Below are positions 1 through 64,000 of a DNA stretch of 64,000 nt, piece after piece. Origin of the DNA: Hippopus hippopus. Lineage: Eukaryota > Mollusca > Bivalvia > Cardiida > Cardiidae. The stretch's first letter is position 1, and every line of letters starts with the position of its first letter. A program made the translations under genes and the position numbers. The DNA lies in NCBI GenBank assembly GCA_946811185.2, contig OX328099.1, positions 71,056,714 to 71,120,713 of the forward strand, written 5' to 3'. A model generated the notes under the pieces. The model worked only from the letters and a program-made list of their open reading frames with translations. It was not told the DNA's origin and searched no databases.

Positions 1-67
1 TAATGTCTCAGGCATATTAAAATTTCAGGACTGGAGTTCTGATAAGACATATACAATAAGAGTACTG

Positions 68-440
68 CATGAGGGTGCCAATGCTTGGCTGCACTTGCTT
101 GATTTTCTCGGTTAAAAAAGGGCGTAACTGTGTCAAAAATACTTTGATGGTTATCTGCCCTTATTGTATAGATTCCCCTTTAAGCAATGCTCTAGTGCAG
201 TTGCTTGATTTGCTCCAAAATTTCTATGTCAAAAAAGGGGCATATCTGTGTCAAAAATACTTTAATAGTTATCTGCCCTTGTTGTATTGGTTCCCCCTTT
301 TTGATATTTAAAAACTTGTCTGAGTTTGAAGTAAATATCTTCAGTAATAATAGAGATATTATAAATTTTCAAAGTTTTAGCACAATGAAACAGACAATAT
401 CGCAAACCAGGGCTATGACAATGACTTGACGTTTTTTTCG
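68..440 (+). repeat. Family E dispersed repeat, copy 1
   Basis: Shares GGTGCCAATGCTTGGCTGCA, AAAAAGGGGCATA.CTGTGTC, TCTGCCCTTGTTGTAT and the CTTCAGTAATAATAGAGATA block with 16.1-16.7, 22.6-22.9 and 60.0-60.3 kb. The first part (110-185) is itself repeated at 215-300. Class unknown: no terminal repeats or tRNA head seen. Confidence 0.65.
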
Positions 441-624
441 AAAACAGCGGAGCCAATAATAAAGCTGCAAACCACTTTTTTTTTTAAAAAAACATACTCA
501 TTTTAAACTTGACTAGCAGTTGATGGAATGGGAGACAAAATCACCAAGTTTATTTTTTCATGTTTTTCAATACTTTTAATTTGAAACCAGTACATAATAA
601 AGCTAAAAGAAGGAAATTCGCCAC

Positions 625-858
625 TTAAACCCTTTACAACACGACACAATTTTAGACTTGTCCAAACTCAAAGCAAATGCAGACACAAAATCAAATATGA
701 CTTAAATTACGGTATGGAAGTCGTCATTGATAGGGAAGAAAACATTGTGGGAAAAAGAGAAAATGCCGGTTACCAGCATTTTCTCTTTTTCCCAAAATGT
801 TTTCGTGAGTCTTCTTTCTCAAGCTCGTTAAAAGTCAGCATTGTGTGGTAAAGGGTTA
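625..858 (-). mobile_element. Family A MITE, A1
   Basis: TTAAACCCTTTAC at one end, GGTAAAGGGTTA at the other, with a central hairpin of ACATTGTGGGAAAAAGAG against its complement. Reference layout of the family: about 220 bp, outer inverted repeats TTAAC(C/T)CTTTACCA, a 60-70 bp central palindrome built on GGGAAAAGGAGAAAATGCTG. The plus orientation is assigned here to the end reading CACACAATCC first. Confidence 0.8.
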
Positions 859-903
859 TCAAAGTATTATGAAAATGACATTTATCATTATCATTTATAA
901 ACC

Positions 904-1124
904 TTAACACTTTACCACACAATCCTGACTTTTAACAACAATGGAAAACTGGCTTTTGAAAACGTTTTGGGCAAAGGAGAAAATGCTGGTGACCAGCATT
1001 TTCTCCTTTTCCCAAAATGTTTTCTATCCTATCCAGTCAAATATCATCATTTGAGCAACATTTGCCATCTGTAAATGCTTTCAGTTCAGACCTCTCTAAA
1101 AATTGGGTAGTTTGTAAAGAGTTA
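904..1124 (+). mobile_element. Family A MITE, A2
   Basis: TTAACACTTTACCACACAAT to GTAAAGAGTTAA, central hairpin intact, separated from A1 by only 45 bp and in the opposite orientation. Confidence 0.8.
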
Positions 1125-1296
1125 AGTATACCGATGCATCTGCAGAAATTCAAATTAAGACATTGTCAATTCCTCTGTATGCCATCATTTTTTCTCAGTG
1201 CTTCATCTATATCCTAGGTATCGATGTGTTCCAGGATTTACGGATTACGAGTTCCAAGCAACATCAAACATCCCGCTGACCTAAGAATTGAAACCT

Positions 1297-1517
1297 TTAA
1301 CCCTTTACCACATGATCCCGAGTTTTAACAACCCTAGTGGGGCAGGCTTTTTGAAAACATTGTGGGAAAAGGAGAAAATGCTGGTAACCAGCATTTTCTC
1401 CTTTTCCCACAATGTTTTTTGACCCAACACAGACAAATCCCATAATTTGAGCCACATTTGATTTGTCACCTACAAGTGCTTTCGATGCAGACAAGTCTAG
1501 AATTTCTTCCTGTGGTC
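1297..1517 (+). mobile_element. Family A MITE, A3
   Basis: TTAACCCTTTACCACATGAT start and a clean central palindrome (1352-1418); the right terminus has decayed (GTGGTCAACGGTTTA). Confidence 0.75.
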
Positions 1518-1549
1518 AACGGTTTACAGACAATAAACGTTTTGACTTT

Positions 1550-1710
1550 TGAAATTGAAAGCATTTTCAAATCTTATAAAATGTGGCTGAAATGATGGGA
1601 TTTGTCTTTGGAATGGTAGAAAACATCATGAGAAAAAGAGAAAATTCCGCGTATCAGCATTTTCTCTTATTGCCACGATGCTTCAAAATTTTTCCTCAGG
1701 GTTGTAAATA
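1550..1710 (-). mobile_element. Family A MITE, A4, degenerate
   Basis: The subterminal block TGAAATTGAAAGCATTT and a diverged hairpin (AACATCATGAGAAAAAGAG) survive; both ends are lost. Confidence 0.6.
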
Positions 1711-1899
1711 CTTTCCCATCATTTGATTTGGGATCAAATCACATCCAAAGAAATTTGTACTTGGTGGTTTAAGAGTTCAAACAATAAATTCAGTTCTGAA
1801 TATAACAGACTATTTGAACATACACAAATGTATGAGGCTGGGTTACTTCATTCATACAGTGGGCGCCTAACAATAGCTTGTTGGAAAAACTTTATACTT

Positions 1900-2156
1900 G
1901 AGTCATTATATGTGAAAAGGGGGCTTAATGCATCTGCAAAAAGTATCGACCTATGTCAGCTTGTGCTGCACAGGTTGACATGGGCCGAAACTTTTTGCTA
2001 TCTTTTAATATTTTGCATGGCAAGGGACCAGTCTACAGTTTGATTCAGTCGATTGTTAAACAAAATCAATTTAGGGGGTCTTTATTTATGTGATAACATG
2101 ATTGGTATCAGGCATTGCACAGATGTAATAAACCTTCTTTTGCCAGAACATGACTC
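1900..2156 (+). mobile_element. Family B MITE, B1
   Basis: Runs from GAGTCATTATATGTGAAAAG to CAGAACATGACTC. The internal hairpin stem (ATCGACCTATGTCAGC / GTTGACATGGGCCGAAA) is diverged. Reference layout: about 260 bp, outer inverted repeats GAGCCATGCTCTG..AAAAGG then GGGCTTAATGCATCT, and an off-centre palindrome around GGTCAGCCTGCGCAG. Confidence 0.75.
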
Positions 2157-2508
2157 ATTCTATGTGCATCCGTTAGGTATGTACATTATGATCCTAAAAT
2201 AGAAAGTTACAATTCCTTGATAAAGGTTTCAAAATATACACTGGACTAAAAATTGGTGTAAATTTGTAATACAGGCAAACAACACCATGGCAAGTGACAA
2301 GCTTTCTTGAGACTCAATCCAAAGAGAAATAAAATGACAGAGAATGTGGAATAAAAAAACTGAAGTGCTGAAAGAAAAAAAAAAGTAAGTATGAGAATTT
2401 TAGTAGAAATATTCTGCAAGCACTTCAACGACGCACATCCTTTGTCAAGAGTGTACCAAGGTCAGACTACAATTATTTTTCAAGCCATAGAAAAACTGAG
2501 ATATATAT

Positions 2509-2947
2509 GAGTCATGCATATTGAAAAGAGGCATCAACCCTTTACCAGATGATAACATTTTAACCTTGTCCAAACTGAAAGCATTTGCAGACGACAATTT
2601 CAATGTAGCTCAAATGATGCAATCTTTCTCCGAGAGAGTAAAAAACATAGTGGGAAAAGGAGAAAATGCTGGTAAGCAGCATTTTCTCCTTTTCCCACAA
2701 TGTTTTCAAAAGGCTTCTTTCCAAGGGTCATTAAAAGTTGGCATTGTGCAGTAAAGGGTTAATGCATTTGCAATGACTACAGATCCATGCCAGCGAGCAC
2801 AGTCTGCGTAGGCTGACATGGGTTGAAACTTTTTGCTATTGGTAAATTTTCTGCATTTCCAAGGACCATTCTTCACCAAGATCCATTTAGTTTTTAAGAA
2901 AAACGGTTTTTAGGATCAATACTTCTAAGATGACTTGCTTGGTACAG
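2509..2947 (+). mobile_element. Family B MITE, B2, split by a family A insertion
   Basis: Family B sequence (GAGTCATGCATATTGAAAAG) stops at 2524 and resumes at 2760 with TTAATGCATTTGCAATGACT. Between them sits A5. The break is at the TTAA of the family B motif GGGCTTAATGCAT. The right end is truncated near 2947. Confidence 0.75.
2524..2762 (-). mobile_element. Family A MITE, A5, nested in B2
   Basis: CAACCCTTTACCAGATGATA to GTAAAGGGTTAA with an intact palindrome (2648-2706). The left TTAA is mutated to TCAA. Confidence 0.85.
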
Positions 2948-3009
2948 AAAGAGTTCATTACAGTAAATGTTAGACTACTCCAAAAACTTTGGAATACAGA
3001 AGGTTGATT

Positions 3010-3205
3010 GTATTGACTGTATTGGAGTTTAATGCTGTTATAACAGCTTAGGTCATATCATGGCGGTAAGTGCACCTACGCATATATTTCCTGGCTTTCT
3101 CACACCAGTGCTGACACAACTTTCTTTCCAAGTCACTGACTACTTTTCTCATATACATTAGGGGTGAGAGGCGAAAAATTGCCAGAAAGAAAGTTTGCCG
3201 GGGGA
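3010..3205 (-). repeat. Family D SINE-like element, truncated copy
   Basis: GTATTGGAGTTTAATGC, TTAGGTCATATCATGGCGGT and TCACACCAGTGCTGACACAA match the copies at 11.5 and 51.4 kb. The tRNA-like head, expected on the right, is missing here. Confidence 0.6.
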
Positions 3206-3471
3206 ATACAGAAGGCCAAGACAAAACAATTCAATGAATCTGACAGCTGGTTGTTGAATTCAGAATTAGAACAATATATAGAATGATCAGCAAAAACAAA
3301 CCCAATTGTGCAAAATAATATTTTACAATAATAATGTAAGTAGTAATTGTTATTTGATTGTACAATATTGCAGTTTATAAGATAACTAGTGACAAACAAT
3401 AATATGGATTATACTGCTCTTCTACTGCTATACGTTGTCAACATGTTGCCCGTCTCCAAACAATTATATAT

Positions 3472-3732
3472 GAGCCATGCTCTGGCAAAAGGGGGCTTAA
3501 TGCATCTCCGTAATCCATCATACCAAGAAAGCCATCACATACTTATGGATCCATAATAGCCACTTTTTTTAACAACCGACTCAATCATGAGGTAGACTGA
3601 TCCTTTGACATGCAGAAAATCGACCAATAGCGAAAAGTTTCGGCCCAGGTCAGCCTGCGCGGACTGCGCAGGCTGACCTGGGTCGAAACTTTTCGCAGAT
3701 GCATTAAGCCCCCTTTTCACAGAGCGCGGCTC
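3472..3732 (-). mobile_element. Family B MITE, B3, near-identical to B15
   Basis: Complete: GAGCCATGCTCTGGCAAAAG to GAGCGCGGCTC, with a palindrome of about 60 bp (3637-3705). It differs from B15 at 63313 at only about two positions over some 258 bp. Flanks read ATATAT on both sides. Confidence 0.85.
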
Positions 3733-3803
3733 ATATATAAAGGTGACTTCAATTACACAAGTTTCTACTCCAACTGCCAAGAAATTCAACCCCTTTTATA
3801 AAT

Positions 3804-4001
3804 GGGCCATGCTCTATGAAGAGGGGGCTTAATGCATTTGCAAGAAGTATCAACCCATGTCAGCCTGCGCACTCCGTGCAGGCTGACCTGGGCCGATACT
3901 TTTTGCAAATTGGTCTGCTTTCTGCATGTCAAAGGACAAGTCTTCCTCCTTTTGTCCCTTGTGAAAGGTCATTTCTACCCCCTTTTGCCAGAGCATGGCT
4001 C
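3804..4001 (+). mobile_element. Family B MITE, B4, internally deleted
   Basis: GGGCCATGCTCTATGAAGAG to GAGCATGGCTC. The stretch carrying the CCTCATGATTCAGTC block is missing while the hairpin (AACCCATGTCAGCCTGCGCA) remains. Only 70 bp from B3. Confidence 0.75.
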
Positions 4002-4297
4002 TTATATACATTCTAAGTGTGGAAAATTTGCAGGAGGGCACAAAAGAGTTGAACAGGAAGGAACTATTAATTCTCATTTAAGGGGTTTTCATTTTTTTAT
4101 TTAGGAAAGATACTGGCCCTAGATCCATGTCAATTTCATAGTAATTACTGTCAAATACAAGACTCAGACCTGGAAAAAAATCAAAGCTTATATCTAAGTT
4201 CTCCCTTACAGATAACTTACAGTTAAGTTTTAACTATATGTAGCACTACCTTTCTATATAACATGTAATGCATCTTTGTTTGGATGTAAAAAAAGCT

Positions 4298-4520
4298 TTA
4301 AACTTTTACCACACAATCCCAAGTTTTAACAACCCTGAAGAAGGCTTTTGAAAACATTATGGTAAAAGGAGAAAATACTGGTAACCAGCATTTTCTCCTT
4401 TTCCCACAACGTTTTCTACTCTTTCAAAGACAGAAATCATCATCTGAGCAACATTTATTTTGTCTGCAAATGCTATCAATATAGTTAAGTCCAAAATTTT
4501 GTCATTTGGTAAAGAGTTAA
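4298..4520 (+). mobile_element. Family A MITE, A6
   Basis: TTAAACTTTTACCACACAAT to GGTAAAGAGTTAA, hairpin nearly perfect. Confidence 0.8.
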
Positions 4521-5300
4521 GTCCTAATGCTAGCACTTCTGATCACTTTTTAAGATAGTGTTTGTTTGTTTGTGTATACTTCACAAGAGTATTTCTGCAT
4601 CTTCCATCCAAAAGATGGGCTTGCAGTCTTTATGTAATCCATGTAAATATATATAAATACCTACATGCAAGATTCACAATCCTTTTATACGATCTGTTAA
4701 CTAATCAAAAACTAAATGAAACAAACAGTAAAAAGAAAATATATCTGATGAAACTGAAATTCAAAGTACAAAGGCAAAATTTACTATAAATATGAACTGA
4801 ATCCAACTCCTTATCAACTATAGTTAAGCCATTTGAAAGTCAAGGCACCTGTAATTTTGCAGACAGTGTAGATCAAGATTAAACTTTATTTGACTGAACA
4901 ACTGCCTTAGCTCACTGTCTGGTGTCCTGAGGTATTTTGATAAAAAAAAAAAATAAAACCCTCAAATCTTATATTTCTATGTCCTTTTACAGCTTAAAAA
5001 CATCCACATCAGGTATTTGATGCTATGGGATTCAATACATTACTATTATGCATGTTGAGACTTTACTGGCTATGTACAAAATACAGGATTTTGATGTTTA
5101 AGCAATTACATGTCAGCAAATGTATCATCCAAATCCTTGGTACACTCAATGAACTAATGATGAATTTAAATATAAGTGTGATAAATAATCAATAAGCCAG
5201 TATGACTGATTAGGGTCATGTGTTGTCTGGAAGACTTTTTTCAAGCAGGGGCAAAATTTACAAACCAGTCTTATCATTGTTCTAATACTAAATAAAAAAA
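4521..5300. other. Stretch without recognised genes
   Basis: AT-rich sequence. A diverged half of family H (GACAGTGTAGATCAAGATTA) is at 4863. I see nothing else I can support. Confidence 0.5.
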
Positions 5301-5304
5301 AAAA

Positions 5305-5652
5305 TCTGGTTCCTCATTCACCAACCATTTTTAAGAACATTCTTAGTCTTATTCTCCAAGATTTTCTAAATTAAATTTTTAAAGTAAAACATCTTCTGAT
5401 TGGCTAAACTAAATGTTTAACCAATCGGGAGTTGCGTTACCTTCAAATTTACAAAAATCCAGGGTCCGTATTCACCAACCATTCTTAAGAATATTCTTTG
5501 TCTTATTCTTCAAGATTTTCTGTGAAAGTAAAAGAGCTTCTGATTGGCTAAACCAAATGGTTTAGCCAATCAGATGTTCTGTTACTTTCACAATAACTAA
5601 ATTCTGAAGAATAAGACAAAGAATATTCTTAAGAAAGGTTGGTGTATACAGA
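5305..5652. mobile_element. Family I fold-back MITEs, two adjacent copies
   Basis: The right copy (5461-5652) is a long inverted repeat. It starts CCGTATTCACCAACCATTCT and ends with its complement (AGGTTGGTGTATACAG), with TGATTGGCTAAACCAAATGG as the centre. The left copy (5305-5440) has only one arm plus the centre. The same family is at 32920-33105. Confidence 0.75.
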
Positions 5653-5659
5653 ACCAGAT

Positions 5660-6480
5660 TGCCTGAAATATTCCATCTCAGCTGATTGGAAGGTAAGGTT
5701 TTGAATTTAGTCTAACAAATGAAATTAATTTAGTATGTAAATACAGCCCCTGGTATATCTTTATTTTGATTGTATCAGGCAAATATTTTCAGGGATGACA
5801 AGAACACTTATGGCCTGTTGAAAGTGAGTACTAAACAATTTGACAAAAACCCAACAACAGACACAGACAATCTGGAATTAACAGTTACAGTTCTTGTATT
5901 GATCAACCATCCTAAATGACATTCTTCGTCTAACTCTCACGAATTTTCTAAATTTCAAAGTAATGTAATTTCTGTTTTTCAGCTGTGTAAACAGTGACAA
6001 TTTAAATGCTATGTTGCCTGTTCATTTGCCATGTAAGAATGGATAACCAAATATGTTTTCATTAACAAATTTTTGTAGCCAATCTCTAATGTTCTGAAGT
6101 AAATTTGATAAAAATTTCTCATCTGACAAACAACAGATCATACGATCATAAACTTTCTTAATATGCAAAAGGAAGTCTTTCATTCTTGTTCCTACTTTCA
6201 AAATACAAAAAATACAAAATAAAGATATAGAAGCTTAATAATAGCAAAAAGTAACGAAACTGGATTTTTTTTTTAAAAAGAAAGCAATTTTGTAAACTCC
6301 AGATGCACAAAGCTTCAACATCACTCTGGGTTTTCAGCTTCAAGCAACTTCATATTATCATTAACAAAGAACATTTCATATTGAAAATGTTCTCTACGGA
6401 CAGACTTTAGAACAATGCCCATTCTACTGTATTACCTGCAACCGGCTAACTCAACACCTCTTGAAACATCTTTGTAGCAG
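5660..6480. other. Stretch without recognised genes
   Basis: AT-rich. A fragment resembling one arm of family I lies near 5900-5955 (TTGATCAACCATCCTAAATG). Nothing else supportable. Confidence 0.4.
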
Positions 6481-6484
6481 ATGA

Positions 6485-6694
6485 CTAAACCCTTTACCAA
6501 ACCCTGAAGAAGAAGGCTTTTGAAAACACTGTGGGAAAAAGAGAAAATGCTGGTAACCAGCATTTTCTCTTTTTCCCACAATGTTTTCCTCTTTCAAAGA
6601 TACATCTCATCATTTTGAGCCAAATCAAATTTGTTGTTTGCCAATGCTTTCAAATTAGACTAGCCTACAGTTTTGTCATTTGGTAAAGAGTTGA
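6485..6694 (+). mobile_element. Family A MITE, A7
   Basis: TAAACCCTTTACCAAACCCT to GGTAAAGAGTTGA; the hairpin at 6524-6586 is intact. The CACACAATCC block has been deleted. Confidence 0.8.
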
Positions 6695-6809
6695 ATATCA
6701 TCCTTACAACATGTGGACAAACAATAAGAATAAAGCTTTTAATACATTACAGTTTGTTAAGAACACTGTGGCAAAAGAAGCAATTTCTTGTTAAAAGCAA
6801 ATTTCTCCC

Positions 6810-6815
6810 TTTATT
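6810..6815 (-). promoter_or_regulatory. Candidate EB1 polyadenylation signal
   Basis: AATAAA on the minus strand (TTTATT as written), about 430 nt downstream of the EB1 stop. In so AT-rich a sequence such hexamers are common, so this is only a candidate. Confidence 0.3.
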
Positions 6816-6824
6816 ACAGTGTCT

Positions 6825-7041
6825 TGACTCTTTATCAAACGACAAAATTTTTGAGTTGTCCAAACTGACAACAAAATAAATGTGACTCAAAAAAAAAAAA
6901 AATTCCTTTTCAGAAAGTAGAAAGTATAGTAGGAAAAGGAAAATTGCTGGTTACAAGCACTTTTTCCTTTTCCCACAATGTTTTCAAAGGCCTTCTTCCT
7001 CAGGGTCGTGAAAACTCTGGATTGTGTCGTAAAGTGTATAA
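6825..7041 (-). mobile_element. Family A MITE, A8, in the EB1 3' region
   Basis: GACTCTTTATCAAACGACAA to GTCGTAAAGTGTATAA, hairpin diverged. It starts about 200 nt downstream of the EB1 stop. Confidence 0.7.
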
Positions 7042-7246
7042 TGGTCTGCATCAAGACAAAAATGCGGTCTGCAGGCAGTATTGTGTTCAACAAAGCTCAA
7101 ATTATCTACAATATGATAGCACTATATACATGTACATTCACAGATCTACCACAGTTGGAAAACAGAATTCTGAAGACAAGACATATAAAAACAAAAAAAG
7201 AGAAGAGAAAATAAGGAACTAGGTAATTTGTTGGTGGTTTTGAGTT

Positions 7247-7309
7247 CTAATATTCATCATCTTCATCGTTCACGTGATTGACATCATCTTCTGGAGGTGC
7301 GAACCCTTC
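7247..7309 (-). CDS. MAPRE1: EB1 last coding exon (residues 245-264 and stop)
   Basis: After acceptor TTTTACAG it reads EGFAPPEDD and ends NDEDDEY followed by TAG at 7249-7247. The terminal aromatic residue after an acidic run is the EB family CAP-Gly ligand. A candidate AATAAA on the minus strand lies at 6815-6810. Between stop and signal sits family A copy A8, which would then be part of the 3' UTR. Confidence 0.93.
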   Translation of the reverse strand, partial: EGFAPPEDDVNHVNDEDDEY

Positions 7310-10300
7310 CTGTAAAATAGATAAACAAAACAATTATCCATTGTCCTGCCAAAATTTGAATTGTTGACTTTACCAAAATTACAAAAATAAATCAGCCATG
7401 CTCTGGTAAAAGGAGTCTTAATGCATCTCTTGGATGCATTGTACTAAGAACATAGTCACGTAATTATAAATGAATTCATTTTGTCTAACAACATACTCAA
7501 TCATGAGGTAGACTGGTTCTTTGACACAGAAAATAGACCATTAGCACACAGTTTTGACTAGGGGTGTAACGATACATCGGACTATCGATGGATCGCGATG
7601 GTGAGCGTGTCGATGCTACTGCATCGATTGTTATGTTGAAAATCGATAACTATCGCCGATAGTTACCTCAAATATCGATAGTTTCGATAGTTTCACTGAC
7701 AAGAAAGAGGGAGAAAATACTGCAATTCGCTAATGTATTCGAACGCCCTAAAAGTTCGGACACGTTTAATTATTTACAAAAAAAAAATATTTTTTAATTC
7801 TTTCTCTGAACACTTCCAAAAGCAAGTTTTCCTAAATATTCGGACATTCCGTAACGTTAATTTCCCAAAATATTTGACGGGTAATTTTTTGGAATATGTT
7901 TTCAATAATGATCGGCTGTATAATATTCATTTCTGCATAGCAATGTTCATCGTTACGAAAACGAATCCTTCGAGAGCAGATTAACTCGGCGATAATTTTA
8001 AGTCATGAAATTAGACCAAAATAATTGCAACACTAAGGCTGTTTTTGTTAAAAACTTCTCACCAAAGCGAAAAGTGTGGATTTAGATCAAAGATCAGACC
8101 AAACAGTCTGCCTACAGTCTAATCTTAATCTACATAGGCCGCCAAAACCATAACCATGCGTGTTGTCCCTCCATAAGCAATAAATAAGTCTACTATGAAA
8201 AATGAATACTAAACCTCGTTCTTTCTTTTCTTTATTTATAAGTAATCCATTTCGAATGCATTCCTTTTATTTCGGCTGCAAGGAATTAGATTAATTTTTA
8301 GAAAACAGCCGCACTTTTTTATGCTGACTACACAAAACGTGACACGACTGGCGTGTTCTTGAAACAGCTATATTACTAAATGCAAAAAGGCTTTATCAGC
8401 TGGTGTACATGTAAATCGTGCATGAAATAGGCTTATTGCATGGTCACTTTGAATTGATTGGAGGTCGACCTGCCGCCAGATATAAGTTTCTTCGAGCAGA
8501 CCAGTTTAAGTGTGTAAATTAAACAGGTGCGTTACAACTCAGTCGCTTCGAATGATTTGCGTGTTACGTCATACCCCTTATCCAAATTTTACAGCAAACA
8601 TTTGTGTACCCACGACAGACCGACAGACATCTTGTAGACAGATGGCTTTTAATATAGATCTACATTATGGTCGTTCTGATTTACTCTGCTGATGGCAAGA
8701 TGGCGATTTTCAAAGTTGGCGGATGGTGTAGATAGACATCAGACTAAACAGAACACGCTGTCTGATCTTGGATCTATACCATCCACTTCCGTACTATGAC
8801 TCGTATTAGAAAGCTATTTCTTTCTCGGGCTAAAAAAGGTAAGATAATGTTTAACAGTGTTCCCACTCGCGCAAATTATTGCGTAAATCACGTTATAGAA
8901 TTGAAATTCACGTAACAGATTCTGGTTACACCCGAGACTTCGCGTAAGAAAATGCATGGACAAAAAAGGCCATTATACGCTTTTCTTGTGAAAAATGACA
9001 GGTTTTGAAGTTACTTGTTACCCTCATTGACAATCCTTTTGTCAAATAATGTGGAAATACCTAGCCAGAACTTAACAGACATGAAAAACTGATTGGAGTA
9101 AAAAACACGGAAACCCATGACACAACAAAATGTCTCTTTGACATTGTCCGATGAGAGTCACTTCAGATCGTCTTTTCAGCTTTTTAATGACTATAAGCAG
9201 TAAATTTATACAAATATCTTAATATAACACACTTTTTGGATACACATACAACAAGGTAAAACCTATTATTTCGACCACCCCCTTTTTTTCAGAATGATAA
9301 TTTCCTAAAGATTTGGAGACTAAACAAAAATAATTATTTTTTCTGTCTGAATATATTGGCCAATTATGGGTAAAATTAGATAAATTCTATCAACTCAAAA
9401 AAACCTTAAGGGCTCACATTTAAAAGGTGATTTCTTTAAAAGTTTAAAGTTGCTTTATAATTACTTTTTATTAGGTGTGTTTATGAACCACCAGCATTTG
9501 TCAGCATTTTGTGCTTTGCATGCTGTTGTATATCAATCAGACTTAAAAGTTGACTTCTTCAAAAGTTCAGAGTAATTAGGTATGTTAAATTGTTTGTGAG
9601 CCATCTGCATTTAGAAAAAATTGTCATTGAAATTTATTGAGCATCTTGCATTTAGCTCTATTTTCCCCTTTGTTTGCTATTCAAAACTATACTCAAGTAG
9701 AATTTAAACTACTCGGAGATGTAATTTGGTGAAATTCATCTCTTGCAATTCATCCAATAGTATTGCAATAGTATTGCAATAGTAACAGGCAATATCAATA
9801 CTATTGCAATAGTATTTTTTCCAATGTCAATACTATCGCAATAGTAGATTTTGGCCTCAATAGTCAACCCTAGTTTTGACCCAGGTCACCTTGCATGGAC
9901 TGCGCAGAGCTGACCTGGTCGTAACTTTTTGCAGATGCATTAAAACCCCCTTTTCACAGAGCATGCCCCATTAATTTTCCTACATTATTAAGTTGAATGG
10001 GATTTGTGTGACTGAGATTACCGAAAGAGTAGCAGATAGTGTACAGCAAGATCAGACTGCACATATGTGCAGGCTGATCTTGCTTCACACTCTCGACACT
10101 ATATATAGATGGTAGCCAAAGCCAGGATATATCATGTAAACTGTGCAGAAGCTGCTTTGTCACAGAAGGCTTAACCCTATACCACACAATCCAGACATTT
10201 ATTGACCCTTAGAAAGAAGTCTTTTGCAAACATTGTGGGAAAAGGAGAAAATGCTGATGACCAGCATTTTCTTCTTTTTCCACAATGTTTTCTACCCTTC

Positions 10301-13300
10301 TAAAAAGACTAAAATGATTTCGATCTTTCAGTTATGTTTGTCGTCTGCAAATGCTTTCTATCTGGACGAGTCTAAAATTTTGTTGTTTGGTAAAGAGTTA
10401 AGCAGAAGAGGGCCATGATGGCCCTGTATCTCTCAACTGCCTAATGAGTGTGCATACGACATGTAACTGACATCAACAGTTATTAAATTGTATGATTGAT
10501 TTATTGAATGATGCTTAACGCCGTTTTCAACATTATTTAAGGTATATTGTGGCGGCCAGTGCACTTATCCATGCTTTCCTGGAGTTTCTTTGACCAGTAC
10601 TACACAAAATATTCTTTCCAAGCCACTGGCTTCTTTCCCACATAACCATCGTAGAAAAAATGATCAGCCCTGAAAGAGGAATGAATCCTGTCGAAATGAC
10701 TATCATAAATCCTCCAAAGAAATTTGCCAAGCTGCGGATTAAACCAGCGACGCCATTTCTCAAATCCTGTATGCTACTAACTGAGCTACAGGGGCTCAGA
10801 CTTTAAACTGTAAGAAATCTGTACTGCAATAAAATTTCATTGAGAAAATAAACCTGGTATCCAGTATTTTCTCCTTTTACTACAATATTCCTGTTAGGGA
10901 ACTTCGGTCTATTTGTACAGATTTCATATTCGTCATTTGCAGATGCTGTTACTTTGGAAGAGTCTAAAACTTGCTGCTTAGGAAGGGGTAACCCTTTACC
11001 ATACAGCAAAATTTTACACTCAGCCATGTTAAAGGAATTCACAGACAACAGAAAAAATGTTTTTGAAATGATAGTCCTTGTTCTTGAATAGGTAGAAAGC
11101 ATTGTTGGAAAAGGAGAAAATCCTGATTACCAGCATTTTCTCCTTTTCCAACAGTGCTTTCATAAGCGTTCTTTCTCGGGGTTGTCAAAACTCGGGATTG
11201 TGTGGCAAAGATTTAAACAACATATATGTATTTTCATAAGAAGCAAGGGTTTACCTCCGTTGCATATAATATTTCCAATATCTTTCTGTTGTATTCGGCC
11301 TCCTCATCTTCTTGACATACCATCTCAATATCCCGTAATTTACCGAAGTAAAAGTCACGTTCCTTCTCCAAACCTTCAACCGTGACCTTCATCTCTTCCA
11401 ACTACGAGGGAAAATGTCAAATTACAAGTTTATGTAATCTAATCCTCTACCAAACAATAAAGTGTTTTTACTATCCGTTAGGACAGTTTGTTTGTAGTAT
11501 TGGAGTTTAACTCGTTAATGAATGACAAAACTTTAGACCAAATTAAAAGCATTTGCAGGCTAAAAAAAAAAATAATAAAAATGAGGATAAAATGATTATT
11601 TCTGTCTTTGATAGGGTAGAAAACATTGTGGGAAAAGGAAAAAAAAGCTGGTTACCATCATTTTCTCCTTTTCCCACAATGTTTTGACAAGCCTTTTTCT
11701 TCAGGTTTGTTGAAACAAGGGATTGTGTGGTAAAGAGTTATTGCCGTTTTTACAGCTTAGGTCATATCACTGCTGTCAGTGCACCTCCATGTGTTTCATG
11801 GCTTTCACATACCAGTACTGACATAACTTTCTTTGCAAGCCACTGACTACTTTTCTCACATGCATCAGAGGTGAGAGACGAAAAAGAAAGTTTGCCTCAA
11901 TGGGGTATTGAGCTCCCAACCACCAGGTCACAAGTCAGATACCCTAACCACTGAGCTATTAGGACCCCTAGGAAAGAGGCTTTTGAAACACAGGTATTCA
12001 ATATGACTTGATGGTTAAAATTTAAGCCCACTAGCTGCCAAATGTAAACAATTGGGGATCAAATTGCAGACAGATCAAATTCATACGATTTAAAATGTAT
12101 TGTCTGTTTTAGGCAATATAGTGGAAACCAGTATTTTCTCCTTTTCCCACAATGATTTTTACCCTTTCACAAACTTCTAAGCATCTTTAATTTTACCCTT
12201 TCAAAAACTTCTAGGCATCTATAGCTCTTTACCAAGCATGAAAATATTTAACTTATCTGAATGAAATAATTAATTGATTGGTTTTATTGTGTTTAATGCC
12301 CTTTTCAACATCACTTTAGTTATACCATGGCAGCCAGTGCACCTACTCATGCTTTTGAACTTTCTTTTACTAGTACTTAGCACAATATTCTTTCCAAGCC
12401 ACTGACTGCTTTCCAACATAACAATCAATGAAATAATAATCAGTCGTGGGAGAGAAATGAATCCTGTTGCAATGAATATCATCAATACAAAAATTTGTTT
12501 TGCTGAGGATTTGAACCAGCGACCTGTTCTCAAGCCTGTAGACTACCAACTGTGCAAGCAGGGCTCCGCATCTAAATTAAAAGGCATTTGAAGGTGATAG
12601 ATCAAATGTGGCTCTAGTCAATGTTTATTTTTTTATGGCAGGTAAGAAAACATTAAATTTTGATATGATAGGAATCTTTCAGAATTATCTCCTTTTTCCA
12701 CAATGTTTTCAAAAGCTATTAGGGGTCATTACAAGAAAGGATTATTTGGGAAAGGGTTACTTCGTTGTTTGCAAATGCATTCAATACGAGGCATGCTCTG
12801 TGAAAAGGGAGCTTACTGCACCTGCAAAAAGTATCGATGCAGGTCAGCCTGACCTGGGCCAAAACTTTCAGCTATCGGCCAATTTTCTGCATATCAAAGG
12901 ACCAATTTACTTCATCATTCAGTTGTTTGTTAGACAAAATGGATTTTATAGATCCCTATTTATGTGATTTCTTTCTTGGTACAAAGCATTACGAAGATGC
13001 GTTAAGCCCCCTTTTACCAGAGCATGAAATGAGCCAATTTTTTTTAATGTCTGGTATAAAGCAAAGGGTTTGATATACCTGTTGTGTGAGCTGTTGTATT
13101 CTGGCACTATCTCCAGCACCCTGGCTACCGACTGGAGCTCTCTGGGGTGCAACATGTACAGCGGGCTTAGATTGAGCTGGGCTTTTTTGTGTAGTAGTCG
13201 TTCTGGTTGAAGCAGTAGCTGAAAATGATACACACCCCATTTCATTTCAAATATTCAATTACTCTGAGCATTAATATTAACATGAAAACAAATTATCAAC

Positions 13301-16300
13301 ACTGAAGATTTTCTATCAAAAAAAAAAGGCTTGATTTCACAATATCCATTATGTTACCATGCAGTCTGATAATCAAGGGAGATAAATGGTAAAAACCTAT
13401 CTGTACCAAGTATACAAGTCATGATTTATTTCCCTTGATCAGTGTAAGACTTAACTAGAGCTTGCTATGATCGGTATTAGGTCAAGCCAATAGCAGGCAT
13501 ATTCTTTGCCAGATAAAAAATATATACAGAAATCTGAAAGAGGTCCACAGAAAGATCATTTATCCCAATTTATGGAGAATTCCAAGTGTGGTTTTGGAGA
13601 AGTTTTTTTTTTTCTTTTAATTCAGTATTTTTCAGTATTGTTGCAATAGCAACTAGAGTTTCCAATGGAATCATGAAAGGAATTCTGAAGAGCACCACTG
13701 TAGGTTTCCTTCTGTGAAGTTTGGTCAAAATAGGATAGGTAGTTTGAGAGAAGGAGATATACAAAATAAAAGTTAACACACACATGATAGACACAGGGCC
13801 ATGTCAAAATTTGCAGCTAAAAATCAATCCAAAATATGTAAAAAAACAGCTTACTCTTTCTTGGTTGAATATTAGATGTCTTAGTTTCTGGACCTAACTG
13901 AATCCCGTCTCTGGCCGCCACTGCATCAAAATCTTGCCCTTGGTAGTTCGCATCGAAAAATTTCTTAAACCACTGAACAAACTCAAAATTATCTTGAAAT
14001 TTTCCTTTCACCAGTTTTTCCACAGGTATAATCTGTTAGAACAAATAGAAATGTCATATCAATTTTTGTTTTCTACATGCTTGATAATTCACAGAAAGAA
14101 AATGTGTATGGCATTTCTCATCATTAAATTTTGTAAACATTTTAGCAAAGCTCTTCTTTTTTTAAAAAAAAAAATATTTACGGTATAAAAAAATATGCAG
14201 GTCATTTAAAAAGGTTTTATTTCTCATTTCAATTAAACGTATATATTTTTACTTGCAAACTTGAAAGCAATTAAGATGGAGTATGTAATTTGAATTATCC
14301 ATTATCATGTACATGTCTTGAATACGATTTATCAAAGTCAAAATCCAGAGCTTCATAATTATGTGTGAAAATGACAAATCCATATACTTTATGCTAACTA
14401 ATAAATATTTAAATCATCATAGTTTTAATCTTTACAAAATGACAAAATTTTAGACTGGTCTGAATTCAAAGCATTTGCAGAGGACAAACTGTTGCATAAA
14501 GTAGGAAATTTTTCTTCTGAAGGAGTAGGAAACATTGTGGGAAAAAGAGAAAATGCTGGTTACCAGCATTTTCTCCTATTCCCACAATGTTTCCAAAGTC
14601 CTTTTCAATAGATCGTTAAAACTTGGGATTGTGTGGTAAAGGGTTAAAATCTTTGGGTTTTTGTAACTTTGATTTCGAACAGGGTTCATTGATCGCAAAA
14701 TAATCAAACTGAAAAAATTCAGCAAGTCCCTTAAAGTTGGGCTTTTCACAATCTTTGCTTTCTCTACACTCTTTCTTTTCATAAACTCTTTCTTTTCATA
14801 AACTGGAAATGGCCAAATAGAATTTGTAGTATGTAGATAGACAGGCTGTTTTTAACAATATCAAAAAAGCTACCTCAAGTAACACAGGAGATTGGAGAAA
14901 GAAAACATGGAAAACAAGTAGCAATCATATGCTAAAAGCAGTTGCTTCTTTTCCAAACACTGCTTACTGCAGGGGGGGGGGGGGGTGGGTTAAAAAAAAC
15001 TCCCATTTTTGTTAAAGAGGATATTTAGATCAAGCAAGGTAAGAAAATCCCTCCACGCCAGAGAAAATGGAAAACACCACAACCTTAGAGAACAAGATGC
15101 ATGTATACGTATTACTTTTTATGAAAAGAAGGATAAATTCAGCGGTATATATGCCAGGCAATGTATATATATCTATATCTATTTAATGTATAGGAGGATA
15201 AATTCATGAATATATTTTATGCCAGGTAATGTAAGGTTGTACATTAGAGTCAAGTTTAGCATTTCAAAAATTGAATTTCATCTCCCATGACATAGAAACC
15301 TTTCTTTTAGCCTTAACCTTGCAAGGCAAAGAGACTTACACACTTCACTGAACCATATTAAGATTATTCTCTAAAGGTTTCATTTGTCACAGAGTAACAG
15401 GAAAAATACTCATCTACATATTTCAACATTCATCTCTTTACCAAAGAAATTAAGTGTTGAAATATGTTAACTACAACTTGCAGACAATGTGATTTGTTTG
15501 TATAGCCATTTCCAATATTATTTCAATTATAACAGAGCGGCCAAGGCACCTGTCCAAGCTTTTCTGGAGTTTCTTTCACTAGTACTTCACATAATATTAT
15601 TCCCAAGCCAATAACCATAGCCAGAACAAAGTTCAGTCATGAGAGAAGAATGAATCCAGCAATGACTATCATAAATCTTCTGAAGCAGACAATATGAATG
15701 TGGCTCGACTGATGGTTTTGTCTTTGAAAAGGAAAGGGAAGATTACAATTATAATTCACAAGTCACTTCTAACATACCGTAAGGTAATCCTAACCGAACA
15801 AACAATCTACCAACTTACCAAACAAACCCAGGCTTTTATTAACCTTTGCCCACAATGATTTCAAAAGCTGTCCTTGGTCATGAAAAAATGGGCTTCTTCA
15901 GCAATAATTACCAACTAATCGAACTTGCTCCATAAATCATTTACTTGTCTTCTAAGCTTCAATTCTTATCAAAGATGACTGTATTCATAGATCACACCAA
16001 ACCTTTTACCCATTATCATACAGGCTGTTTCATGACATGCTACAAATTTGTTTAAAAGGTGTTTTACGCTTCCAACAGTATTTCAGTTTAATCAGAGTAA
16101 TTAATGAGAGCATTGTGTGTTAGTGCCAATGCTCGGCTGCAGTTGCTTTTAAATATATATTGATTTTTAGTGGAAATTTCAAAGTTGAACAAGAGCATGG
16201 CATGCAGGTGCCAAACTCAGCTGCAAGTGCTTGATTTTCAGTGAGAATCTGAAGTCAAAAAAGGGGCATAACTATGTCAAAAATATTTTGATGGTTACAT

Positions 16301-19300
16301 GCCCCTACTTTATGAGTTTCCCTTGAGATAGTTAAGAACTTGTCCAAGTTTGCAGTAAATATCTTCAGTAATAACAGAGATATTATAAAATGTCAAATTT
16401 TTTCCACGACTACGCAAATGACAACACCAGGGCTATGGCAATAACTTACTGTTTTCGAAGAAAACAGTCTGTCTAAAAAAAGGCAAAACCATGTATCAAA
16501 AATATTTGATGGTTATCTGCCCCTGTTGTGTGGGTTCCCCTTTTAATAGTTAAGAACTAGTCCCAGTTCGAAGACAATATCTTCACTATTGACAGAGATG
16601 TTACATAATGTTAAAGTTTTTGCACAATGACAAGGACGAAGACAGGGCTATGACAATACCTCAATGTTTGCTTCAAGAACAGCCGAGCTAAAAATCGAGA
16701 TAAAAAGAGCCAAACTAAAAGCAACAATGTTATTTCACATCAGAAAGAAACACTGCTTTCCCACAAATAACACAAAACTCTCATTCAGTCATAATGTGTC
16801 ACTGATAACCCAAACTTAAAGGGCAAAAAAAAAATTGTATCATTTTGTCAAGCACTTAACTTTGCTCCTTAAAAAAAAAAAAACTAAACTAAATAATAAG
16901 TTGTTGTAAACCTTTACCCCTTATGCATTTTCATTTCCACTTTTCTTACTTCTATTTTATTGAAAAAAGTTTCAGTTTGTAACTCTATTATCAAAATCAA
17001 CCTCTTTCTCACAAATACATGTATAAGATCATTTTTATCAAGCAACATTTTGCTTTCACCTACTTTTGGGGAAAAAAAATAAGGATTAAAAATTTTTGAA
17101 AACAAATGATTTTATGCTCTTCAGATGCTGTTAGCCAAAACTTCAGGCAAAAACAACGAACCCCCCCCCCCCCCTCAAAATTGAGGTTTTTTAATTGTTA
17201 TTATCACTGTTAAATTTTTTTGGTAAAAAAAGTATTTTCATAGTAGTTATCCATTTTAACTCTTTACCAAACGACAAAATTTTAGACTCACCCAAATTGA
17301 AAGCATTTGCAGATGACAAAATTTATGTGACTCAAAAATTGAAATTTGTGTTGGGAAGGGAGAAAACATTGTGGGAAAAGGAGAAAATGCTGGTAACCAG
17401 CATTTTCTCCTTTTCCCACAATGTTTTCAAAAGGCTTCTTTCTCAGAGTTGTGAAAACCAGGGATTGTTTGGTAAAGGGCTAATATTCAAATTTCAAGAG
17501 CTTTAATTTTCTAATTTCTTTCTGTGGACAGAACCTGTATGTGAGCTGCATCTTAAAATGAATTCAACTATTTAATATCGTTACAGAAACACTAACAGAG
17601 GGGGTGTTTTTTTTTTCTCTCTTTACAAGAATCAAGATGAAAAATTCAGGCTATTGTGACCTTTAACATACTCAACTTTATAGAATCAGTCCATTAAAAA
17701 AAAAGTAAAAAAATCCAAATTATAAAAACCCCTCAGCAGTTTGCCCCTAAATATACAAGAGGGCCATGATGGCCCTGAAGTCGCTCACCTGAGTCTTTTG
17801 ACCAAACATGACCCATTTTCAATCTCTATTGAGATATTATGACAAACATTCTACCAAGCTTTCATAACTATTGGACTGAGAAATTGGCCTCTAGCTTGTA
17901 CACAAGCTTTTTCTAGAATTTCTCTCAGTGACCTACTTTTTAGCCAAACATAGCCTATTTTCCAATTGTAGATATCAGAACAAAGATTCTGACCACCTTC
18001 CATAAGTATTGGACAGAAACTGTGGCCTCCAGAGTGTACACAAGGTTTTTCCAAGATTTGACATGGAGACCTAGTTTTTCACCCGATGTGACCCATTTTC
18101 AATTTCATCAAATTGATCATAAAGTAAAACATAATGACTAATTTTCATAAGCATTGCACAGAAAATGTTGACTATAGAGCTACATAAGATATTTTAAAGA
18201 TTTGACCTGGTGACCTAGTTTTTGACCTAATGTGACCCATTTCCAAACTCATACAAGATATCATCAAGACAAATATTCTAACCAAGTTTCATGAGTATTG
18301 CACTGAAAATAAGGCCTCTTGAGCATATGCAAGGTTTTTCTAAGATTTGACCTAGTGACCTAGTTTTTGACCCAATGTGACCCATTTTCAAACTCGTCAA
18401 AGAAATCATCAAGACAAACATTTCAACCAACTTTCAAGAGTTTTGGACAGAAAATGTGGCCTCTAGAGCATACACAAAGTTTTTCTAAGATTTGACCTAG
18501 TGACCTAGTTTTGACCCGACGTTACCCATTTTCAGACTTGTCCGAGATATCATAAAGACAAACATTTTGACCAAGTGTCATGAACATTGCACTGAAAATG
18601 TGGCCTCTAAAGCGTATACAAGGTTTTTCTAAGATTTGACCAAGTGACCTAGTTTTTGACCCAACATGACCCATTTTCGAACTCCTCCAAGATATCATCA
18701 AGGCAAACATTCTGACCAAGTTTCATGAGTATCAGACTGAAAATGTGGCCTCCAGAGCGTACACAAGGTAAAAGTTGATGACGGACGACACACGACCGAC
18801 GCTGGATGCCCGACACAGCACGATCACAAAAGCTGACCATGAGCACTTCATGCTCAGGTGAGCTAAAAAGTTGATCCAAGATCAGGCAACACTTTCTGCA
18901 CTGTCTTAACCCTTTACTACACAATCCTGAGTTTTAACAACCCTTACAAAGAAGGCTTTTTAAAACATTGTGGGAAAAGGAGAAATGCTGGTAACAAGCA
19001 TTTTCTCCTTGTCCCATAATGCTTTCTTACTATTCAAGGACAAATACTATCATTTGAAAAACATTTGAATTCTCATCTGTAATTTCTTTCAATGTGGACA
19101 AGTCTAAAATTTTGTCTTGTGGTAAGGGGATAACTAGATCTATGCCTCCCACTTTATCTAAGTTTCACAAAGCATATCAAGGTTTTGACAGAATATCATA
19201 AAATTACACGGGAACTTAACATTTCTGAATATACTAGTAACTATTTAATAATACAGGATCTGTAGCATGTTTATTGCAATATTGCAAAAGGAGTAAAGTT

Positions 19301-22300
19301 TTACATGAACTGAACTGGCTGGTGCTGGTAGTACGTTCGAGACAACTCTCCGTCACGACGTGTCTACCTACCTTATCTATGCCGACTTTGTCAAAAGCTG
19401 ACTGTAATAACTTGAAATTCTGTATACATTCATGTTCTAATTTTGTATTAAATTTGCATTTTTTTAATGGTAGAGTACCTGCAAGAAAGCAAACAAAGAA
19501 AAATGAAAGAATCAAAGATGTTAGTACTTAATTATTTAGACAAATATGCCTGTAAAACAAGTGATGTTGTGTTATGCAATACATGCTAAAGAGGTTTACA
19601 AAGGGTATAGTTTGGGCTTAGTACAAGGTCTTACCCTTTTTTTTTTATATTCTTATAAGTGAATTACTGGGATTTCACAGTGAATAACACAACTAGTGAT
19701 GATAAATATGGTATCATCACTAGTGATGATATAGTTTTTGAATGTTTGCAGGAACTACTTTTTTCCTATATTGCTCATATGATACCATTCTTGATAATTA
19801 TTAGAATGAAAAAGGGTGAATTAGGAATGTAATAAATAGGACAGTCAACTGGTTGTGTGTGATATTAAGAATCTGTCACTCGATTGGGGTTTGATGCGGT
19901 TAAAAAAACTCGTCCTTCGGACTCGTTTTTTCAACCGCATCACACCCCATTCTAGTAACAGATTTTTAACATCACACACAGCCAGTTGATTATCCTCTAT
20001 TTATTAAACTGCAGAGCATTACATCTATAGGCAAAAACTACCTTTACAAGCATATTTATCAGTCAAAGCTGTAAACTAAGAAGCACCTACCATATCACTA
20101 GAAAATTCTGTCTAGAAACAGATATGAGCATTACAAAAAGTCTGGACTGGATCAGTTCGACAAAAACTTTGGTTTGAAATTTAAGCCATAACCTGCTAAA
20201 TAAGTAAAATGAAACTTACAAGATGTTAGTAAAAACCCGAGTTTTGCTTCTTCAAAGGTATCTTCTAAGGAAAAATATCTCCTTATCAGACATTCTGTGC
20301 AGTCTGATTTTGACCTACACTGTCTGCAAAGGTCCTTGAGTCACACTAAGCAGCCAAAGATTATTTATCATTTAATAATCACTTCAGTAACACCTATACC
20401 TTTACAACTTTTATATCATGGCCTCAGTTCCCTACATAATTTCTGAAACATCATTCAAAATGCAGAAATGCACCGATAACTAATTCATTTGCAAATACTT
20501 TTTTGTCTTCTAACTTCACAAACTAAGTACATGGTCATTGGTTAGGCCCACTTATATCACCTAATGTCCCTGTTATCCCAGGTAATATACTGTACTGAGC
20601 CCAAACCAGGAAAAACAGAGGCTATATTGCAAGCTGAAATATGAACTTTGACATCACTATGCGAGAGAAATATATAGACAGAGAGAGAATTCAAGATCTT
20701 CTTTTTAGTTGTTGAAATTTCAGCAAGTTTTCCTCTTAACTTAAAATCTTTGTCTAGCCAAATTCATTTACATTTTTATTTTTTTCTTTTAAAACCTTTT
20801 ATCTTATGTAGGCAAATTTTGAAACATGTACAGCAAGTAATTTTGTGTACATGTACAGCAAGTAATAAACATGTCATTTTTATCTAAAAAACGAAGATTT
20901 GTCTTCATTTCAAATAGGTAATTACATTATTAGAGAATTATTTTTGAATACCATGTTTTATTCAAAAGCTTCTTTCATTTTGAATCTACTATTAAAAACT
21001 TTATACTGTATGCTGTGTTAATATGGCAAAAGGGGCTGATCATAATAAAAATCCAGTAACTCTGATATCAAATCACAGGCAGAAACTATCAATCATAAGC
21101 TAACAAGAATGGCAAAGTTTCTCATTATCTTGCAATACAAACTCATACATATTCTACATATAGTTAACAGCACAAAGGAAGACCGCAGATTAATATTTTA
21201 CATACAAGGTTTTGTTGTGTGCGTAATTGTTCCCCCCTAATATGTGCAACTTTATTCACATCTTTTTTTTTCCCAAACAAAGCATACCAAACGAAAAACA
21301 GCAACTACTTGAAATCAAATATAAAGGTGATTGTTTTATGAGCCAAAGAAAACAGGGATGAATGATATCGTGAATTTACTATACTCAACATTTAGACAAC
21401 AGTGAAAAAAATGGCTTTGTGACACTAGGCAAAATACTGGCACATATTTTTACTGGGGACAATTTTACTCATAGCTTAAGAATTGTGGGACAACTTGTAT
21501 GAAAATAAATGGATAGATTACTGAATATTCCATTTATATTTACTTCCATGTTAATTTCTTTTTTTTTTAATTGGAATAGTCAGTAATCTCCATCAACCCT
21601 TAGGCTGCTAATTGCGACTCAGTGACCTTTTGCGGACAATGTAGATCAAGATCAGACTGCACAGAACGTGCAGTCTGAACTTGGATCTACACTGTCCAGT
21701 AAGGAGCTACTATTCCCCAAAACACGACCCTGAAATAGCAGTAATTATTTGGTTTTTACTATTCCCCAAAACATGACCCTGAAATAGCAACAATTATTTG
21801 GTTTTTACTATCAAATTGAAAATTTTCAATTTGGCAATTTAGCAGGATAAGGGTTGAAAATGCAGCTACAGCTATCTAGTCTTTCTCATGCTGTATCACA
21901 TGCCTCCATGGTTAATCCCAGTAATAAGTCTCCAAGCCTCTGTAGAATTCATTCATTAATAAAGAATGTATCAGATAAGAGAATTCCAGTTTCATTCAAC
22001 TATAGTGCCCTGATAAAACATCAGGGTCAGGATGCAATTAATGGAATAAAAATATTGGTCATCATACTTCCTTTTACATTTTTTTTTCTATTTTTCTATT
22101 TTGAAATTTTAGTTTTCAATTCGTCTCACGAGAAGCAAAATATAAGTGTCCAAATTCACCAACAAGAGGTTCACAAGGGCATAACACACTCTACTGACCA
22201 TATATTTTAAAAGATGTCAAGCAAATTTATCTATTCAAATGGCTCTTTTCTTACAATTAGTCACTAGTCCCTGAAAATACTGAAAGTCTTAGATAATGCA

Positions 22301-25300
22301 TTACTATCTGTGTTAGTTTTCAAAAAATCAAGTTAAACATGTGGACTTGCTGGACTGTATTGTATAAACCAAAAATATACTCTACATGTACGATATGTGT
22401 CATATTATGTAATAGAAAACTCAAAACTATACACTGCTTCTTATAATAGACTTGAGATTTGACAATAAAACATTCCAGCATAAGTGTAACAGATCAGAAG
22501 ACATTAATGAGGACTTAATGGCATAAACCTAAATGTAGACCACCCTCAATGAAATACGGACATTATAATAGAACAAGAGCACCACATTCACGGGCCAAGG
22601 TTTAATCTTTTTGTAAAAATTCTATGTTGAAAAAGGGGCATAACTGTGTCTGCAATATTTTGATGATAATCTGCCCTTATGGTATGGGTTCCCTTTTTTT
22701 TTCTTTAAGTTAAGAACTTGTCCTAGTTTGAAGCAATTATCTTCAGTAACAAGAGAGATATTTTAAAGTGTTGAAGTTTTAGCATGCAGATGCAGACAAC
22801 ACAGACAACAACAGGGCTATGACAAGAACTCCATTTTTCTTTAAAACAACCAACCAAAAATGGAAGATGGACAAATGTACGGACAGAAACCATTTGACAG
22901 CAAAGGCTCTTCTGGCTTTAAGTCAGTAGAGCTAAAAAGATATCTTGGAGCAATTCAAGTCCTACAAGAAACTGGAAACAATTTATGAATAATATTCTTT
23001 TAAGTTACAAAACAAATTGAGGTTAGAATTAACATTTAACTGACTTCAAACTTATTACAGTGATGAAGAACATGTGTCATTAGTCCATAAATACAACAAG
23101 TGCTGGGCAGAAATATCTCCCTACTAACACCTCACCTTATCCACGGCTTTTTTCCTGAATGCGTTTTGTAGTAGCTTGAAATTTTGGATTGACTCATGTT
23201 CTAATTGGGTTTGAAGCTTAACTTTTTTAACAGGTAAACATCCTGTAATTAGGGTTAAAACAGTTAATTATCCCTCTACCAAACAACCCTGAAAAAGGAA
23301 GCTTTTGAAAACATCATGTGAAAAGGAAACTGCTGGTAACCTGCTTGCTCTGTTTCCCAAAGTGGTCTCAATCAAATAAATCTGAACAAAATTCAATTCA
23401 TCATCTGCAAATGCTTTCAATATGGAAGACTCTTAAATTCTATTGCCTGCTATTAGAGTTCTTCAACATACATCAACATAAGTCCTGAGTGGGTTTCATT
23501 TCCACTTACAGAATCAAAATTTTAATGTTTTAAGTGTACATAATAAAATCATATTTTCAGTTTTTATGCCAACTGTTTTTTCTTTATTCTATTAATAGTT
23601 TGTGGATAGCTTTTATCTAAAGTACAGGATACCTGGCATCACATCATATTAGTGATCCCTGACCTTAACCCTAGCCAAACAATACTGTGTTTTAAGAAAA
23701 CTGAAGAAAAAGACTTGAAAACATTGTGGGAAAATGCTGGTTATCAGCATTTTCTCTTTTTCTAACAATGTTTTCTACTCTTTCAAAAACAAATCTAATC
23801 ATCAGAGCAGCATTTTATCTGCATATGCTTTCATTTTAGACTAATTTCAATTGTTGATGTTTGGTAAGAGTTACATAACATCCCAAACTATGCAAGTTCA
23901 AGACTGTTTCAGCCAAAATGTCAATATATCTGGCAAGGTCAAGGTCAAAACTGCATTTAAGGGGCAGTCTTGTCTTGATCTACACTGTGTACAAAAGCAT
24001 AAAATAGTTCTTGGAATTTCAAGGGTAACACGACGATAACCATATCTTTAACAGATCTGTAAAACAAACACAATACATGTAGCTACAAAGGTGAAGCAAC
24101 CTGCAATTATAATACATATCAGTAATACATGTATAAGGGGAAACCAACACTTGCATTACAGGTGACATTAACCCATTATCATACAAATAAGACTTTATGT
24201 CCATGATGTTGAAAGCTTTTGAAACCATTGTGGCAGCAAGAGCAAGTCCTTGTAACAACTAACTGCTCAAATTACCTCATTGTTTGCCATATCCTAAAAA
24301 AGTCACTTTTCTTTTCTGTCCAATACCTCTCTTTTGTGTCACTTCAATGTCTATAAATGCACTGTAGTGTATGCTAATGGGTTGAGTCATGCATAGCAAT
24401 ACAGGTATAGTGATCCCAAAATTTGGCTTAGCTTTCCAACAGAAACTTGCTGGCCATTTTCTTATTCTGAATTATTCCTTTACCGAGTGTGTAACCCCAA
24501 TTGCAAAGGGACAAGTCCCATTGAGTAAATAGGCAACACCATTAACCTGTTAATAAAGTATGACTGATTGGTTGATTGTTTATATTGTTTTAAGCTGTTT
24601 ACAACATTATTTCAACTATATTACAGCTGCAAGTGCACCAATCCATGCTTTTCTGGTATTTATTTTTATCAGTACTTCTTACAGTCTTCCAAGCCACTGG
24701 CTGTTTTTTCCCACATATGTATCATGGAAACAATGATCATTTCTGAGTGAGGAATGAATCATGTCATAATGACTATCATGAATCGAAAGAAACTATCCGA
24801 GCTGGGGATTTAAACCAAAAACCGTCTGGTTTAAAGTCCTGTATGCTACCAACTGCTATACGGGGGCTCGGCAAGTATAATAGAGTATGTTTGAATCAGA
24901 CTGTAACAAGATGTCTGTTTGTAAAACAGTCATGCCCCCCTACTGCCACATTGATACAGGAAGTGGCACAGTTCATAAACTGATATCAAAAGAATTGATT
25001 GGGAAATATCGATGTCATCTTTTTGATTTATAGCCCACTTCAATTGTTAAACGTGATAATCTGTCAACAGTTCGCATAATTATACACACCGCCGTGTATA
25101 TACATACAAGATTGTAAACAGTCGCCAATACACAGACTGGGTTATCGATTTTCTTTTCGGCACACACGTTCGACTTCCGCTTTTTCCCAGTCAACTTCGA
25201 TGCTTACTACGTCCCAGATAATACGCGAATAAAATGTTGGAGCCACAAGTTGAGCCACATATGATGATTTTTGAGACACTTTAATTTTTTTGAGCAAATG

Positions 25301-28300
25301 GCTCAAGTGGCGAATGGCAGTGCGGGCCCTGATTCATCTGGTGGTCACTGTGACCTTGACCTTTCACGGATTAACCTTAAAATCGATAGGGATCATTTAC
25401 ACTCCAAGATGAATAACTGTACAGAATTTGAAGGACCTAGGTCAATTATGTGTGTAGTTATCATCTGGACAAGGTTTGGTATATATATCATTAAGTTGAA
25501 GGCCACTGTGACCTTGACCTTTGATGGATTAATCTCAAAATCGATAGGGATCATTTACACTCCGAGATGAATATCTATACAGAATTTGAAAAACCTAGGT
25601 CAATTCTGTGTCTAGTTATCATCCGATCAAGGTTTGGTCTATATATCATTAAGTTGAAGGCCACTGTGACCTTGACCTTTGATGGATTAATCTCAAAATC
25701 GATAGGGATCATCTGCACTCCAAGACGAATGTCTGTGCCAAATCTAGGTCAATTCTGTGTCTAGTTATCATCCGATCAAGGTTTGGTCTATATATCAACA
25801 TGTTGATGGTCACTGTGACCTTGACCTTTGACCGATTAACCTCAAAATCAATAGGGATCATCTACACTCCGAGACACATGTCTGTGCCAAATTTGACAAA
25901 CCTAGGTCAATTCTGTGTCTAGTTATCATCCGGACAAGGTTTGGTCTATATATCAACATGATGACGGTCACTGTGACCTTGACCTTTGACCGATTAACCT
26001 CAAAATCAATAGGGATCATCTACACTCCGAGACGCATGTCTGTGCCAAATTTGACAAACCTAGGTCAATTCTGTGTCTAGTTATCATCCGGACAAGGTTT
26101 GGTCTATATATCAACATGTTGACGGTCACTGTGACCTTGACCTTTGACCGATTAACCTCAAAATCAATAGGGATCATCTACACTCCGAGACGCATGTCTG
26201 TGCCTAATTTGACAAACCTAGGTCAATTCTGTGTCTAATTATTATCCGGACAAGGTAAGGTCTACCGACCGACCGACGGACCGACATTAGCAAAGCAATA
26301 TACCCCCACTTCGTTGAAGGGGGGCATAAATATCAACAAACTAAGTGTAACCAACCATGGATAGCATTCACATGTCAAATGATCAACACCCAGCTAAACT
26401 TACTATATTAGTCCTTAAAGTACTTTTTTACATCCTAAGTTGCCTTCACAGACAGTAAAGAAAAAGATCAGAAGGCACTGATCTGCACTATCTGCTTTGC
26501 TGAGATATTCTTGACAAGAGCAATCATTTGGGTCTAATTTCTAGATTGAAAATGTTCAATAGCTATATTTGGCGCTCTAGGAGGTTGATGTTTTGTTGGT
26601 GCAATCTAAGCCATATTTTGTACACACTATGCTTTCTGGTATCCATTCACTTATTCAAACAACTTCAGCCACAAAAAAAAAAGATTACTTTCATAAAGAC
26701 ATTAAGAGGTTCAGATAAGTGGTAGTTTTCCAATCCTAAAATAATTATTTCTTCACTAAAACCTGTGTTGTAGGTACTCATTAGAATTGCCACAACATGA
26801 CAACTCTAATGAGTACCAACAACATAGGTTTTAGCAGAGAGCTTAGGGCATATCATCATAGTTTGAAGCCCCAAATACTCCTCTTATCTGTCCCTCTACA
26901 GGACATGTTATGCAATATCAGCCTTCACATTCTAGTGCAGCCACTGCAAAACAATGCATTCCCATTACCATTCATCTGTTACATTGCACTTTATGTAACC
27001 CTTCATTATCCACTGACTACCATAACAGGCTATTTATAGACATATCACTTCTGTGCATTATTTTAAATGACATGAAAAATGTGGCAGAATCAGCAATTTT
27101 CCCATTATTGTTATCAGACTGTGCATCATAGGCATAAACAATGCAAACCATGTTTAACTCTTTACCAAACAACAAAATTTTAGATTTGTCCAAACTGAAA
27201 GCACTTGCAGATGCCAAATTAAATTTGGCACAAATGATATGTCTTTGCAAAGGTAGAAAATATGATTTGTCTTAGAAAGGTAAGAAAACATTTTCAGAAG
27301 CCTTCATTCTCTAGGTCATTAAAACTAATTGTTTGGTAAAGGTTAAGTACTGGAGTGGGATAAAGTTTTCTTCTGAAAATTGGGCACAAGAAGACACAAA
27401 CAGAGCTGAGATTGTTATACCGAGAGAACCCCTTAATCACATTGAAAGTCTGTTACTCTATCTTTGTCAAAGATAAGTAGCTCTTGAGTATGGTGTAGAT
27501 CAAGATTAGACTGCACAAATAATTATGCAGCCTGATCTTGGATCAATATCCTGTGCTTCTGGTACCCAATACTAAACTTTGACAAAAGTCATTTTCAATA
27601 GCACTGGAAATAAACTTTTAGACCACAAAGAAAGAAGAATTTCCTGGGTTGGTTGTAAAAAAGTTCAGGTCAATTCATACACTGTATGTACTCTGGTTTT
27701 CATCAATAAATCAATGCGGACATTTACAGCTATTTTCAGGCAAAATATTTTTCAATATTCAGAGTAGACAATCAAGCCATATTGAATGAAGTAACATCAT
27801 TGTATGATTGTTTATTACAAAAAGCTTTTCTCATGACATTTGTGACTATTCACCTGGCAAAGTTACATGTGTTTTATCCCATTCCATACAATGAGCCAAG
27901 CTCTGTGAAAAGGGGGCTTAATGTATCTGCAAAAAGCATTGACCCATGTCAGCCTGTGCAGTCTGCGCAGGCTGACATGGGTCGAAACTTTTTGCTATGT
28001 CTCAGGCTGTTGTTATAATGATCTATGGATTTTATGGGTCTAAATGATATATTGATGATTTGCTTGGTATCATGCATTACGAAGATGCATTAAACCCCCT
28101 TTTGCCAGTGCCTGGCTCAAACACATGTATGATTATTACACACCTGAGAAAGACAGCCTCTCATAATACATGTACTATGGGATGAAGCCATACCTGGCTA
28201 CAATCAACTGTTTCCCCACTGTTTTCAAAATCATTTGTGAGACATTTTCCTCTAGCATAGTTCTCCTTTGCCCACCTTGTATCAGTCAGTGATATGCCTA

Positions 28301-31300
28301 AAACTAACCTGCCTTTTAACTCTTTACCCCAACCATAAAATTTTAGACAGCTCCAAATTCACAGCATTTGCATACGACAAGTCCGTATCTCTCACAGGAT
28401 TGTATGTCTTAAATAGGATAGAAAACATTGTAGGGAAAAGGAGAAAAAGATTTTTTCTCAGAGTCATTAAAACTCAGGATTGTGTAGTAAATGGTTAATA
28501 ATTTGACTGGTCTCCCAATACATGCTGCTGCCAACCCAACAGAAAACACAATGACAAATGGAAGTATCGATATACCATGTAACCCTTAACAAAACAGTCA
28601 AGCTTTTAGGACCCTGAGGAGGAAGGCTTTTGAAGACATTGTAGGTGGAGAAAATGTACGTAGCAGGCATTTTCTTCTCTTCTCGCAATGTTTTCTACCT
28701 TTCAAATTGTCAAATTTAATCCTTTGAAACACATTTAACCCTTTACCAAACAATGCCGGGTTTTCACCACCCTGAAAAAGAAGCTTTCTGAAAACATTGT
28801 AGGAAAAGGAGAAAATGCTGGTAACCAGCATTTTCTCCTTTTCCCACAATGTTTTCTTTCCTTCCCAAAACAAATTTCAATTTTTGAGTCACATTAATTT
28901 TGTCGTCTGCAAATGCTTCCAATTTGGACTAGTCTAAAATTATGTCGTTTGGTAAAGAGTTAATTTGGCAAACTGCAAATACTTTGAATTGGACTAGTCT
29001 AAACTTTTGTCATCTGGCAAAGAGTTAAAGAATCACTAAATCTAAATGAGCCATGCTCTGGTAAAAGGGGGGGTTTAACGCTTTCTCAAACGACAAATTT
29101 TAGACTCTTCCAAATCGAAAGAGTTTGCTGCCGACAATGTTAAATTTAATAAAAGAGGTAAAAAGTTGTCTAAAAGGGTAGAAAACATTGTGGGAAAAGG
29201 AGAAATTGCTCGTTACGAGCAATTTCTCCTTTTCCCCCAGTGTTTTCAAAAGACTTGTACTGCAGACACGTAAAAACGCGGGTTTGTTTGGGACAGGGTT
29301 AATACAGATCCTTGATGCATTATACCAAGCAATTCATCACAGTATTATGGTTCATAAAATCCATTTTGTAAAATAGCTGACTGAAACATGAGGTACACAA
29401 TGGCCCCTTGACATGAAGGAAGTTTACCAAAAGCAAAAGGTATCGACACAGGTCAGCTTGCGTGGACCGCACAGGCCTTCCTGGGTCGATACTTTTTGCA
29501 GATGCATTAAGCCCCCTTTTCACAGAGCATGGCTCAAATATTTTTGTGCACTGAAGAAAAGAAGAGCATTATAATTTTATGAGCAATGATACAAAGTTAA
29601 GGATAGGGCACCCTAATGGGATTCGTGTAACATTGCCTTTCATCGCCGAAAAACATACAGATTCGGCTAAGACAAGGGTAATCCATAATCGATTGGCCAA
29701 TAGACGCTGGTTCCCCGCATTGATTTCGGACTACCCGAGTCTTGGTACCATATTTTAGTGATGAAAGGCGATGTTACATGAATCCCATTAGGGTGCCCTA
29801 TCCTTAATGAGGATATTCCTCAACATGAATGATTTGCGTAACATTTTGTTGTTCCATATTTTCTGTTCTCTATTGCAAATTGATTTCAATGAACCTTTTA
29901 CCAAACAATCCCTTTTGATAATGACCCTTGAGAAGAAGGCTATCGAAAACATTGAGGGAAAAGGAGAAAATGTTAGTAAACAAGCAGTTTCTCCAATTCC
30001 CATGTTTTATACTCTTTCAAAGATAACATTTGATCTTTTGAGCCACAGTTAATTTGTTGTCTGCAAATACTTTCAATCAGGAGAAGACTTGACTGCATTC
30101 CAGGTTTGGTCTTAACTTTTTTACCACAGAATCCTGAGTTAAACAACCAAGAGGAAGAGCCGCTTTGAAAACATTGTTAGAAAAGGATAAAATGCTGGTA
30201 ACCAGCATTTTCTCCTTTTCCCACAATGTTTTCTACCCTTCAAAAAACAAATTTCAAATTTGAATCACAAACAGTTTGTTGTCTGCAAATGCTTTCAAAC
30301 CAGACAAGTTTTAAAAGATTGTTGTTTGATAAAGGGATAAAATACATTTGTCAAGGTCTAAAAGGCACCTTCTATTGCTCTTCAGTCTTAGCATTTAAAA
30401 TAACTTGAAGAAAAACTCTTTTTGATGTACATACCAGGAAACAAAATGTCCATAAACAGACAATATACAGCACCTGAAAAAAAAACCATACATGATTGAT
30501 TGATTGTATGATGCCATTTTCAACATTATTATAGTTATATTGTAGTGGCCAGTGCACCTATCCATGCTTTCCTGGAGTTTCTTTTACCAGTACTCTGCAC
30601 AATATTCTTTCCAAGCCACTGGCTGCTTTCCCACATAACCATCGTTGAAACAATGATCAGAGCTGAGAGAGGAATGAATTTTGTCGCAATGACTATTATT
30701 AATCCTCAGAAAGAAATCGGCTGAGCCGGGGATTGAACTAGTGACCCCATTGAGTCCTGTACGCTACCAACTGTGCTACCAGGGCTCGGCTAACATATAC
30801 ATGTATAATATCAGGGTTCAACATTAACATTTTTTTCAACTAGACCAGTGGACCAGTAATTTGAAATTTTTACTAGACCAGTTCAGATTTCTACTAGACC
30901 GTTTTTGCAAAATGAAAAAAGTGTATAAAATAGATCTAAATCTATGTTATTTCTCTTGCTAATATACCAAAATTGTTAAAAAAAAAAGAACAATGTCATG
31001 TTAAGTAATGATCAATGAATGTTTCTCCTTTAAGAATTTCAATTACAATTTCTTTTCCAGAAGAAAAAAATTAGACTAACCCATTTTGAAAGCAGTACCA
31101 GACACACATTTTAGTCTAACTTAGGCTCAAATAACAGAATTTGAGTTTAAAAGTACAAAACCATTGTGATATAATGTTATCAGATCCTTCAACAGATCTT
31201 CAGTTTATTAAACTGTCAGAGAAAACATGACATTTTCCTCTGGATCAAACAGAAACCAATGGCGCGAATTCAGCGTTCCACTCAAGGTCTAAAATGATAT

Positions 31301-32879
31301 TTTTTTCCTGTGATCTAGATCTAATATTATTCATCTAGATCTATTTTTGTTTCGATCCATTATGACTCTGCTTCTCCCCGATCAGATGTTGTTTTGAAGT
31401 TATGCAAGCTTGGCATATTCCCCGCTCGTCCGCTCCGTTGTCTATGTAAACGTCTGGGCGACTCATTTTTGGTTGTCGTCAAAATGAAACTACGGTATTC
31501 CAAGAAAAAGAGCTAGACATAGGAAATTCTTGCTTAAAAATTAAATACTCTGACAGAATTATAACAATCACGTTAAAAATTATGACATATCCTTGACGAC
31601 AAAATAGCCCGTGGACTCCAGTCGGTCTACTAAATCTATTTTCGGTTCGATTTGGTTTTTCCAGTGAAAATATTGATTACCGCGCATGCACGATCGGCTT
31701 CCTGTAGAAATGGTCAATAAATTGTCGCTCGTTGAACAAAATCACAAGTTATGTAAGCGATCTTTATCTACGAACGGCACGTTAGGTCGATTTTCGTCAC
31801 TTATGCCAAGCTTTAAAACTGGTACTTAATTAATTGTCTCAATTTTTGCACTAGACCATTCGGGCTAGCTGGACGCAGTCTCTACTAGCCCGAACCGATT
31901 TTTTGCTAGACAATGTCATTCGGACGTGCCTTAATGTCGAACCCTGAATATATGAGGAAGGTAATGTTTTTACTATTTTACAGGCAAGCCCTTAATGGCT
32001 TGATACAGCATACATGAAAATGAATGAAGGCCTTTGAGATACTGCTTCCATGAGGGAACAAGAAAATATATTTCTACACAGATGGTGAAGCCACACATGA
32101 AAATATTGAAAATTGGTGTAATGCAAAATTTCAGTTGATCAAACAAACAAAACCTATCTCTTGCAATTTTAACACCATTTCTGCAACAAAAATTTTATAC
32201 CAAATTGGATAGCGTAATTTACAGACCAGATTGCATGTGCGGCAGATTCTGATCTTGATTTAAACTGGACACAAAAACAATGAAAGTTACACTCTATGCC
32301 TTACTGGTTAACAACACTGAGGAAGAAGCCTTTTGAAAACATTGTGGGAAAAGGAGAAAATGCTGGTAGCCAGCATTTTCTCCTTTTCCCACAATGTTTT
32401 CTACCCTTTCAGAAACAAATTCTATCACTTGAGCCACATTTTCTCCTTTTCCCACAATGTTTTCTACCCTTTCAGAAATAAATTCTATCACTTGAGCCAC
32501 ATTAATTGTGAGCCTGTTGTCTGTAAATGCTTTCTACCTGAAATTTGTCCTTTGATAAAGAGTTAAATCTTTACCTCACAATCCCAAGTTTCAGTGATCC
32601 TGGGTATGAGGACTTTTGAAAATATTCATTTGTATAAATTTTCAGTTTGTTGTCTGCAGATGCTTTGAATTTGGACCAGTTCAAGATTTTGTGGTGTGGT
32701 GAAGAGTTAATACAAGATGAGATCAGACAGAAAGATTTGACAGCAAAAATGCGGATACCTGTACATAGTTGTTCAATCTTTGTATAATTTGTTTTTAAAC
32801 TGTCATTTATCCAAGCCAGCATGTCATGCCGACTCAAATTTTCTTGTGTGCAATTTGTGCTGAATACATTGACAGCCAT
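7247..32879 (-). CDS. MAPRE1: EB1 microtubule plus-end tracking protein, complete gene with alternative exon 3
   Basis: Spliced coding sequence on the minus strand: 32879-32759, 30475-30437, exon 3a 23242-23136 or exon 3b 19478-19372, 14032-13855, 13218-13079, 11401-11255, 7309-7247. The sum is 795 nt, giving 264 aa (human EB1 is 268), and all introns are GT-AG. Residues 1 to about 130 form the calponin-homology domain that binds microtubules, about 131-190 a basic Ser/Thr/Gln-rich linker, and about 190-250 the EB-homology coiled coil with the [13 protein letters not shown] signature that binds SxIP partners. The acidic tail ends DDEY, the EEY/F-type end that recruits CAP-Gly proteins. From family knowledge, EB1 dimers track growing microtubule ends and recruit other +TIPs. 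Exon 3 (residues 54-89) is present twice. Which vertebrate paralog it matches best cannot be judged by eye; a single-copy invertebrate EB1 is most likely. Confidence 0.93.
7392..9969 (-). mobile_element. Family B MITE, B5, split by a hAT element
   Basis: The left half (CAGCCATGCTCTGGTAAAAG to CACAGTTTTGAC, 7392-7558) and right half (GTTTTGACCCAGGTCACCTT to CAGAGCATGCC, 9873-9969) form one element once the insert and one target copy are removed. It lies in the last EB1 intron. Confidence 0.8.
7559..9872. mobile_element. Non-autonomous hAT-like transposon
   Basis: 2314-bp insert flanked by a perfect 8-bp duplication GTTTTGAC (7551-7558 and 9873-9880). Termini are TAGGGGTG and CAACCCTA. The left subterminal region is rich in ATCGATA-type motifs and the right in ATAGTATTGCAATAGT repeats. 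An 8-bp duplication, TAGGGGTGTAACGATAC-type end and repeated subterminal motifs are typical of hAT elements. No transposase frame is recognisable. Confidence 0.8.
10010..10115. mobile_element. Family H fold-back fragment
   Basis: AGTGTACAGCAAGATCAGAC and its inverted copy GCAGGCTGATCTTGCTTCAC around GCACATATGTGC. Confidence 0.5.
10171..10401 (+). mobile_element. Family A MITE, A9
   Basis: TTAACCCTATACCACACAAT to GGTAAAGAGTTAA, both ends intact. Its right end runs directly into a fragment of family F (GAGGGCCATGATGGCCCTG at 10408). Confidence 0.8.
10497..10799 (-). mobile_element. Family C tRNA-derived SINE
   Basis: The right end, read on the minus strand, begins CCCTGTAGCTCAGTTAGTAG (A-box-like) and carries GCGTCGCTGGTTTAATCC (B-box-like). 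The body contains GGCCAGTGCAC, CTTTCCTGGAGTTTCTTT and TTCTTTCCAAGCCACTGGC. It lies in the last EB1 intron. Confidence 0.75.
10845..10991 (+). mobile_element. Family A fragment, A10
   Basis: Second half of a copy only: one hairpin arm (CCAGTATTTTCTCCTTTTAC) and the subterminal CATTTGCAGATGCTGTTAC block. Confidence 0.5.
10988..11216 (-). mobile_element. Family A MITE, A11
   Basis: GTAACCCTTTACCATACAGC to GTGGCAAAGATTTAA. The hairpin is intact with AACAGTGC in place of ACAATG. It ends about 40 nt from the EB1 exon 6 donor. Confidence 0.75.
11255..11401 (-). CDS. MAPRE1: EB1 exon 6, EB-homology domain (residues 196-244)
   Basis: 147 nt, phase 0 on both sides, acceptor CCCTCGTAG, donor GTAAAC. 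It encodes [16 protein letters not shown], the coiled coil and hydrophobic groove that bind SxIP motifs, then the acidic loop and ILEILYATE. Confidence 0.95.
11485..11970 (-). repeat. Family D SINE-like element split by family A
   Basis: AGTATTGGAGTTTAA is interrupted at 11507-11741 by A12 and resumes as TTGCCGTTTTTACAGCTTAG. The tRNA-like part at the right (GGTATTGAGCTCCCAACC, ACCACTGAGCTATTAGG) is complete. Confidence 0.7.
11507..11741 (-). mobile_element. Family A MITE, A12, nested in a family D SINE
   Basis: TTAACTCGTTAATGAATGAC to GTGGTAAAGAGTTA. Removing it restores the family D sequence GAGTTTAATGCCGTTTTTA, with TTAA as the duplicated target (right copy TTAT). Confidence 0.8.
12090..12250 (+). 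mobile_element. Family A fragment, A13
   Basis: One hairpin arm (CCAGTATTTTCTCCTTTTCC) plus a small internal duplication TTTACCCTTTC..AAACTTCTA.GCATCT. Confidence 0.5.
12262..12569 (-). mobile_element. Family C tRNA-derived SINE
   Basis: GATTGGTTTTATTGTGTTTA tail, body with GGCAGCCAGTGCACCTACTC, and a tRNA-like head read from the right (CCCTGCTTGCACAGTTGGTA, CGCTGGTTCAAATCC). Confidence 0.75.
12588..12762 (-). mobile_element. Family A fragment, A14
   Basis: Subterminal AAAGGCATTTGAAGGTGATA and TTTTTCCACAATGTTTTCAA survive, ending GGGAAAGGGTTAC; the hairpin centre is deleted. Confidence 0.5.
12789..13035 (+). mobile_element. Family B MITE, B6
   Basis: GAGGCATGCTCTGTGAAAAG to CCAGAGCATGAAATGAGCC. 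The internal hairpin has lost one arm (GCAGGTCAGCCTGACCTGGG). It ends 44 nt from the EB1 exon 5 donor. Confidence 0.75.
13079..13218 (-). CDS. MAPRE1: EB1 exon 5, linker (residues 149-195)
   Basis: Acceptor CATTTTCAG and donor GTATAT bracket 140 nt encoding a Thr/Ser/Gln/Pro-rich basic linker and the start of the coiled coil (ARIQQLTQQ). Family B element copy B6 ends about 45 nt beyond the donor, inside the intron. Confidence 0.9.
13855..14032 (-). CDS. MAPRE1: EB1 exon 4 (residues 90-148)
   Basis: It begins [10 protein letters not shown] after acceptor CTAACAG and continues through the near-invariant [20 protein letters not shown], the end of the CH domain, then into the linker. Donor GTAAGC after base 13855; 178 nt, phase 0 in, phase 1 out. 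Confidence 0.95.
14425..14647 (-). mobile_element. Family A MITE, A15
   Basis: TTAATCTTTACAAAATGACA to GTGTGGTAAAGGGTTAA, palindrome at 14531-14593. Confidence 0.8.
14971..14985 (+). repeat. Poly-G tract
   Basis: About 14 consecutive G followed by TGGG, on an otherwise AT-rich background in an EB1 intron. Confidence 0.9.
15508..15690 (-). mobile_element. Family C SINE, partial
   Basis: GCGGCCAAGGCACCTGTCCA and TTCTGGAGTTTCTTTCACTA identify the body; the tRNA-like head is missing. Confidence 0.6.
15700..17155. other. EB1 intron 4 without recognised genes
   Basis: A family A fragment without hairpin lies near 15830-15890, the family E array at 16105-16690, and AT-rich sequence elsewhere. No exon-like stretch with matching splice phase was seen. 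Confidence 0.4.
16105..16690 (+). repeat. Family E, two or three head-to-tail partial copies
   Basis: The 5' block (TGCCAATGCTCGGCTGCAG) occurs at 16120 and again at 16208. The AAAAAGGGGCATAACTATGT block is at 16258 and a related one at 16480. The end block with GGGCTATGGCAATAACT / GGGCTATGACAATACCT occurs twice. This is the longest family E array here; it lies in an EB1 intron. Confidence 0.6.
17160..17174 (+). repeat. Poly-C tract
   Basis: About 15 consecutive C, the strand-reverse counterpart of the poly-G tract 2.2 kb away. Confidence 0.9.
17256..17483 (-). mobile_element. Family A MITE, A16, well preserved
   Basis: TTAACTCTTTACCAAACGAC to GGTAAAGGGCTAA with a palindrome of about 66 bp (17361-17430) lacking mismatches in the stem. 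A good reference copy. Confidence 0.85.
17758..18868. mobile_element. Family F element with 144-bp tandem core
   Basis: Starts GAGGGCCATGATGGCCCTGA followed by GCTCACCTGAG, and ends CATGCTCAGGTGAGCTAAAA, so the ends carry GCTCACCTGAG in inverted orientation. Between them the block TGACCTAGTTTTTGACCC recurs at about 17929, 18067, 18211, 18356, 18501 and 18645, a period of about 144 bp. The last unit is followed by GACGGACGACACACGACCGACG. No coding capacity. Confidence 0.8.
18906..19133 (+). mobile_element. Family A MITE, A17
   Basis: TTAACCCTTTACTACACAAT to GTGGTAAGGGGATAA, hairpin slightly shortened. It lies 240 nt from alternative EB1 exon 3b. Confidence 0.8.
19372..19478 (-). CDS. MAPRE1: EB1 exon 3b, alternative version (residues 54-89)
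   Basis: Acceptor TTTCTTGCAG, donor GTAGGT, 107 nt, with the same phases as exon 3a 3.7 kb upstream. It encodes [13 protein letters not shown] and ends GIDK, closer to the vertebrate GVDK. It keeps the Lys at human position 66 (NTKLEHE) but has Asp where exon 3a has Arg after SAF. The frame is open and conserved throughout, with no sign of decay, which argues that it is used. Confidence 0.9.
19690..19730. repeat. Short perfect inverted repeat
   Basis: CTAGTGATGATA, an 8-nt spacer, TATCATCACTAG, followed by another TGATGATA; between EB1 exons 3a and 3b. Confidence 0.6.
19831..20006. mobile_element. Long hairpin, probable fold-back MITE
   Basis: Arms AACTGGTTGTGTGTGATATT / ACATCACACACAGCCAGTTG extend outwards to AATAAATAGGACAGTC / GATTATCCTCTATTTATT and inwards to AAAAAACTCGTCCTTCGGAC, with the loop within TCCGAAGGACGAG. 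It lies in the intron between the two EB1 exon 3 versions. Confidence 0.75.
20010..21590. other. EB1 intron between exons 3a and 3b
   Basis: AT-rich. A family H half element is at about 20280-20345 (TCAGACATTCTGTGCAGTCT), and TGTACAGCAAGTAATAAACATG-like direct repeats at 20826-20868. No additional copy of exon 3 was recognised. Confidence 0.4.
21593..21857. mobile_element. Family H fold-back MITE, complete copy
   Basis: TCAACCCTTAGGCTGCTAAT at the left and its diverged complement AGCAGGATAAGGGTTGA at the right. The inner hairpin is TGTAGATCAAGATCAGACTG against CAGTCTGAACTTGGATCTAC. An internal direct duplication of about 63 bp is present (ACTATTCCCCAAAACACGAC at 21709, again at 21758). Confidence 0.7.
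22572..22935 (+). repeat. Family E, copy in EB1 intron
   Basis: Begins AGAACAAGAGCACCACATTC and runs through GAAAAAGGGGCATAACTGTG, the CTTCAGTAACAAGAGAGATA block and CAGGGCTATGACAAGAACT. It lies just downstream (plus sense) of a repeat-poor intron stretch. Confidence 0.6.
23136..23242 (-). CDS. MAPRE1: EB1 exon 3a, alternative version (residues 54-89)
   Basis: Acceptor TAATTACAG, donor GTGAGT-like (GTGAGG), 107 nt, phase 1 in and phase 0 out. It encodes a version of the last CH-domain helices containing [13 protein letters not shown] and ending AVDK. At the position of human K66 it carries Gln (QTQLEHE), and near human K83 it carries the basic run RKK. It shares about 24 of 36 residues with exon 3b. 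Both versions join in frame to the same neighbours, so they are alternatives and not successive exons. Confidence 0.9.
23266..23460 (+). mobile_element. Family A MITE, A18, degenerate
   Basis: AATTATCCCTCTACCAAACA start; hairpin reduced to AAAAGGAAACTGCTGGTAAC. It lies 24 nt beyond the acceptor of EB1 exon 3a. Confidence 0.6.
23665..23873 (+). mobile_element. Family A MITE, A19
   Basis: TTAACCCTAGCCAAACAATA to TTGGTAAGAGTTAC; one hairpin arm is shortened (ACATTGTGGGAAAATGCTGG). Confidence 0.7.
24165..24262 (+). mobile_element. Family A fragment, A20
   Basis: CATTAACCCATTATCATACA followed by AAGCTTTTGAAACCATTGTG; no hairpin partner. Confidence 0.4.
24562..24872 (-). mobile_element. Family C tRNA-derived SINE
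   Basis: GATTGGTTGATTGTTTATAT tail, body GCAAGTGCACCAATCCATGC, and a tRNA-like head from the right (CCCGTATAGCAGTTGGTAGC). The B-box region (TTTTGGTTTAAATCCCC) has decayed. Confidence 0.7.
24893..26328. mobile_element. Family G element with 158-bp tandem core (pearl-like)
   Basis: Left end AAGATGTCTGTTTGTAAAAC then CATGCCCCCCTAC; right end TTCGTTGAAGGGGGGCATAA, giving a GGGGGGCAT inverted terminal motif. The core holds six units, each with CACTGTGACCTTGACCTTT, at about 25351, 25509, 25667, 25816, 25974 and 26132. The period is 158 bp, with one unit 9 bp shorter. The last unit runs into CCGACCGACCGACGGACCGA. Tandem core plus a GACC/GACG tetranucleotide is the described layout of bivalve 'pearl' elements; the assignment is from memory. 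Confidence 0.8.
26756..26834. mobile_element. Short fold-back sequence
   Basis: The arms CTAAAACCTGTGTTGTAGGT and GTACCAACAACATAGGTTTT continue inwards as ACTCATTAGA / TCTAATGAGT around a 20-nt loop. Confidence 0.65.
27154..27346 (-). mobile_element. Family A MITE, A21, hairpin deleted
   Basis: TTAACTCTTTACCAAACAAC to TTTGGTAAAGGTTAA; the central palindrome is gone (GTAAGAAAACATTTTCAGAAG). Confidence 0.7.
27488..27552. mobile_element. Family H fold-back fragment
   Basis: GGTGTAGATCAAGATTAGAC and GCAGCCTGATCTTGGATCAA arms only. Confidence 0.5.
27893..28118 (+). mobile_element. Family B MITE, B7
   Basis: GAGCCAAGCTCTGTGAAAAG to CCAGTGCCTGGCTC, palindrome around GTCAGCCTGTGCAGTCTGCG intact; a stretch of about 40 bp after TTTTTGCTAT is deleted. 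Confidence 0.8.
28316..28498 (-). mobile_element. Family A MITE, A22, one hairpin arm deleted
   Basis: TTAACTCTTTACCCCAACCA to GTGTAGTAAATGGTTAA; only GTAGGGAAAAGGAGAAAAAG remains of the centre. Confidence 0.7.
28583..28736 (+). mobile_element. Family A MITE, A23, right end lost
   Basis: TTAACAAAACAGTCAAGCTT start and a diverged hairpin; it is cut by A24 at 28735. Confidence 0.6.
28735..29026 (+). mobile_element. Family A MITE, A24, with duplicated right tail
   Basis: TTAACCCTTTACCAAACAAT to GGTAAAGAGTTAA at 28963, then a second copy of the last 63 bp ending GGCAAAGAGTTAA. Confidence 0.8.
29048..29535 (-). mobile_element. Family B MITE, B8, split by family A
   Basis: GAGCCATGCTCTGGTAAAAG is interrupted at 29075 and resumes after 29302 with TACAGATCCTTGATGCATTA, ending GAGCATGGCTC. 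The break is at the TTAA of the family B GGGCTTAATGCAT motif, the same site as in B2. Confidence 0.85.
29075..29302 (-). mobile_element. Family A MITE, A25, nested in B8 with TTAA duplication
   Basis: Starts TTAACGCTTTCTCAAACGAC and ends GGGACAGGGTTAA. TTAA is present at both junctions while the uninterrupted family B sequence has one. The hairpin loop reads GCTCGTTACGAGC, a compensated change on both arms. Confidence 0.88.
29597..29808. mobile_element. TTAA-flanked MITE with long inverted termini
   Basis: TTAAGGATAGGGCACCCTAA at the left and TTAGGGTGCCCTATCCTTAA at the right. The arms stay complementary for about 45 bp (to GCCTTTCATC / GATGAAAGGC). The single copy here has internal sequence unrelated to families A or B. 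Confidence 0.8.
29891..30110 (+). mobile_element. Family A MITE, A26
   Basis: AACCTTTTACCAAACAATCC start, diverged hairpin (GTTAGTAAACAAGCAGTTTC), right end merged with A27. Confidence 0.65.
30112..30340 (+). mobile_element. Family A MITE, A27
   Basis: TTAACTTTTTTACCACAGAA to TTTGATAAAGGGATAA; 97 nt from the EB1 microexon donor. Confidence 0.75.
30437..30475 (-). CDS. MAPRE1: EB1 39-nt microexon (residues 41-53)
   Basis: The acceptor TTTTTCAG and donor GTATGT bracket exactly 39 nt. They encode [13 protein letters not shown], matching GAAYCQFMDMLFP of other EB1 proteins. It enters and leaves in phase 1, so skipping it would keep frame but delete a core CH-domain helix. A SINE (family C) begins about 12 nt beyond its acceptor. 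Confidence 0.92.
30487..30788 (-). mobile_element. Family C tRNA-derived SINE beside the EB1 microexon
   Basis: TGATTGATTGATTGTATGAT tail; tRNA-like head from the right: CCCTGGTAGCACAGTTGGTA and CACTAGTTCAATCCCC. The tail starts 12 nt beyond the microexon acceptor, so the branch point region of that intron is within or next to the SINE tail. Confidence 0.8.
30812..31946. mobile_element. Possible hAT-like element with CAGGGTTC termini
   Basis: Ends CAGGGTTCAACATTAA and TTAATGTCGAACCCTG are inverted over 16 bp with one mismatch, 1135 bp apart. Subterminal blocks ACTAGACCAGT.GACCAGT and GACCATTCGGGCTAG / CTAGCCCGAACC recur. Flanks share AATAT only, so the target duplication is unclear. No transposase. 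It lies in EB1 intron 1. Confidence 0.6.
32300..32566 (+). mobile_element. Family A MITE, A28, with internal duplication
   Basis: The hairpin at 32335-32400 is followed by a 63-bp unit present twice (CATTTTCTCCTTTTCCCACA at 32374 and 32438 with ACCCTTTCAGAAA.AAATTC). It ends TTGATAAAGAGTTAA. Confidence 0.75.
32563..32710 (+). mobile_element. Family A MITE, A29, hairpin deleted
   Basis: TTAAATCTTTACCTCACAAT to GGTGAAGAGTTAA, sharing the TTAA with A28. It ends 49 nt from the donor of EB1 exon 1. Confidence 0.7.
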
Positions 32880-32892
32880 GGCTTCTGTATCT
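32759..32892 (-). CDS. MAPRE1: EB1 exon with start codon (residues 1-40)
   Basis: The ATG at 32879-32877 has a strong context (GCCATGG). It is followed by MAVNVFSTN and the conserved [11 protein letters not shown] and TKIEQLCTG stretches of the CH domain. The donor GTATCC follows base 32759, leaving phase 1 (40 codons plus one nt). A good acceptor (CTATTTTCAG) ends just upstream at 32893, which suggests 13 nt of 5' UTR in this exon and an untranslated first exon further right. The upstream exon and promoter were not found. Confidence 0.9.
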
Positions 32893-32919
32893 CTGAAAAT
32901 AGAAAAATTAATGAAACTG

Positions 32920-33105
32920 GGCCTGTATTCACCAACCATTCTTTCTTTCAATCTTGGTCTTATTCTAAATTTAGAAAGTAATACAACTTCTGATTGGCTA
33001 AACGAAATGGTTTAGCCAATCAGAAGTTGTGTTACTTTACAATTTTGAAAATTCTACAAAACAAGACTAAGAATGTTCTTAAGAATGGTTTGTGAATACA
33101 GAACT
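32920..33105. mobile_element. Family I fold-back MITE just upstream of EB1 exon 1
   Basis: CCTGTATTCACCAACCATTC / GAATGGTTTGTGAATACAG ends with centre TGATTGGCTAAACGAAATGG. It lies 28 nt beyond the predicted acceptor of the start-codon exon. Confidence 0.8.
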
Positions 33106-33354
33106 CATTAAAAGACGACAAAATAATTGACTTGTCTTTTTTGAAAACATTTTGTGGCTGATAAATTGAATGGAGCTAGGATTATAGGAGTTATACATGT
33201 ACTTGAAGAAGGTTGGAAAATGTTGCCCCATATATCTGATATAGTTCACTAAATATCTGTGAAGCTGAAATAATTAGACAAACGCAACTTTTATAACAAT
33301 AAAATGAACGACCCTCATACATGCCTATCATGGCCGTTTGTTTGTTTTTTATTT

Positions 33355-33392
33355 CATTTATTTATTTATTTATTTATCCATTTATTTATTTT
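33355..33392 (+). repeat. ATTT microsatellite
   Basis: About nine imperfect TTTA/ATTT units. Confidence 0.8.
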
Positions 33393-33950
33393 CTTAATTG
33401 ATTATTCTATTTTTCATTTTATTTGTGTGCTTTAACTGTTAAGAAAGGGCCGTTTTCTCAAGGGAAAGCGCCAAAATTTTGGCACAAATATCGTGAGCAA
33501 TTATTCAGATTTTTACAAAACTTCAAAAATGATTCCATCACTGAATTCAGAGAGACAACAGCTGGCCAACTATCGGTGAAAAACAGTACTTCTCCATGGT
33601 ATTTCCTTGATGGGCTACACAGCCTCTTACAGAAGTCTTAGATTTCGGGCTAGAGTTTCACAAAGGCTTGTGAAAATGTCCCATGATCAGTAACACCTGT
33701 CAATATTGTGGATTCATATTCAAACCAATATGATGATGTCATAATTATGTGATCTCATAAAAAACAGACAAAATTACAGATTGAATAACAACCATCCACT
33801 TATTTACATGCCCCATATTGCACCTTTTTATCAAATGTAACCATACAAATTCTTTATGGTTGCATAGAAAAATTTTTTCTGGTCATATTTATCTGTGTAA
33901 AACTTTTACAAAAAATTTAGATTTACGGCAAAATAACTAAGTAGGCTAGT

Positions 33951-34199
33951 TTTACCCTTTACCACATAATCCCAAGTTTTATCTACCTTGAGGAAGAAGA
34001 ATTTTGAAAACATTATGGGAAATGGAGAAAATGCTGTAGGCATTTTCTAAGGCATTTTCTCAGGCATTTTCTCCTTTTCCCATGAATAATATTTGCTGCT
34101 TTCAGAGACTATTTCTACCATTTCAGCCACATTTAATTTGTTGTCTGCAAACACTCAGAATTTAGTATGTCCAAAATTTTGCCATCTGGTGAAGGGTTA
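33951..34199 (+). mobile_element. Family A MITE, A30
   Basis: TTTACCCTTTACCACATAAT to GGTGAAGGGTTA; the second hairpin arm contains three short repeats of AGGCATTTTCT. Confidence 0.7.
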
Positions 34200-34204
34200 C
34201 AAGG

Positions 34205-36060
34205 CTCTGGGTCCATTTTCCATCACTGTTACAAAACAGTATGCATGCACTCTGCACTGATAGGGATACTACATCTACTCAGCTCATACTCAATCCATCC
34301 CAAATTTTTTTTTCTTCATGAATTGAATCTTTTCATTAGACAGAATTTATGAACATCTGAATGTTTCTCTCATAACACCTCCTCTTTCTATACTGTGATA
34401 AAAATAATCAGTGTAGTAATGGGTTCACACTTTCACACACCATGGGTTCATCCTTTCACAAACAATTGTTTTTCGTCAAAACAACAGGGAAAGCCTTTGG
34501 AAAGCATTATGGGTAAAGGAGAAATTCATTGCAACAAGCCATTTCTCCCTTACCGACGTATTCTACCCTCCATGTATCAAAGGGCTTCCAGTCCTTTGCA
34601 CCTGCAGTTATTAATTTGTAATTTCAGAGTTTGTCATTTCAAGATTTGTGAATTAAAAATTTAAAAATTAAAATTTACTTACATCGGATGACACGAATGA
34701 ACATTCAAATAGGAATGATACGGACATTTGTATGACCTTGTCTGCACTGAACTTTTAGCAACATTCCATAATTCCATGGCACGCTGCCTCAAATGCAACT
34801 GTTTCTTTTCTGCCGAAGTAGAATTCCACATCATAAACTATATTGTTTGCACTAAATATTTCACAGATTAGTAATACAGATGAAATGTACTACAGAGCAT
34901 GAATTCTCAGTCAATCTTTGGTGACATCTGGTGTAGAGTGACATACAATTATGTAGAAAGAACATGTTTCAAATAGCCAATAAATGATGGCTCGTTATTA
35001 TGCCTTTTACCACAGTTTTGCAACAGTCTTCTCATAAACTGATGTATCAGCTGATGCTTTAAGCCTGTATGCATTGAGGTATATATACATAGATAGAAAT
35101 ATCAGCTTTAAAGCCTGGCAACTCATGCCTATTTTATATCTTCTATTAGCCATTATCTTCTGCTAGATGGCATTTTTCAAATACACACCTATCTGATTTT
35201 GGCATTCTGGGTACAGAACCGGACTACTTTTCAAGATAGCAATCAATGCAGCGAATTTAAAATATACTTTTACTCAAATTAACGCTAACAAGTACGATTC
35301 ATCAAGCCATAGTTAGCTAGCATATAACCTATACACCCACCATTTATAAACACAGTCCCTATAGGCCTCAGAAATAGCCCTGGTACAAGCCCAGCATGGT
35401 GGGGACATTTTTTAGTTGTTTAAGTCTCTGAAAAACCCTGCACAAATCCTGCTTTCCTAAAATCTACAATAAGAAACTGTATACAAAGATTTGCACTGCA
35501 CTATGTGCTGTTTGAAATTGTGGAATCTTTAATACTTTACCAAATAATTTGGTGCAAAAAAACAGGCTTGATTTCTTGACAGAATGATATATATAGCCAA
35601 TTTCATAGATTTCAGGTAGTCTTAGAATACAAAATTGTACAGCCATACAAAAATTACGGTAGTCATAGTTATTTTTCACCTTGAAAGTATGGTATACAAC
35701 ATTTGCCCTAATTTTCAAGGGTAAACATACAAGTAGGTAATTTGCTTTGCCCAGTAGGATGCTTATCATGGATTTTATATTTAGAGAACATTATGGGCCA
35801 AGCTCAGCAGCTGCCATAGTTTTCAGCATATTCACCTCCTATCAAAAAACCCAACCTATGTCCATTACATTTGCAGGGAATTAAAATATAAAGTTTTAGA
35901 GAAAAAGGTTCTAAAGATGTTTTTTTTCCAAGTTTTGTTCCACAGGTAACTATAGTTTTATCCAAAACAGAATTCTTTAAAAAGTATTTTGAATAAGACT
36001 GTACCAGTAAAATTCTGTGAAGTTTTTTCTAAAATTTGGGTCAGTAGTTTCTATAGAGAT
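34205..36060. other. Intergenic stretch between EB1 and PSMB2
   Basis: A diverged family A core is near 34480-34570 (AGCATTATGGGTAAAGGAGA). Otherwise AT-rich sequence with no recognised gene or repeat; the EB1 promoter may lie in the 33-47 kb region. Confidence 0.4.
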
Positions 36061-36062
36061 GT

Positions 36063-36235
36063 TTAACCCTATACCACTCAATCCCAAGTTTTAATGAACC
36101 TAAGGAAAAGGCCTTAAGAAAGCAATGTGGAAAAAGAAAAAATGCTGGTAACCAGCATTTTCTCCTTGTCCCTCAATGTTTTATATCCTTTTTTATACAA
36201 ATCCCAAAACCTTGCCATATACTCTTTTATTCAAA
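36063..36235 (+). mobile_element. Family A MITE, A31, right end lost
   Basis: TTAACCCTATACCACTCAAT start and a diverged hairpin (GTGGAAAAAGAAAAAATGCT). Confidence 0.65.
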
Positions 36236-36239
36236 TACA

Positions 36240-38065
36240 AATACAAATACACTAAATACAAGACAAAACAGTCTGATTAATCTTTCACTTGAGATTTTTA
36301 CATTCCCAAAAATAGACACAAAATGGCTTCAAACACTATATTTTTTTTTTAAGGTATACAGCCGATTTCCATTACTCTGTGAATTCTCATATCTATGTGA
36401 ATTTATGTCTGCTAGCAATATTTTGTTGCACATTCTGTTTTTGTGCCCCCTATCAAATTTTTCCAGGCGTAAATATTCCAGAGAGGCTCTCTATGCTGAA
36501 GAAATGTGTCAAGTAGAAAATTACAATGAAAAAAATCATTTTTTTTTCTAAACAATGTTTCTTCTCTATAATTCATTAGTTGTCTGTACAACACAACTTT
36601 TTTTACAGTAAAAACCCATGAATTCCACAGTGTTTCATGTACCTGTGCGTCCTGTGTCAGGGACGCAAAGAAATCACTGATGACGCTAAACTTTGCAATA
36701 TGTGCACTGATTTTGGTTTCAATGCCTTTTGCAAAATTTTGTTTGATCCCATTGGATTAACATGTTTTCATTTTCTACCTGAACATTGGTAATTTTTCCA
36801 CTCTAAACTGGTAAACCTTTAATTTTTTTATCTTTACAGTCTATTTCTAGTCTAAGTAATGTTCTAGTCTAAGGAATGGTTTCCAGTTTTCTTTTTTCAG
36901 GTATACAAGGAAATTTGATATGCAGCATATTTTTCTCAGTAGGCTCAAAATACGCACAGGAAATTTTTTGACGAAATGGAAATCGTTTGAGGAAACGGAA
37001 ACTGTCGGGGTATAAAAACGAATCAGAAAGTAATTATTTGCCGATGAAAGCATAAAATGATAGTTTTTCAATCACTCTGAGTAAAATTTTCTGCAATTAA
37101 GAAAGAAATAGTATGCCTTTGAGCAGATATATGTCCCTGCTTTGAGCGATAGATGGACATTGGCATATTACTTTCTTTCCTGGGCGAAATGGAGATCTAT
37201 TAATTTCATATGCTTCCTCATGATTTCCATTTTAAATATGTTTGAGGTCCAATTTCCCCTGCATTCATAAGAAAAGAACAATTATTGTTCTGGTATTATA
37301 AAAATAAGTGAGATTAACACAAAATGTTTTGAATTTTACTTGTCACAAAATCATATAGACATAGATACAGATTTTTTAACAATTTAATCAAATTATTGAA
37401 ATAGGATTTAAAAGGTGGGACTCACAAAGTTTGCTTCAGACTTATAGTTTTCCATCCGGGTAAGTCCCTAGACTCACTTATAGCAAACTGTAAAAAAATC
37501 ACTGATTCCAAGTAGGCCATAGAAAATGCATGTGTGAGAAATATGAAGACTGTGACCTTTAGGAATACCCCCCTGTGTGACGTCATATGACAACATTTGG
37601 TAGGACTGCTTCTTTCAAAGTGATTCACAAAGTGTCTCCTCAATTCCAGCTACTGGTTAAATGTATTTTTAAGGTAACTTTACCATGAAAAACAGGTTAG
37701 ATGTAACTTTCCATAACCAAAAATGAATTTTGACTCTTTCCTTGTCAATATGCCATGCAGTAAAATACAATTGTTCACCGTTCGTACAAAATGACACTCT
37801 GAATAATAAACAGCAACTTGAGATGATCCCTGATTTCTGGAAACCTCACATTTGATCTACCTCTGCATTCACCGCATATGGACAGGGTTAGTATAATATG
37901 TGGCTTTTTTTGCACATCCATTTTTTTTACCTAAAAATAATGTCTGAATAATTTCAAGATCATTATCATGGATTAAAATATTTTTATTATTATCATTTTA
38001 GCATGGATTCATGTGAATATTTTAGCCCATAATTGGATTGTACCGTTCAGCTTCAGTGCGAATGG
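36240..38065. other. Intergenic stretch without recognised genes
   Basis: AT-rich; no repeat family shared with the rest of the window and no frame I would call coding. Confidence 0.4.
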
Positions 38066-38069
38066 GCCG

Positions 38070-39280
38070 CAGGGCTTTTTTTCCAAAAATTGGAAAGTGG
38101 CCTTAGCCTTTCTTTTTTGGAAATTCAAGCGCGATTTTGGCCAAATTGGGAAAAAGCAGACTGACTTTCAAGGTACATCAATAAAATAAATTGATGGCAG
38201 TGTACATACATACAGTAAATAGAAATTTGCAACAATTTAACAATTGAAACAAATTCAAGTTACACTATATCTGCTTAAACCATGGCCAAATATCTCACAG
38301 TATTTGCACATATAGGCTTATAGCCCTTTTTAACACTACTGTGGTACACCCATGGGTGCTGGAGTTAATACTTCAGCAGAAATGCTTTCGGCCATCATAA
38401 TAATTATGATACAAGGGAATCATTATCTGTGGAAGTTACAATGCTAGGCTTGGATATTATGTTTGCAGATGTAGAGTTTGCATCATGTGCAGTGATAATA
38501 ATTGTCTAGTCTTCAGACAAAGGGAGATCGGCGATGTCTGACAGAACCGGCACTTCAGATCGATACTCAGTATGCAGAGATTTGATTACCTGTAGATAGG
38601 TCAGCAAAGAATTTGAACGTTTCAAGCCGAAAGTAAAAAGGCTGCTCTGGCCTTTATTATCTGCAGCCCTTTTAACAAACTTTTTGTAATGTTTCCCGGT
38701 TCCTGACATGTTTTACTTGGGTACAGCGTGTTTGTTTTTTTTTTCAAATACGTTTACTGCAACCGAGTAAGAATGAGTTCCACAGTGTTAAATTAAGAAA
38801 ATTTCTTTTGTCAGCTGTAAGTTTTTACGAAAGACAAACAATCATATAACATGTCAAAGGATTTAATACTGAATGATAAGGAAATGACAACCGCGTCAAG
38901 TCTACATGCTGTGTTATAATGCGCAAAAAATAACTCGGTTCGGTTAAGGTTGCCTCCAAATGGCGCCAAGAAATCGCAACATTTCGACCATACTGCAGCA
39001 CAGTCAGCTGAGTCATTTCGGTACAAATCAATTAAAAGCCTGCTTTCGGTTTCAATCGCTGCTAAATAACAAAAGTTTTATGTCTGATCATGTGAAATAG
39101 CTTTCAAGATATTGCTATTTTAACTTACTGGGAATTTCAGCATTGTATTATGAGAAATTCTTTCACCGAATCGGGAAATTCTTCCACCAAAATTGGTAAA
39201 AAAAGATGCTTTTTGCAATTGGGAAGTCACCGAATATTGGCCTCAATTATAGAAATAAAAAAAAAACCTTGGCCGTGGTT
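38070..39280. mobile_element. Possible hAT-derived region
   Basis: Starts CAGGGCTTTTTTTCCAAAAA, a common hAT-type end, and shows the AATTGGGAAAAAG / AATTGGTAAAAAAAG theme near both sides. The minus strand at 38709-38506 has a 67-codon frame beginning MSGTGKHYKKFVKRAADNK. The right terminus and target duplication were not found, so this is tentative. Confidence 0.25.
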
Positions 39281-39943
39281 TAGCCATTACCTCCTCTGCC
39301 GGAAACCTCAATCGATGCATAAAATCAGAAAAAAATGGATCGTTTTTCAAATCGAATCTTCGAAGCAAATGGAATGTGAGAAGTCTGAGACCTCTGAAGC
39401 ATCCAGCGGCTCCAAACGTAAATATGAAATGGTCCGCGACAAGGAATGTGACAAGAAAGCATGTTTTTAACGGGACTTGGTTGAAAGATTCCTGCAGTTG
39501 AATGGCATCAGGCATCATATAAAACACATGTAATTTATGATCCCTAATGCCATTTAAAACTGTTTTGCTTCAGACAAGTAAGCCATCCTGTCGGACAAGT
39601 GGATTTTTTTAATTTACCTGTCTGTGTACGAGTAGAAATTTCTAAGATTTCCACACCCCTGAATAAAGTTAAAAGAAAGACTACCACTTTCAATAAGGAA
39701 TATGTTGAGAGATGTTGAGGGAGACATTCTATCAAGAACTGGGGGACGAATAGGGGACAGTTTGGGTGTCACACTACTTCGAGGTTGCTTCCGAGTTGTA
39801 GTAGTTAAAGGTAGTCACATGTGGAATTTTACAGTAGCACTTTTGTTGCACAATTTTATGGAGCTGAGAGAACTTAGTGGTATATAATTTAGACTAGCTT
39901 CACTTAGATGTGTTTCTGTTGTGTATTGACAAGACAATTTGTG

Positions 39944-40135
39944 TCACTGTAGGTACAAGAACTTGGGATCAAGGCTGTAAACAGGTGTTTTTGAGGGAAC
40001 AAATTCTGTGGTGTATGTTGGTTGGGATTTAGCAAAATCCACATTCAGTTTGCATATTATTTTTTGCTTTTTAAGGACTATGGATCTACTTTTGGGAGAC
40101 GCAGGCGGAGAAGCCAAAGGTTTGCTATTAAGCAA
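39944..40135 (-). other. Open stretch of possible coding origin
   Basis: The minus strand encodes a Ser/Pro/Lys-rich stretch (SPPASPKSRSIVLKKQK) followed by more ordered sequence. A second open stretch with SPIRPPVLDRMSPST lies at about 39690-39800 on the same strand. They resemble disordered protein or a transposon-derived frame. No gene assignment and no confirmed splice sites. Confidence 0.15.
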
Positions 40136-40249
40136 TCCGTAAAGTCTCTAAGATAGTATATTTCACTCTATTTTCAATATGGCAAAAAACCAGTGGTGTG
40201 ACACCTTTGACCAAAGATGGGACGATTTGAGTGTGGGACGTTTTCATTG

Positions 40250-41145
40250 TGAAACGTTTTAACCGGATTTGCCTTTTGCAAAATTGTGAACAGCGTCTCA
40301 ATCACACAAATTCAAACCATTTTTACATTTGAAACTTTTGCAACCCTTTTCCTATTTTTCAAATTCGTAGGCAACTTTCAATATCAATGAAATAAGAAAA
40401 AATCCACATGCTAGAACGCGAGTTGCAAGAGTGGGTGGGGTTTCTAAGTTTTGGTCAAAGTGGTTTTCTTTCCTTTCGGACAGTAACAGCCTTTACTGCC
40501 CCATGTTTCATGCCTCAAGTCAGAATTATTGTGTAAAAATATCACCAACAGTAAATATTTAAGAGCTAAAAATTATACCGGCGCCCCTGTTACTGAAAAA
40601 TTCTGTCTCTCAGACGGAAAGTGTTGACTGTTGTTCAAAATGTTAGTCACGGACGTCACGTGATCATTCCATTTTCATCCAATAAAATTTGATAATGAGA
40701 CAGAAAATCTTCCATCTTTCATTATGTTTTATGTGAAACAATTTGAAAAATCAGCTTATCATTACCTGATTTGCAGCGTGAATATAAATCTTATCTTTGA
40801 AGTTTAATACGGGGTACTACCGTCAGAGTGCGCCATTCATGAAAATTTCGTCTGTCAGGAACACTGAGCATGCGCAGTATAACAGACAATCCCAGCAAAA
40901 TCCTCATATCATGAGCAATTTAGGAAACTAATCTCTTAATCTTGAATGATTTCCAACTTCATGCTCTAGACTGGATGCACTTATGTGCTTTTTTAACGGT
41001 TTAGATCGCCATAATTATGTAGCTGTAGATTCAGATCTACTTAGATCTATATTGATTTTCTTTGTAATATGATCAATGCAAGGAAAAATTTATGCTCTAT
41101 GTAAATCTATGTGTAGCCTACGGTAGATCGTGATCTACAAGATCA
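40250..41145. other. Intergenic stretch with promoter-like motifs
   Basis: GCATGCGCAG (NRF1-like) at about 40869 and GACGTCACGTGATC at about 40653 stand out in AT-rich sequence. These could mark a promoter, possibly of EB1, but no transcript evidence is available here. Confidence 0.2.
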
Positions 41146-41151
41146 TTTTAA

Positions 41152-41372
41152 AAATACTTTTTTCCACACAATCCCGACATTTAACGACCTGAGGAAGACG
41201 CATTTTAAAATCATTGCGGGAAAAGAAGAAAATGCTGGTATCCAAGTGGTCCAAGTTTCTCCAAGTGCTGTCAAAATCAAATGCAACCATTTTAGTTACA
41301 TTTACACTGGACATTGTCTGCAAATGCAATCGATCTGGACATGTTAAAAATTTTGTCCTTTGATAGAGTTAA
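41152..41372 (+). mobile_element. Family A MITE, A32
   Basis: TTTTTTCCACACAATCCCGA to TTGATAGAGTTAA; second hairpin arm replaced by CCAAGTGGTCCAAGTTTCTCC. Confidence 0.65.
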
Positions 41373-41504
41373 CTGAATAAAAAATTCCTGATGTCTGGTA
41401 GAAAGCGAATGTAACAGCTACCGTTATACATGATTTCAAGTGGAGAAAACGCTAACTCAAAGAGCTATCGTCTAGTAAATTTGTCTGACATCAGTAGGCC
41501 TAGT

Positions 41505-41528
41505 CAGGGATCTTATATACAATCCCTG
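41505..41528. mobile_element. 24-bp palindromic micro-insertion
   Basis: CAGGGATC...ATCCCTG flanked by GCCTAGT on both sides (41498-41504 and 41529-41535). Ends match the 34-bp insertion at 42612-42645. Confidence 0.6.
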
Positions 41529-42249
41529 GCCTAGTCTGCAACTTAATGGAAAGATTAATAAGCCTAATACACGATATTTTTACTGCTCGATCTTGGGGTC
41601 GTAAATTGTTTTACATACGACCCTGTTCGATCATATGATTAGGTAAATCTACCAACAATCTACAGTGAACCCAGAGAGAAACTTTCGTAAAGTAGATCTA
41701 TGTGCAAAATTTCAATGTTACCTTGGAGACGTACCCACATACACATTTGGTAATTCATGTTAGGAAAATAGGTCAATTAATCCCCAGGTAAAAGTCAGGT
41801 TGGCTTATAAATAGAAAAGGTTTTAAATAAAACTTTTTTTTTTATTATTAGAAATTTCAATGCCAAGTAGATCTAGACCTAGATCTACTCTGCAGAATTT
41901 ACGAAAGAAGACTGTGGGTATGCTGGAGGCTGGGCTTCCTACTTCAGGTTTGCCAGTTTGGCAACCGAAAGCTGAAAATGTTCTAGGTCCTTATCACGAT
42001 TAGAATTAGTCATAAAAATTCATAGGAAAGATTATTTCTCGGTTAAAGCATGTAGGCATGGAAGCGTCAAATAGACTAGTTCTAGGTCAACATGTAGTAT
42101 GATGGATTTGGGGTGCCAAAATGTTCTTCTTCCCCCACCCTGAGTATTAACATTATTGATGGCGGGATGCCTTCCTGCTCTGAAGTCTACGGTAATAATG
42201 TGCAGGAGTGTAGCTGCCTGTACACAAAAACACAGTCGCGTATACTTTG

Positions 42250-42294
42250 CAAAATAATAATAATAATAATTATTATTATTATTATTATAATAAA
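42250..42294 (+). repeat. AAT/ATT microsatellite, palindromic
   Basis: A run of (AAT) units passes into a run of (ATT) units, so the tract can fold back on itself. An AT dinucleotide run follows at 42381-42396. Confidence 0.9.
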
Positions 42295-42554
42295 ATTTTG
42301 CCGAAAAAACGTCACTAACGGCCACCAAATAGCTTTTACAACTCAAAAACTTTCTGGGAGAGACGGTTTTACTTTTGCGTATATATATATATATTTATTT
42401 GGGCTAGCTAAGCCCCTGATGTGTATTTGCTGTTTTTAAGTATCAGATTTGATAAAGTCGCTTATAAACTGTTAATCTGCTAAAGACACTTCATGAATGT
42501 TTTAGCTATAGCAAAAATGCGATTTCAAAGCTTTTTTACAGAGGAAAAAAATGT

Positions 42555-42705
42555 CCTCAATGGAGAACAGTGCAGATCTAAGATCAGACTGCACGTTCTG
42601 CTTAGTACAATCAGGGATCGTATATACACATGTATAAGATCCCTGGTACAATGTTGATTATACACTGTTCGCAATCATGCTCAGCAGCCTGAAGGTTAAT
42701 TTCAG
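42555..42705. mobile_element. Family H copy interrupted by a micro-insertion
   Basis: AACAGTGCAGATCTAAGATC and ACACTGTTCGCAATCATGCTC flank the 34-bp insertion at 42612-42645; the inner arm is diverged. Confidence 0.5.
42612..42645. mobile_element. 34-bp palindromic micro-insertion
   Basis: CAGGGATCGTATA / TATAAGATCCCTG arms around CACATG, flanked by GTACAAT on both sides (42605-42611 and 42646-42652). Confidence 0.65.
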
Positions 42706-42715
42706 TTATGTACAG

Positions 42716-43719
42716 TGTGACCCCCAAAAAATACCACCCAAGGAATCGTTAATAGAATTCACAATTCTTTCTGCAATCCAACCATTTTTGGTGCAAATGA
42801 ACTTAACTTTAGTCTATGCCTGACGTGTCCACAAAGTTTCAGTCACGAATGTCCATCAGGCTTTGTTTTATCACCGTTTCATGACATGCTCCAAATGTGC
42901 ACTTCTGCGTTGCAAGCACACTTGGACACGACATGCAAAGTTGTCAATAAATCTGACACAATCCTACGTCAGTATTAATTGCCAAGAGTGAACTCAAAGA
43001 ATAACATCTTCTAGGGGACAACTTCCACCAGAAGGTTGTCTGTAGAGGCCTGGGTGCACCTCACCAAGTACACTGCATGGGTTGCAATATCAAAACATAG
43101 GATCATTGGTCCTTACTGCTTTGAAGACTAGAATGAACGGTCAGTGACGATCAATTATGAGTGCTACCTAGTGGTCGATAAGAAGTTTTGGGCAGCATTG
43201 GGCAGACGAAGAGGTTTTTGTGAGGGATGAACAATGGTTTCAACAGGATGGAGCAACTCCCTAACTTCAAATGACTCGTTGGAATGGCTGCAGGGACACT
43301 TTGGTGATCGTCTCATCAGTAGGAGGTGTGATCCTGAAAGGGCTTCACACTCACCTGACCTTAACTCCCAAGGTTTTTATCTGTGGGGTTATCTCAAAGT
43401 AATGTCTATCGGAACAACCCCCAAACTATTCCTGAACTGAAGAGGGCCATCACGGCCAAAATCAGGGCAATACTGAGGGAGGGGTGTGTCAGTAATTGAC
43501 AATTTTGCACGTCGTATCCCAGTGTGCTTGCAACGCAGAGGTGCACATTTGGAGCATATCATGGAACAGAGATAAAACAAAAACTGTTGGACATCCATGA
43601 CTGAAACTTGTTGGACACGTCAGGCATATACTGAAGTTTACCAAAAATTGTTGGATTGCAGAAAGGATTGTGAATTTTATTAACGATTTCAAGGGTGGCA
43701 TTTTTTGGGGGATTGTGTA
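42716..43719 (+). mobile_element. Degenerate mariner-like transposon with very long inverted ends
   Basis: CCCCCAAAAAATACCACCC near the left end is matched by the complement of GGGTGGCATTTTTTGGGGG near the right. The arms stay recognisably complementary for about 230 bp (42716-42960 against 43495-43719). The right arm contains the end of the transposase frame, so the left arm is an inverted duplicate of that coding end. Confidence 0.8.
43045..43573 (+). pseudogene. Mariner-family transposase, C-terminal half, broken
   Basis: Fragments in shifting frames on the plus strand: DEQWFQQDGA, SNDSLEWLQGHFGDRLIS, SHSPDLN and FYLWGYLK. The end resembles CLQRRGAHLEHIM. DGA-PH and SPDLNP-D-YLWG are the second and third acidic-residue motifs of mariner/Tc1 DDE transposases. 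Frameshifts and the loss of the first part make it inactive. Confidence 0.75.
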
Positions 43720-43792
43720 AAGGGTTAGCTCGTTGCAAAGGGTAGTACAGTAAATTCCAATTTATTTTATACCATCTCGTTACGCTAAATAT

Positions 43793-44056
43793 GAACCGTG
43801 CTCTGCAAAGGTGGTTTAATGCATCTACAAAAAAGTATCGATTCAAATCAGTCTGAGCAGTCCGCGCCGGCTGGCCGTCGTCGAAACTTTTTGCTATCGG
43901 TCAATTTTCTGTATGTCAAAGGCCCATCCTACCTCATGATTCATTTGATTGTAAGACAAAAAAGATTTTATTTATCCATGATTATACATGTGATGACTTG
44001 CTTGGTATAATGCATCACGGAGATGCATTAAGCCCCCTTTTGCCAAAACGCCGCTC
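43793..44056 (+). mobile_element. Family B MITE, B9
   Basis: GAACCGTGCTCTGCAAAGGT to CCAAAACGCCGCTC, complete, immediately right of the mariner element; hairpin arms diverged (GTCTGAGCAGTCCGCGCCGG). Confidence 0.75.
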
Positions 44057-44244
44057 ATATTATTTTATTTTAGTTTAACATAGATAGATTACTTATATTA
44101 AAAACTTCAAATGAACTAACGTTATGAGGTTCGAAGTTTCATGAATTACATTCGGCTATATCACCGTAGTCTGGTAGATCTAGGGGTCAAAGTCCTTTTT
44201 AGTTAAACTTGCCTATTTTAACATCAATGATGAAACAAGTTCTA

Positions 44245-44398
44245 CAACTAGATTCTGGGTTATTCGTGGGAGTGTCCTTGTGCAAGACACTTTAGAGCCG
44301 CAGTCTAGCACTAGTGAATTCCAAGAAAAACATGAGTATGCTAGTTGTTGCCGTGAATAATAGTAAAAGTGGGTAAAATATCAATCAATCAATCAAGA
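44245..44398 (+). mobile_element. Family K SINE, 3' part
   Basis: TCGTGGGAGTGTCCTTGTGC to the tail (CAAT)n matches the body of the SINE in PSMB2; the tRNA-like head is absent. Confidence 0.7.
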
Positions 44399-44399
44399 C

Positions 44400-46900
44400 A
44401 AGTAGCTGATTAGACTCACCATAATTTCATCAGCTACTTGCTCATGTTGATTGCTTTCTGGAAGTCTTACTACGATCTATAAATACTCACTGTCTAATAC
44501 ACATATGGTCCACGAGGCTAGGTAATTTTTCACCTCAGGGACTTCAATGAAAGAAACTTGTGACAGGACCACTAGATGTTACTGTGCACAAAATATCAAC
44601 ATTATGGGCTTTGTAATTCCATGCAAGAAGATCTCTGTGGTTTTGCATCCTCTTGACTGTGGAACATGTTAGTCAAAAGTTTGACCTTTCTGAAAATAAG
44701 GCAAAGGTCAAACTATGGCAGTTAATTGAAGGTTCTATTCTAATTCTCCCGATACTGAAGGTCCATACCAAATTTCAATGCCAGCTACCTGCTGTGTCGG
44801 ACCAGGAACAACTTTTTTTTTTACGATTTTTGAGGTGGGATGCGAAACAACCCAGCTCAGATTTACCATGTGGGAACTTGAACCCCAAAAATTTGATTCT
44901 TGGGCACCTTACATTGCAATATCAAAAACTGGCAAAGTAATTCTGTTCAAACAGCGACATTTTGAAAACTAGGAAGAAATAGCCACAATAAAATTGAGTA
45001 TGGAAAACTTATGCTAAAGCCCCACTCGCGAAAAACCAAAAATCTTCTCCCGATGGCCCATGATTTTTGTGTCAAAAATTTGGAGCGGTCCCTAGAGAAA
45101 AATGGCCCTTTTTTCAACAAAATAAAGCACACAAATAAAATGAAAAAATAAATTTAAAAGTAGGGAAAAAACATAAACTAAACATAACGGCCACCATGGG
45201 CATATATCCCTCAATTTCCCTAGATAACTTACACATAATCGGCTTAGGCCGAGCACTAATCTGTAAGTAGCCTGTATTGGAACAAAATTTCATACGGAAA
45301 ATAAGCGAAGGCCCCAAAATGTCGTCTTTTTTACAAGCCAAGATATCAATTGATACAAAGGATGTCCACTCAAGAATCATTCATACAATACATGTATATC
45401 AATGAACTCTGGCAAACATTTTTTATACACGATTTTAAAACACTTTGTAGCAGAAGACATATTTTCTCTGGCAATCAATGGTAAGGTTTTGGGACAAAGA
45501 AATAAAACGATACAAATCTTGCTTCATGTTAAATATTCGACACAGCGTAATCTTTAACATCAAAGTAGAGTAGATATTTGTTTTCATCAAAGCAGATGTC
45601 TTCCCCCAAAAGTTTTGACATTTCGGTCAATGTTACAAAAAAAAAAAAAGAGTAAGTACATGTTACCTTTATGTGATCTTTTAAGGTAGTACCCTCCTAA
45701 TGGAAAACAGCTATTTTCACTATAATATTATCCTACAAAATTTGCTATTATTAAAAATTAGTATTATTGTACTACTTTAACCGAGCCACTTTTTCTTTTT
45801 TTTTTTTGTTTCCTTCTTAGAATTATCATTTATAAATCTAAAACCACTATATTCTCGTCACAAAGGGAGACAATAATTACCTCCCTTTTCAGGAAACTAA
45901 CAAAAGTATCAACAAATAATTTCAAGATAGACATCAAAGGAATTTCTGGTCGATTAGAAAGGTGCAAAAATATTATATCAGTATAAATCCTTATTTATCA
46001 ACTATTAAGAAATTTTATTCCATGTTGCACTAGAAGCGTTAGGATGGTAATACCTTAATACCCACTGCCAGCTTGACCTTGGAGACATACATGTATGTGA
46101 ACCTCCAATCTGAGATGGACAAAGTTAATGAAATTGTATTTCTCCTTTTTCAGACACAATCATCGTATCTGAAAACAGAACATTTTCTGTCCAGAAAATT
46201 TGTTTATAAAATACCAACAATGTCATGGTGTAGTAGGCCTATGATAACCATGGGATATAAATAATGACAAATATCTGCCATGAAAAAAAAAAATCTATTT
46301 TATCATGGTCCGTATCATTATCATAAGCTTAAGTGTTTATGAAAATATCAGAAATGGAATGAAAGTGTAATGTTCTGAATTGCCATAAGCTGAATCAGTT
46401 GTCTTGTGGATTTTATGAAATACATAGGCAAGCTAGCAACCAGGCTAACAATCTAATATGCATTGTGTAAATCTTCTGATTTAAAAATAAATCTAACATT
46501 CTTTATTTGTTTAATTGTTTCTGTTCAACTCTTTCTGTCATATAATGCAGCGCTCCATACATATTACTTAGTCTATCGGCTTGATTTCAACTTGGTTTTG
46601 ATAAAACGCAACCCACCTTGGCAGTGCTTTGATAACTGTATTTTCTTTTTTAACCCACCCCTGCTAATGAGGTTACATATGAAATTTGAGTCTGGATGAT
46701 TATTGTTTGAGGAGAGTATCTTGGAGATTGATAAAGGACTGATGGTGGATTGTGAGAGATCTAACCTTGATCAAACCTTCGGCCGAGCCCTCCTGTAAAC
46801 TGGGAATGAAAAACGCATACTCCTTCGTTCTTGCGCGTATATTTGGATGAAAAACTCCTATGTAAAGACCGTGTTGGTTAATCACTTTTTGCTGAAAAAA
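44400..46900. other. Intergenic stretch upstream of PSMB2
   Basis: No recognised repeat family member and no credible exon. TTTGACCTTTC and AAAGGTCAAAC near 44680-44713 resemble family F/G core words in inverted orientation. Confidence 0.4.
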
Positions 46901-47103
46901 AAAAAATCCTTATATATAATAAAAAATTAAGCGGTGTTCTGAAAAAAACAGAAAAGGTAGATTAATGTTCCAATCGTTTGATTTCATTCTGTTTGTGAAA
47001 CTTGCTTACGGGCAAGTGCAAACGAACAAGTCTAATACAAACTTAGTGACTGCATGACTTGCGAATTCTTAGCTGAAAGACGAATACAACAGGCTTCGTA
47101 GGC

Positions 47104-47194
47104 ATGGAATGCTTAATTGGTATTCAAGGAAAGGGGTTTGTCATTGTAGCGGCGGATACTGTGTCGGCCAGAAGCATCGTGTCAATGAAGCAAG
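47104..47194 (+). CDS. PSMB2: PSMB2 exon 1 (residues 1-30)
   Basis: Encodes [19 protein letters not shown] through SMKQ; donor GTAAAT after base 47194, phase 1. No TATA box is evident in the 200 nt upstream. The first part of the intron is repeat-free. Confidence 0.95.
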
Positions 47195-50100
47195 GTAAAT
47201 CATAGACGAAGATTTGGTGAAGTCCTCATTTCATTTTCACACCGGTAACATTTCATACATTGAAAACAAAGTGAAAAGTCGCGCTCCTTAACCATTTGCT
47301 GCTCTTTCCCTAATAAAACGGTAGTTTGCTGATTATTTCTCTCGAATGTATATCTAATGGCCTGTACAAAAAGGTAGAAGTAATGGCCTGTACAAAAAGG
47401 TAGAGGAAGTCGTTTCCTGAGAATTGAACTTTGATTGCTATTAGAGTCGAACCGGGTAATTCAGAACACCGTCGGACAAAGTTGAAATTTGCATAATGTA
47501 GACATTATGAAAATCAAACTTCCTTCTTTCAAATGCCATCACTAGAATACATTGATTTGATAGGTTGTCATAACAGGGTCGGGAATAATGGATAGATGGC
47601 GAGGTTGTCTTATTCCGTAACACCTTCGGGTAATTCCGTACACTAGTTTTAATCACCTCTCAAAATGTGTATTATGGTTTTACCAAACATGTATGTTTGT
47701 TTTTGTGCAGAGATAGCATTTGAGAATGATGAGAATGATAGGTTGTGATCTTTACTTGGACAAGGACTTCTCTTGACTATTATTAAGCGCTTCAAACAGG
47801 TGTTACACCTTTAGCAAAGAGCATCAATTTACAAGTGACTAATTTTTTTTTTTTTTTTTTTTTAATTTTATGCTTTTCAAATCTGAAAGGATTTGCAAAT
47901 GACAAATTGATTGGTTAAGACTTTGTGCTACCAGTCAATATTCTGCATTTCACAAGACCAGTCTACCTCATGATTCAGTCCGTTGTGAGACTAAATGGAT
48001 TTTATGGATCCATAATCATGATGTGATGACTTGCTTGATGTTTGTATGCATTCAGATGCCTTTTGCCAGAATGCTGCTCACATTTTTCTTTCTTTCAGAT
48101 TTGGACAAGATGTTCAAGCTAAATGATAAGCTGCTGATGTTAGTGACTGGGGAATCTGGAGACACTGTACAATTTGCAGAGTACATTGGGAAAAATATAC
48201 AGCTGTATAAAATGAGAAATGGTATAAATCATTAGAGTTTGAACACCACATAAACAGAGTGAACATTCTCTGCCAAGATATATGAGTTGCATAGTGTAGT
48301 TAAAACACTTCACCAAATGACAAAATTTTCGACTAGTCCAGATTGAAAGCAAATGCAACAAATGTAGCTCAAATTATGTAATTTGCCTCTAAAAGGGTAG
48401 AAAACATTGTGGGAAAAAGGAGAAAATGCTGGTTACCAGCATTTTCTCCTTTTCCCACAAAGTTTCCAAGATTCTTCTTTCTCAGGGTCACTAAAACTTT
48501 GGATTGTGTGGAGAAGGTATAATTTTGACCCCGATATTGCTACATAGCATTATAGTGTAAAATATCAGACTGCAGCTAGATGCTTATCAATCTTGATCTA
48601 CACCGTTTGCAAGAACAACTTCAGTTGTGTTGTATTTCTTGACATGAAGAGGTAAAGCAGGTATCAATACACACATTATAAAGATATTGAATAGATACCA
48701 GCCTCTATAGCTCTTAAGCCAATTCACAGGAAATTACAAGTTATATTGAAACTACCTGAGTCAAAGTTTTGGCCAAGCCCCACTAGCACAGTTGGTAGCG
48801 TGCAGAACTTCAGAACAGGGTCACTGGTTCGAATCCCAAGTTCTGCAAATTTCTTTCTAGGGATTGATGATAGTCATTGCAACAGGATTAATAACTTTCT
48901 CATTGTTTTGACATTGGTTATATGAGTAAGAAGCCAGTGGCTTGGGAAGAGTATTTTGCGAAGTACAGGTAAAAAGAAACTCCAGGAAAGCATCAATAGG
49001 TGCACTGGCTGCCTCAATATTACTTCAGTAATTTTGAAAATGGGGTTTAAACAGCATACAATAAATAAAAGTTTTAACCGAGACAGTGAAAATTATCTGA
49101 CATTCATGTACAAAACATGTACTACCAGACTTTTTTGAGAAGAAGCATAAAGATGTTAGATAGATATTGGGTAGAATTCTATATTGTATTCTTTACAATT
49201 CAGGTTACGATCTCTCACCACATGCAGCTGCAAATTTCACAAGGAAAAACTTAGCAGATTACTTAAGAAGCTCGGTATGTTTCCTTTTTGTACATTTTAC
49301 TCTGCACCCTTTACCAAACAACAAAATTTTAGAACCATCCAAATTGAAAGCATTTTCAGGCAACAAATTAGATATGAATCAGATGATGGAATTTGTCTAT
49401 CCATGGTAGAAAGTGTTGTGGGAAAAGGAGAAAATGCTAGCTACTGGCATTTTTTTTCGTTTCCCACAATGTTTACAGAGGCCTTCCACTTAAGGTAGTT
49501 AAAACATTTGACTGTTTGGTAAAGGGTGAAGGAGCTTTGCATGTTTCATCTATTGTGAATGATTGAAGAATTAACCCTTTACCGCATGACAAAAATGTAG
49601 ACTTGTCAAAATTGAAAGCATTTGCAGCTGACAAAATAGATAAGACTCACAAACTGAAATTTGTTTTGGGACAGGCAGAAAACATTGTGGGAAAAGGAGA
49701 AAATGCTGGTTACCTGGTTTCTCCTTTTCCCACAATGTTTTCAAAAGCTTACTTTCTCGGGGTCGTTAAAACTCGGGATTGTGTGGTAAATCCCCGTGGG
49801 GTCCCGGGTTTTTTTTTTAATTTATAGAATAGGACCTCGGCCTTTCTCTATGGCATGTCGTAGAAGGCAACTAAAATTAGAGACAAACGGCTGCTTTCCT
49901 CGTAATTCGTAGGATTGCAGCAGGCTGGGTAGTTCTTATTCCAAATCCTGTATTTTTTTCTCGATGTAAATAGGGTTTGGAATGGGAATCAATTGGCCTG
50001 TGGGACCCCGCGTGGTTTAATCGGGGGTATAAGAATAAACCACTGCAGTCCCGCGATCGTCACATCTGCCATTTCATCTGGCGGAACAAAAGTGACAGCA

Positions 50101-53100
50101 TGCATGTCGTAAAAGGCGACAAAAGGGGCATCATTTTGTGTTTCGTCCATTCCTCATTTATCATGTTTGTCTTATGTTGTTGCACATGTATGTTATTTTC
50201 ACCGCATTATTGTTTACTAAGTAAGTGCGCCCAACATGACCTAAGTTGTCGACGGGCCTTAAAACGCTATTCATCTATTCATCTGTGTGGTAAAGAGTTA
50301 AGCAGTAAAGCACAGCCCGTTTTCATTAAAAAACTTATGTCTTTTATTTTGCTGAAATTAGTGAACAGGCTTAGTTTCTGACTTAAGTTCAGTTTATTAT
50401 TTGAGACACATTTCACTAATATTATCAGACTTGGATAACATGCTCAAATTCCAAGTTAACACATTGTTTCAGACTCAACTCAGCAAAATAATTGTCTGAA
50501 GTCTGTTAACTGAGTTAGGTCGGTTTATTGTGCAGAGTTGAGTCTGAACTTTGTGTCAGCTGAGAATTTTAGAGGGTTATTTAAGTCTGTTAATGTTAAT
50601 GAAAGGTGTGTCACACCTAACTTAAGTCAGGAACGGAGAAAGAAACTGTAAAGAGAAAAAGTCTGGTAAAAAGAAACTCCAGGAAAGCATGGATAGGTGC
50701 ACTGGCTGCCAAGATACAACTGAAATAATGTTGAAAATGGCATTAAACAATCAATGTTGTGTATTGCTTAACAGTTGAAATATTCGTTACATTTGAGTTA
50801 TTGGTCTAAGATCTACTTGTATTTGCTCAACAGTATTTGAGCCAGGCACTACTAGCAAAAGAAGGTTTAATGGATCTCAGTGATGCATTAAATCAAGCAA
50901 GTCATTATATCAGTATAAATCCATAAAATCCATAACATTCATTTTGTCTAACAACTAACTGAATCCTGAGGTAGAATGGTCCCTGGACATGTAGAAATTA
51001 TATCTAAAGCAAAAAGTTTTGACACAGGTCAGCCTGCGCAGTCCGCGCAGGCTGACCTGGGTCAATACTTTTTGCAAATGTATTAAACCCCCTTTTCACA
51101 GAGCATAGCTCATATGTTTTATGCTAAGAAGGCTGTAGATTCTATAATGGCATATTTTTCAGACACCGTATATGGTGAACTCACTGCTGGCAGGTTACGA
51201 TGAGACAGAAGGGGCATCTCTATATTTTATGGATTATCTCGCATCCCTGAACAAAGTACCTTTTGGGGCTCATGGCTATGGTTCTTTTTTTACAGTTAGC
51301 ATTCTCGACAGACATTATCATGAAGGTTTGTTTTTTTTTTTTTGTATTTGAGTTTAATGCCACTTCAAAAGGTTAGGTCATATTATGGTGGTCAGTGCAC
51401 CTTCACATGTGTTTCCTGGCTTTCTCACACCAGTACTGGCACAACTTTCTTTCCAAGCCATTGACTACTTTTCTTATATGCATCAAAGGTGATAGGCGAA
51501 AAATCACTGGAAAGAAGGTTTGCCTGAACTGGGTATCGAACTCACAACCACCAGGTCATGGGTCAGATACACTTAATGCTGAGCTACCAGGCCAGTCTCG
51601 GGAAAAGGAGAAAGAAGACAAGTATCATTTGAATTGTCGCAGCAAATGCTTTCGAATTTGACAGACAAAAAGAGAAAAGATTGTTGTCTGGTAAAGAGTT
51701 AATGGTCTTCTGTTGGTTCAATGGACACAACTGTCGGCTTACTGTCTGTCCCTTTCCGAAATTCTTCATGAGGTGACAAAATTTTAGACTTGTCCTTTCT
51801 GAAAGCATTTGCCAACAAAAATGAAATATGACTCAAATGATGGGATTCCTCTCTGAAAGGGTAAAAAACACATTTTTATTGAAGCTAACCAGTGTTTTCT
51901 GCATGTTTCAAAATGTTTTGTAAAGCTCAAAAACAGTAAAATTTAGGATTTTTTGGTAAGGTTTAAACCTTCACCACACAGTCCCGGGTTTTAACGACAA
52001 AGACTTTGGAAAACATTGTTAGAAAAGAAAAAAATGCAAAGGAGTAACTAGTATTTTTTCCTTTTCGTATATTTTATACACTATACTATAAAGAGAGATT
52101 TCACAAACTAAGCCACATTTAATCTGCCATCTGCAAATGCTTTGAATTCAGACCAATCTGAGATTTTGTTGTTTGGTGAAGGTTTAATCTTGATCCTGCA
52201 AAAAATGAAAAAGGTTAAGGGTCATTGCTCTGAAACTTCACCTGTGGATAGACAACAGTGTAAGGATGCTGATGTTCCACTGGTTGAAAGCAAAGGGCAA
52301 GGTTAATTTGCAAAATGCAAAAGGTACAAGTTTTCTTACGGCATTGTGACAAATGGAGAAATTAGTTTGCTGCAAAAAAAAAACCAAGCGGGCCATGGTG
52401 GCCCTGAAATGCTCATCTGAGCTTGTGTACCTATGAGAACTTGATACATACTCAAGGTTGCCTCTGATGTGACTTGATGACCTAGTTAATACCAAGCTGA
52501 TGACCTAGTTAATACCATGCTGACCCATTTTTAGCTTGTCTATGATATCAGGAAAAACCTTCAGACCCAAATTGATGAGTGTCAGAGTGAAATGGTGCCC
52601 TCTAGCAATTAATTCAAGTGACTTACTTTCTGGTCCATTGCAGCAAAATTTGGAACTCATCTGAGTTATCTTCAAGACAAATATTTTTACCAGCTTGTTT
52701 GAGGACTTGACTTAAAATGTAGCCAGTAAAGTGTTACAAGGCAAAATTTGACACTTCGTGCTCAGGTGAGCAAAAAAAAAAGTATGCAGGAGGTTAAAGG
52801 TTTATTTTTTTTTTATTTATAGATATCACTGTGGATCAAGCACAAGCTTTATTACAGAAGTGTGTCAATGAGGTAAGAAATTCCTATCACAGTATTAGAA
52901 TCAGTGAGTCTTGCTCTGGCAAAAGGGGGCTTAATGCATCTCCATGATGCTTGATACCAAGCAAGCCATCACATAACTATGGATCGATCAAATCCATTTT
53001 GTCAACCAACTGACTGAATCATGAGGTACACTGGTTCTTTGAAAAACAGAAAATTTACCAATATAGCAAAAAGTTTTGGCTCAGGTCAACCTGCGCAGGC

Positions 53101-54571
53101 TGACCTAAGTTGATATTGTTTGCAGATGCATTAAGCCCTCTTTTCACAGAGCATGGCTGAAATGTATACCAATCAAATTTTCTATAGTATTCTTATGACA
53201 AGCACTTAGTTTACATGTCTATGATAGGTTATCTCTTTACCAAACAATATTTTTTTTTGTACTTTTTCAAAATTGAAAGCATTTCTAGATGACAAATTAA
53301 CACTTTACCACACAAGTTTTAACGATTCCAAAGAAAAGGACTTCTGAAAACATTGTGAGAAAAGGAGGAAATGCTGGTAACCAGCATTTTCTCTCCTTCC
53401 AACTGTTTTCTACCCTTTCTCAGGCAGATTTCCTAATTTGTTTAACATCTGTCGTCTGCAAATGCTTTCAATTTGGACCAGTCAAAAATTTGGCATATGA
53501 TAAGGAGTTAACCCTTTACCAGACGACAAAATTTTAGCCTTGTCCAAATTGAAAGCATTTGCAGATGACAATTTTAATGTGGCTCAAGTGGTGCAATTTT
53601 CTGTTTAGGGTAGAAAACATTGTGGGAAAAGGAGGAAAATGCTGGTTACCAGCATTTTCTCCTTTTCCTACAATGTTTCAAAAGACTTCTTTCCTAGGGT
53701 CGTTAAAAGTCGGCATTGTGCGGTAAAGGGTTGAATAACCATGTCCCTTACCTGTAAGATATCTGATGGGTGCCACAGTGTAGGTTGTTGCATCAACATC
53801 ATTGGTATGCATCTTTAGTTCAGTCAGAATGCGGTTGGAAATGGAACTTACTGCGAGATCTAAAATTAGATTTGAGCTGCACTTTGGGAAAAGGGGGTTT
53901 AATGCATCTCTATGATGAATAGTACCAAGTAAGTCATCATATGATTATGGATCCATCAAATCCATTTTGTCTAACAATCAACTGAATCATGAGGTAGATT
54001 TGTCCTTTGACATGCAGAAAAATGACCAATAACAAAAATTTTGACCCAGTTCAGCCTTTTCCCGCATGAGACAAAATAGGGTTTATGGATCCCTACTTAT
54101 GTGATGACTTGCTTCTTATAATGTATCATGGATTTGTATTAAGCCCTCTTTTGCCAGAGCACGGCCCATATTTTTCTTGCAGTATGTATGTAACATTATG
54201 TCTACTTCTAAAGTCTTCTCTTTTCAGAAGGAGTCCTGGGTGGCTCAGTAGTAAAGTGTAGAACTCATGACCTGGAGGCCCTGGGTTCAAGCCGCACTGG
54301 ATCCGCTGCGTCTTTCGTGGGAGTGTCCTTTGGTAAAACACTCTAGAGCCCCAGCCTAGTACTGGTGAAACCCAGGGAATACATGAATATGTGAGCTGTT
54401 GTAGTGATAAAACTAAAATAATGATGAAAGTGGCGTAAAACACCATTCAATCAATCAATTAACTTCTCTTTTCAGATAAAACAGAGGTTTATCGTCAACA
54501 TGCCAACATTCAAAGTTCGAAGTGTAGATAAGGACGGGATTCATGATTTACCTGATTTAAAAGCTGTGTAA
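47104..54571 (+). CDS. PSMB2: Proteasome subunit beta type-2 (20S beta-4), complete gene
   Basis: Coding segments 47104-47194, 48099-48221, 49204-49274, 51163-51325, 52823-52872 and 54476-54571 sum to 594 nt, giving 197 aa (human 201), all with GT-AG introns. The protein starts MECLIGIQG. It carries [40 protein letters not shown] and HGYG blocks typical of PSMB2, and ends near DKDGIHDL. From family knowledge it is a structural, non-catalytic beta subunit of the 20S core: there is no propeptide and no N-terminal catalytic Thr, as expected. The ATG context is GGCATGG. The gene is divergent from EB1, 14 kb away, and its introns are full of mobile elements, two of which abut splice acceptors. Confidence 0.96.
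47844..47867 (+). repeat. Poly-T tract in PSMB2 intron 1
   Basis: About 24 T in a row, followed by a family A-like scrap (TCTGAAAGGATTTGCAAATG). Confidence 0.85.
47925..48091 (+). mobile_element. Family B MITE, B10, right two thirds
   Basis: GTGCTACCAGTCAATATTCT through GATTCAGTCCGTTGTGAGAC to TTTTGCCAGAATGCTGCTC. It ends 8 nt before PSMB2 exon 2. Confidence 0.75.
48099..48221 (+). CDS. PSMB2: PSMB2 exon 2 (residues 31-71)
   Basis: Acceptor TTTCTTTCAG, donor GTATAA, 123 nt. It encodes [26 protein letters not shown] and QLYKMRN. The right end of a family B element stops about 8 nt before the exon, so the branch point must lie inside transposon sequence. Confidence 0.95.
48300..48523 (-). mobile_element. 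Family A MITE, A33
   Basis: CTTCACCAAATGACAAAATT to GTGTGGAGAAGGTATAA with the hairpin intact (48402-48465). Confidence 0.75.
48537..48625. mobile_element. Family H fragment
   Basis: ATATCAGACTGCAGCTAGAT and CAATCTTGATCTACACCGTT arms. Confidence 0.45.
48776..49065 (+). mobile_element. Family C tRNA-derived SINE, sense to PSMB2
   Basis: Head CCCCACTAGCACAGTTGGTA (A-box-like) and CACTGGTTCGAATCCC (B-box-like), then the family C body and tail (GCATACAATAAATAAAAG). The only complete plus-strand copy here. Confidence 0.8.
49204..49274 (+). CDS. PSMB2: PSMB2 exon 3 (residues 72-95)
   Basis: 71 nt after acceptor CAATTCAG, encoding [19 protein letters not shown]; donor GTATGT, phase 0 out. Family A copy A34 starts about 30 nt after the donor. 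Confidence 0.95.
49303..49530 (-). mobile_element. Family A MITE, A34
   Basis: CACCCTTTACCAAACAACAA to TTTGGTAAAGGGTGA; hairpin loop altered (GCTAGCTACTGGC). Confidence 0.75.
49571..50301 (-). mobile_element. Family A MITE, A35, split by a retroposon
   Basis: TTAACCCTTTACCGCATGAC to GTGTGGTAAA at 49790, then resumption with GTGTGGTAAAGAGTTAA at 50285. The hairpin is complete. Confidence 0.8.
49791..50283 (+). mobile_element. Retroposon (non-LTR 3' end or SINE) inserted in A35
   Basis: 493-bp insert bounded by an 11-bp duplication TGTGTGGTAAA (49780-49790 and 50284-50294). It contains GGCATGTCGTAGAAGGCAAC and a second, related GCATGTCGTAAAAGGCGAC, then CGCCCAACATGACCTAAGTT and GACGGGCCTTAAAA, and ends in ATTCATCTATTCATC. 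Unequal end structure and an 11-bp duplication indicate target-primed insertion. Confidence 0.7.
50665..50757 (+). mobile_element. Family C SINE, 3' fragment
   Basis: AAAGAAACTCCAGGAAAGCA to AATGGCATTAAACAATCAAT. Confidence 0.65.
50839..51111 (-). mobile_element. Family B MITE, B11, before PSMB2 exon 4
   Basis: GAGCCAGGCACTACTAGCAA to GAGCATAGCTC. The palindrome GACACAGGTCAGCCTGCGCA / GCAGGCTGACCTGGGTC is near perfect. It ends 52 nt before exon 4. Confidence 0.85.
51163..51325 (+). CDS. PSMB2: PSMB2 exon 4 (residues 96-149)
   Basis: 163 nt after acceptor TTTTTCAG, encoding [32 protein letters not shown] and SILDRHYHE; donor GTTTGT, phase 1 out. It is flanked within 60 nt by family B (left) and a family D SINE (right). 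Confidence 0.95.
51343..51597 (-). repeat. Family D SINE-like element, complete
   Basis: TTGAGTTTAATGCCAC, body GTCATATTATGGTGGTCAGT, and tRNA-like end read from the right (CCTGGTAGCTCAGCATTAAG, GTTGTGAGTTCGATACCC). It follows a T-run 15 nt after PSMB2 exon 4. Confidence 0.75.
51768..51966 (-). mobile_element. Family A MITE, A36
   Basis: GAGGTGACAAAATTTTAGAC to TTGGTAAGGTTTAA; hairpin reduced. Confidence 0.6.
51963..52187 (+). mobile_element. Family A MITE, A37
   Basis: TTAAACCTTCACCACACAGT to TTTGGTGAAGGTTTAA, sharing its left TTAA with A36. Confidence 0.7.
52388..52780. mobile_element. Family F element, short copy
   Basis: GCGGGCCATGGTGGCCCTGA and GCTCATCTGAGC at the left, CTTCGTGCTCAGGTGAGCAA at the right. 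The core is diverged, with TGATGACCTAGTTAATACCA occurring twice. It ends 42 nt before PSMB2 exon 5. Confidence 0.7.
52823..52872 (+). CDS. PSMB2: PSMB2 exon 5 (residues 150-166)
   Basis: Short 50-nt exon after acceptor TTTATAG, encoding [16 protein letters not shown]; donor GTAAGA, phase 0 out. The polypyrimidine tract is a long T-run directly after the end of a family F element. Confidence 0.93.
52906..53159 (-). mobile_element. Family B MITE, B12
   Basis: GAGTCTTGCTCTGGCAAAAG to GAGCATGGCTG, one hairpin arm shortened; 33 nt after the PSMB2 exon 5 donor. Confidence 0.8.
53233..53511 (+). mobile_element. Family A fragment A38 plus A39
   Basis: 53233-53298 is the left scrap of a minus copy. 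A39 runs from TTAACACTTTACCACACAAG (53297) to GATAAGGAGTTAA (53511). Confidence 0.7.
53508..53734 (-). mobile_element. Family A MITE, A40, head to head with A39
   Basis: TTAACCCTTTACCAGACGAC to GTGCGGTAAAGGGTTGA with an intact hairpin. It shares the TTAA with A39 and is inverted to it. Confidence 0.8.
53873..54167 (-). mobile_element. Family B MITE, B13
   Basis: GAGCTGCACTTTGGGAAAAG to CCAGAGCACGGCCC. The hairpin is lost: CAGTTCAGCCTTTTCCCGCA joins directly to ACAAAATAGGGTTTATGGAT, so it is a recombinant of two arms. Confidence 0.7.
54215..54228 (+). promoter_or_regulatory. Duplicated (decoy) 3' splice site of the last PSMB2 exon
   Basis: CTTCTCTTTTCAGA, identical to 54463-54476, which is the acceptor in use plus the first exon base. 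It is the upstream target-site copy of the SINE insertion. If used, SINE sequence would enter the transcript. Confidence 0.8.
54229..54462 (+). mobile_element. Family K tRNA-derived SINE at the PSMB2 exon 6 acceptor
   Basis: tRNA-like head AGGAGTCCTGGGTGGCTCAG (A-box-like) and GCCCTGGGTTCAAGCC (B-box-like). The body has TCGTGGGAGTGTCCTTTGGT and the tail (TCAA)n. Flanked by a perfect 14-bp duplication. The tail now occupies the branch-point region of the last intron. Confidence 0.88.
54476..54571 (+). CDS. PSMB2: PSMB2 last exon (residues 167-197 and stop)
   Basis: Begins [12 protein letters not shown] after acceptor CTCTTTTCAG and ends at TAA 54569-54571. The acceptor is the downstream copy of a 14-bp target-site duplication made by the SINE at 54229-54462; the upstream copy is at 54215-54228. 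Confidence 0.95.
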   Translation: MKQRFIVNMPTFKVRSVDKDGIHDLPDLKAV

Positions 54572-54753
54572 TATTATGTGATTTCTCATTCTATTGACAC
54601 TATTTGAGTCTTTCTGCATTGAAAGAAATATTCTATTCATTCAAAACTTCCAAATACATGTAAAGTAAAAACAAACAATCGATGTTCTATGGAAAGCACC
54701 ATTTTGAACTTTCTGAATGCACACTTTTGTCAGTGTGGGGAGCTGACCTGCTT

Positions 54754-54972
54754 TTAACCCTTTACCACATAATCCTGACTTTTAACAACCCTGAGAAAAA
54801 AGCCTTTTGAAAACAATGGTAACAATGCTGGTAACCAGCATTTTCTCCTTTTCATACAGTGTTATCTAGGCTTCCAAAACAATTTTCAGTTTTTGAGCCA
54901 TATTTATTTTGTTGCCTGCAAATGCTTTCAATTTGGGCCAGTCTACAATTTTGTTGTTTGGTAAAGAGTTAA
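54754..54972 (+). mobile_element. Family A MITE, A41, downstream of PSMB2
   Basis: TTAACCCTTTACCACATAAT to GGTAAAGAGTTAA; first hairpin arm shortened. It lies 180 nt after the PSMB2 stop, probably in the 3' UTR. Confidence 0.75.
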
Positions 54973-55212
54973 AGCTTCATGAGTGAATTTGATACAAAAT
55001 AAGTAACTAGGACCAAACTTATCTTAAATTTGAAACACTAGGAAAACAGCATGACAAAGACTAAAATTACCCATAAAATATGAAACACTCGGAAACTTGA
55101 TAAATAGAGACAAAACTTATTTATAATCAGTCATCATGGAATATATTCCAGATGAACTTTAGTTTTCAGCACAGTACTGTATAATTCTGACTCTTATCAT
55201 TGTATGCAAAGT

Positions 55213-55218
55213 GAATAA
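55213..55218 (+). promoter_or_regulatory. Candidate PSMB2 polyadenylation signal
   Basis: AATAAA about 640 nt after the PSMB2 stop (exact position within a few nt). If used, the 3' UTR would contain family A copy A41 (54754-54972) and its strong hairpin. Not otherwise supported. Confidence 0.25.
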
Positions 55219-55286
55219 AATTTATGTGCTATCATTTTTAATACTTTTTTGTTTGAAACTGGTCAGTGGTGTTCTGTAAACCTGTT

Positions 55287-55491
55287 TTAACCCTTTACCA
55301 CACAATCCCAACTTTTGTCCACCATAAGGTAAAGGGCTTTTGACAGGCATTTTCTCCTTTTCCCATGATTTTGTCCACCCATAAAAGACAACTTTCATCT
55401 TTTGAGTAATATTGAATTTGTCGTCTGCAAATGCTTTAAATTTGAGCAAGCATAAAGTTTTGTCATTTGCTAAAGCGTCAAAATACTTGGA
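55287..55491 (+). mobile_element. Family A MITE, A42, one arm deleted
   Basis: TTAACCCTTTACCACACAAT start, only GGCATTTTCTCCTTTTCCCA of the hairpin, decayed right end. Confidence 0.65.
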
Positions 55492-55636
55492 TTAGCATGA
55501 CAGAGGATGTAGGTTTGACTCCTGCTGGAAGGGGGTTGTCACATTTGATTTACCCCGGGTAAAGCCTTGTAGAGCCTACACCTGGTATTTGTGAAAGCCA
55601 GGAATGATAAAATATGTGAGCTTTCAATCATGTAAC
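55492..55636 (+). mobile_element. Family K-like SINE, diverged
   Basis: AGGATGTAGGTTTGACTCCTG (B-box-like), then AAGCCTTGTAGAGCCTACAC and GAAAGCCAGGAATGATAAAA, similar to the family K body. Confidence 0.5.
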
Positions 55637-55639
55637 TTA

Positions 55640-56273
55640 AGTCTTCACCAAAGGACAAAATTTTAGGATTGTCCAAATTGAAAGTGCTTGTAGATGACAG
55701 ATGAAAATGTGGATCAAATGGAGAACATGGTCTTTGAAAGGGTAGAAAACATTATGGAAAAAATGAGAAAATACTTTCCAGCATTTTCTGCTTTTCCCAC
55801 TATGTTTTCTACACTTTCAAAGACAGTTTTCATCATTTCAGCCACATTTAATTTGTCATCAGCAAATGATTTGGATTTGAACAGGTCCATAATTTTGTCA
55901 TTTGGTAATGGACTTTGGCTTTTGAAAACATTGTCGGAAAAGGAGAAATGCTGGTCACCAGCATTTTCTCCTTTTCCGGCACTGTTTTCTTCACTTTCAT
56001 AGACAATTTTCTCCTTATAAGCCACATTTAGTTTGTCATCAGCAGATCTGGATTTGAACAAGTCCATAATTTTGTCATTTGGTAATGGACTTTGGCTTTT
56101 GAAAACATTGTGGGAAAAGGAGAAAATGCTGGTAACCAGCATTTTCTCCTTTTCCCGCAATGTTTTCTACACTTTCATTGACAATTTTCTCCTTATAAGC
56201 CACATTTGTCATCAGCAAATGATCTGGATTTGAACAAGTCCCTAATTTTGTCATTTGGTAATGGACTTTGGTA
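55640..56273. mobile_element. Family A cluster with 177-bp tandem amplification
   Basis: A minus-type left end (CTTCACCAAAGGACAAAATT) leads into the hairpin at 55745-55810. Then the block ATTTTGTCATTTGGTAATGG recurs at about 55890, 56068 and 56245, a period of about 177 bp. Complete hairpins lie at 55927-55992 and 56100-56166. Three right ends and no matching left ends indicate tandem duplication of one copy. Confidence 0.75.
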
Positions 56274-56439
56274 AAAATGAAATTAAGTCTCAGCTTGTAT
56301 ATCTGTTATCTTTATTACTAAAAACAATGATCTCCTATTATCATAATTATGCTCTTTTATTTAATTTCCTAAAATCAAGTAAATAATTGATGCCTACGTA
56401 TCCAATTCATACTATTACTCCGCTTTTATACTTCCCAAA

Positions 56440-56803
56440 TAAATAACATTTTAGCCTTATCCAAGTTGAAAGTATTAATTTTGAAGACGACAAAATAAAT
56501 GTGAATCAAAAATTGAAATTTATTTTGTTGCAAGCTTTTTTTCCTTTTACCACAGTGTTTTCAAAAGCCTTCTTCCTCTGGGTCATTTAACTCTTTACCA
56601 AACTAGAAAATCTTAGACTGGTCTAAATCAAAATAAAAAAATTGACAACAAATGTTACTTAAAAGATGAAATTTGTCTTTCATAGAATAGAAAACATTGT
56701 GGGAAAAGGAGAAAATGCTGGTTATGAGCATTTGCTCCCTTTTCCGTGATGTTTTCCAAAGTCTTCTTCATCTTAAAACTCAGGATTATGTGGTAGAGAG
56801 TTG
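56440..56803 (-). mobile_element. Family A fragment A44 followed by A45
   Basis: A44 (56440-56590) lacks its hairpin. A45 runs from TTAACTCTTTACCAAACTAG (56587) to GTGGTAGAGAGTTG with the hairpin loop changed to GCTGGTTATGAGC. Confidence 0.65.
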
Positions 56804-56930
56804 TTCACAGTATTGTTCGGCACAGGGTTGAATAAAATCCAAATCTCAATACATGTATAAATTCTCATTAATAATCCAGTCTACTCACAGGCACAAATCA
56901 CTTGCCATATTCATTCACAGTTGTAAATTC

Positions 56931-57062
56931 AAACCTACCTTTGAATTCTATGCCAAGCCAAGTGATTGGTCGAACCATTTTGCCTTCACCAATCAGAAAT
57001 TTTTGAATGCCGCTGTAAAAGCATTGCTTGATGCCTTTGGATTCACATTTATCGAACTATAA
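56931..57062 (+). CDS. Possible terminal exon of an unrecognised gene
   Basis: Open frame to TAA at 57060-57062 with acceptor-like CATTCACAG just before 56931 and another before 56891. The peptide contains FKPTFEFYAKPSDWSNHF and KFLNAAVKALLDAFGF. It has balanced codon use and amphipathic character unlike the surrounding repeats. I do not recognise the protein. Its phase does not fit a spliced extension of PSMB2 exon 5. No upstream exon was found between PSMB2 and here, so it may be an isolated remnant. Confidence 0.35.
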   Translation, partial: KPTFEFYAKPSDWSNHFAFTNQKFLNAAVKALLDAFGFTFIEL

Positions 57063-57129
57063 GGAAACCTGGGATATGTTCATTGCCAACACAGAGGAAG
57101 ACTGCTCAGAATCTGCATCCTGACTGCAT

Positions 57130-57320
57130 TTTAAACCTTTACCAAGCAGTTTAGAGTTTTAAAGACCCCAAGGAAAAAGTCTTTTGTAAACATAGTTGGA
57201 AAAGAAGAAAATGCTGGTGACCAGTTTTCTGTTTTCTACCCTTTCAATGAAAAATAGCATCATCTGAGCAACATTTAATTTGACATCTGCAAATGCTTTC
57301 AATTTGAAAAAGAGAAATTG
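57130..57320 (+). mobile_element. Family A MITE, A46, degenerate
   Basis: TTTAAACCTTTACCAAGCAG start, then AGTTGGAAAAGAAGAAAATG with the second arm mostly deleted. It begins 70 nt after the stop of the possible exon at 56931-57062. Confidence 0.6.
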
Positions 57321-57387
57321 TTAGTTTTGAGCATTATTCTATTAATGCCGTAATGCAATGGTAAATATGTCATTTTATCAGCATGCA

Positions 57388-57618
57388 TTGACCCTTTATC
57401 ATATGATCCTGACCTTTAACAACCCTTGGGAAGAAGCTTTTTTGAAAACATGGTGGGAAAAGAAGAAAATGCTGCCAGTCAGCATTTTCTTCTTTCCCCA
57501 CAATGTTTTCTACCCTTGGAGAGTCTGGTTTTGTCAACTGAGCCACATTTAATTTGTTGTATGCAACAGCCTTGAATTTGGAAGAGTGTAAAGTTTGTCA
57601 TAATATGATAGTGTTAAG
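57388..57618 (+). mobile_element. Family A MITE, A47
   Basis: TGACCCTTTATCATATGATC to ATGATAGTGTTAA; loop modified to GCTGCCAGTCAGC. Confidence 0.7.
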
Positions 57619-57828
57619 AGTTGAATAACTGATAAAAACGGAGAATAGAACACAGTAATGAGAGGACACAGACTGTATTCTTTAACAGTTCTTTTATTCT
57701 TTGTTGACTTTTTCAGATACCGCAAGTCTTATAATTATTTTATAGGAACACTCCATGACGTATCAAATCTAGAATGAAGAATTACTCTGTTTGGGCTATA
57801 CTGGAGGTTCTGGTAATGTGGAAAGCAG

Positions 57829-57955
57829 TTTAACCCTGTTCCCAAAATGTCCCATGTTTTCACAACCCAGACGAAGAAAAACACTATTGTAACCAGCATT
57901 TTCTCCTTTTCAAACCATGTTTTCTACAGTTTCAAAGACATGTACAATAATCCTT
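57829..57955 (+). mobile_element. Family A fragment, A48
   Basis: TTTAACCCTGTTCCCAAAAT start and one hairpin arm (CCAGCATTTTCTCCTTTTCA). Confidence 0.5.
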
Positions 57956-58075
57956 TAAAGTGCAAAAGAATGTAGATCCAAGATCAGAGGGTATATTCTG
58001 TAGAGTCTGATCTTTATTTACACTGTCTAAACAGCAACTTAAATCGTGCTTAGCTCCCTATGGGTTAAAAGATAA
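57955..58075. mobile_element. Family H fragment
   Basis: AATGTAGATCCAAGATCAGA and GTCTGATCTTTATTTACACTG arms, followed by CTCCCTATGGGTTAAA. Confidence 0.5.
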
Positions 58076-58265
58076 ACAGTTTCTTCATTTTTCTTTTTAG
58101 ATAGGGAATCAATACATTGAAAAAAGGTAAACTCTGTTGAACGATATGGTAACAGTTAAACTGGACTTCTTCAGTAACTACGTACAAGAACAATATGTAG
58201 CTAAAGTTACGATAGTATGTATAGGCAAAAATACAGATAACATGTCACAGGTATTAATATGGACT

Positions 58266-58487
58266 TGAACCATTCATCCTTTGGCTGCTATGCACGACTC
58301 TGGGTGCTTTTGCGGACAGTGTAGATCAAGATCAGAGTGCACAAAATGTGCACTCTGATCTTGGATCTACACTGTCCGATGCTATATATTTTTTTCTGGT
58401 GAATTCATCCTTGAAATCGCAATATTTTGGTCTTTACTACCGAGTTGAATTTTTTGTTTTTCATTTATTTAGTAGCTACAGGGTTAA
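58266..58487. mobile_element. Family H fold-back MITE, complete copy
   Basis: TGAACCATTCATCCTTTGGC to TAGCTACAGGGTTAA. The inner palindrome GACAGTGTAGATCAAGATCA / TGATCTTGGATCTACACTGTC is centred on GCACAAAATGTGC with one unpaired base. Confidence 0.75.
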
Positions 58488-58649
58488 AATGGACTTGATT
58501 CATTAACAATATGAAGAACAATAACAGCTTGAATATATAACAATACCTTAACAAAATGGTACAACAGATATTTGAGTATGATAAACCAATTTCTTTTACA
58601 TCAATAGAAAACTGCAGTTACACTCCTGGTAAAGTAAGAAAATCAATTC

Positions 58650-58878
58650 TTTAACTCTATTCCATATGACAAAATTTTAAACTTGTCCAAGTTGACAGAA
58701 TTTATAGACAACAAAATAAGAGTGACTCAAAAATTAAAATTTGTTTTAAAAAGGGTAGAAATATTGTGGGAAAAGGAGAAAATGCTGGTTATCAGCATTT
58801 TCTCCTTGTCCCACAATGTTTTCAAAAGCTGTTTTCTGTAGAGTCATTAAAAATCAGGATTATGTGGTCATGGGTTAA
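58650..58878 (-). mobile_element. Family A MITE, A49
   Basis: TTAACTCTATTCCATATGAC to GTGGTCATGGGTTAA, hairpin intact. Confidence 0.75.
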
Positions 58879-59098
58879 CTACACAATCCTGAGTTGTAAA
58901 GACCCTGACAGAGAAGGAGTTTGAAAACATTGTGGGAAAAAGGAGAAAATGCTGGTAAACCAGCTTTTTCTGCATTTTCATGCAATGTTTTTTTTCTTTT
59001 ACAAACACAGATTCAATCAGTGAAGCTATAGAATCTATTAAATTCACATAAGCATTTGCTCTGAACTCTATAATTTTGTTGCTTGGTAACGAGATAAC
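58875..59098 (+). mobile_element. Family A MITE, A50, head to head with A49
   Basis: TTAACTACACAATCCTGAGT, where the CCTTTACC block is missing, to TTGGTAACGAGATAA. It shares its TTAA with A49. Confidence 0.7.
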
Positions 59099-59267
59099 AC
59101 AGTTTTTGTGAAAACTATCACTCCAGTCTGAATACCCTGCCCAATTTTCTTATCCAGTTATGATTAATTTACCATGGCTTTTTACATACCTGCAAAACAC
59201 ACCAGTAGAAAAAAATATTTTAATAATTGCTGCAAGACAGAAAAAAAAAATCATATTGGATATTTAG

Positions 59268-59493
59268 CACACTCTTTACCAGACGACAAAATCTTAGACT
59301 CGTCCAAATTGAAAGCATTTGCAAAAACCATTAAATGAGGCTCAAATTATGAGATTTCTCTTTGAAAAGGATAAAACATATTGTGTAACAGGAGAAGATG
59401 CTGGTTATAAGCATTTTCTATTTTTCCCCCTAATGTACTCACAACCCATTTCCTCATGGGAGTGAAAACACAGGATTGTGTGGTAAAGGGTTT
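59268..59493 (-). mobile_element. Family A MITE, A51
   Basis: GCACACTCTTTACCAGACGA to GTGTGGTAAAGGGTTT; hairpin diverged. Confidence 0.7.
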
Positions 59494-59699
59494 CGCTTTG
59501 AACCATAATTCTTGTACAGGAAAAAATTTATTGCTTGTATTCATCTCGTCCCATTTATAATGTGTTTTTTCACAGATGTATGCTAATACTTTCTTTATGA
59601 TCACAACAGTGTTTGCAGAATATAAAACAAATACCTTGAAAAACAATATTTAAAACTCAATGCGAACAATTAATCTTATTGGAAACATCTATGGACTAC

Positions 59700-59866
59700 A
59701 AAAATCAAATACGGACAAATGACCTGTAGATCTCTGACAGAGACAAAAACATTGTTGCAAAAAGAGAAAATGTCGGTTACCAGCATTTTCTCTTTTTTCC
59801 ACAATGTTTTCAAAACTTCTTCTTCTTCAGGGTCATGAAACACAGGATTGTTTAGTAAACAGTTAA
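59700..59866 (-). mobile_element. Family A MITE, A52, left end lost
   Basis: Hairpin ACATTGTTGCAAAAAGAGAA with its partner and the right end TTTAGTAAACAGTTAA. Confidence 0.65.
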
Positions 59867-60009
59867 TCATACTTAAAATTAAATTGAGATCACAGATGTT
59901 TGTAATTAAACCACATTTGCTTTCTGTTCAATTTCCAATTATCACTTGACTCAATCTTTTGTTTCATTCTTTCATTTCAGACAAGGACTTTTTTCGAAAT
60001 CTGTGTAAA

Positions 60010-60262
60010 TAGAGCACCATATGCAGGTGCCAACACCTGGCTGCAGTTGCTTGATTTTCAGTGAAAATTCTATGTTGATAAAAGGGGCGTAACTGTGTCA
60101 AAAATATTTTGATGGTTACCTGCCCTGTTGTATGGGTTCCCCTTTTGATAGTTAACAACTTGTCCAAGTTTGAATTTTGCAAGACAATGTGGACAATGAC
60201 AATGATGACAACAGGGCTATGACAATACCCTGACGTTTTCTTGACAAACAGCGGAACTAAAA
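60010..60262 (+). repeat. Family E, copy 60 kb
   Basis: AGAGCACCATATGCAGGTGC, GGGGCGTAACTGTGTC, TGTTGTATGGGTTCCCC and CAGGGCTATGACAATACC are all present. The CTTCAGTAATA block is deleted. Confidence 0.6.
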
Positions 60263-60939
60263 CTGGACATATAATAAAACAGCTATGTATGTTTCATTTT
60301 CCGTTCACAACTTAGAATGCAACAGACAAATCAAAGAAGATCACAACTAGATTTTGACTGTATTTGATGATGTAATTTATCACATAACCTCCCTTATTTT
60401 CAGCGTAATACAGCCATTACTAATTTTCTTTTCTTATATGAATTTCAGCAGTTTATAGAAATCTAACTGAATTATGTCCTCAAAAATCATAGGTGAATGT
60501 TATAACTTTTATTTTTGATATACCATGGATATTTATGGAACAAGAAAGAATTTTTAGTGGGTCAACGTCACATTTTATGATGTAGTTAACATGACTAATG
60601 ACATCATTTTTACAGCTGGTCCATATCCAACTAGATTGGATAATGCACGTTTTTTGTGTTGAGCAAAAATTACACTTAAGAAGAAAGGTTAAGGTGAAAG
60701 CATAAAAGAATAGGATATCTGTTTCGGTGTATGGTCCTGTGAAAAACAAAAGCCATATTTTCACTTGTGGCTTTGCCAGTTGTGAAAATATTGCCCTTGC
60801 TTTTCACACAATGAAAGGAATTTCAATCATATACCAAAACAGACAGTTATCCTCTATATTTCACACATGTTAGAGATAAGCAAATAGTGTTGTGCTGGGT
60901 CAAATCTCTGTAATCATACACCCCATTTCTAAAAAATGG

Positions 60940-61086
60940 GTGACCCAGACTTCTGTGAAACTGACTGTCAAAATTGAAGATCATGACAAAGCTGCAGATT
61001 TTATCATCGTTAGATTAAAAACAAAATCATCTGACGCATATGTGTTTCTTTGGAATTGTTCTTTCATCTACTCACCTGTCAAAGAA
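60940..61086 (+). other. Open stretch of possible coding origin
   Basis: After an acceptor-like GTGACCCAG the plus strand reads TSVKLTVKIEDHDKAADF and then a hydrophobic stretch for about 50 codons. It then runs into family A copy A53. It has protein-like composition but no recognised family and no confirmed donor. It could be a decayed exon or chance. Confidence 0.15.
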
Positions 61087-61099
61087 GCCAATATAGGCT

Positions 61100-61327
61100 T
61101 TAACTCTTTACCAAACGACAAAATTTCAGACTTTTCCAAATTCAAAGCATTTGCAGACAACAAAGTTAATGTGCCTCAAAAGTTGAAATTGATTTTGGAA
61201 CCGTAGAAAACATTGTGGGAAAAGGAGAAAATGCTGGTTACCAGCGTTTTCTCCTTTTCCCACAATGTTTTCATAAGGCTTCTTCCCCAAGCTTGTTGAT
61301 ACTAAGGATTATTTGGTGAAGGGTTAA
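61100..61327 (-). mobile_element. Family A MITE, A53
   Basis: TTTAACTCTTTACCAAACGA to TTTGGTGAAGGGTTAA with a near-perfect palindrome (61206-61272). Confidence 0.8.
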
Positions 61328-61403
61328 GTAAATTTAATGTAAACTTCAAAACACATGCACATGTAGGCCTATGTTTTAACACAGCAATCTAGTTGTGAGG
61401 CAT

Positions 61404-61643
61404 TTAAAACCCTTCACCATACAACCCCGAGTTTCAATGACCCTGTGAAACAAAGCTTTTAAAAAACACTGTTGGAAAAGTAGAAAAAGCTGCTAACCAA
61501 CCAGCATTTTTTTTTTCTCCTTTGCCACTATGTTTTCTAACCATTCTCAGACAAATCCCAATTTTTTTGCCACATCTATCATGCTATCTGCAGATACCTT
61601 TATTTTAGATTGGTCTAAAATTTGTTTTATGGTAAACAGTTGA
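61404..61643 (+). mobile_element. Family A MITE, A54, in the ZER1 3' region
   Basis: TTAAAACCCTTCACCATACA to ATGGTAAACAGTTGA; loop enlarged (CTAACCAACCAGC). Followed by a run of about 22 A (61644-61665). Confidence 0.75.
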
Positions 61644-61723
61644 AAAAAAAAAAAAAAAAAAAAATCATGAAGCCTCTTCTCCGTGGTGATCGCTTTAAAA
61701 TGTATCCTTTCTTCGGGATTTCA

Positions 61724-63291
<1,568 letters not shown>

Positions 63292-63312
63292 TCAGGTTAT
63301 TTGAACACATAT

Positions 63313-63571
63313 GAGCCGTGCTCTGGCAAAAGGGGGCTTAATGCATCTCCGTAATCCATCATACCAAGAAAGCTATCACATACTTATGGATCCATAATAG
63401 CCACTTTTTTTAACAACCGACTCAATCATGAGGTAGACTGATCCTTTGACATGCAGAAAATCGACCAATAGCGAAAAGTTTCGGCCCAGGTCAGCCTGCG
63501 CGGACTGCGCAGGCTGACCTGGGTCGAAACTTTTCGCAGATGCATTAAGCCCCCTTTTCACAGAGCGCGGC
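63313..63571 (-). mobile_element. Family B MITE, B15
   Basis: GAGCCGTGCTCTGGCAAAAG to CAGAGCGCGGC; near-identical to B3 at 3472. The palindrome around CAGGTCAGCCTGCGCGGACT is intact. Confidence 0.85.
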
Positions 63572-63583
63572 ACAATTATACAT

Positions 63584-63680
63584 GAGTCATGCTATATAAA
63601 AAATGGGTTTTATGCATCTGCAAAAAGTACTGATTCAGGTCAGACTGCAGAGTACATGCAGGCTGACCATTCAGTAAAGC
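63584..63680 (+). mobile_element. Family B fragment, B16
   Basis: TGAGTCATGCTATATAAAAA through AAAAAGTACTGATTCAGGTC to ATGCAGGCTGACC; truncated on the right. Confidence 0.6.
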
Positions 63681-64000
63681 TTTTGAATGATTATAATGTA
63701 CTGATAATACAAACAAATTTCTTGGTCTCTCTCATTTCAATTGGGAATTTACTGTGTAAATTCATACTGAATATTATGTTGTGGTAGTTATCCAGGTGCT
63801 TGCATCTTAGGAATGTTATACTGTGTGAGACTGAATGTCAAGATGTCAAAATTTTCTTACACAGAAAGAAGCAAGTACAAGCAGCAGGAAAATTACTACA
63901 ACATAATATTCCTATTATTATATAATGTCAACTTTCAATTACATAATATTGTACTTCTTGATATTTTAGTAAAAAAAATCATAAAATAATACTTTAGTGG

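What the first reader, a model, noticed from the sequence alone, without database searches (positions are those of the whole stretch)
19372..23242. Tandem, mutually exclusive exons in EB1 that swap the microtubule-binding face of the CH domain
Two exons, 23136-23242 and 19372-19478, encode alternative versions of residues 54-89. Both are exactly 107 nt, both enter in phase 1 and leave in phase 0, and both have good GT-AG sites. They share about two thirds of their residues. Including both adds 214 nt and skipping both removes 107 nt, and either breaks the frame, so exactly one must be used. The swapped segment holds the basic residues that contact the microtubule lattice in vertebrate EB1. Exon 3a has Gln where human has K66 and a basic RKK run near K83; exon 3b keeps K66 but has Asp near K83. 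This predicts two isoforms differing in end-tracking or lattice affinity. I am not aware of this arrangement being described for mollusc EB1, but cannot search.
Basis: partly seen in the sequence, partly recalled or inferred. Interest (0 to 1): 0.88.

Follow-up and report, generated by a model that had tools for sequence, protein, structure and literature searches.

The report
Two alternative EB1 microtubule-binding exons
A mollusc-like gene for EB1, a protein that rides growing microtubule ends, carries two alternative copies of one exon and so can make two versions of its microtubule-binding domain; tube worms show the same arrangement, and oysters and clams appear to.

Summary
A complete 264-residue EB1 gene lies on the minus strand. 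Exons 3a (23242-23136) and 3b (19478-19372) are both 107 nt, phase 1 to 0, with GT-AG sites, 24 of 36 residues identical and under purifying selection (pN/pS 0.29). Using both or neither gives an early stop. One correction: exon 2 ends at 30435, not 30437.

The genome search found three exon-3 copies: this pair and a single 107-nt copy in a second EB gene. The tandem pair also occurs in the tube worm Lamellibrachia and in two unnamed annelid-like sequences. Molluscan EB1s with nearly identical flanking exons differ sharply in exon 3. One or several origins: unresolved.

"Swaps the microtubule-binding face" is too strong. Three contact positions tested in yeast Mal3 (EB1 H69, K76, K89) lie in this exon and are the same in both versions. 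K66 and K83 were not shown to be contacts. No RNA evidence was available for this species. Six searches of an open-licence library found no description.

The parts
32759..32879 (-). EB1 coding exon 1 (121 nt, residues 1 to 41; an AG just upstream of the ATG suggests a 5' UTR intron)
   Evidence: gene model and match to EB1
30435..30473 (-). EB1 coding exon 2 (39 nt); its donor precedes either exon 3
   Evidence: corrects the quoted 30437
23136..23242 (-). Exon 3a, upstream version of residues 54-89 ([36 protein letters not shown])
   Evidence: strongest donor of the gene, weaker pyrimidine tract, by a rough scoring
19372..19478 (-). Exon 3b, downstream version of residues 54-89 ([36 protein letters not shown])
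   Evidence: TACTAAC about 46 nt upstream and 14 of 17 pyrimidines before the AG
13855..14032 (-). EB1 coding exon 4 (178 nt), rest of the CH domain
13079..13218 (-). EB1 coding exon 5 (140 nt), linker
11255..11401 (-). EB1 coding exon 6 (147 nt), coiled coil and EB1 C-terminal motif
7247..7309 (-). EB1 coding exon 7 (63 nt with stop), acidic tail ending in EY

Best explanation
Exons 3a and 3b are an old tandem duplication of the 107-nt exon that encodes residues 54-89 of the EB1 calponin-homology (CH) domain, spliced in a mutually exclusive way. Shown: the anatomy, the frame arithmetic, purifying selection, the single copy in the second EB gene of this genome, and the same tandem pair in Lamellibrachia and two unnamed annelid-like sequences. 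Inferred: because 107 is not a multiple of 3, messages with both or neither exon meet a stop 557 or 421 nt before the last junction and should be destroyed by nonsense-mediated decay, so productive mRNA carries exactly one; 3b, with the better acceptor, is the likely default and 3a the regulated choice. Both products keep the tested microtubule contacts (H69, K76, K89) but differ at 12 positions around them, including the charge at 83. I expect both to bind microtubules, with different affinity or sensitivity to the state of the lattice, not an on-off switch.
For: Equal length, phase and splice sites; pN/pS 0.29, Fisher p 4.5e-7, no stops; stops at codons 94 and 68 if both or neither is used; both isoforms score as CH plus EB1; three exon-3 places found in the 1.07 Gb genome, two of them here; paralog exon 3 single, 107 nt, same phases; tandem pairs in P0056 and P0213 and P0215 (35 of 36 residues in the +1 frame, score 187 against at most 76 in 600 random windows); exon-3 divergence far above flank divergence in molluscs, with an oyster control. 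Intron-free contigs of 1238 and 1406 bp encode full EB1s (P0040, P0019) with different exon 3 but 91 of 93 flanking CH residues in common, which suggests that both versions are transcribed in some bivalve group (inference).
Against: No transcript of this species was examined. Isoform pairs of a single mollusc species were not seen side by side, because the database is clustered at 90%. A single origin of the pair is not supported by the trees. No RNA-pairing device was seen (15 comparisons). The charge difference at 83 is not kept in clam-like rows. Splice-site strengths rest on a rough matrix recalled from memory.
Confidence: 0.86

Rival explanations
1. One copy, more likely 3a, is a rarely used or decaying duplicate, and only the other makes protein.
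For: 3a is the more divergent from the CH profile (44.7 against 50 bits) and from recalled human EB1 by tblastn (50.4 against 56.6 bits); its acceptor has fewer pyrimidines (11 against 14 of 17). No RNA data.
Against: 3a is open over 36 codons, has the strongest donor by the rough score, and the pair shows pN/pS 0.29; 79% of random mutation sets would contain a stop; paired versions persist in other animals.
Confidence: 0.08
2. 3a is a regulatory (poison) exon: the purpose of the duplicate is to produce the double-inclusion message with an early stop and so lower EB1 levels.
For: Double inclusion gives a stop at codon 94, 557 nt before the last junction.
Against: 3a keeps a full CH-compatible sequence, the same phases and the tested contact residues, which a poison exon does not need; skipping alone would do the same job.
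Confidence: 0.06
3. For the molluscan relatives only: the two exon-3 versions in oysters and clams belong to separate genes, not to alternative exons.
For: This genome does have a second EB gene; the comparisons are between species or unnamed records.
Against: The second gene differs along its length (exon 1 71%, exon 4 73%), whereas the discordant oyster and clam-like pairs share 91 of 93 flanking CH residues; the annelid-type pairs lie within one predicted protein each.
Confidence: 0.12

Closest known systems
Tandem-duplicated mutually exclusive exons in general (criteria in PMC3923563, abstract and passages seen)
   Same: Neighbouring homologous exons of equal length, same splice sites and same reading frame; all four met here
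   Different: Exclusive use in RNA not shown here; this gene was not named in the main text of the five exclusive- or duplicated-exon papers searched for it
U2AF1 exons 3/Ab (PMC5224494) and OGDH exons 4a/4b (PMC7969005), start of abstract in a search listing only
   Same: Duplicated exons used alternatively in a core gene, with unequal splice signals
   Different: Other genes; mechanisms there are known, here only the frame constraint is shown; no distant branch point was tested for
Arthropod EB1 with the next exon (exon 4) duplicated
   Same: Same gene and same domain; 37 of 318 collected proteins, all with arthropod names, contain two exon-4 motifs
   Different: Another exon, adjacent to this one; the merged models may be annotation errors and use in RNA was not examined
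Vertebrate EB1, EB2, EB3 (separate genes; general knowledge, EB1 and EB3 structures listed)
   Same: Several versions of the EB CH domain in one animal
   Different: Separate genes, not alternative exons

Membership tests
EB1/MAPRE family | N-terminal CH domain and C-terminal EB1 motif | tested here: met
   PF00307 and PF03271 above their cut-offs for both isoforms
EB1/MAPRE family | Acidic C-terminal tail ending in -EY/F | tested here: met
   ends in NDEDDEY; that this defines EBs is recalled
Mutually exclusive exons | Neighbouring exons of similar length and homologous sequence | tested here: met
   107 and 107 nt; 24 of 36 residues
Mutually exclusive exons | Same reading frame and compatible splice sites | tested here: met
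   phase 1 to 0, GT-AG for both
Mutually exclusive exons | Double inclusion and double skipping unproductive | tested here: met
   early stops at codons 94 and 68; decay of such messages is inferred
Mutually exclusive exons | Exactly one exon in mature mRNA | not testable with these tools
   no RNA reads of this species
RNA-structure-controlled exclusive exons (docking/selector type) | Pairing between intron elements near the competing exons | tested here: inconclusive
   15 comparisons of 300-nt flanks, z from -1.72 to 1.20 against 60 shuffles each; longer introns and conservation not tested
Swap of the microtubule contact face | Experimentally tested contact residues differ between versions | tested here: not met
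   H69, K76, K89 identical in both; contacts in the EB3 structures were not examined

The most novel reading that the evidence does not exclude
The exon-3 pair is an ancient EB1 splice switch that predates the split of molluscs and annelids: an upstream version with a basic residue at 83 and Ala/Ser at 86, and a downstream version without the basic residue and with Gly at 86. Arthropods would have reached a similar end by duplicating the next exon and vertebrates by duplicating the gene, so three animal lineages would have diversified the same microtubule-end sensor by different routes.
Probability: 0.4. Interest if true: 0.72.

Novelty: new member of a known kind. Interest (0 to 1): 0.56.

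Why it matters
EB1 is the core of the machinery at growing microtubule ends. A built-in exon switch in its microtubule-binding domain would give molluscs and annelids a way to tune end recognition by tissue or stage, and it offers natural paired variants that keep the tested contacts while changing their surroundings: a direct test of which CH-domain positions set affinity and lattice sensing. It also warns that EB1 gene models in these animals, and in arthropods at exon 4, can be merged or incomplete.

Tried and rejected
Single origin of the pair: trees of the 36 exon-3 columns are unresolved. AU tests do not reject the window pair as one clade (p 0.314), the four annelid-type rows (0.574), the Lamellibrachia pair (0.272), the five oyster rows (0.586), the eight clam-like rows (0.261) or a B clade against A (0.413). 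Pairing upstream with upstream against crossed pairing gives p 0.034 for window with P0213, 0.36 for window with Lamellibrachia and 0.005 for Lamellibrachia with P0213; the oyster and clam pairs were oriented by me, so their values (0.043 to 0.84 in seven comparisons) are biased or negative. I do not claim one origin.

RNA pairing between flanking introns: no signal in 15 comparisons. Splicing motifs were listed without a control and are not used. Steric exclusion is unlikely: 3657 nt lie between the exons. No tRNA or Rfam family in the window.

K66/K83 as contact residues: not shown in the passages seen; the EB3 cryo-EM paper that I looked for is not held. One passage names K66 of human EB1 as acetylated, ubiquitylated and crotonylated and lists K83 as modified (PMC10470552). 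The structure model (first row P0095, an oyster-like sequence) has mean pLDDT 57 and was used only for the rough place of a helix at 68-84. A first tally of H69 and K89 forced both residues through its own filter; I replaced it by an unforced tally.

Literature: searches had 0 papers; one search had 5; one search listed 20 of 52; one search listed 25 of 258; one search listed 4. Judged by title and start of abstract, none is about alternative exons of EB1. The library holds open-licence papers only.
Full report
WHAT IS THERE. The minus strand of the window carries a complete EB1 (MAPRE) gene. Coding exons are 32879-32759, 30473-30435, 23242-23136 (3a), 19478-19372 (3b), 14032-13855, 13218-13079, 11401-11255 and 7309-7247, with GT-AG introns. 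Either choice at exon 3 gives an open 264-residue protein with a CH domain and an EB1 C-terminal motif. An AG just before the start codon suggests a 5' UTR intron.

THE PAIR. 3a and 3b are both 107 nt, identical at 69 nt and 24 of 36 residues. The 38 differences fall 13, 7 and 18 on codon positions 1, 2 and 3. pN/pS is 0.29 with Fisher p 4.5e-7; random placement of 38 changes never kept 24 residues in 5000 trials and gave a stop in 79%. Synonymous sites are saturated (17.4 of 21.2), so the duplication is old; a repeat search of 19000-24000 shows no long repeat in register beside the two exons. The differing residues are 55, 58, 61, 63, 64, 66, 71, 80, 83, 85, 86 and 87.

FRAME. With both exons the first stop is codon 94, 557 nt before the last junction; with neither it is codon 68, 421 nt before it. 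By the usual rule for nonsense-mediated decay (established knowledge) both messages should be degraded. This enforces one exon per productive message but does not say how the spliceosome chooses. By a rough scoring matrix recalled from memory, 3a has the strongest donor of the seven scored (7.14) and 3b the next (5.9); the acceptor of 3b has 14 of 17 pyrimidines and a TACTAAC about 46 nt upstream, that of 3a has 11 of 17. I infer that 3b is the default and 3a the regulated exon. Flank-to-flank duplex energies show nothing unusual (15 comparisons, lowest z -1.72).

THE REST OF THE GENOME. The window lies in a 1.07 Gb genome of 34 contigs. The EB1 C-terminal motif was found at two places, here and on contig C6. 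The second gene has exon 1, exon 2, exon 3 and exon 4; its exon 3 is also 107 nt with the same phases (counted by eye), and tblastn at E up to 1 shows no second copy between its exons 2 and 4. A genome-wide search with the 3b peptide at E up to 10 returned three places: 3b, the paralog's exon and 3a. So the exon's length is older than the duplication, and a duplicate of such an exon could only be useful as an exclusive alternative (inference).

RELATIVES: ANNELID TYPE. Each of three protein searches listed its best 120 hits (of 4552, 1363 and 574), in all 318 different proteins. Two hold two exon-3 segments: P0056 of the tube worm Lamellibrachia satsuma, and P0213 from an unnamed 278,678-bp contig whose sequence resembles it. 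In a third, P0215 (unnamed; its text is close to Ridgeia P0214), one version is in frame and the other is hidden in the +1 frame, recoverable with 35 of 36 residues of the Lamellibrachia downstream copy; score 187 against a maximum of 76 in 600 random windows and 63 in 179 windows of the same protein. After the upstream copy of P0056, P0213, P0214 and P0215, and after the downstream copy of P0213, the next residue is Val, as a GT donor right after codon 89 would give. P0214 (Ridgeia piscesae) shows the upstream version only.

RELATIVES: MOLLUSCS. The database is clustered at 90% identity, which tends to merge isoforms that differ only in 36 residues, so the test is indirect. Among 39 molluscan rows (14 unnamed, assigned by sequence), pairs with flanking CH exons at least 97% identical have a mean exon-3 identity of 0.875, minimum 0.722 (14 pairs); among 264 other rows the figures are 0.979 and 0.917 (1340 pairs). 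Rows are related and some nearly identical, so pairs are not independent. C. virginica and Ostrea edulis share 34 of 36 exon-3 residues with flanks at 88 of 92; C. virginica and Magallana gigas share 26 of 36 with flanks at 91 of 93. The unnamed clam-like rows P0019 and P0040 show the same (26 of 36; 91 of 93); each comes from contigs of 1.2-1.4 kb that hold the whole coding sequence, hence probably spliced transcripts (inference). This is what two exon versions, sampled one per record, would look like. The second EB gene of this genome does not explain it, since its exons 1 and 4 are only 71% and 73% identical to those of this gene.

ONE ORIGIN OR SEVERAL. In the window, P0056 and P0213 the upstream copy has a basic residue at 83 and Ala/Ser at 86, the downstream copy a non-basic residue and Gly; the two oyster versions split the same way (sequences). 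But clam-like rows do not split cleanly, the exon-3 trees are unresolved and no AU test rejects anything, and parallel pairing reaches p 0.034 for window with P0213 but 0.36 with Lamellibrachia. A single origin before the mollusc-annelid split is possible, not shown. The flanks of the window's protein are nearest to the freshwater mussel Sinanodonta, at 85%, on a weakly supported tree; the mollusc label is likely but the species was not identified.

WHAT THE SWAP DOES. In Maurer et al. 2012 (PMC3368265; passages and one section read), Mal3 Y56A, K63D and K76D reduced binding and Q89 mutants altered end tracking. By alignment these are EB1 H69, K76, K89 and Q102. The first three lie in exon 3, are identical in 3a and 3b and are conserved in 318, 318 and 317 of 318 proteins (the exception is a gene model that departs from the family just before residue 89). 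K66 is Asn in 242, Lys in 71, Gln in 3 and Arg in 2; position 83 is Lys or Arg in 289 of 318 (arthropod-heavy). Of 30 segments without a basic residue at 83, 15 are from named molluscs or annelids, 13 from unnamed sources and 2 from fleas. Net charge of the segment is +5 for 3a and +3 for 3b. So both isoforms should bind microtubules, and the variation lies around the contacts. A low-confidence model of an oyster-like EB1 puts a helix at 68-84 between the two variable patches. The functional step is inference.

COMPARISON. Tandem exclusive exons are a well-known kind. The new points are the gene and the spread among animals. Arthropod EB1 models show another solution: 37 of 318 proteins, all with arthropod names, contain the next exon's motif twice. 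The searches named in Tried and rejected found no description of either; database annotation and subscription papers cannot be excluded.

VERDICT. Observation confirmed with one 2-nt correction; exclusive-exon reading held at 0.86; contact-swap reading weakened; breadth extended to annelid-type sequences and, indirectly, to oysters and clams.

Noticed in passing
P0001 to P0063 (37 proteins listed): Arthropod EB1 gene models contain the exon after this one (exon 4) twice in frame, with different sequences, which suggests a separate exclusive exon pair in arthropods.
   Followed up: partly
G000:C6, L004:5460 to L001 (exon 1 at L004:5460-5582, exon 3 at L004:9403-9509, exon 4 at L003:1221-1355): A second EB gene in the same genome with a single 107-nt exon 3.
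   Followed up: partly
window 25343-26264 and 17980-18769: Tandem arrays inside the introns upstream of 3a (158-nt unit, 5.9 copies) and downstream of 3b (145-nt unit, 5.5 copies).
   Followed up: no
window 11850-11990 and 12460-12580, minus strand: Two stretches in the intron between exons 5 and 6 look like tRNA-derived short mobile elements (box-like sequences seen by eye; no tRNA called).
   Followed up: no
window 55778-56271 and 32368-32503, and L001: A repeated element with CATTTTCTCCTTTTCCCACAATG-like sequence recurs in tandem rows and open frames, probably a small mobile element.
   Followed up: no
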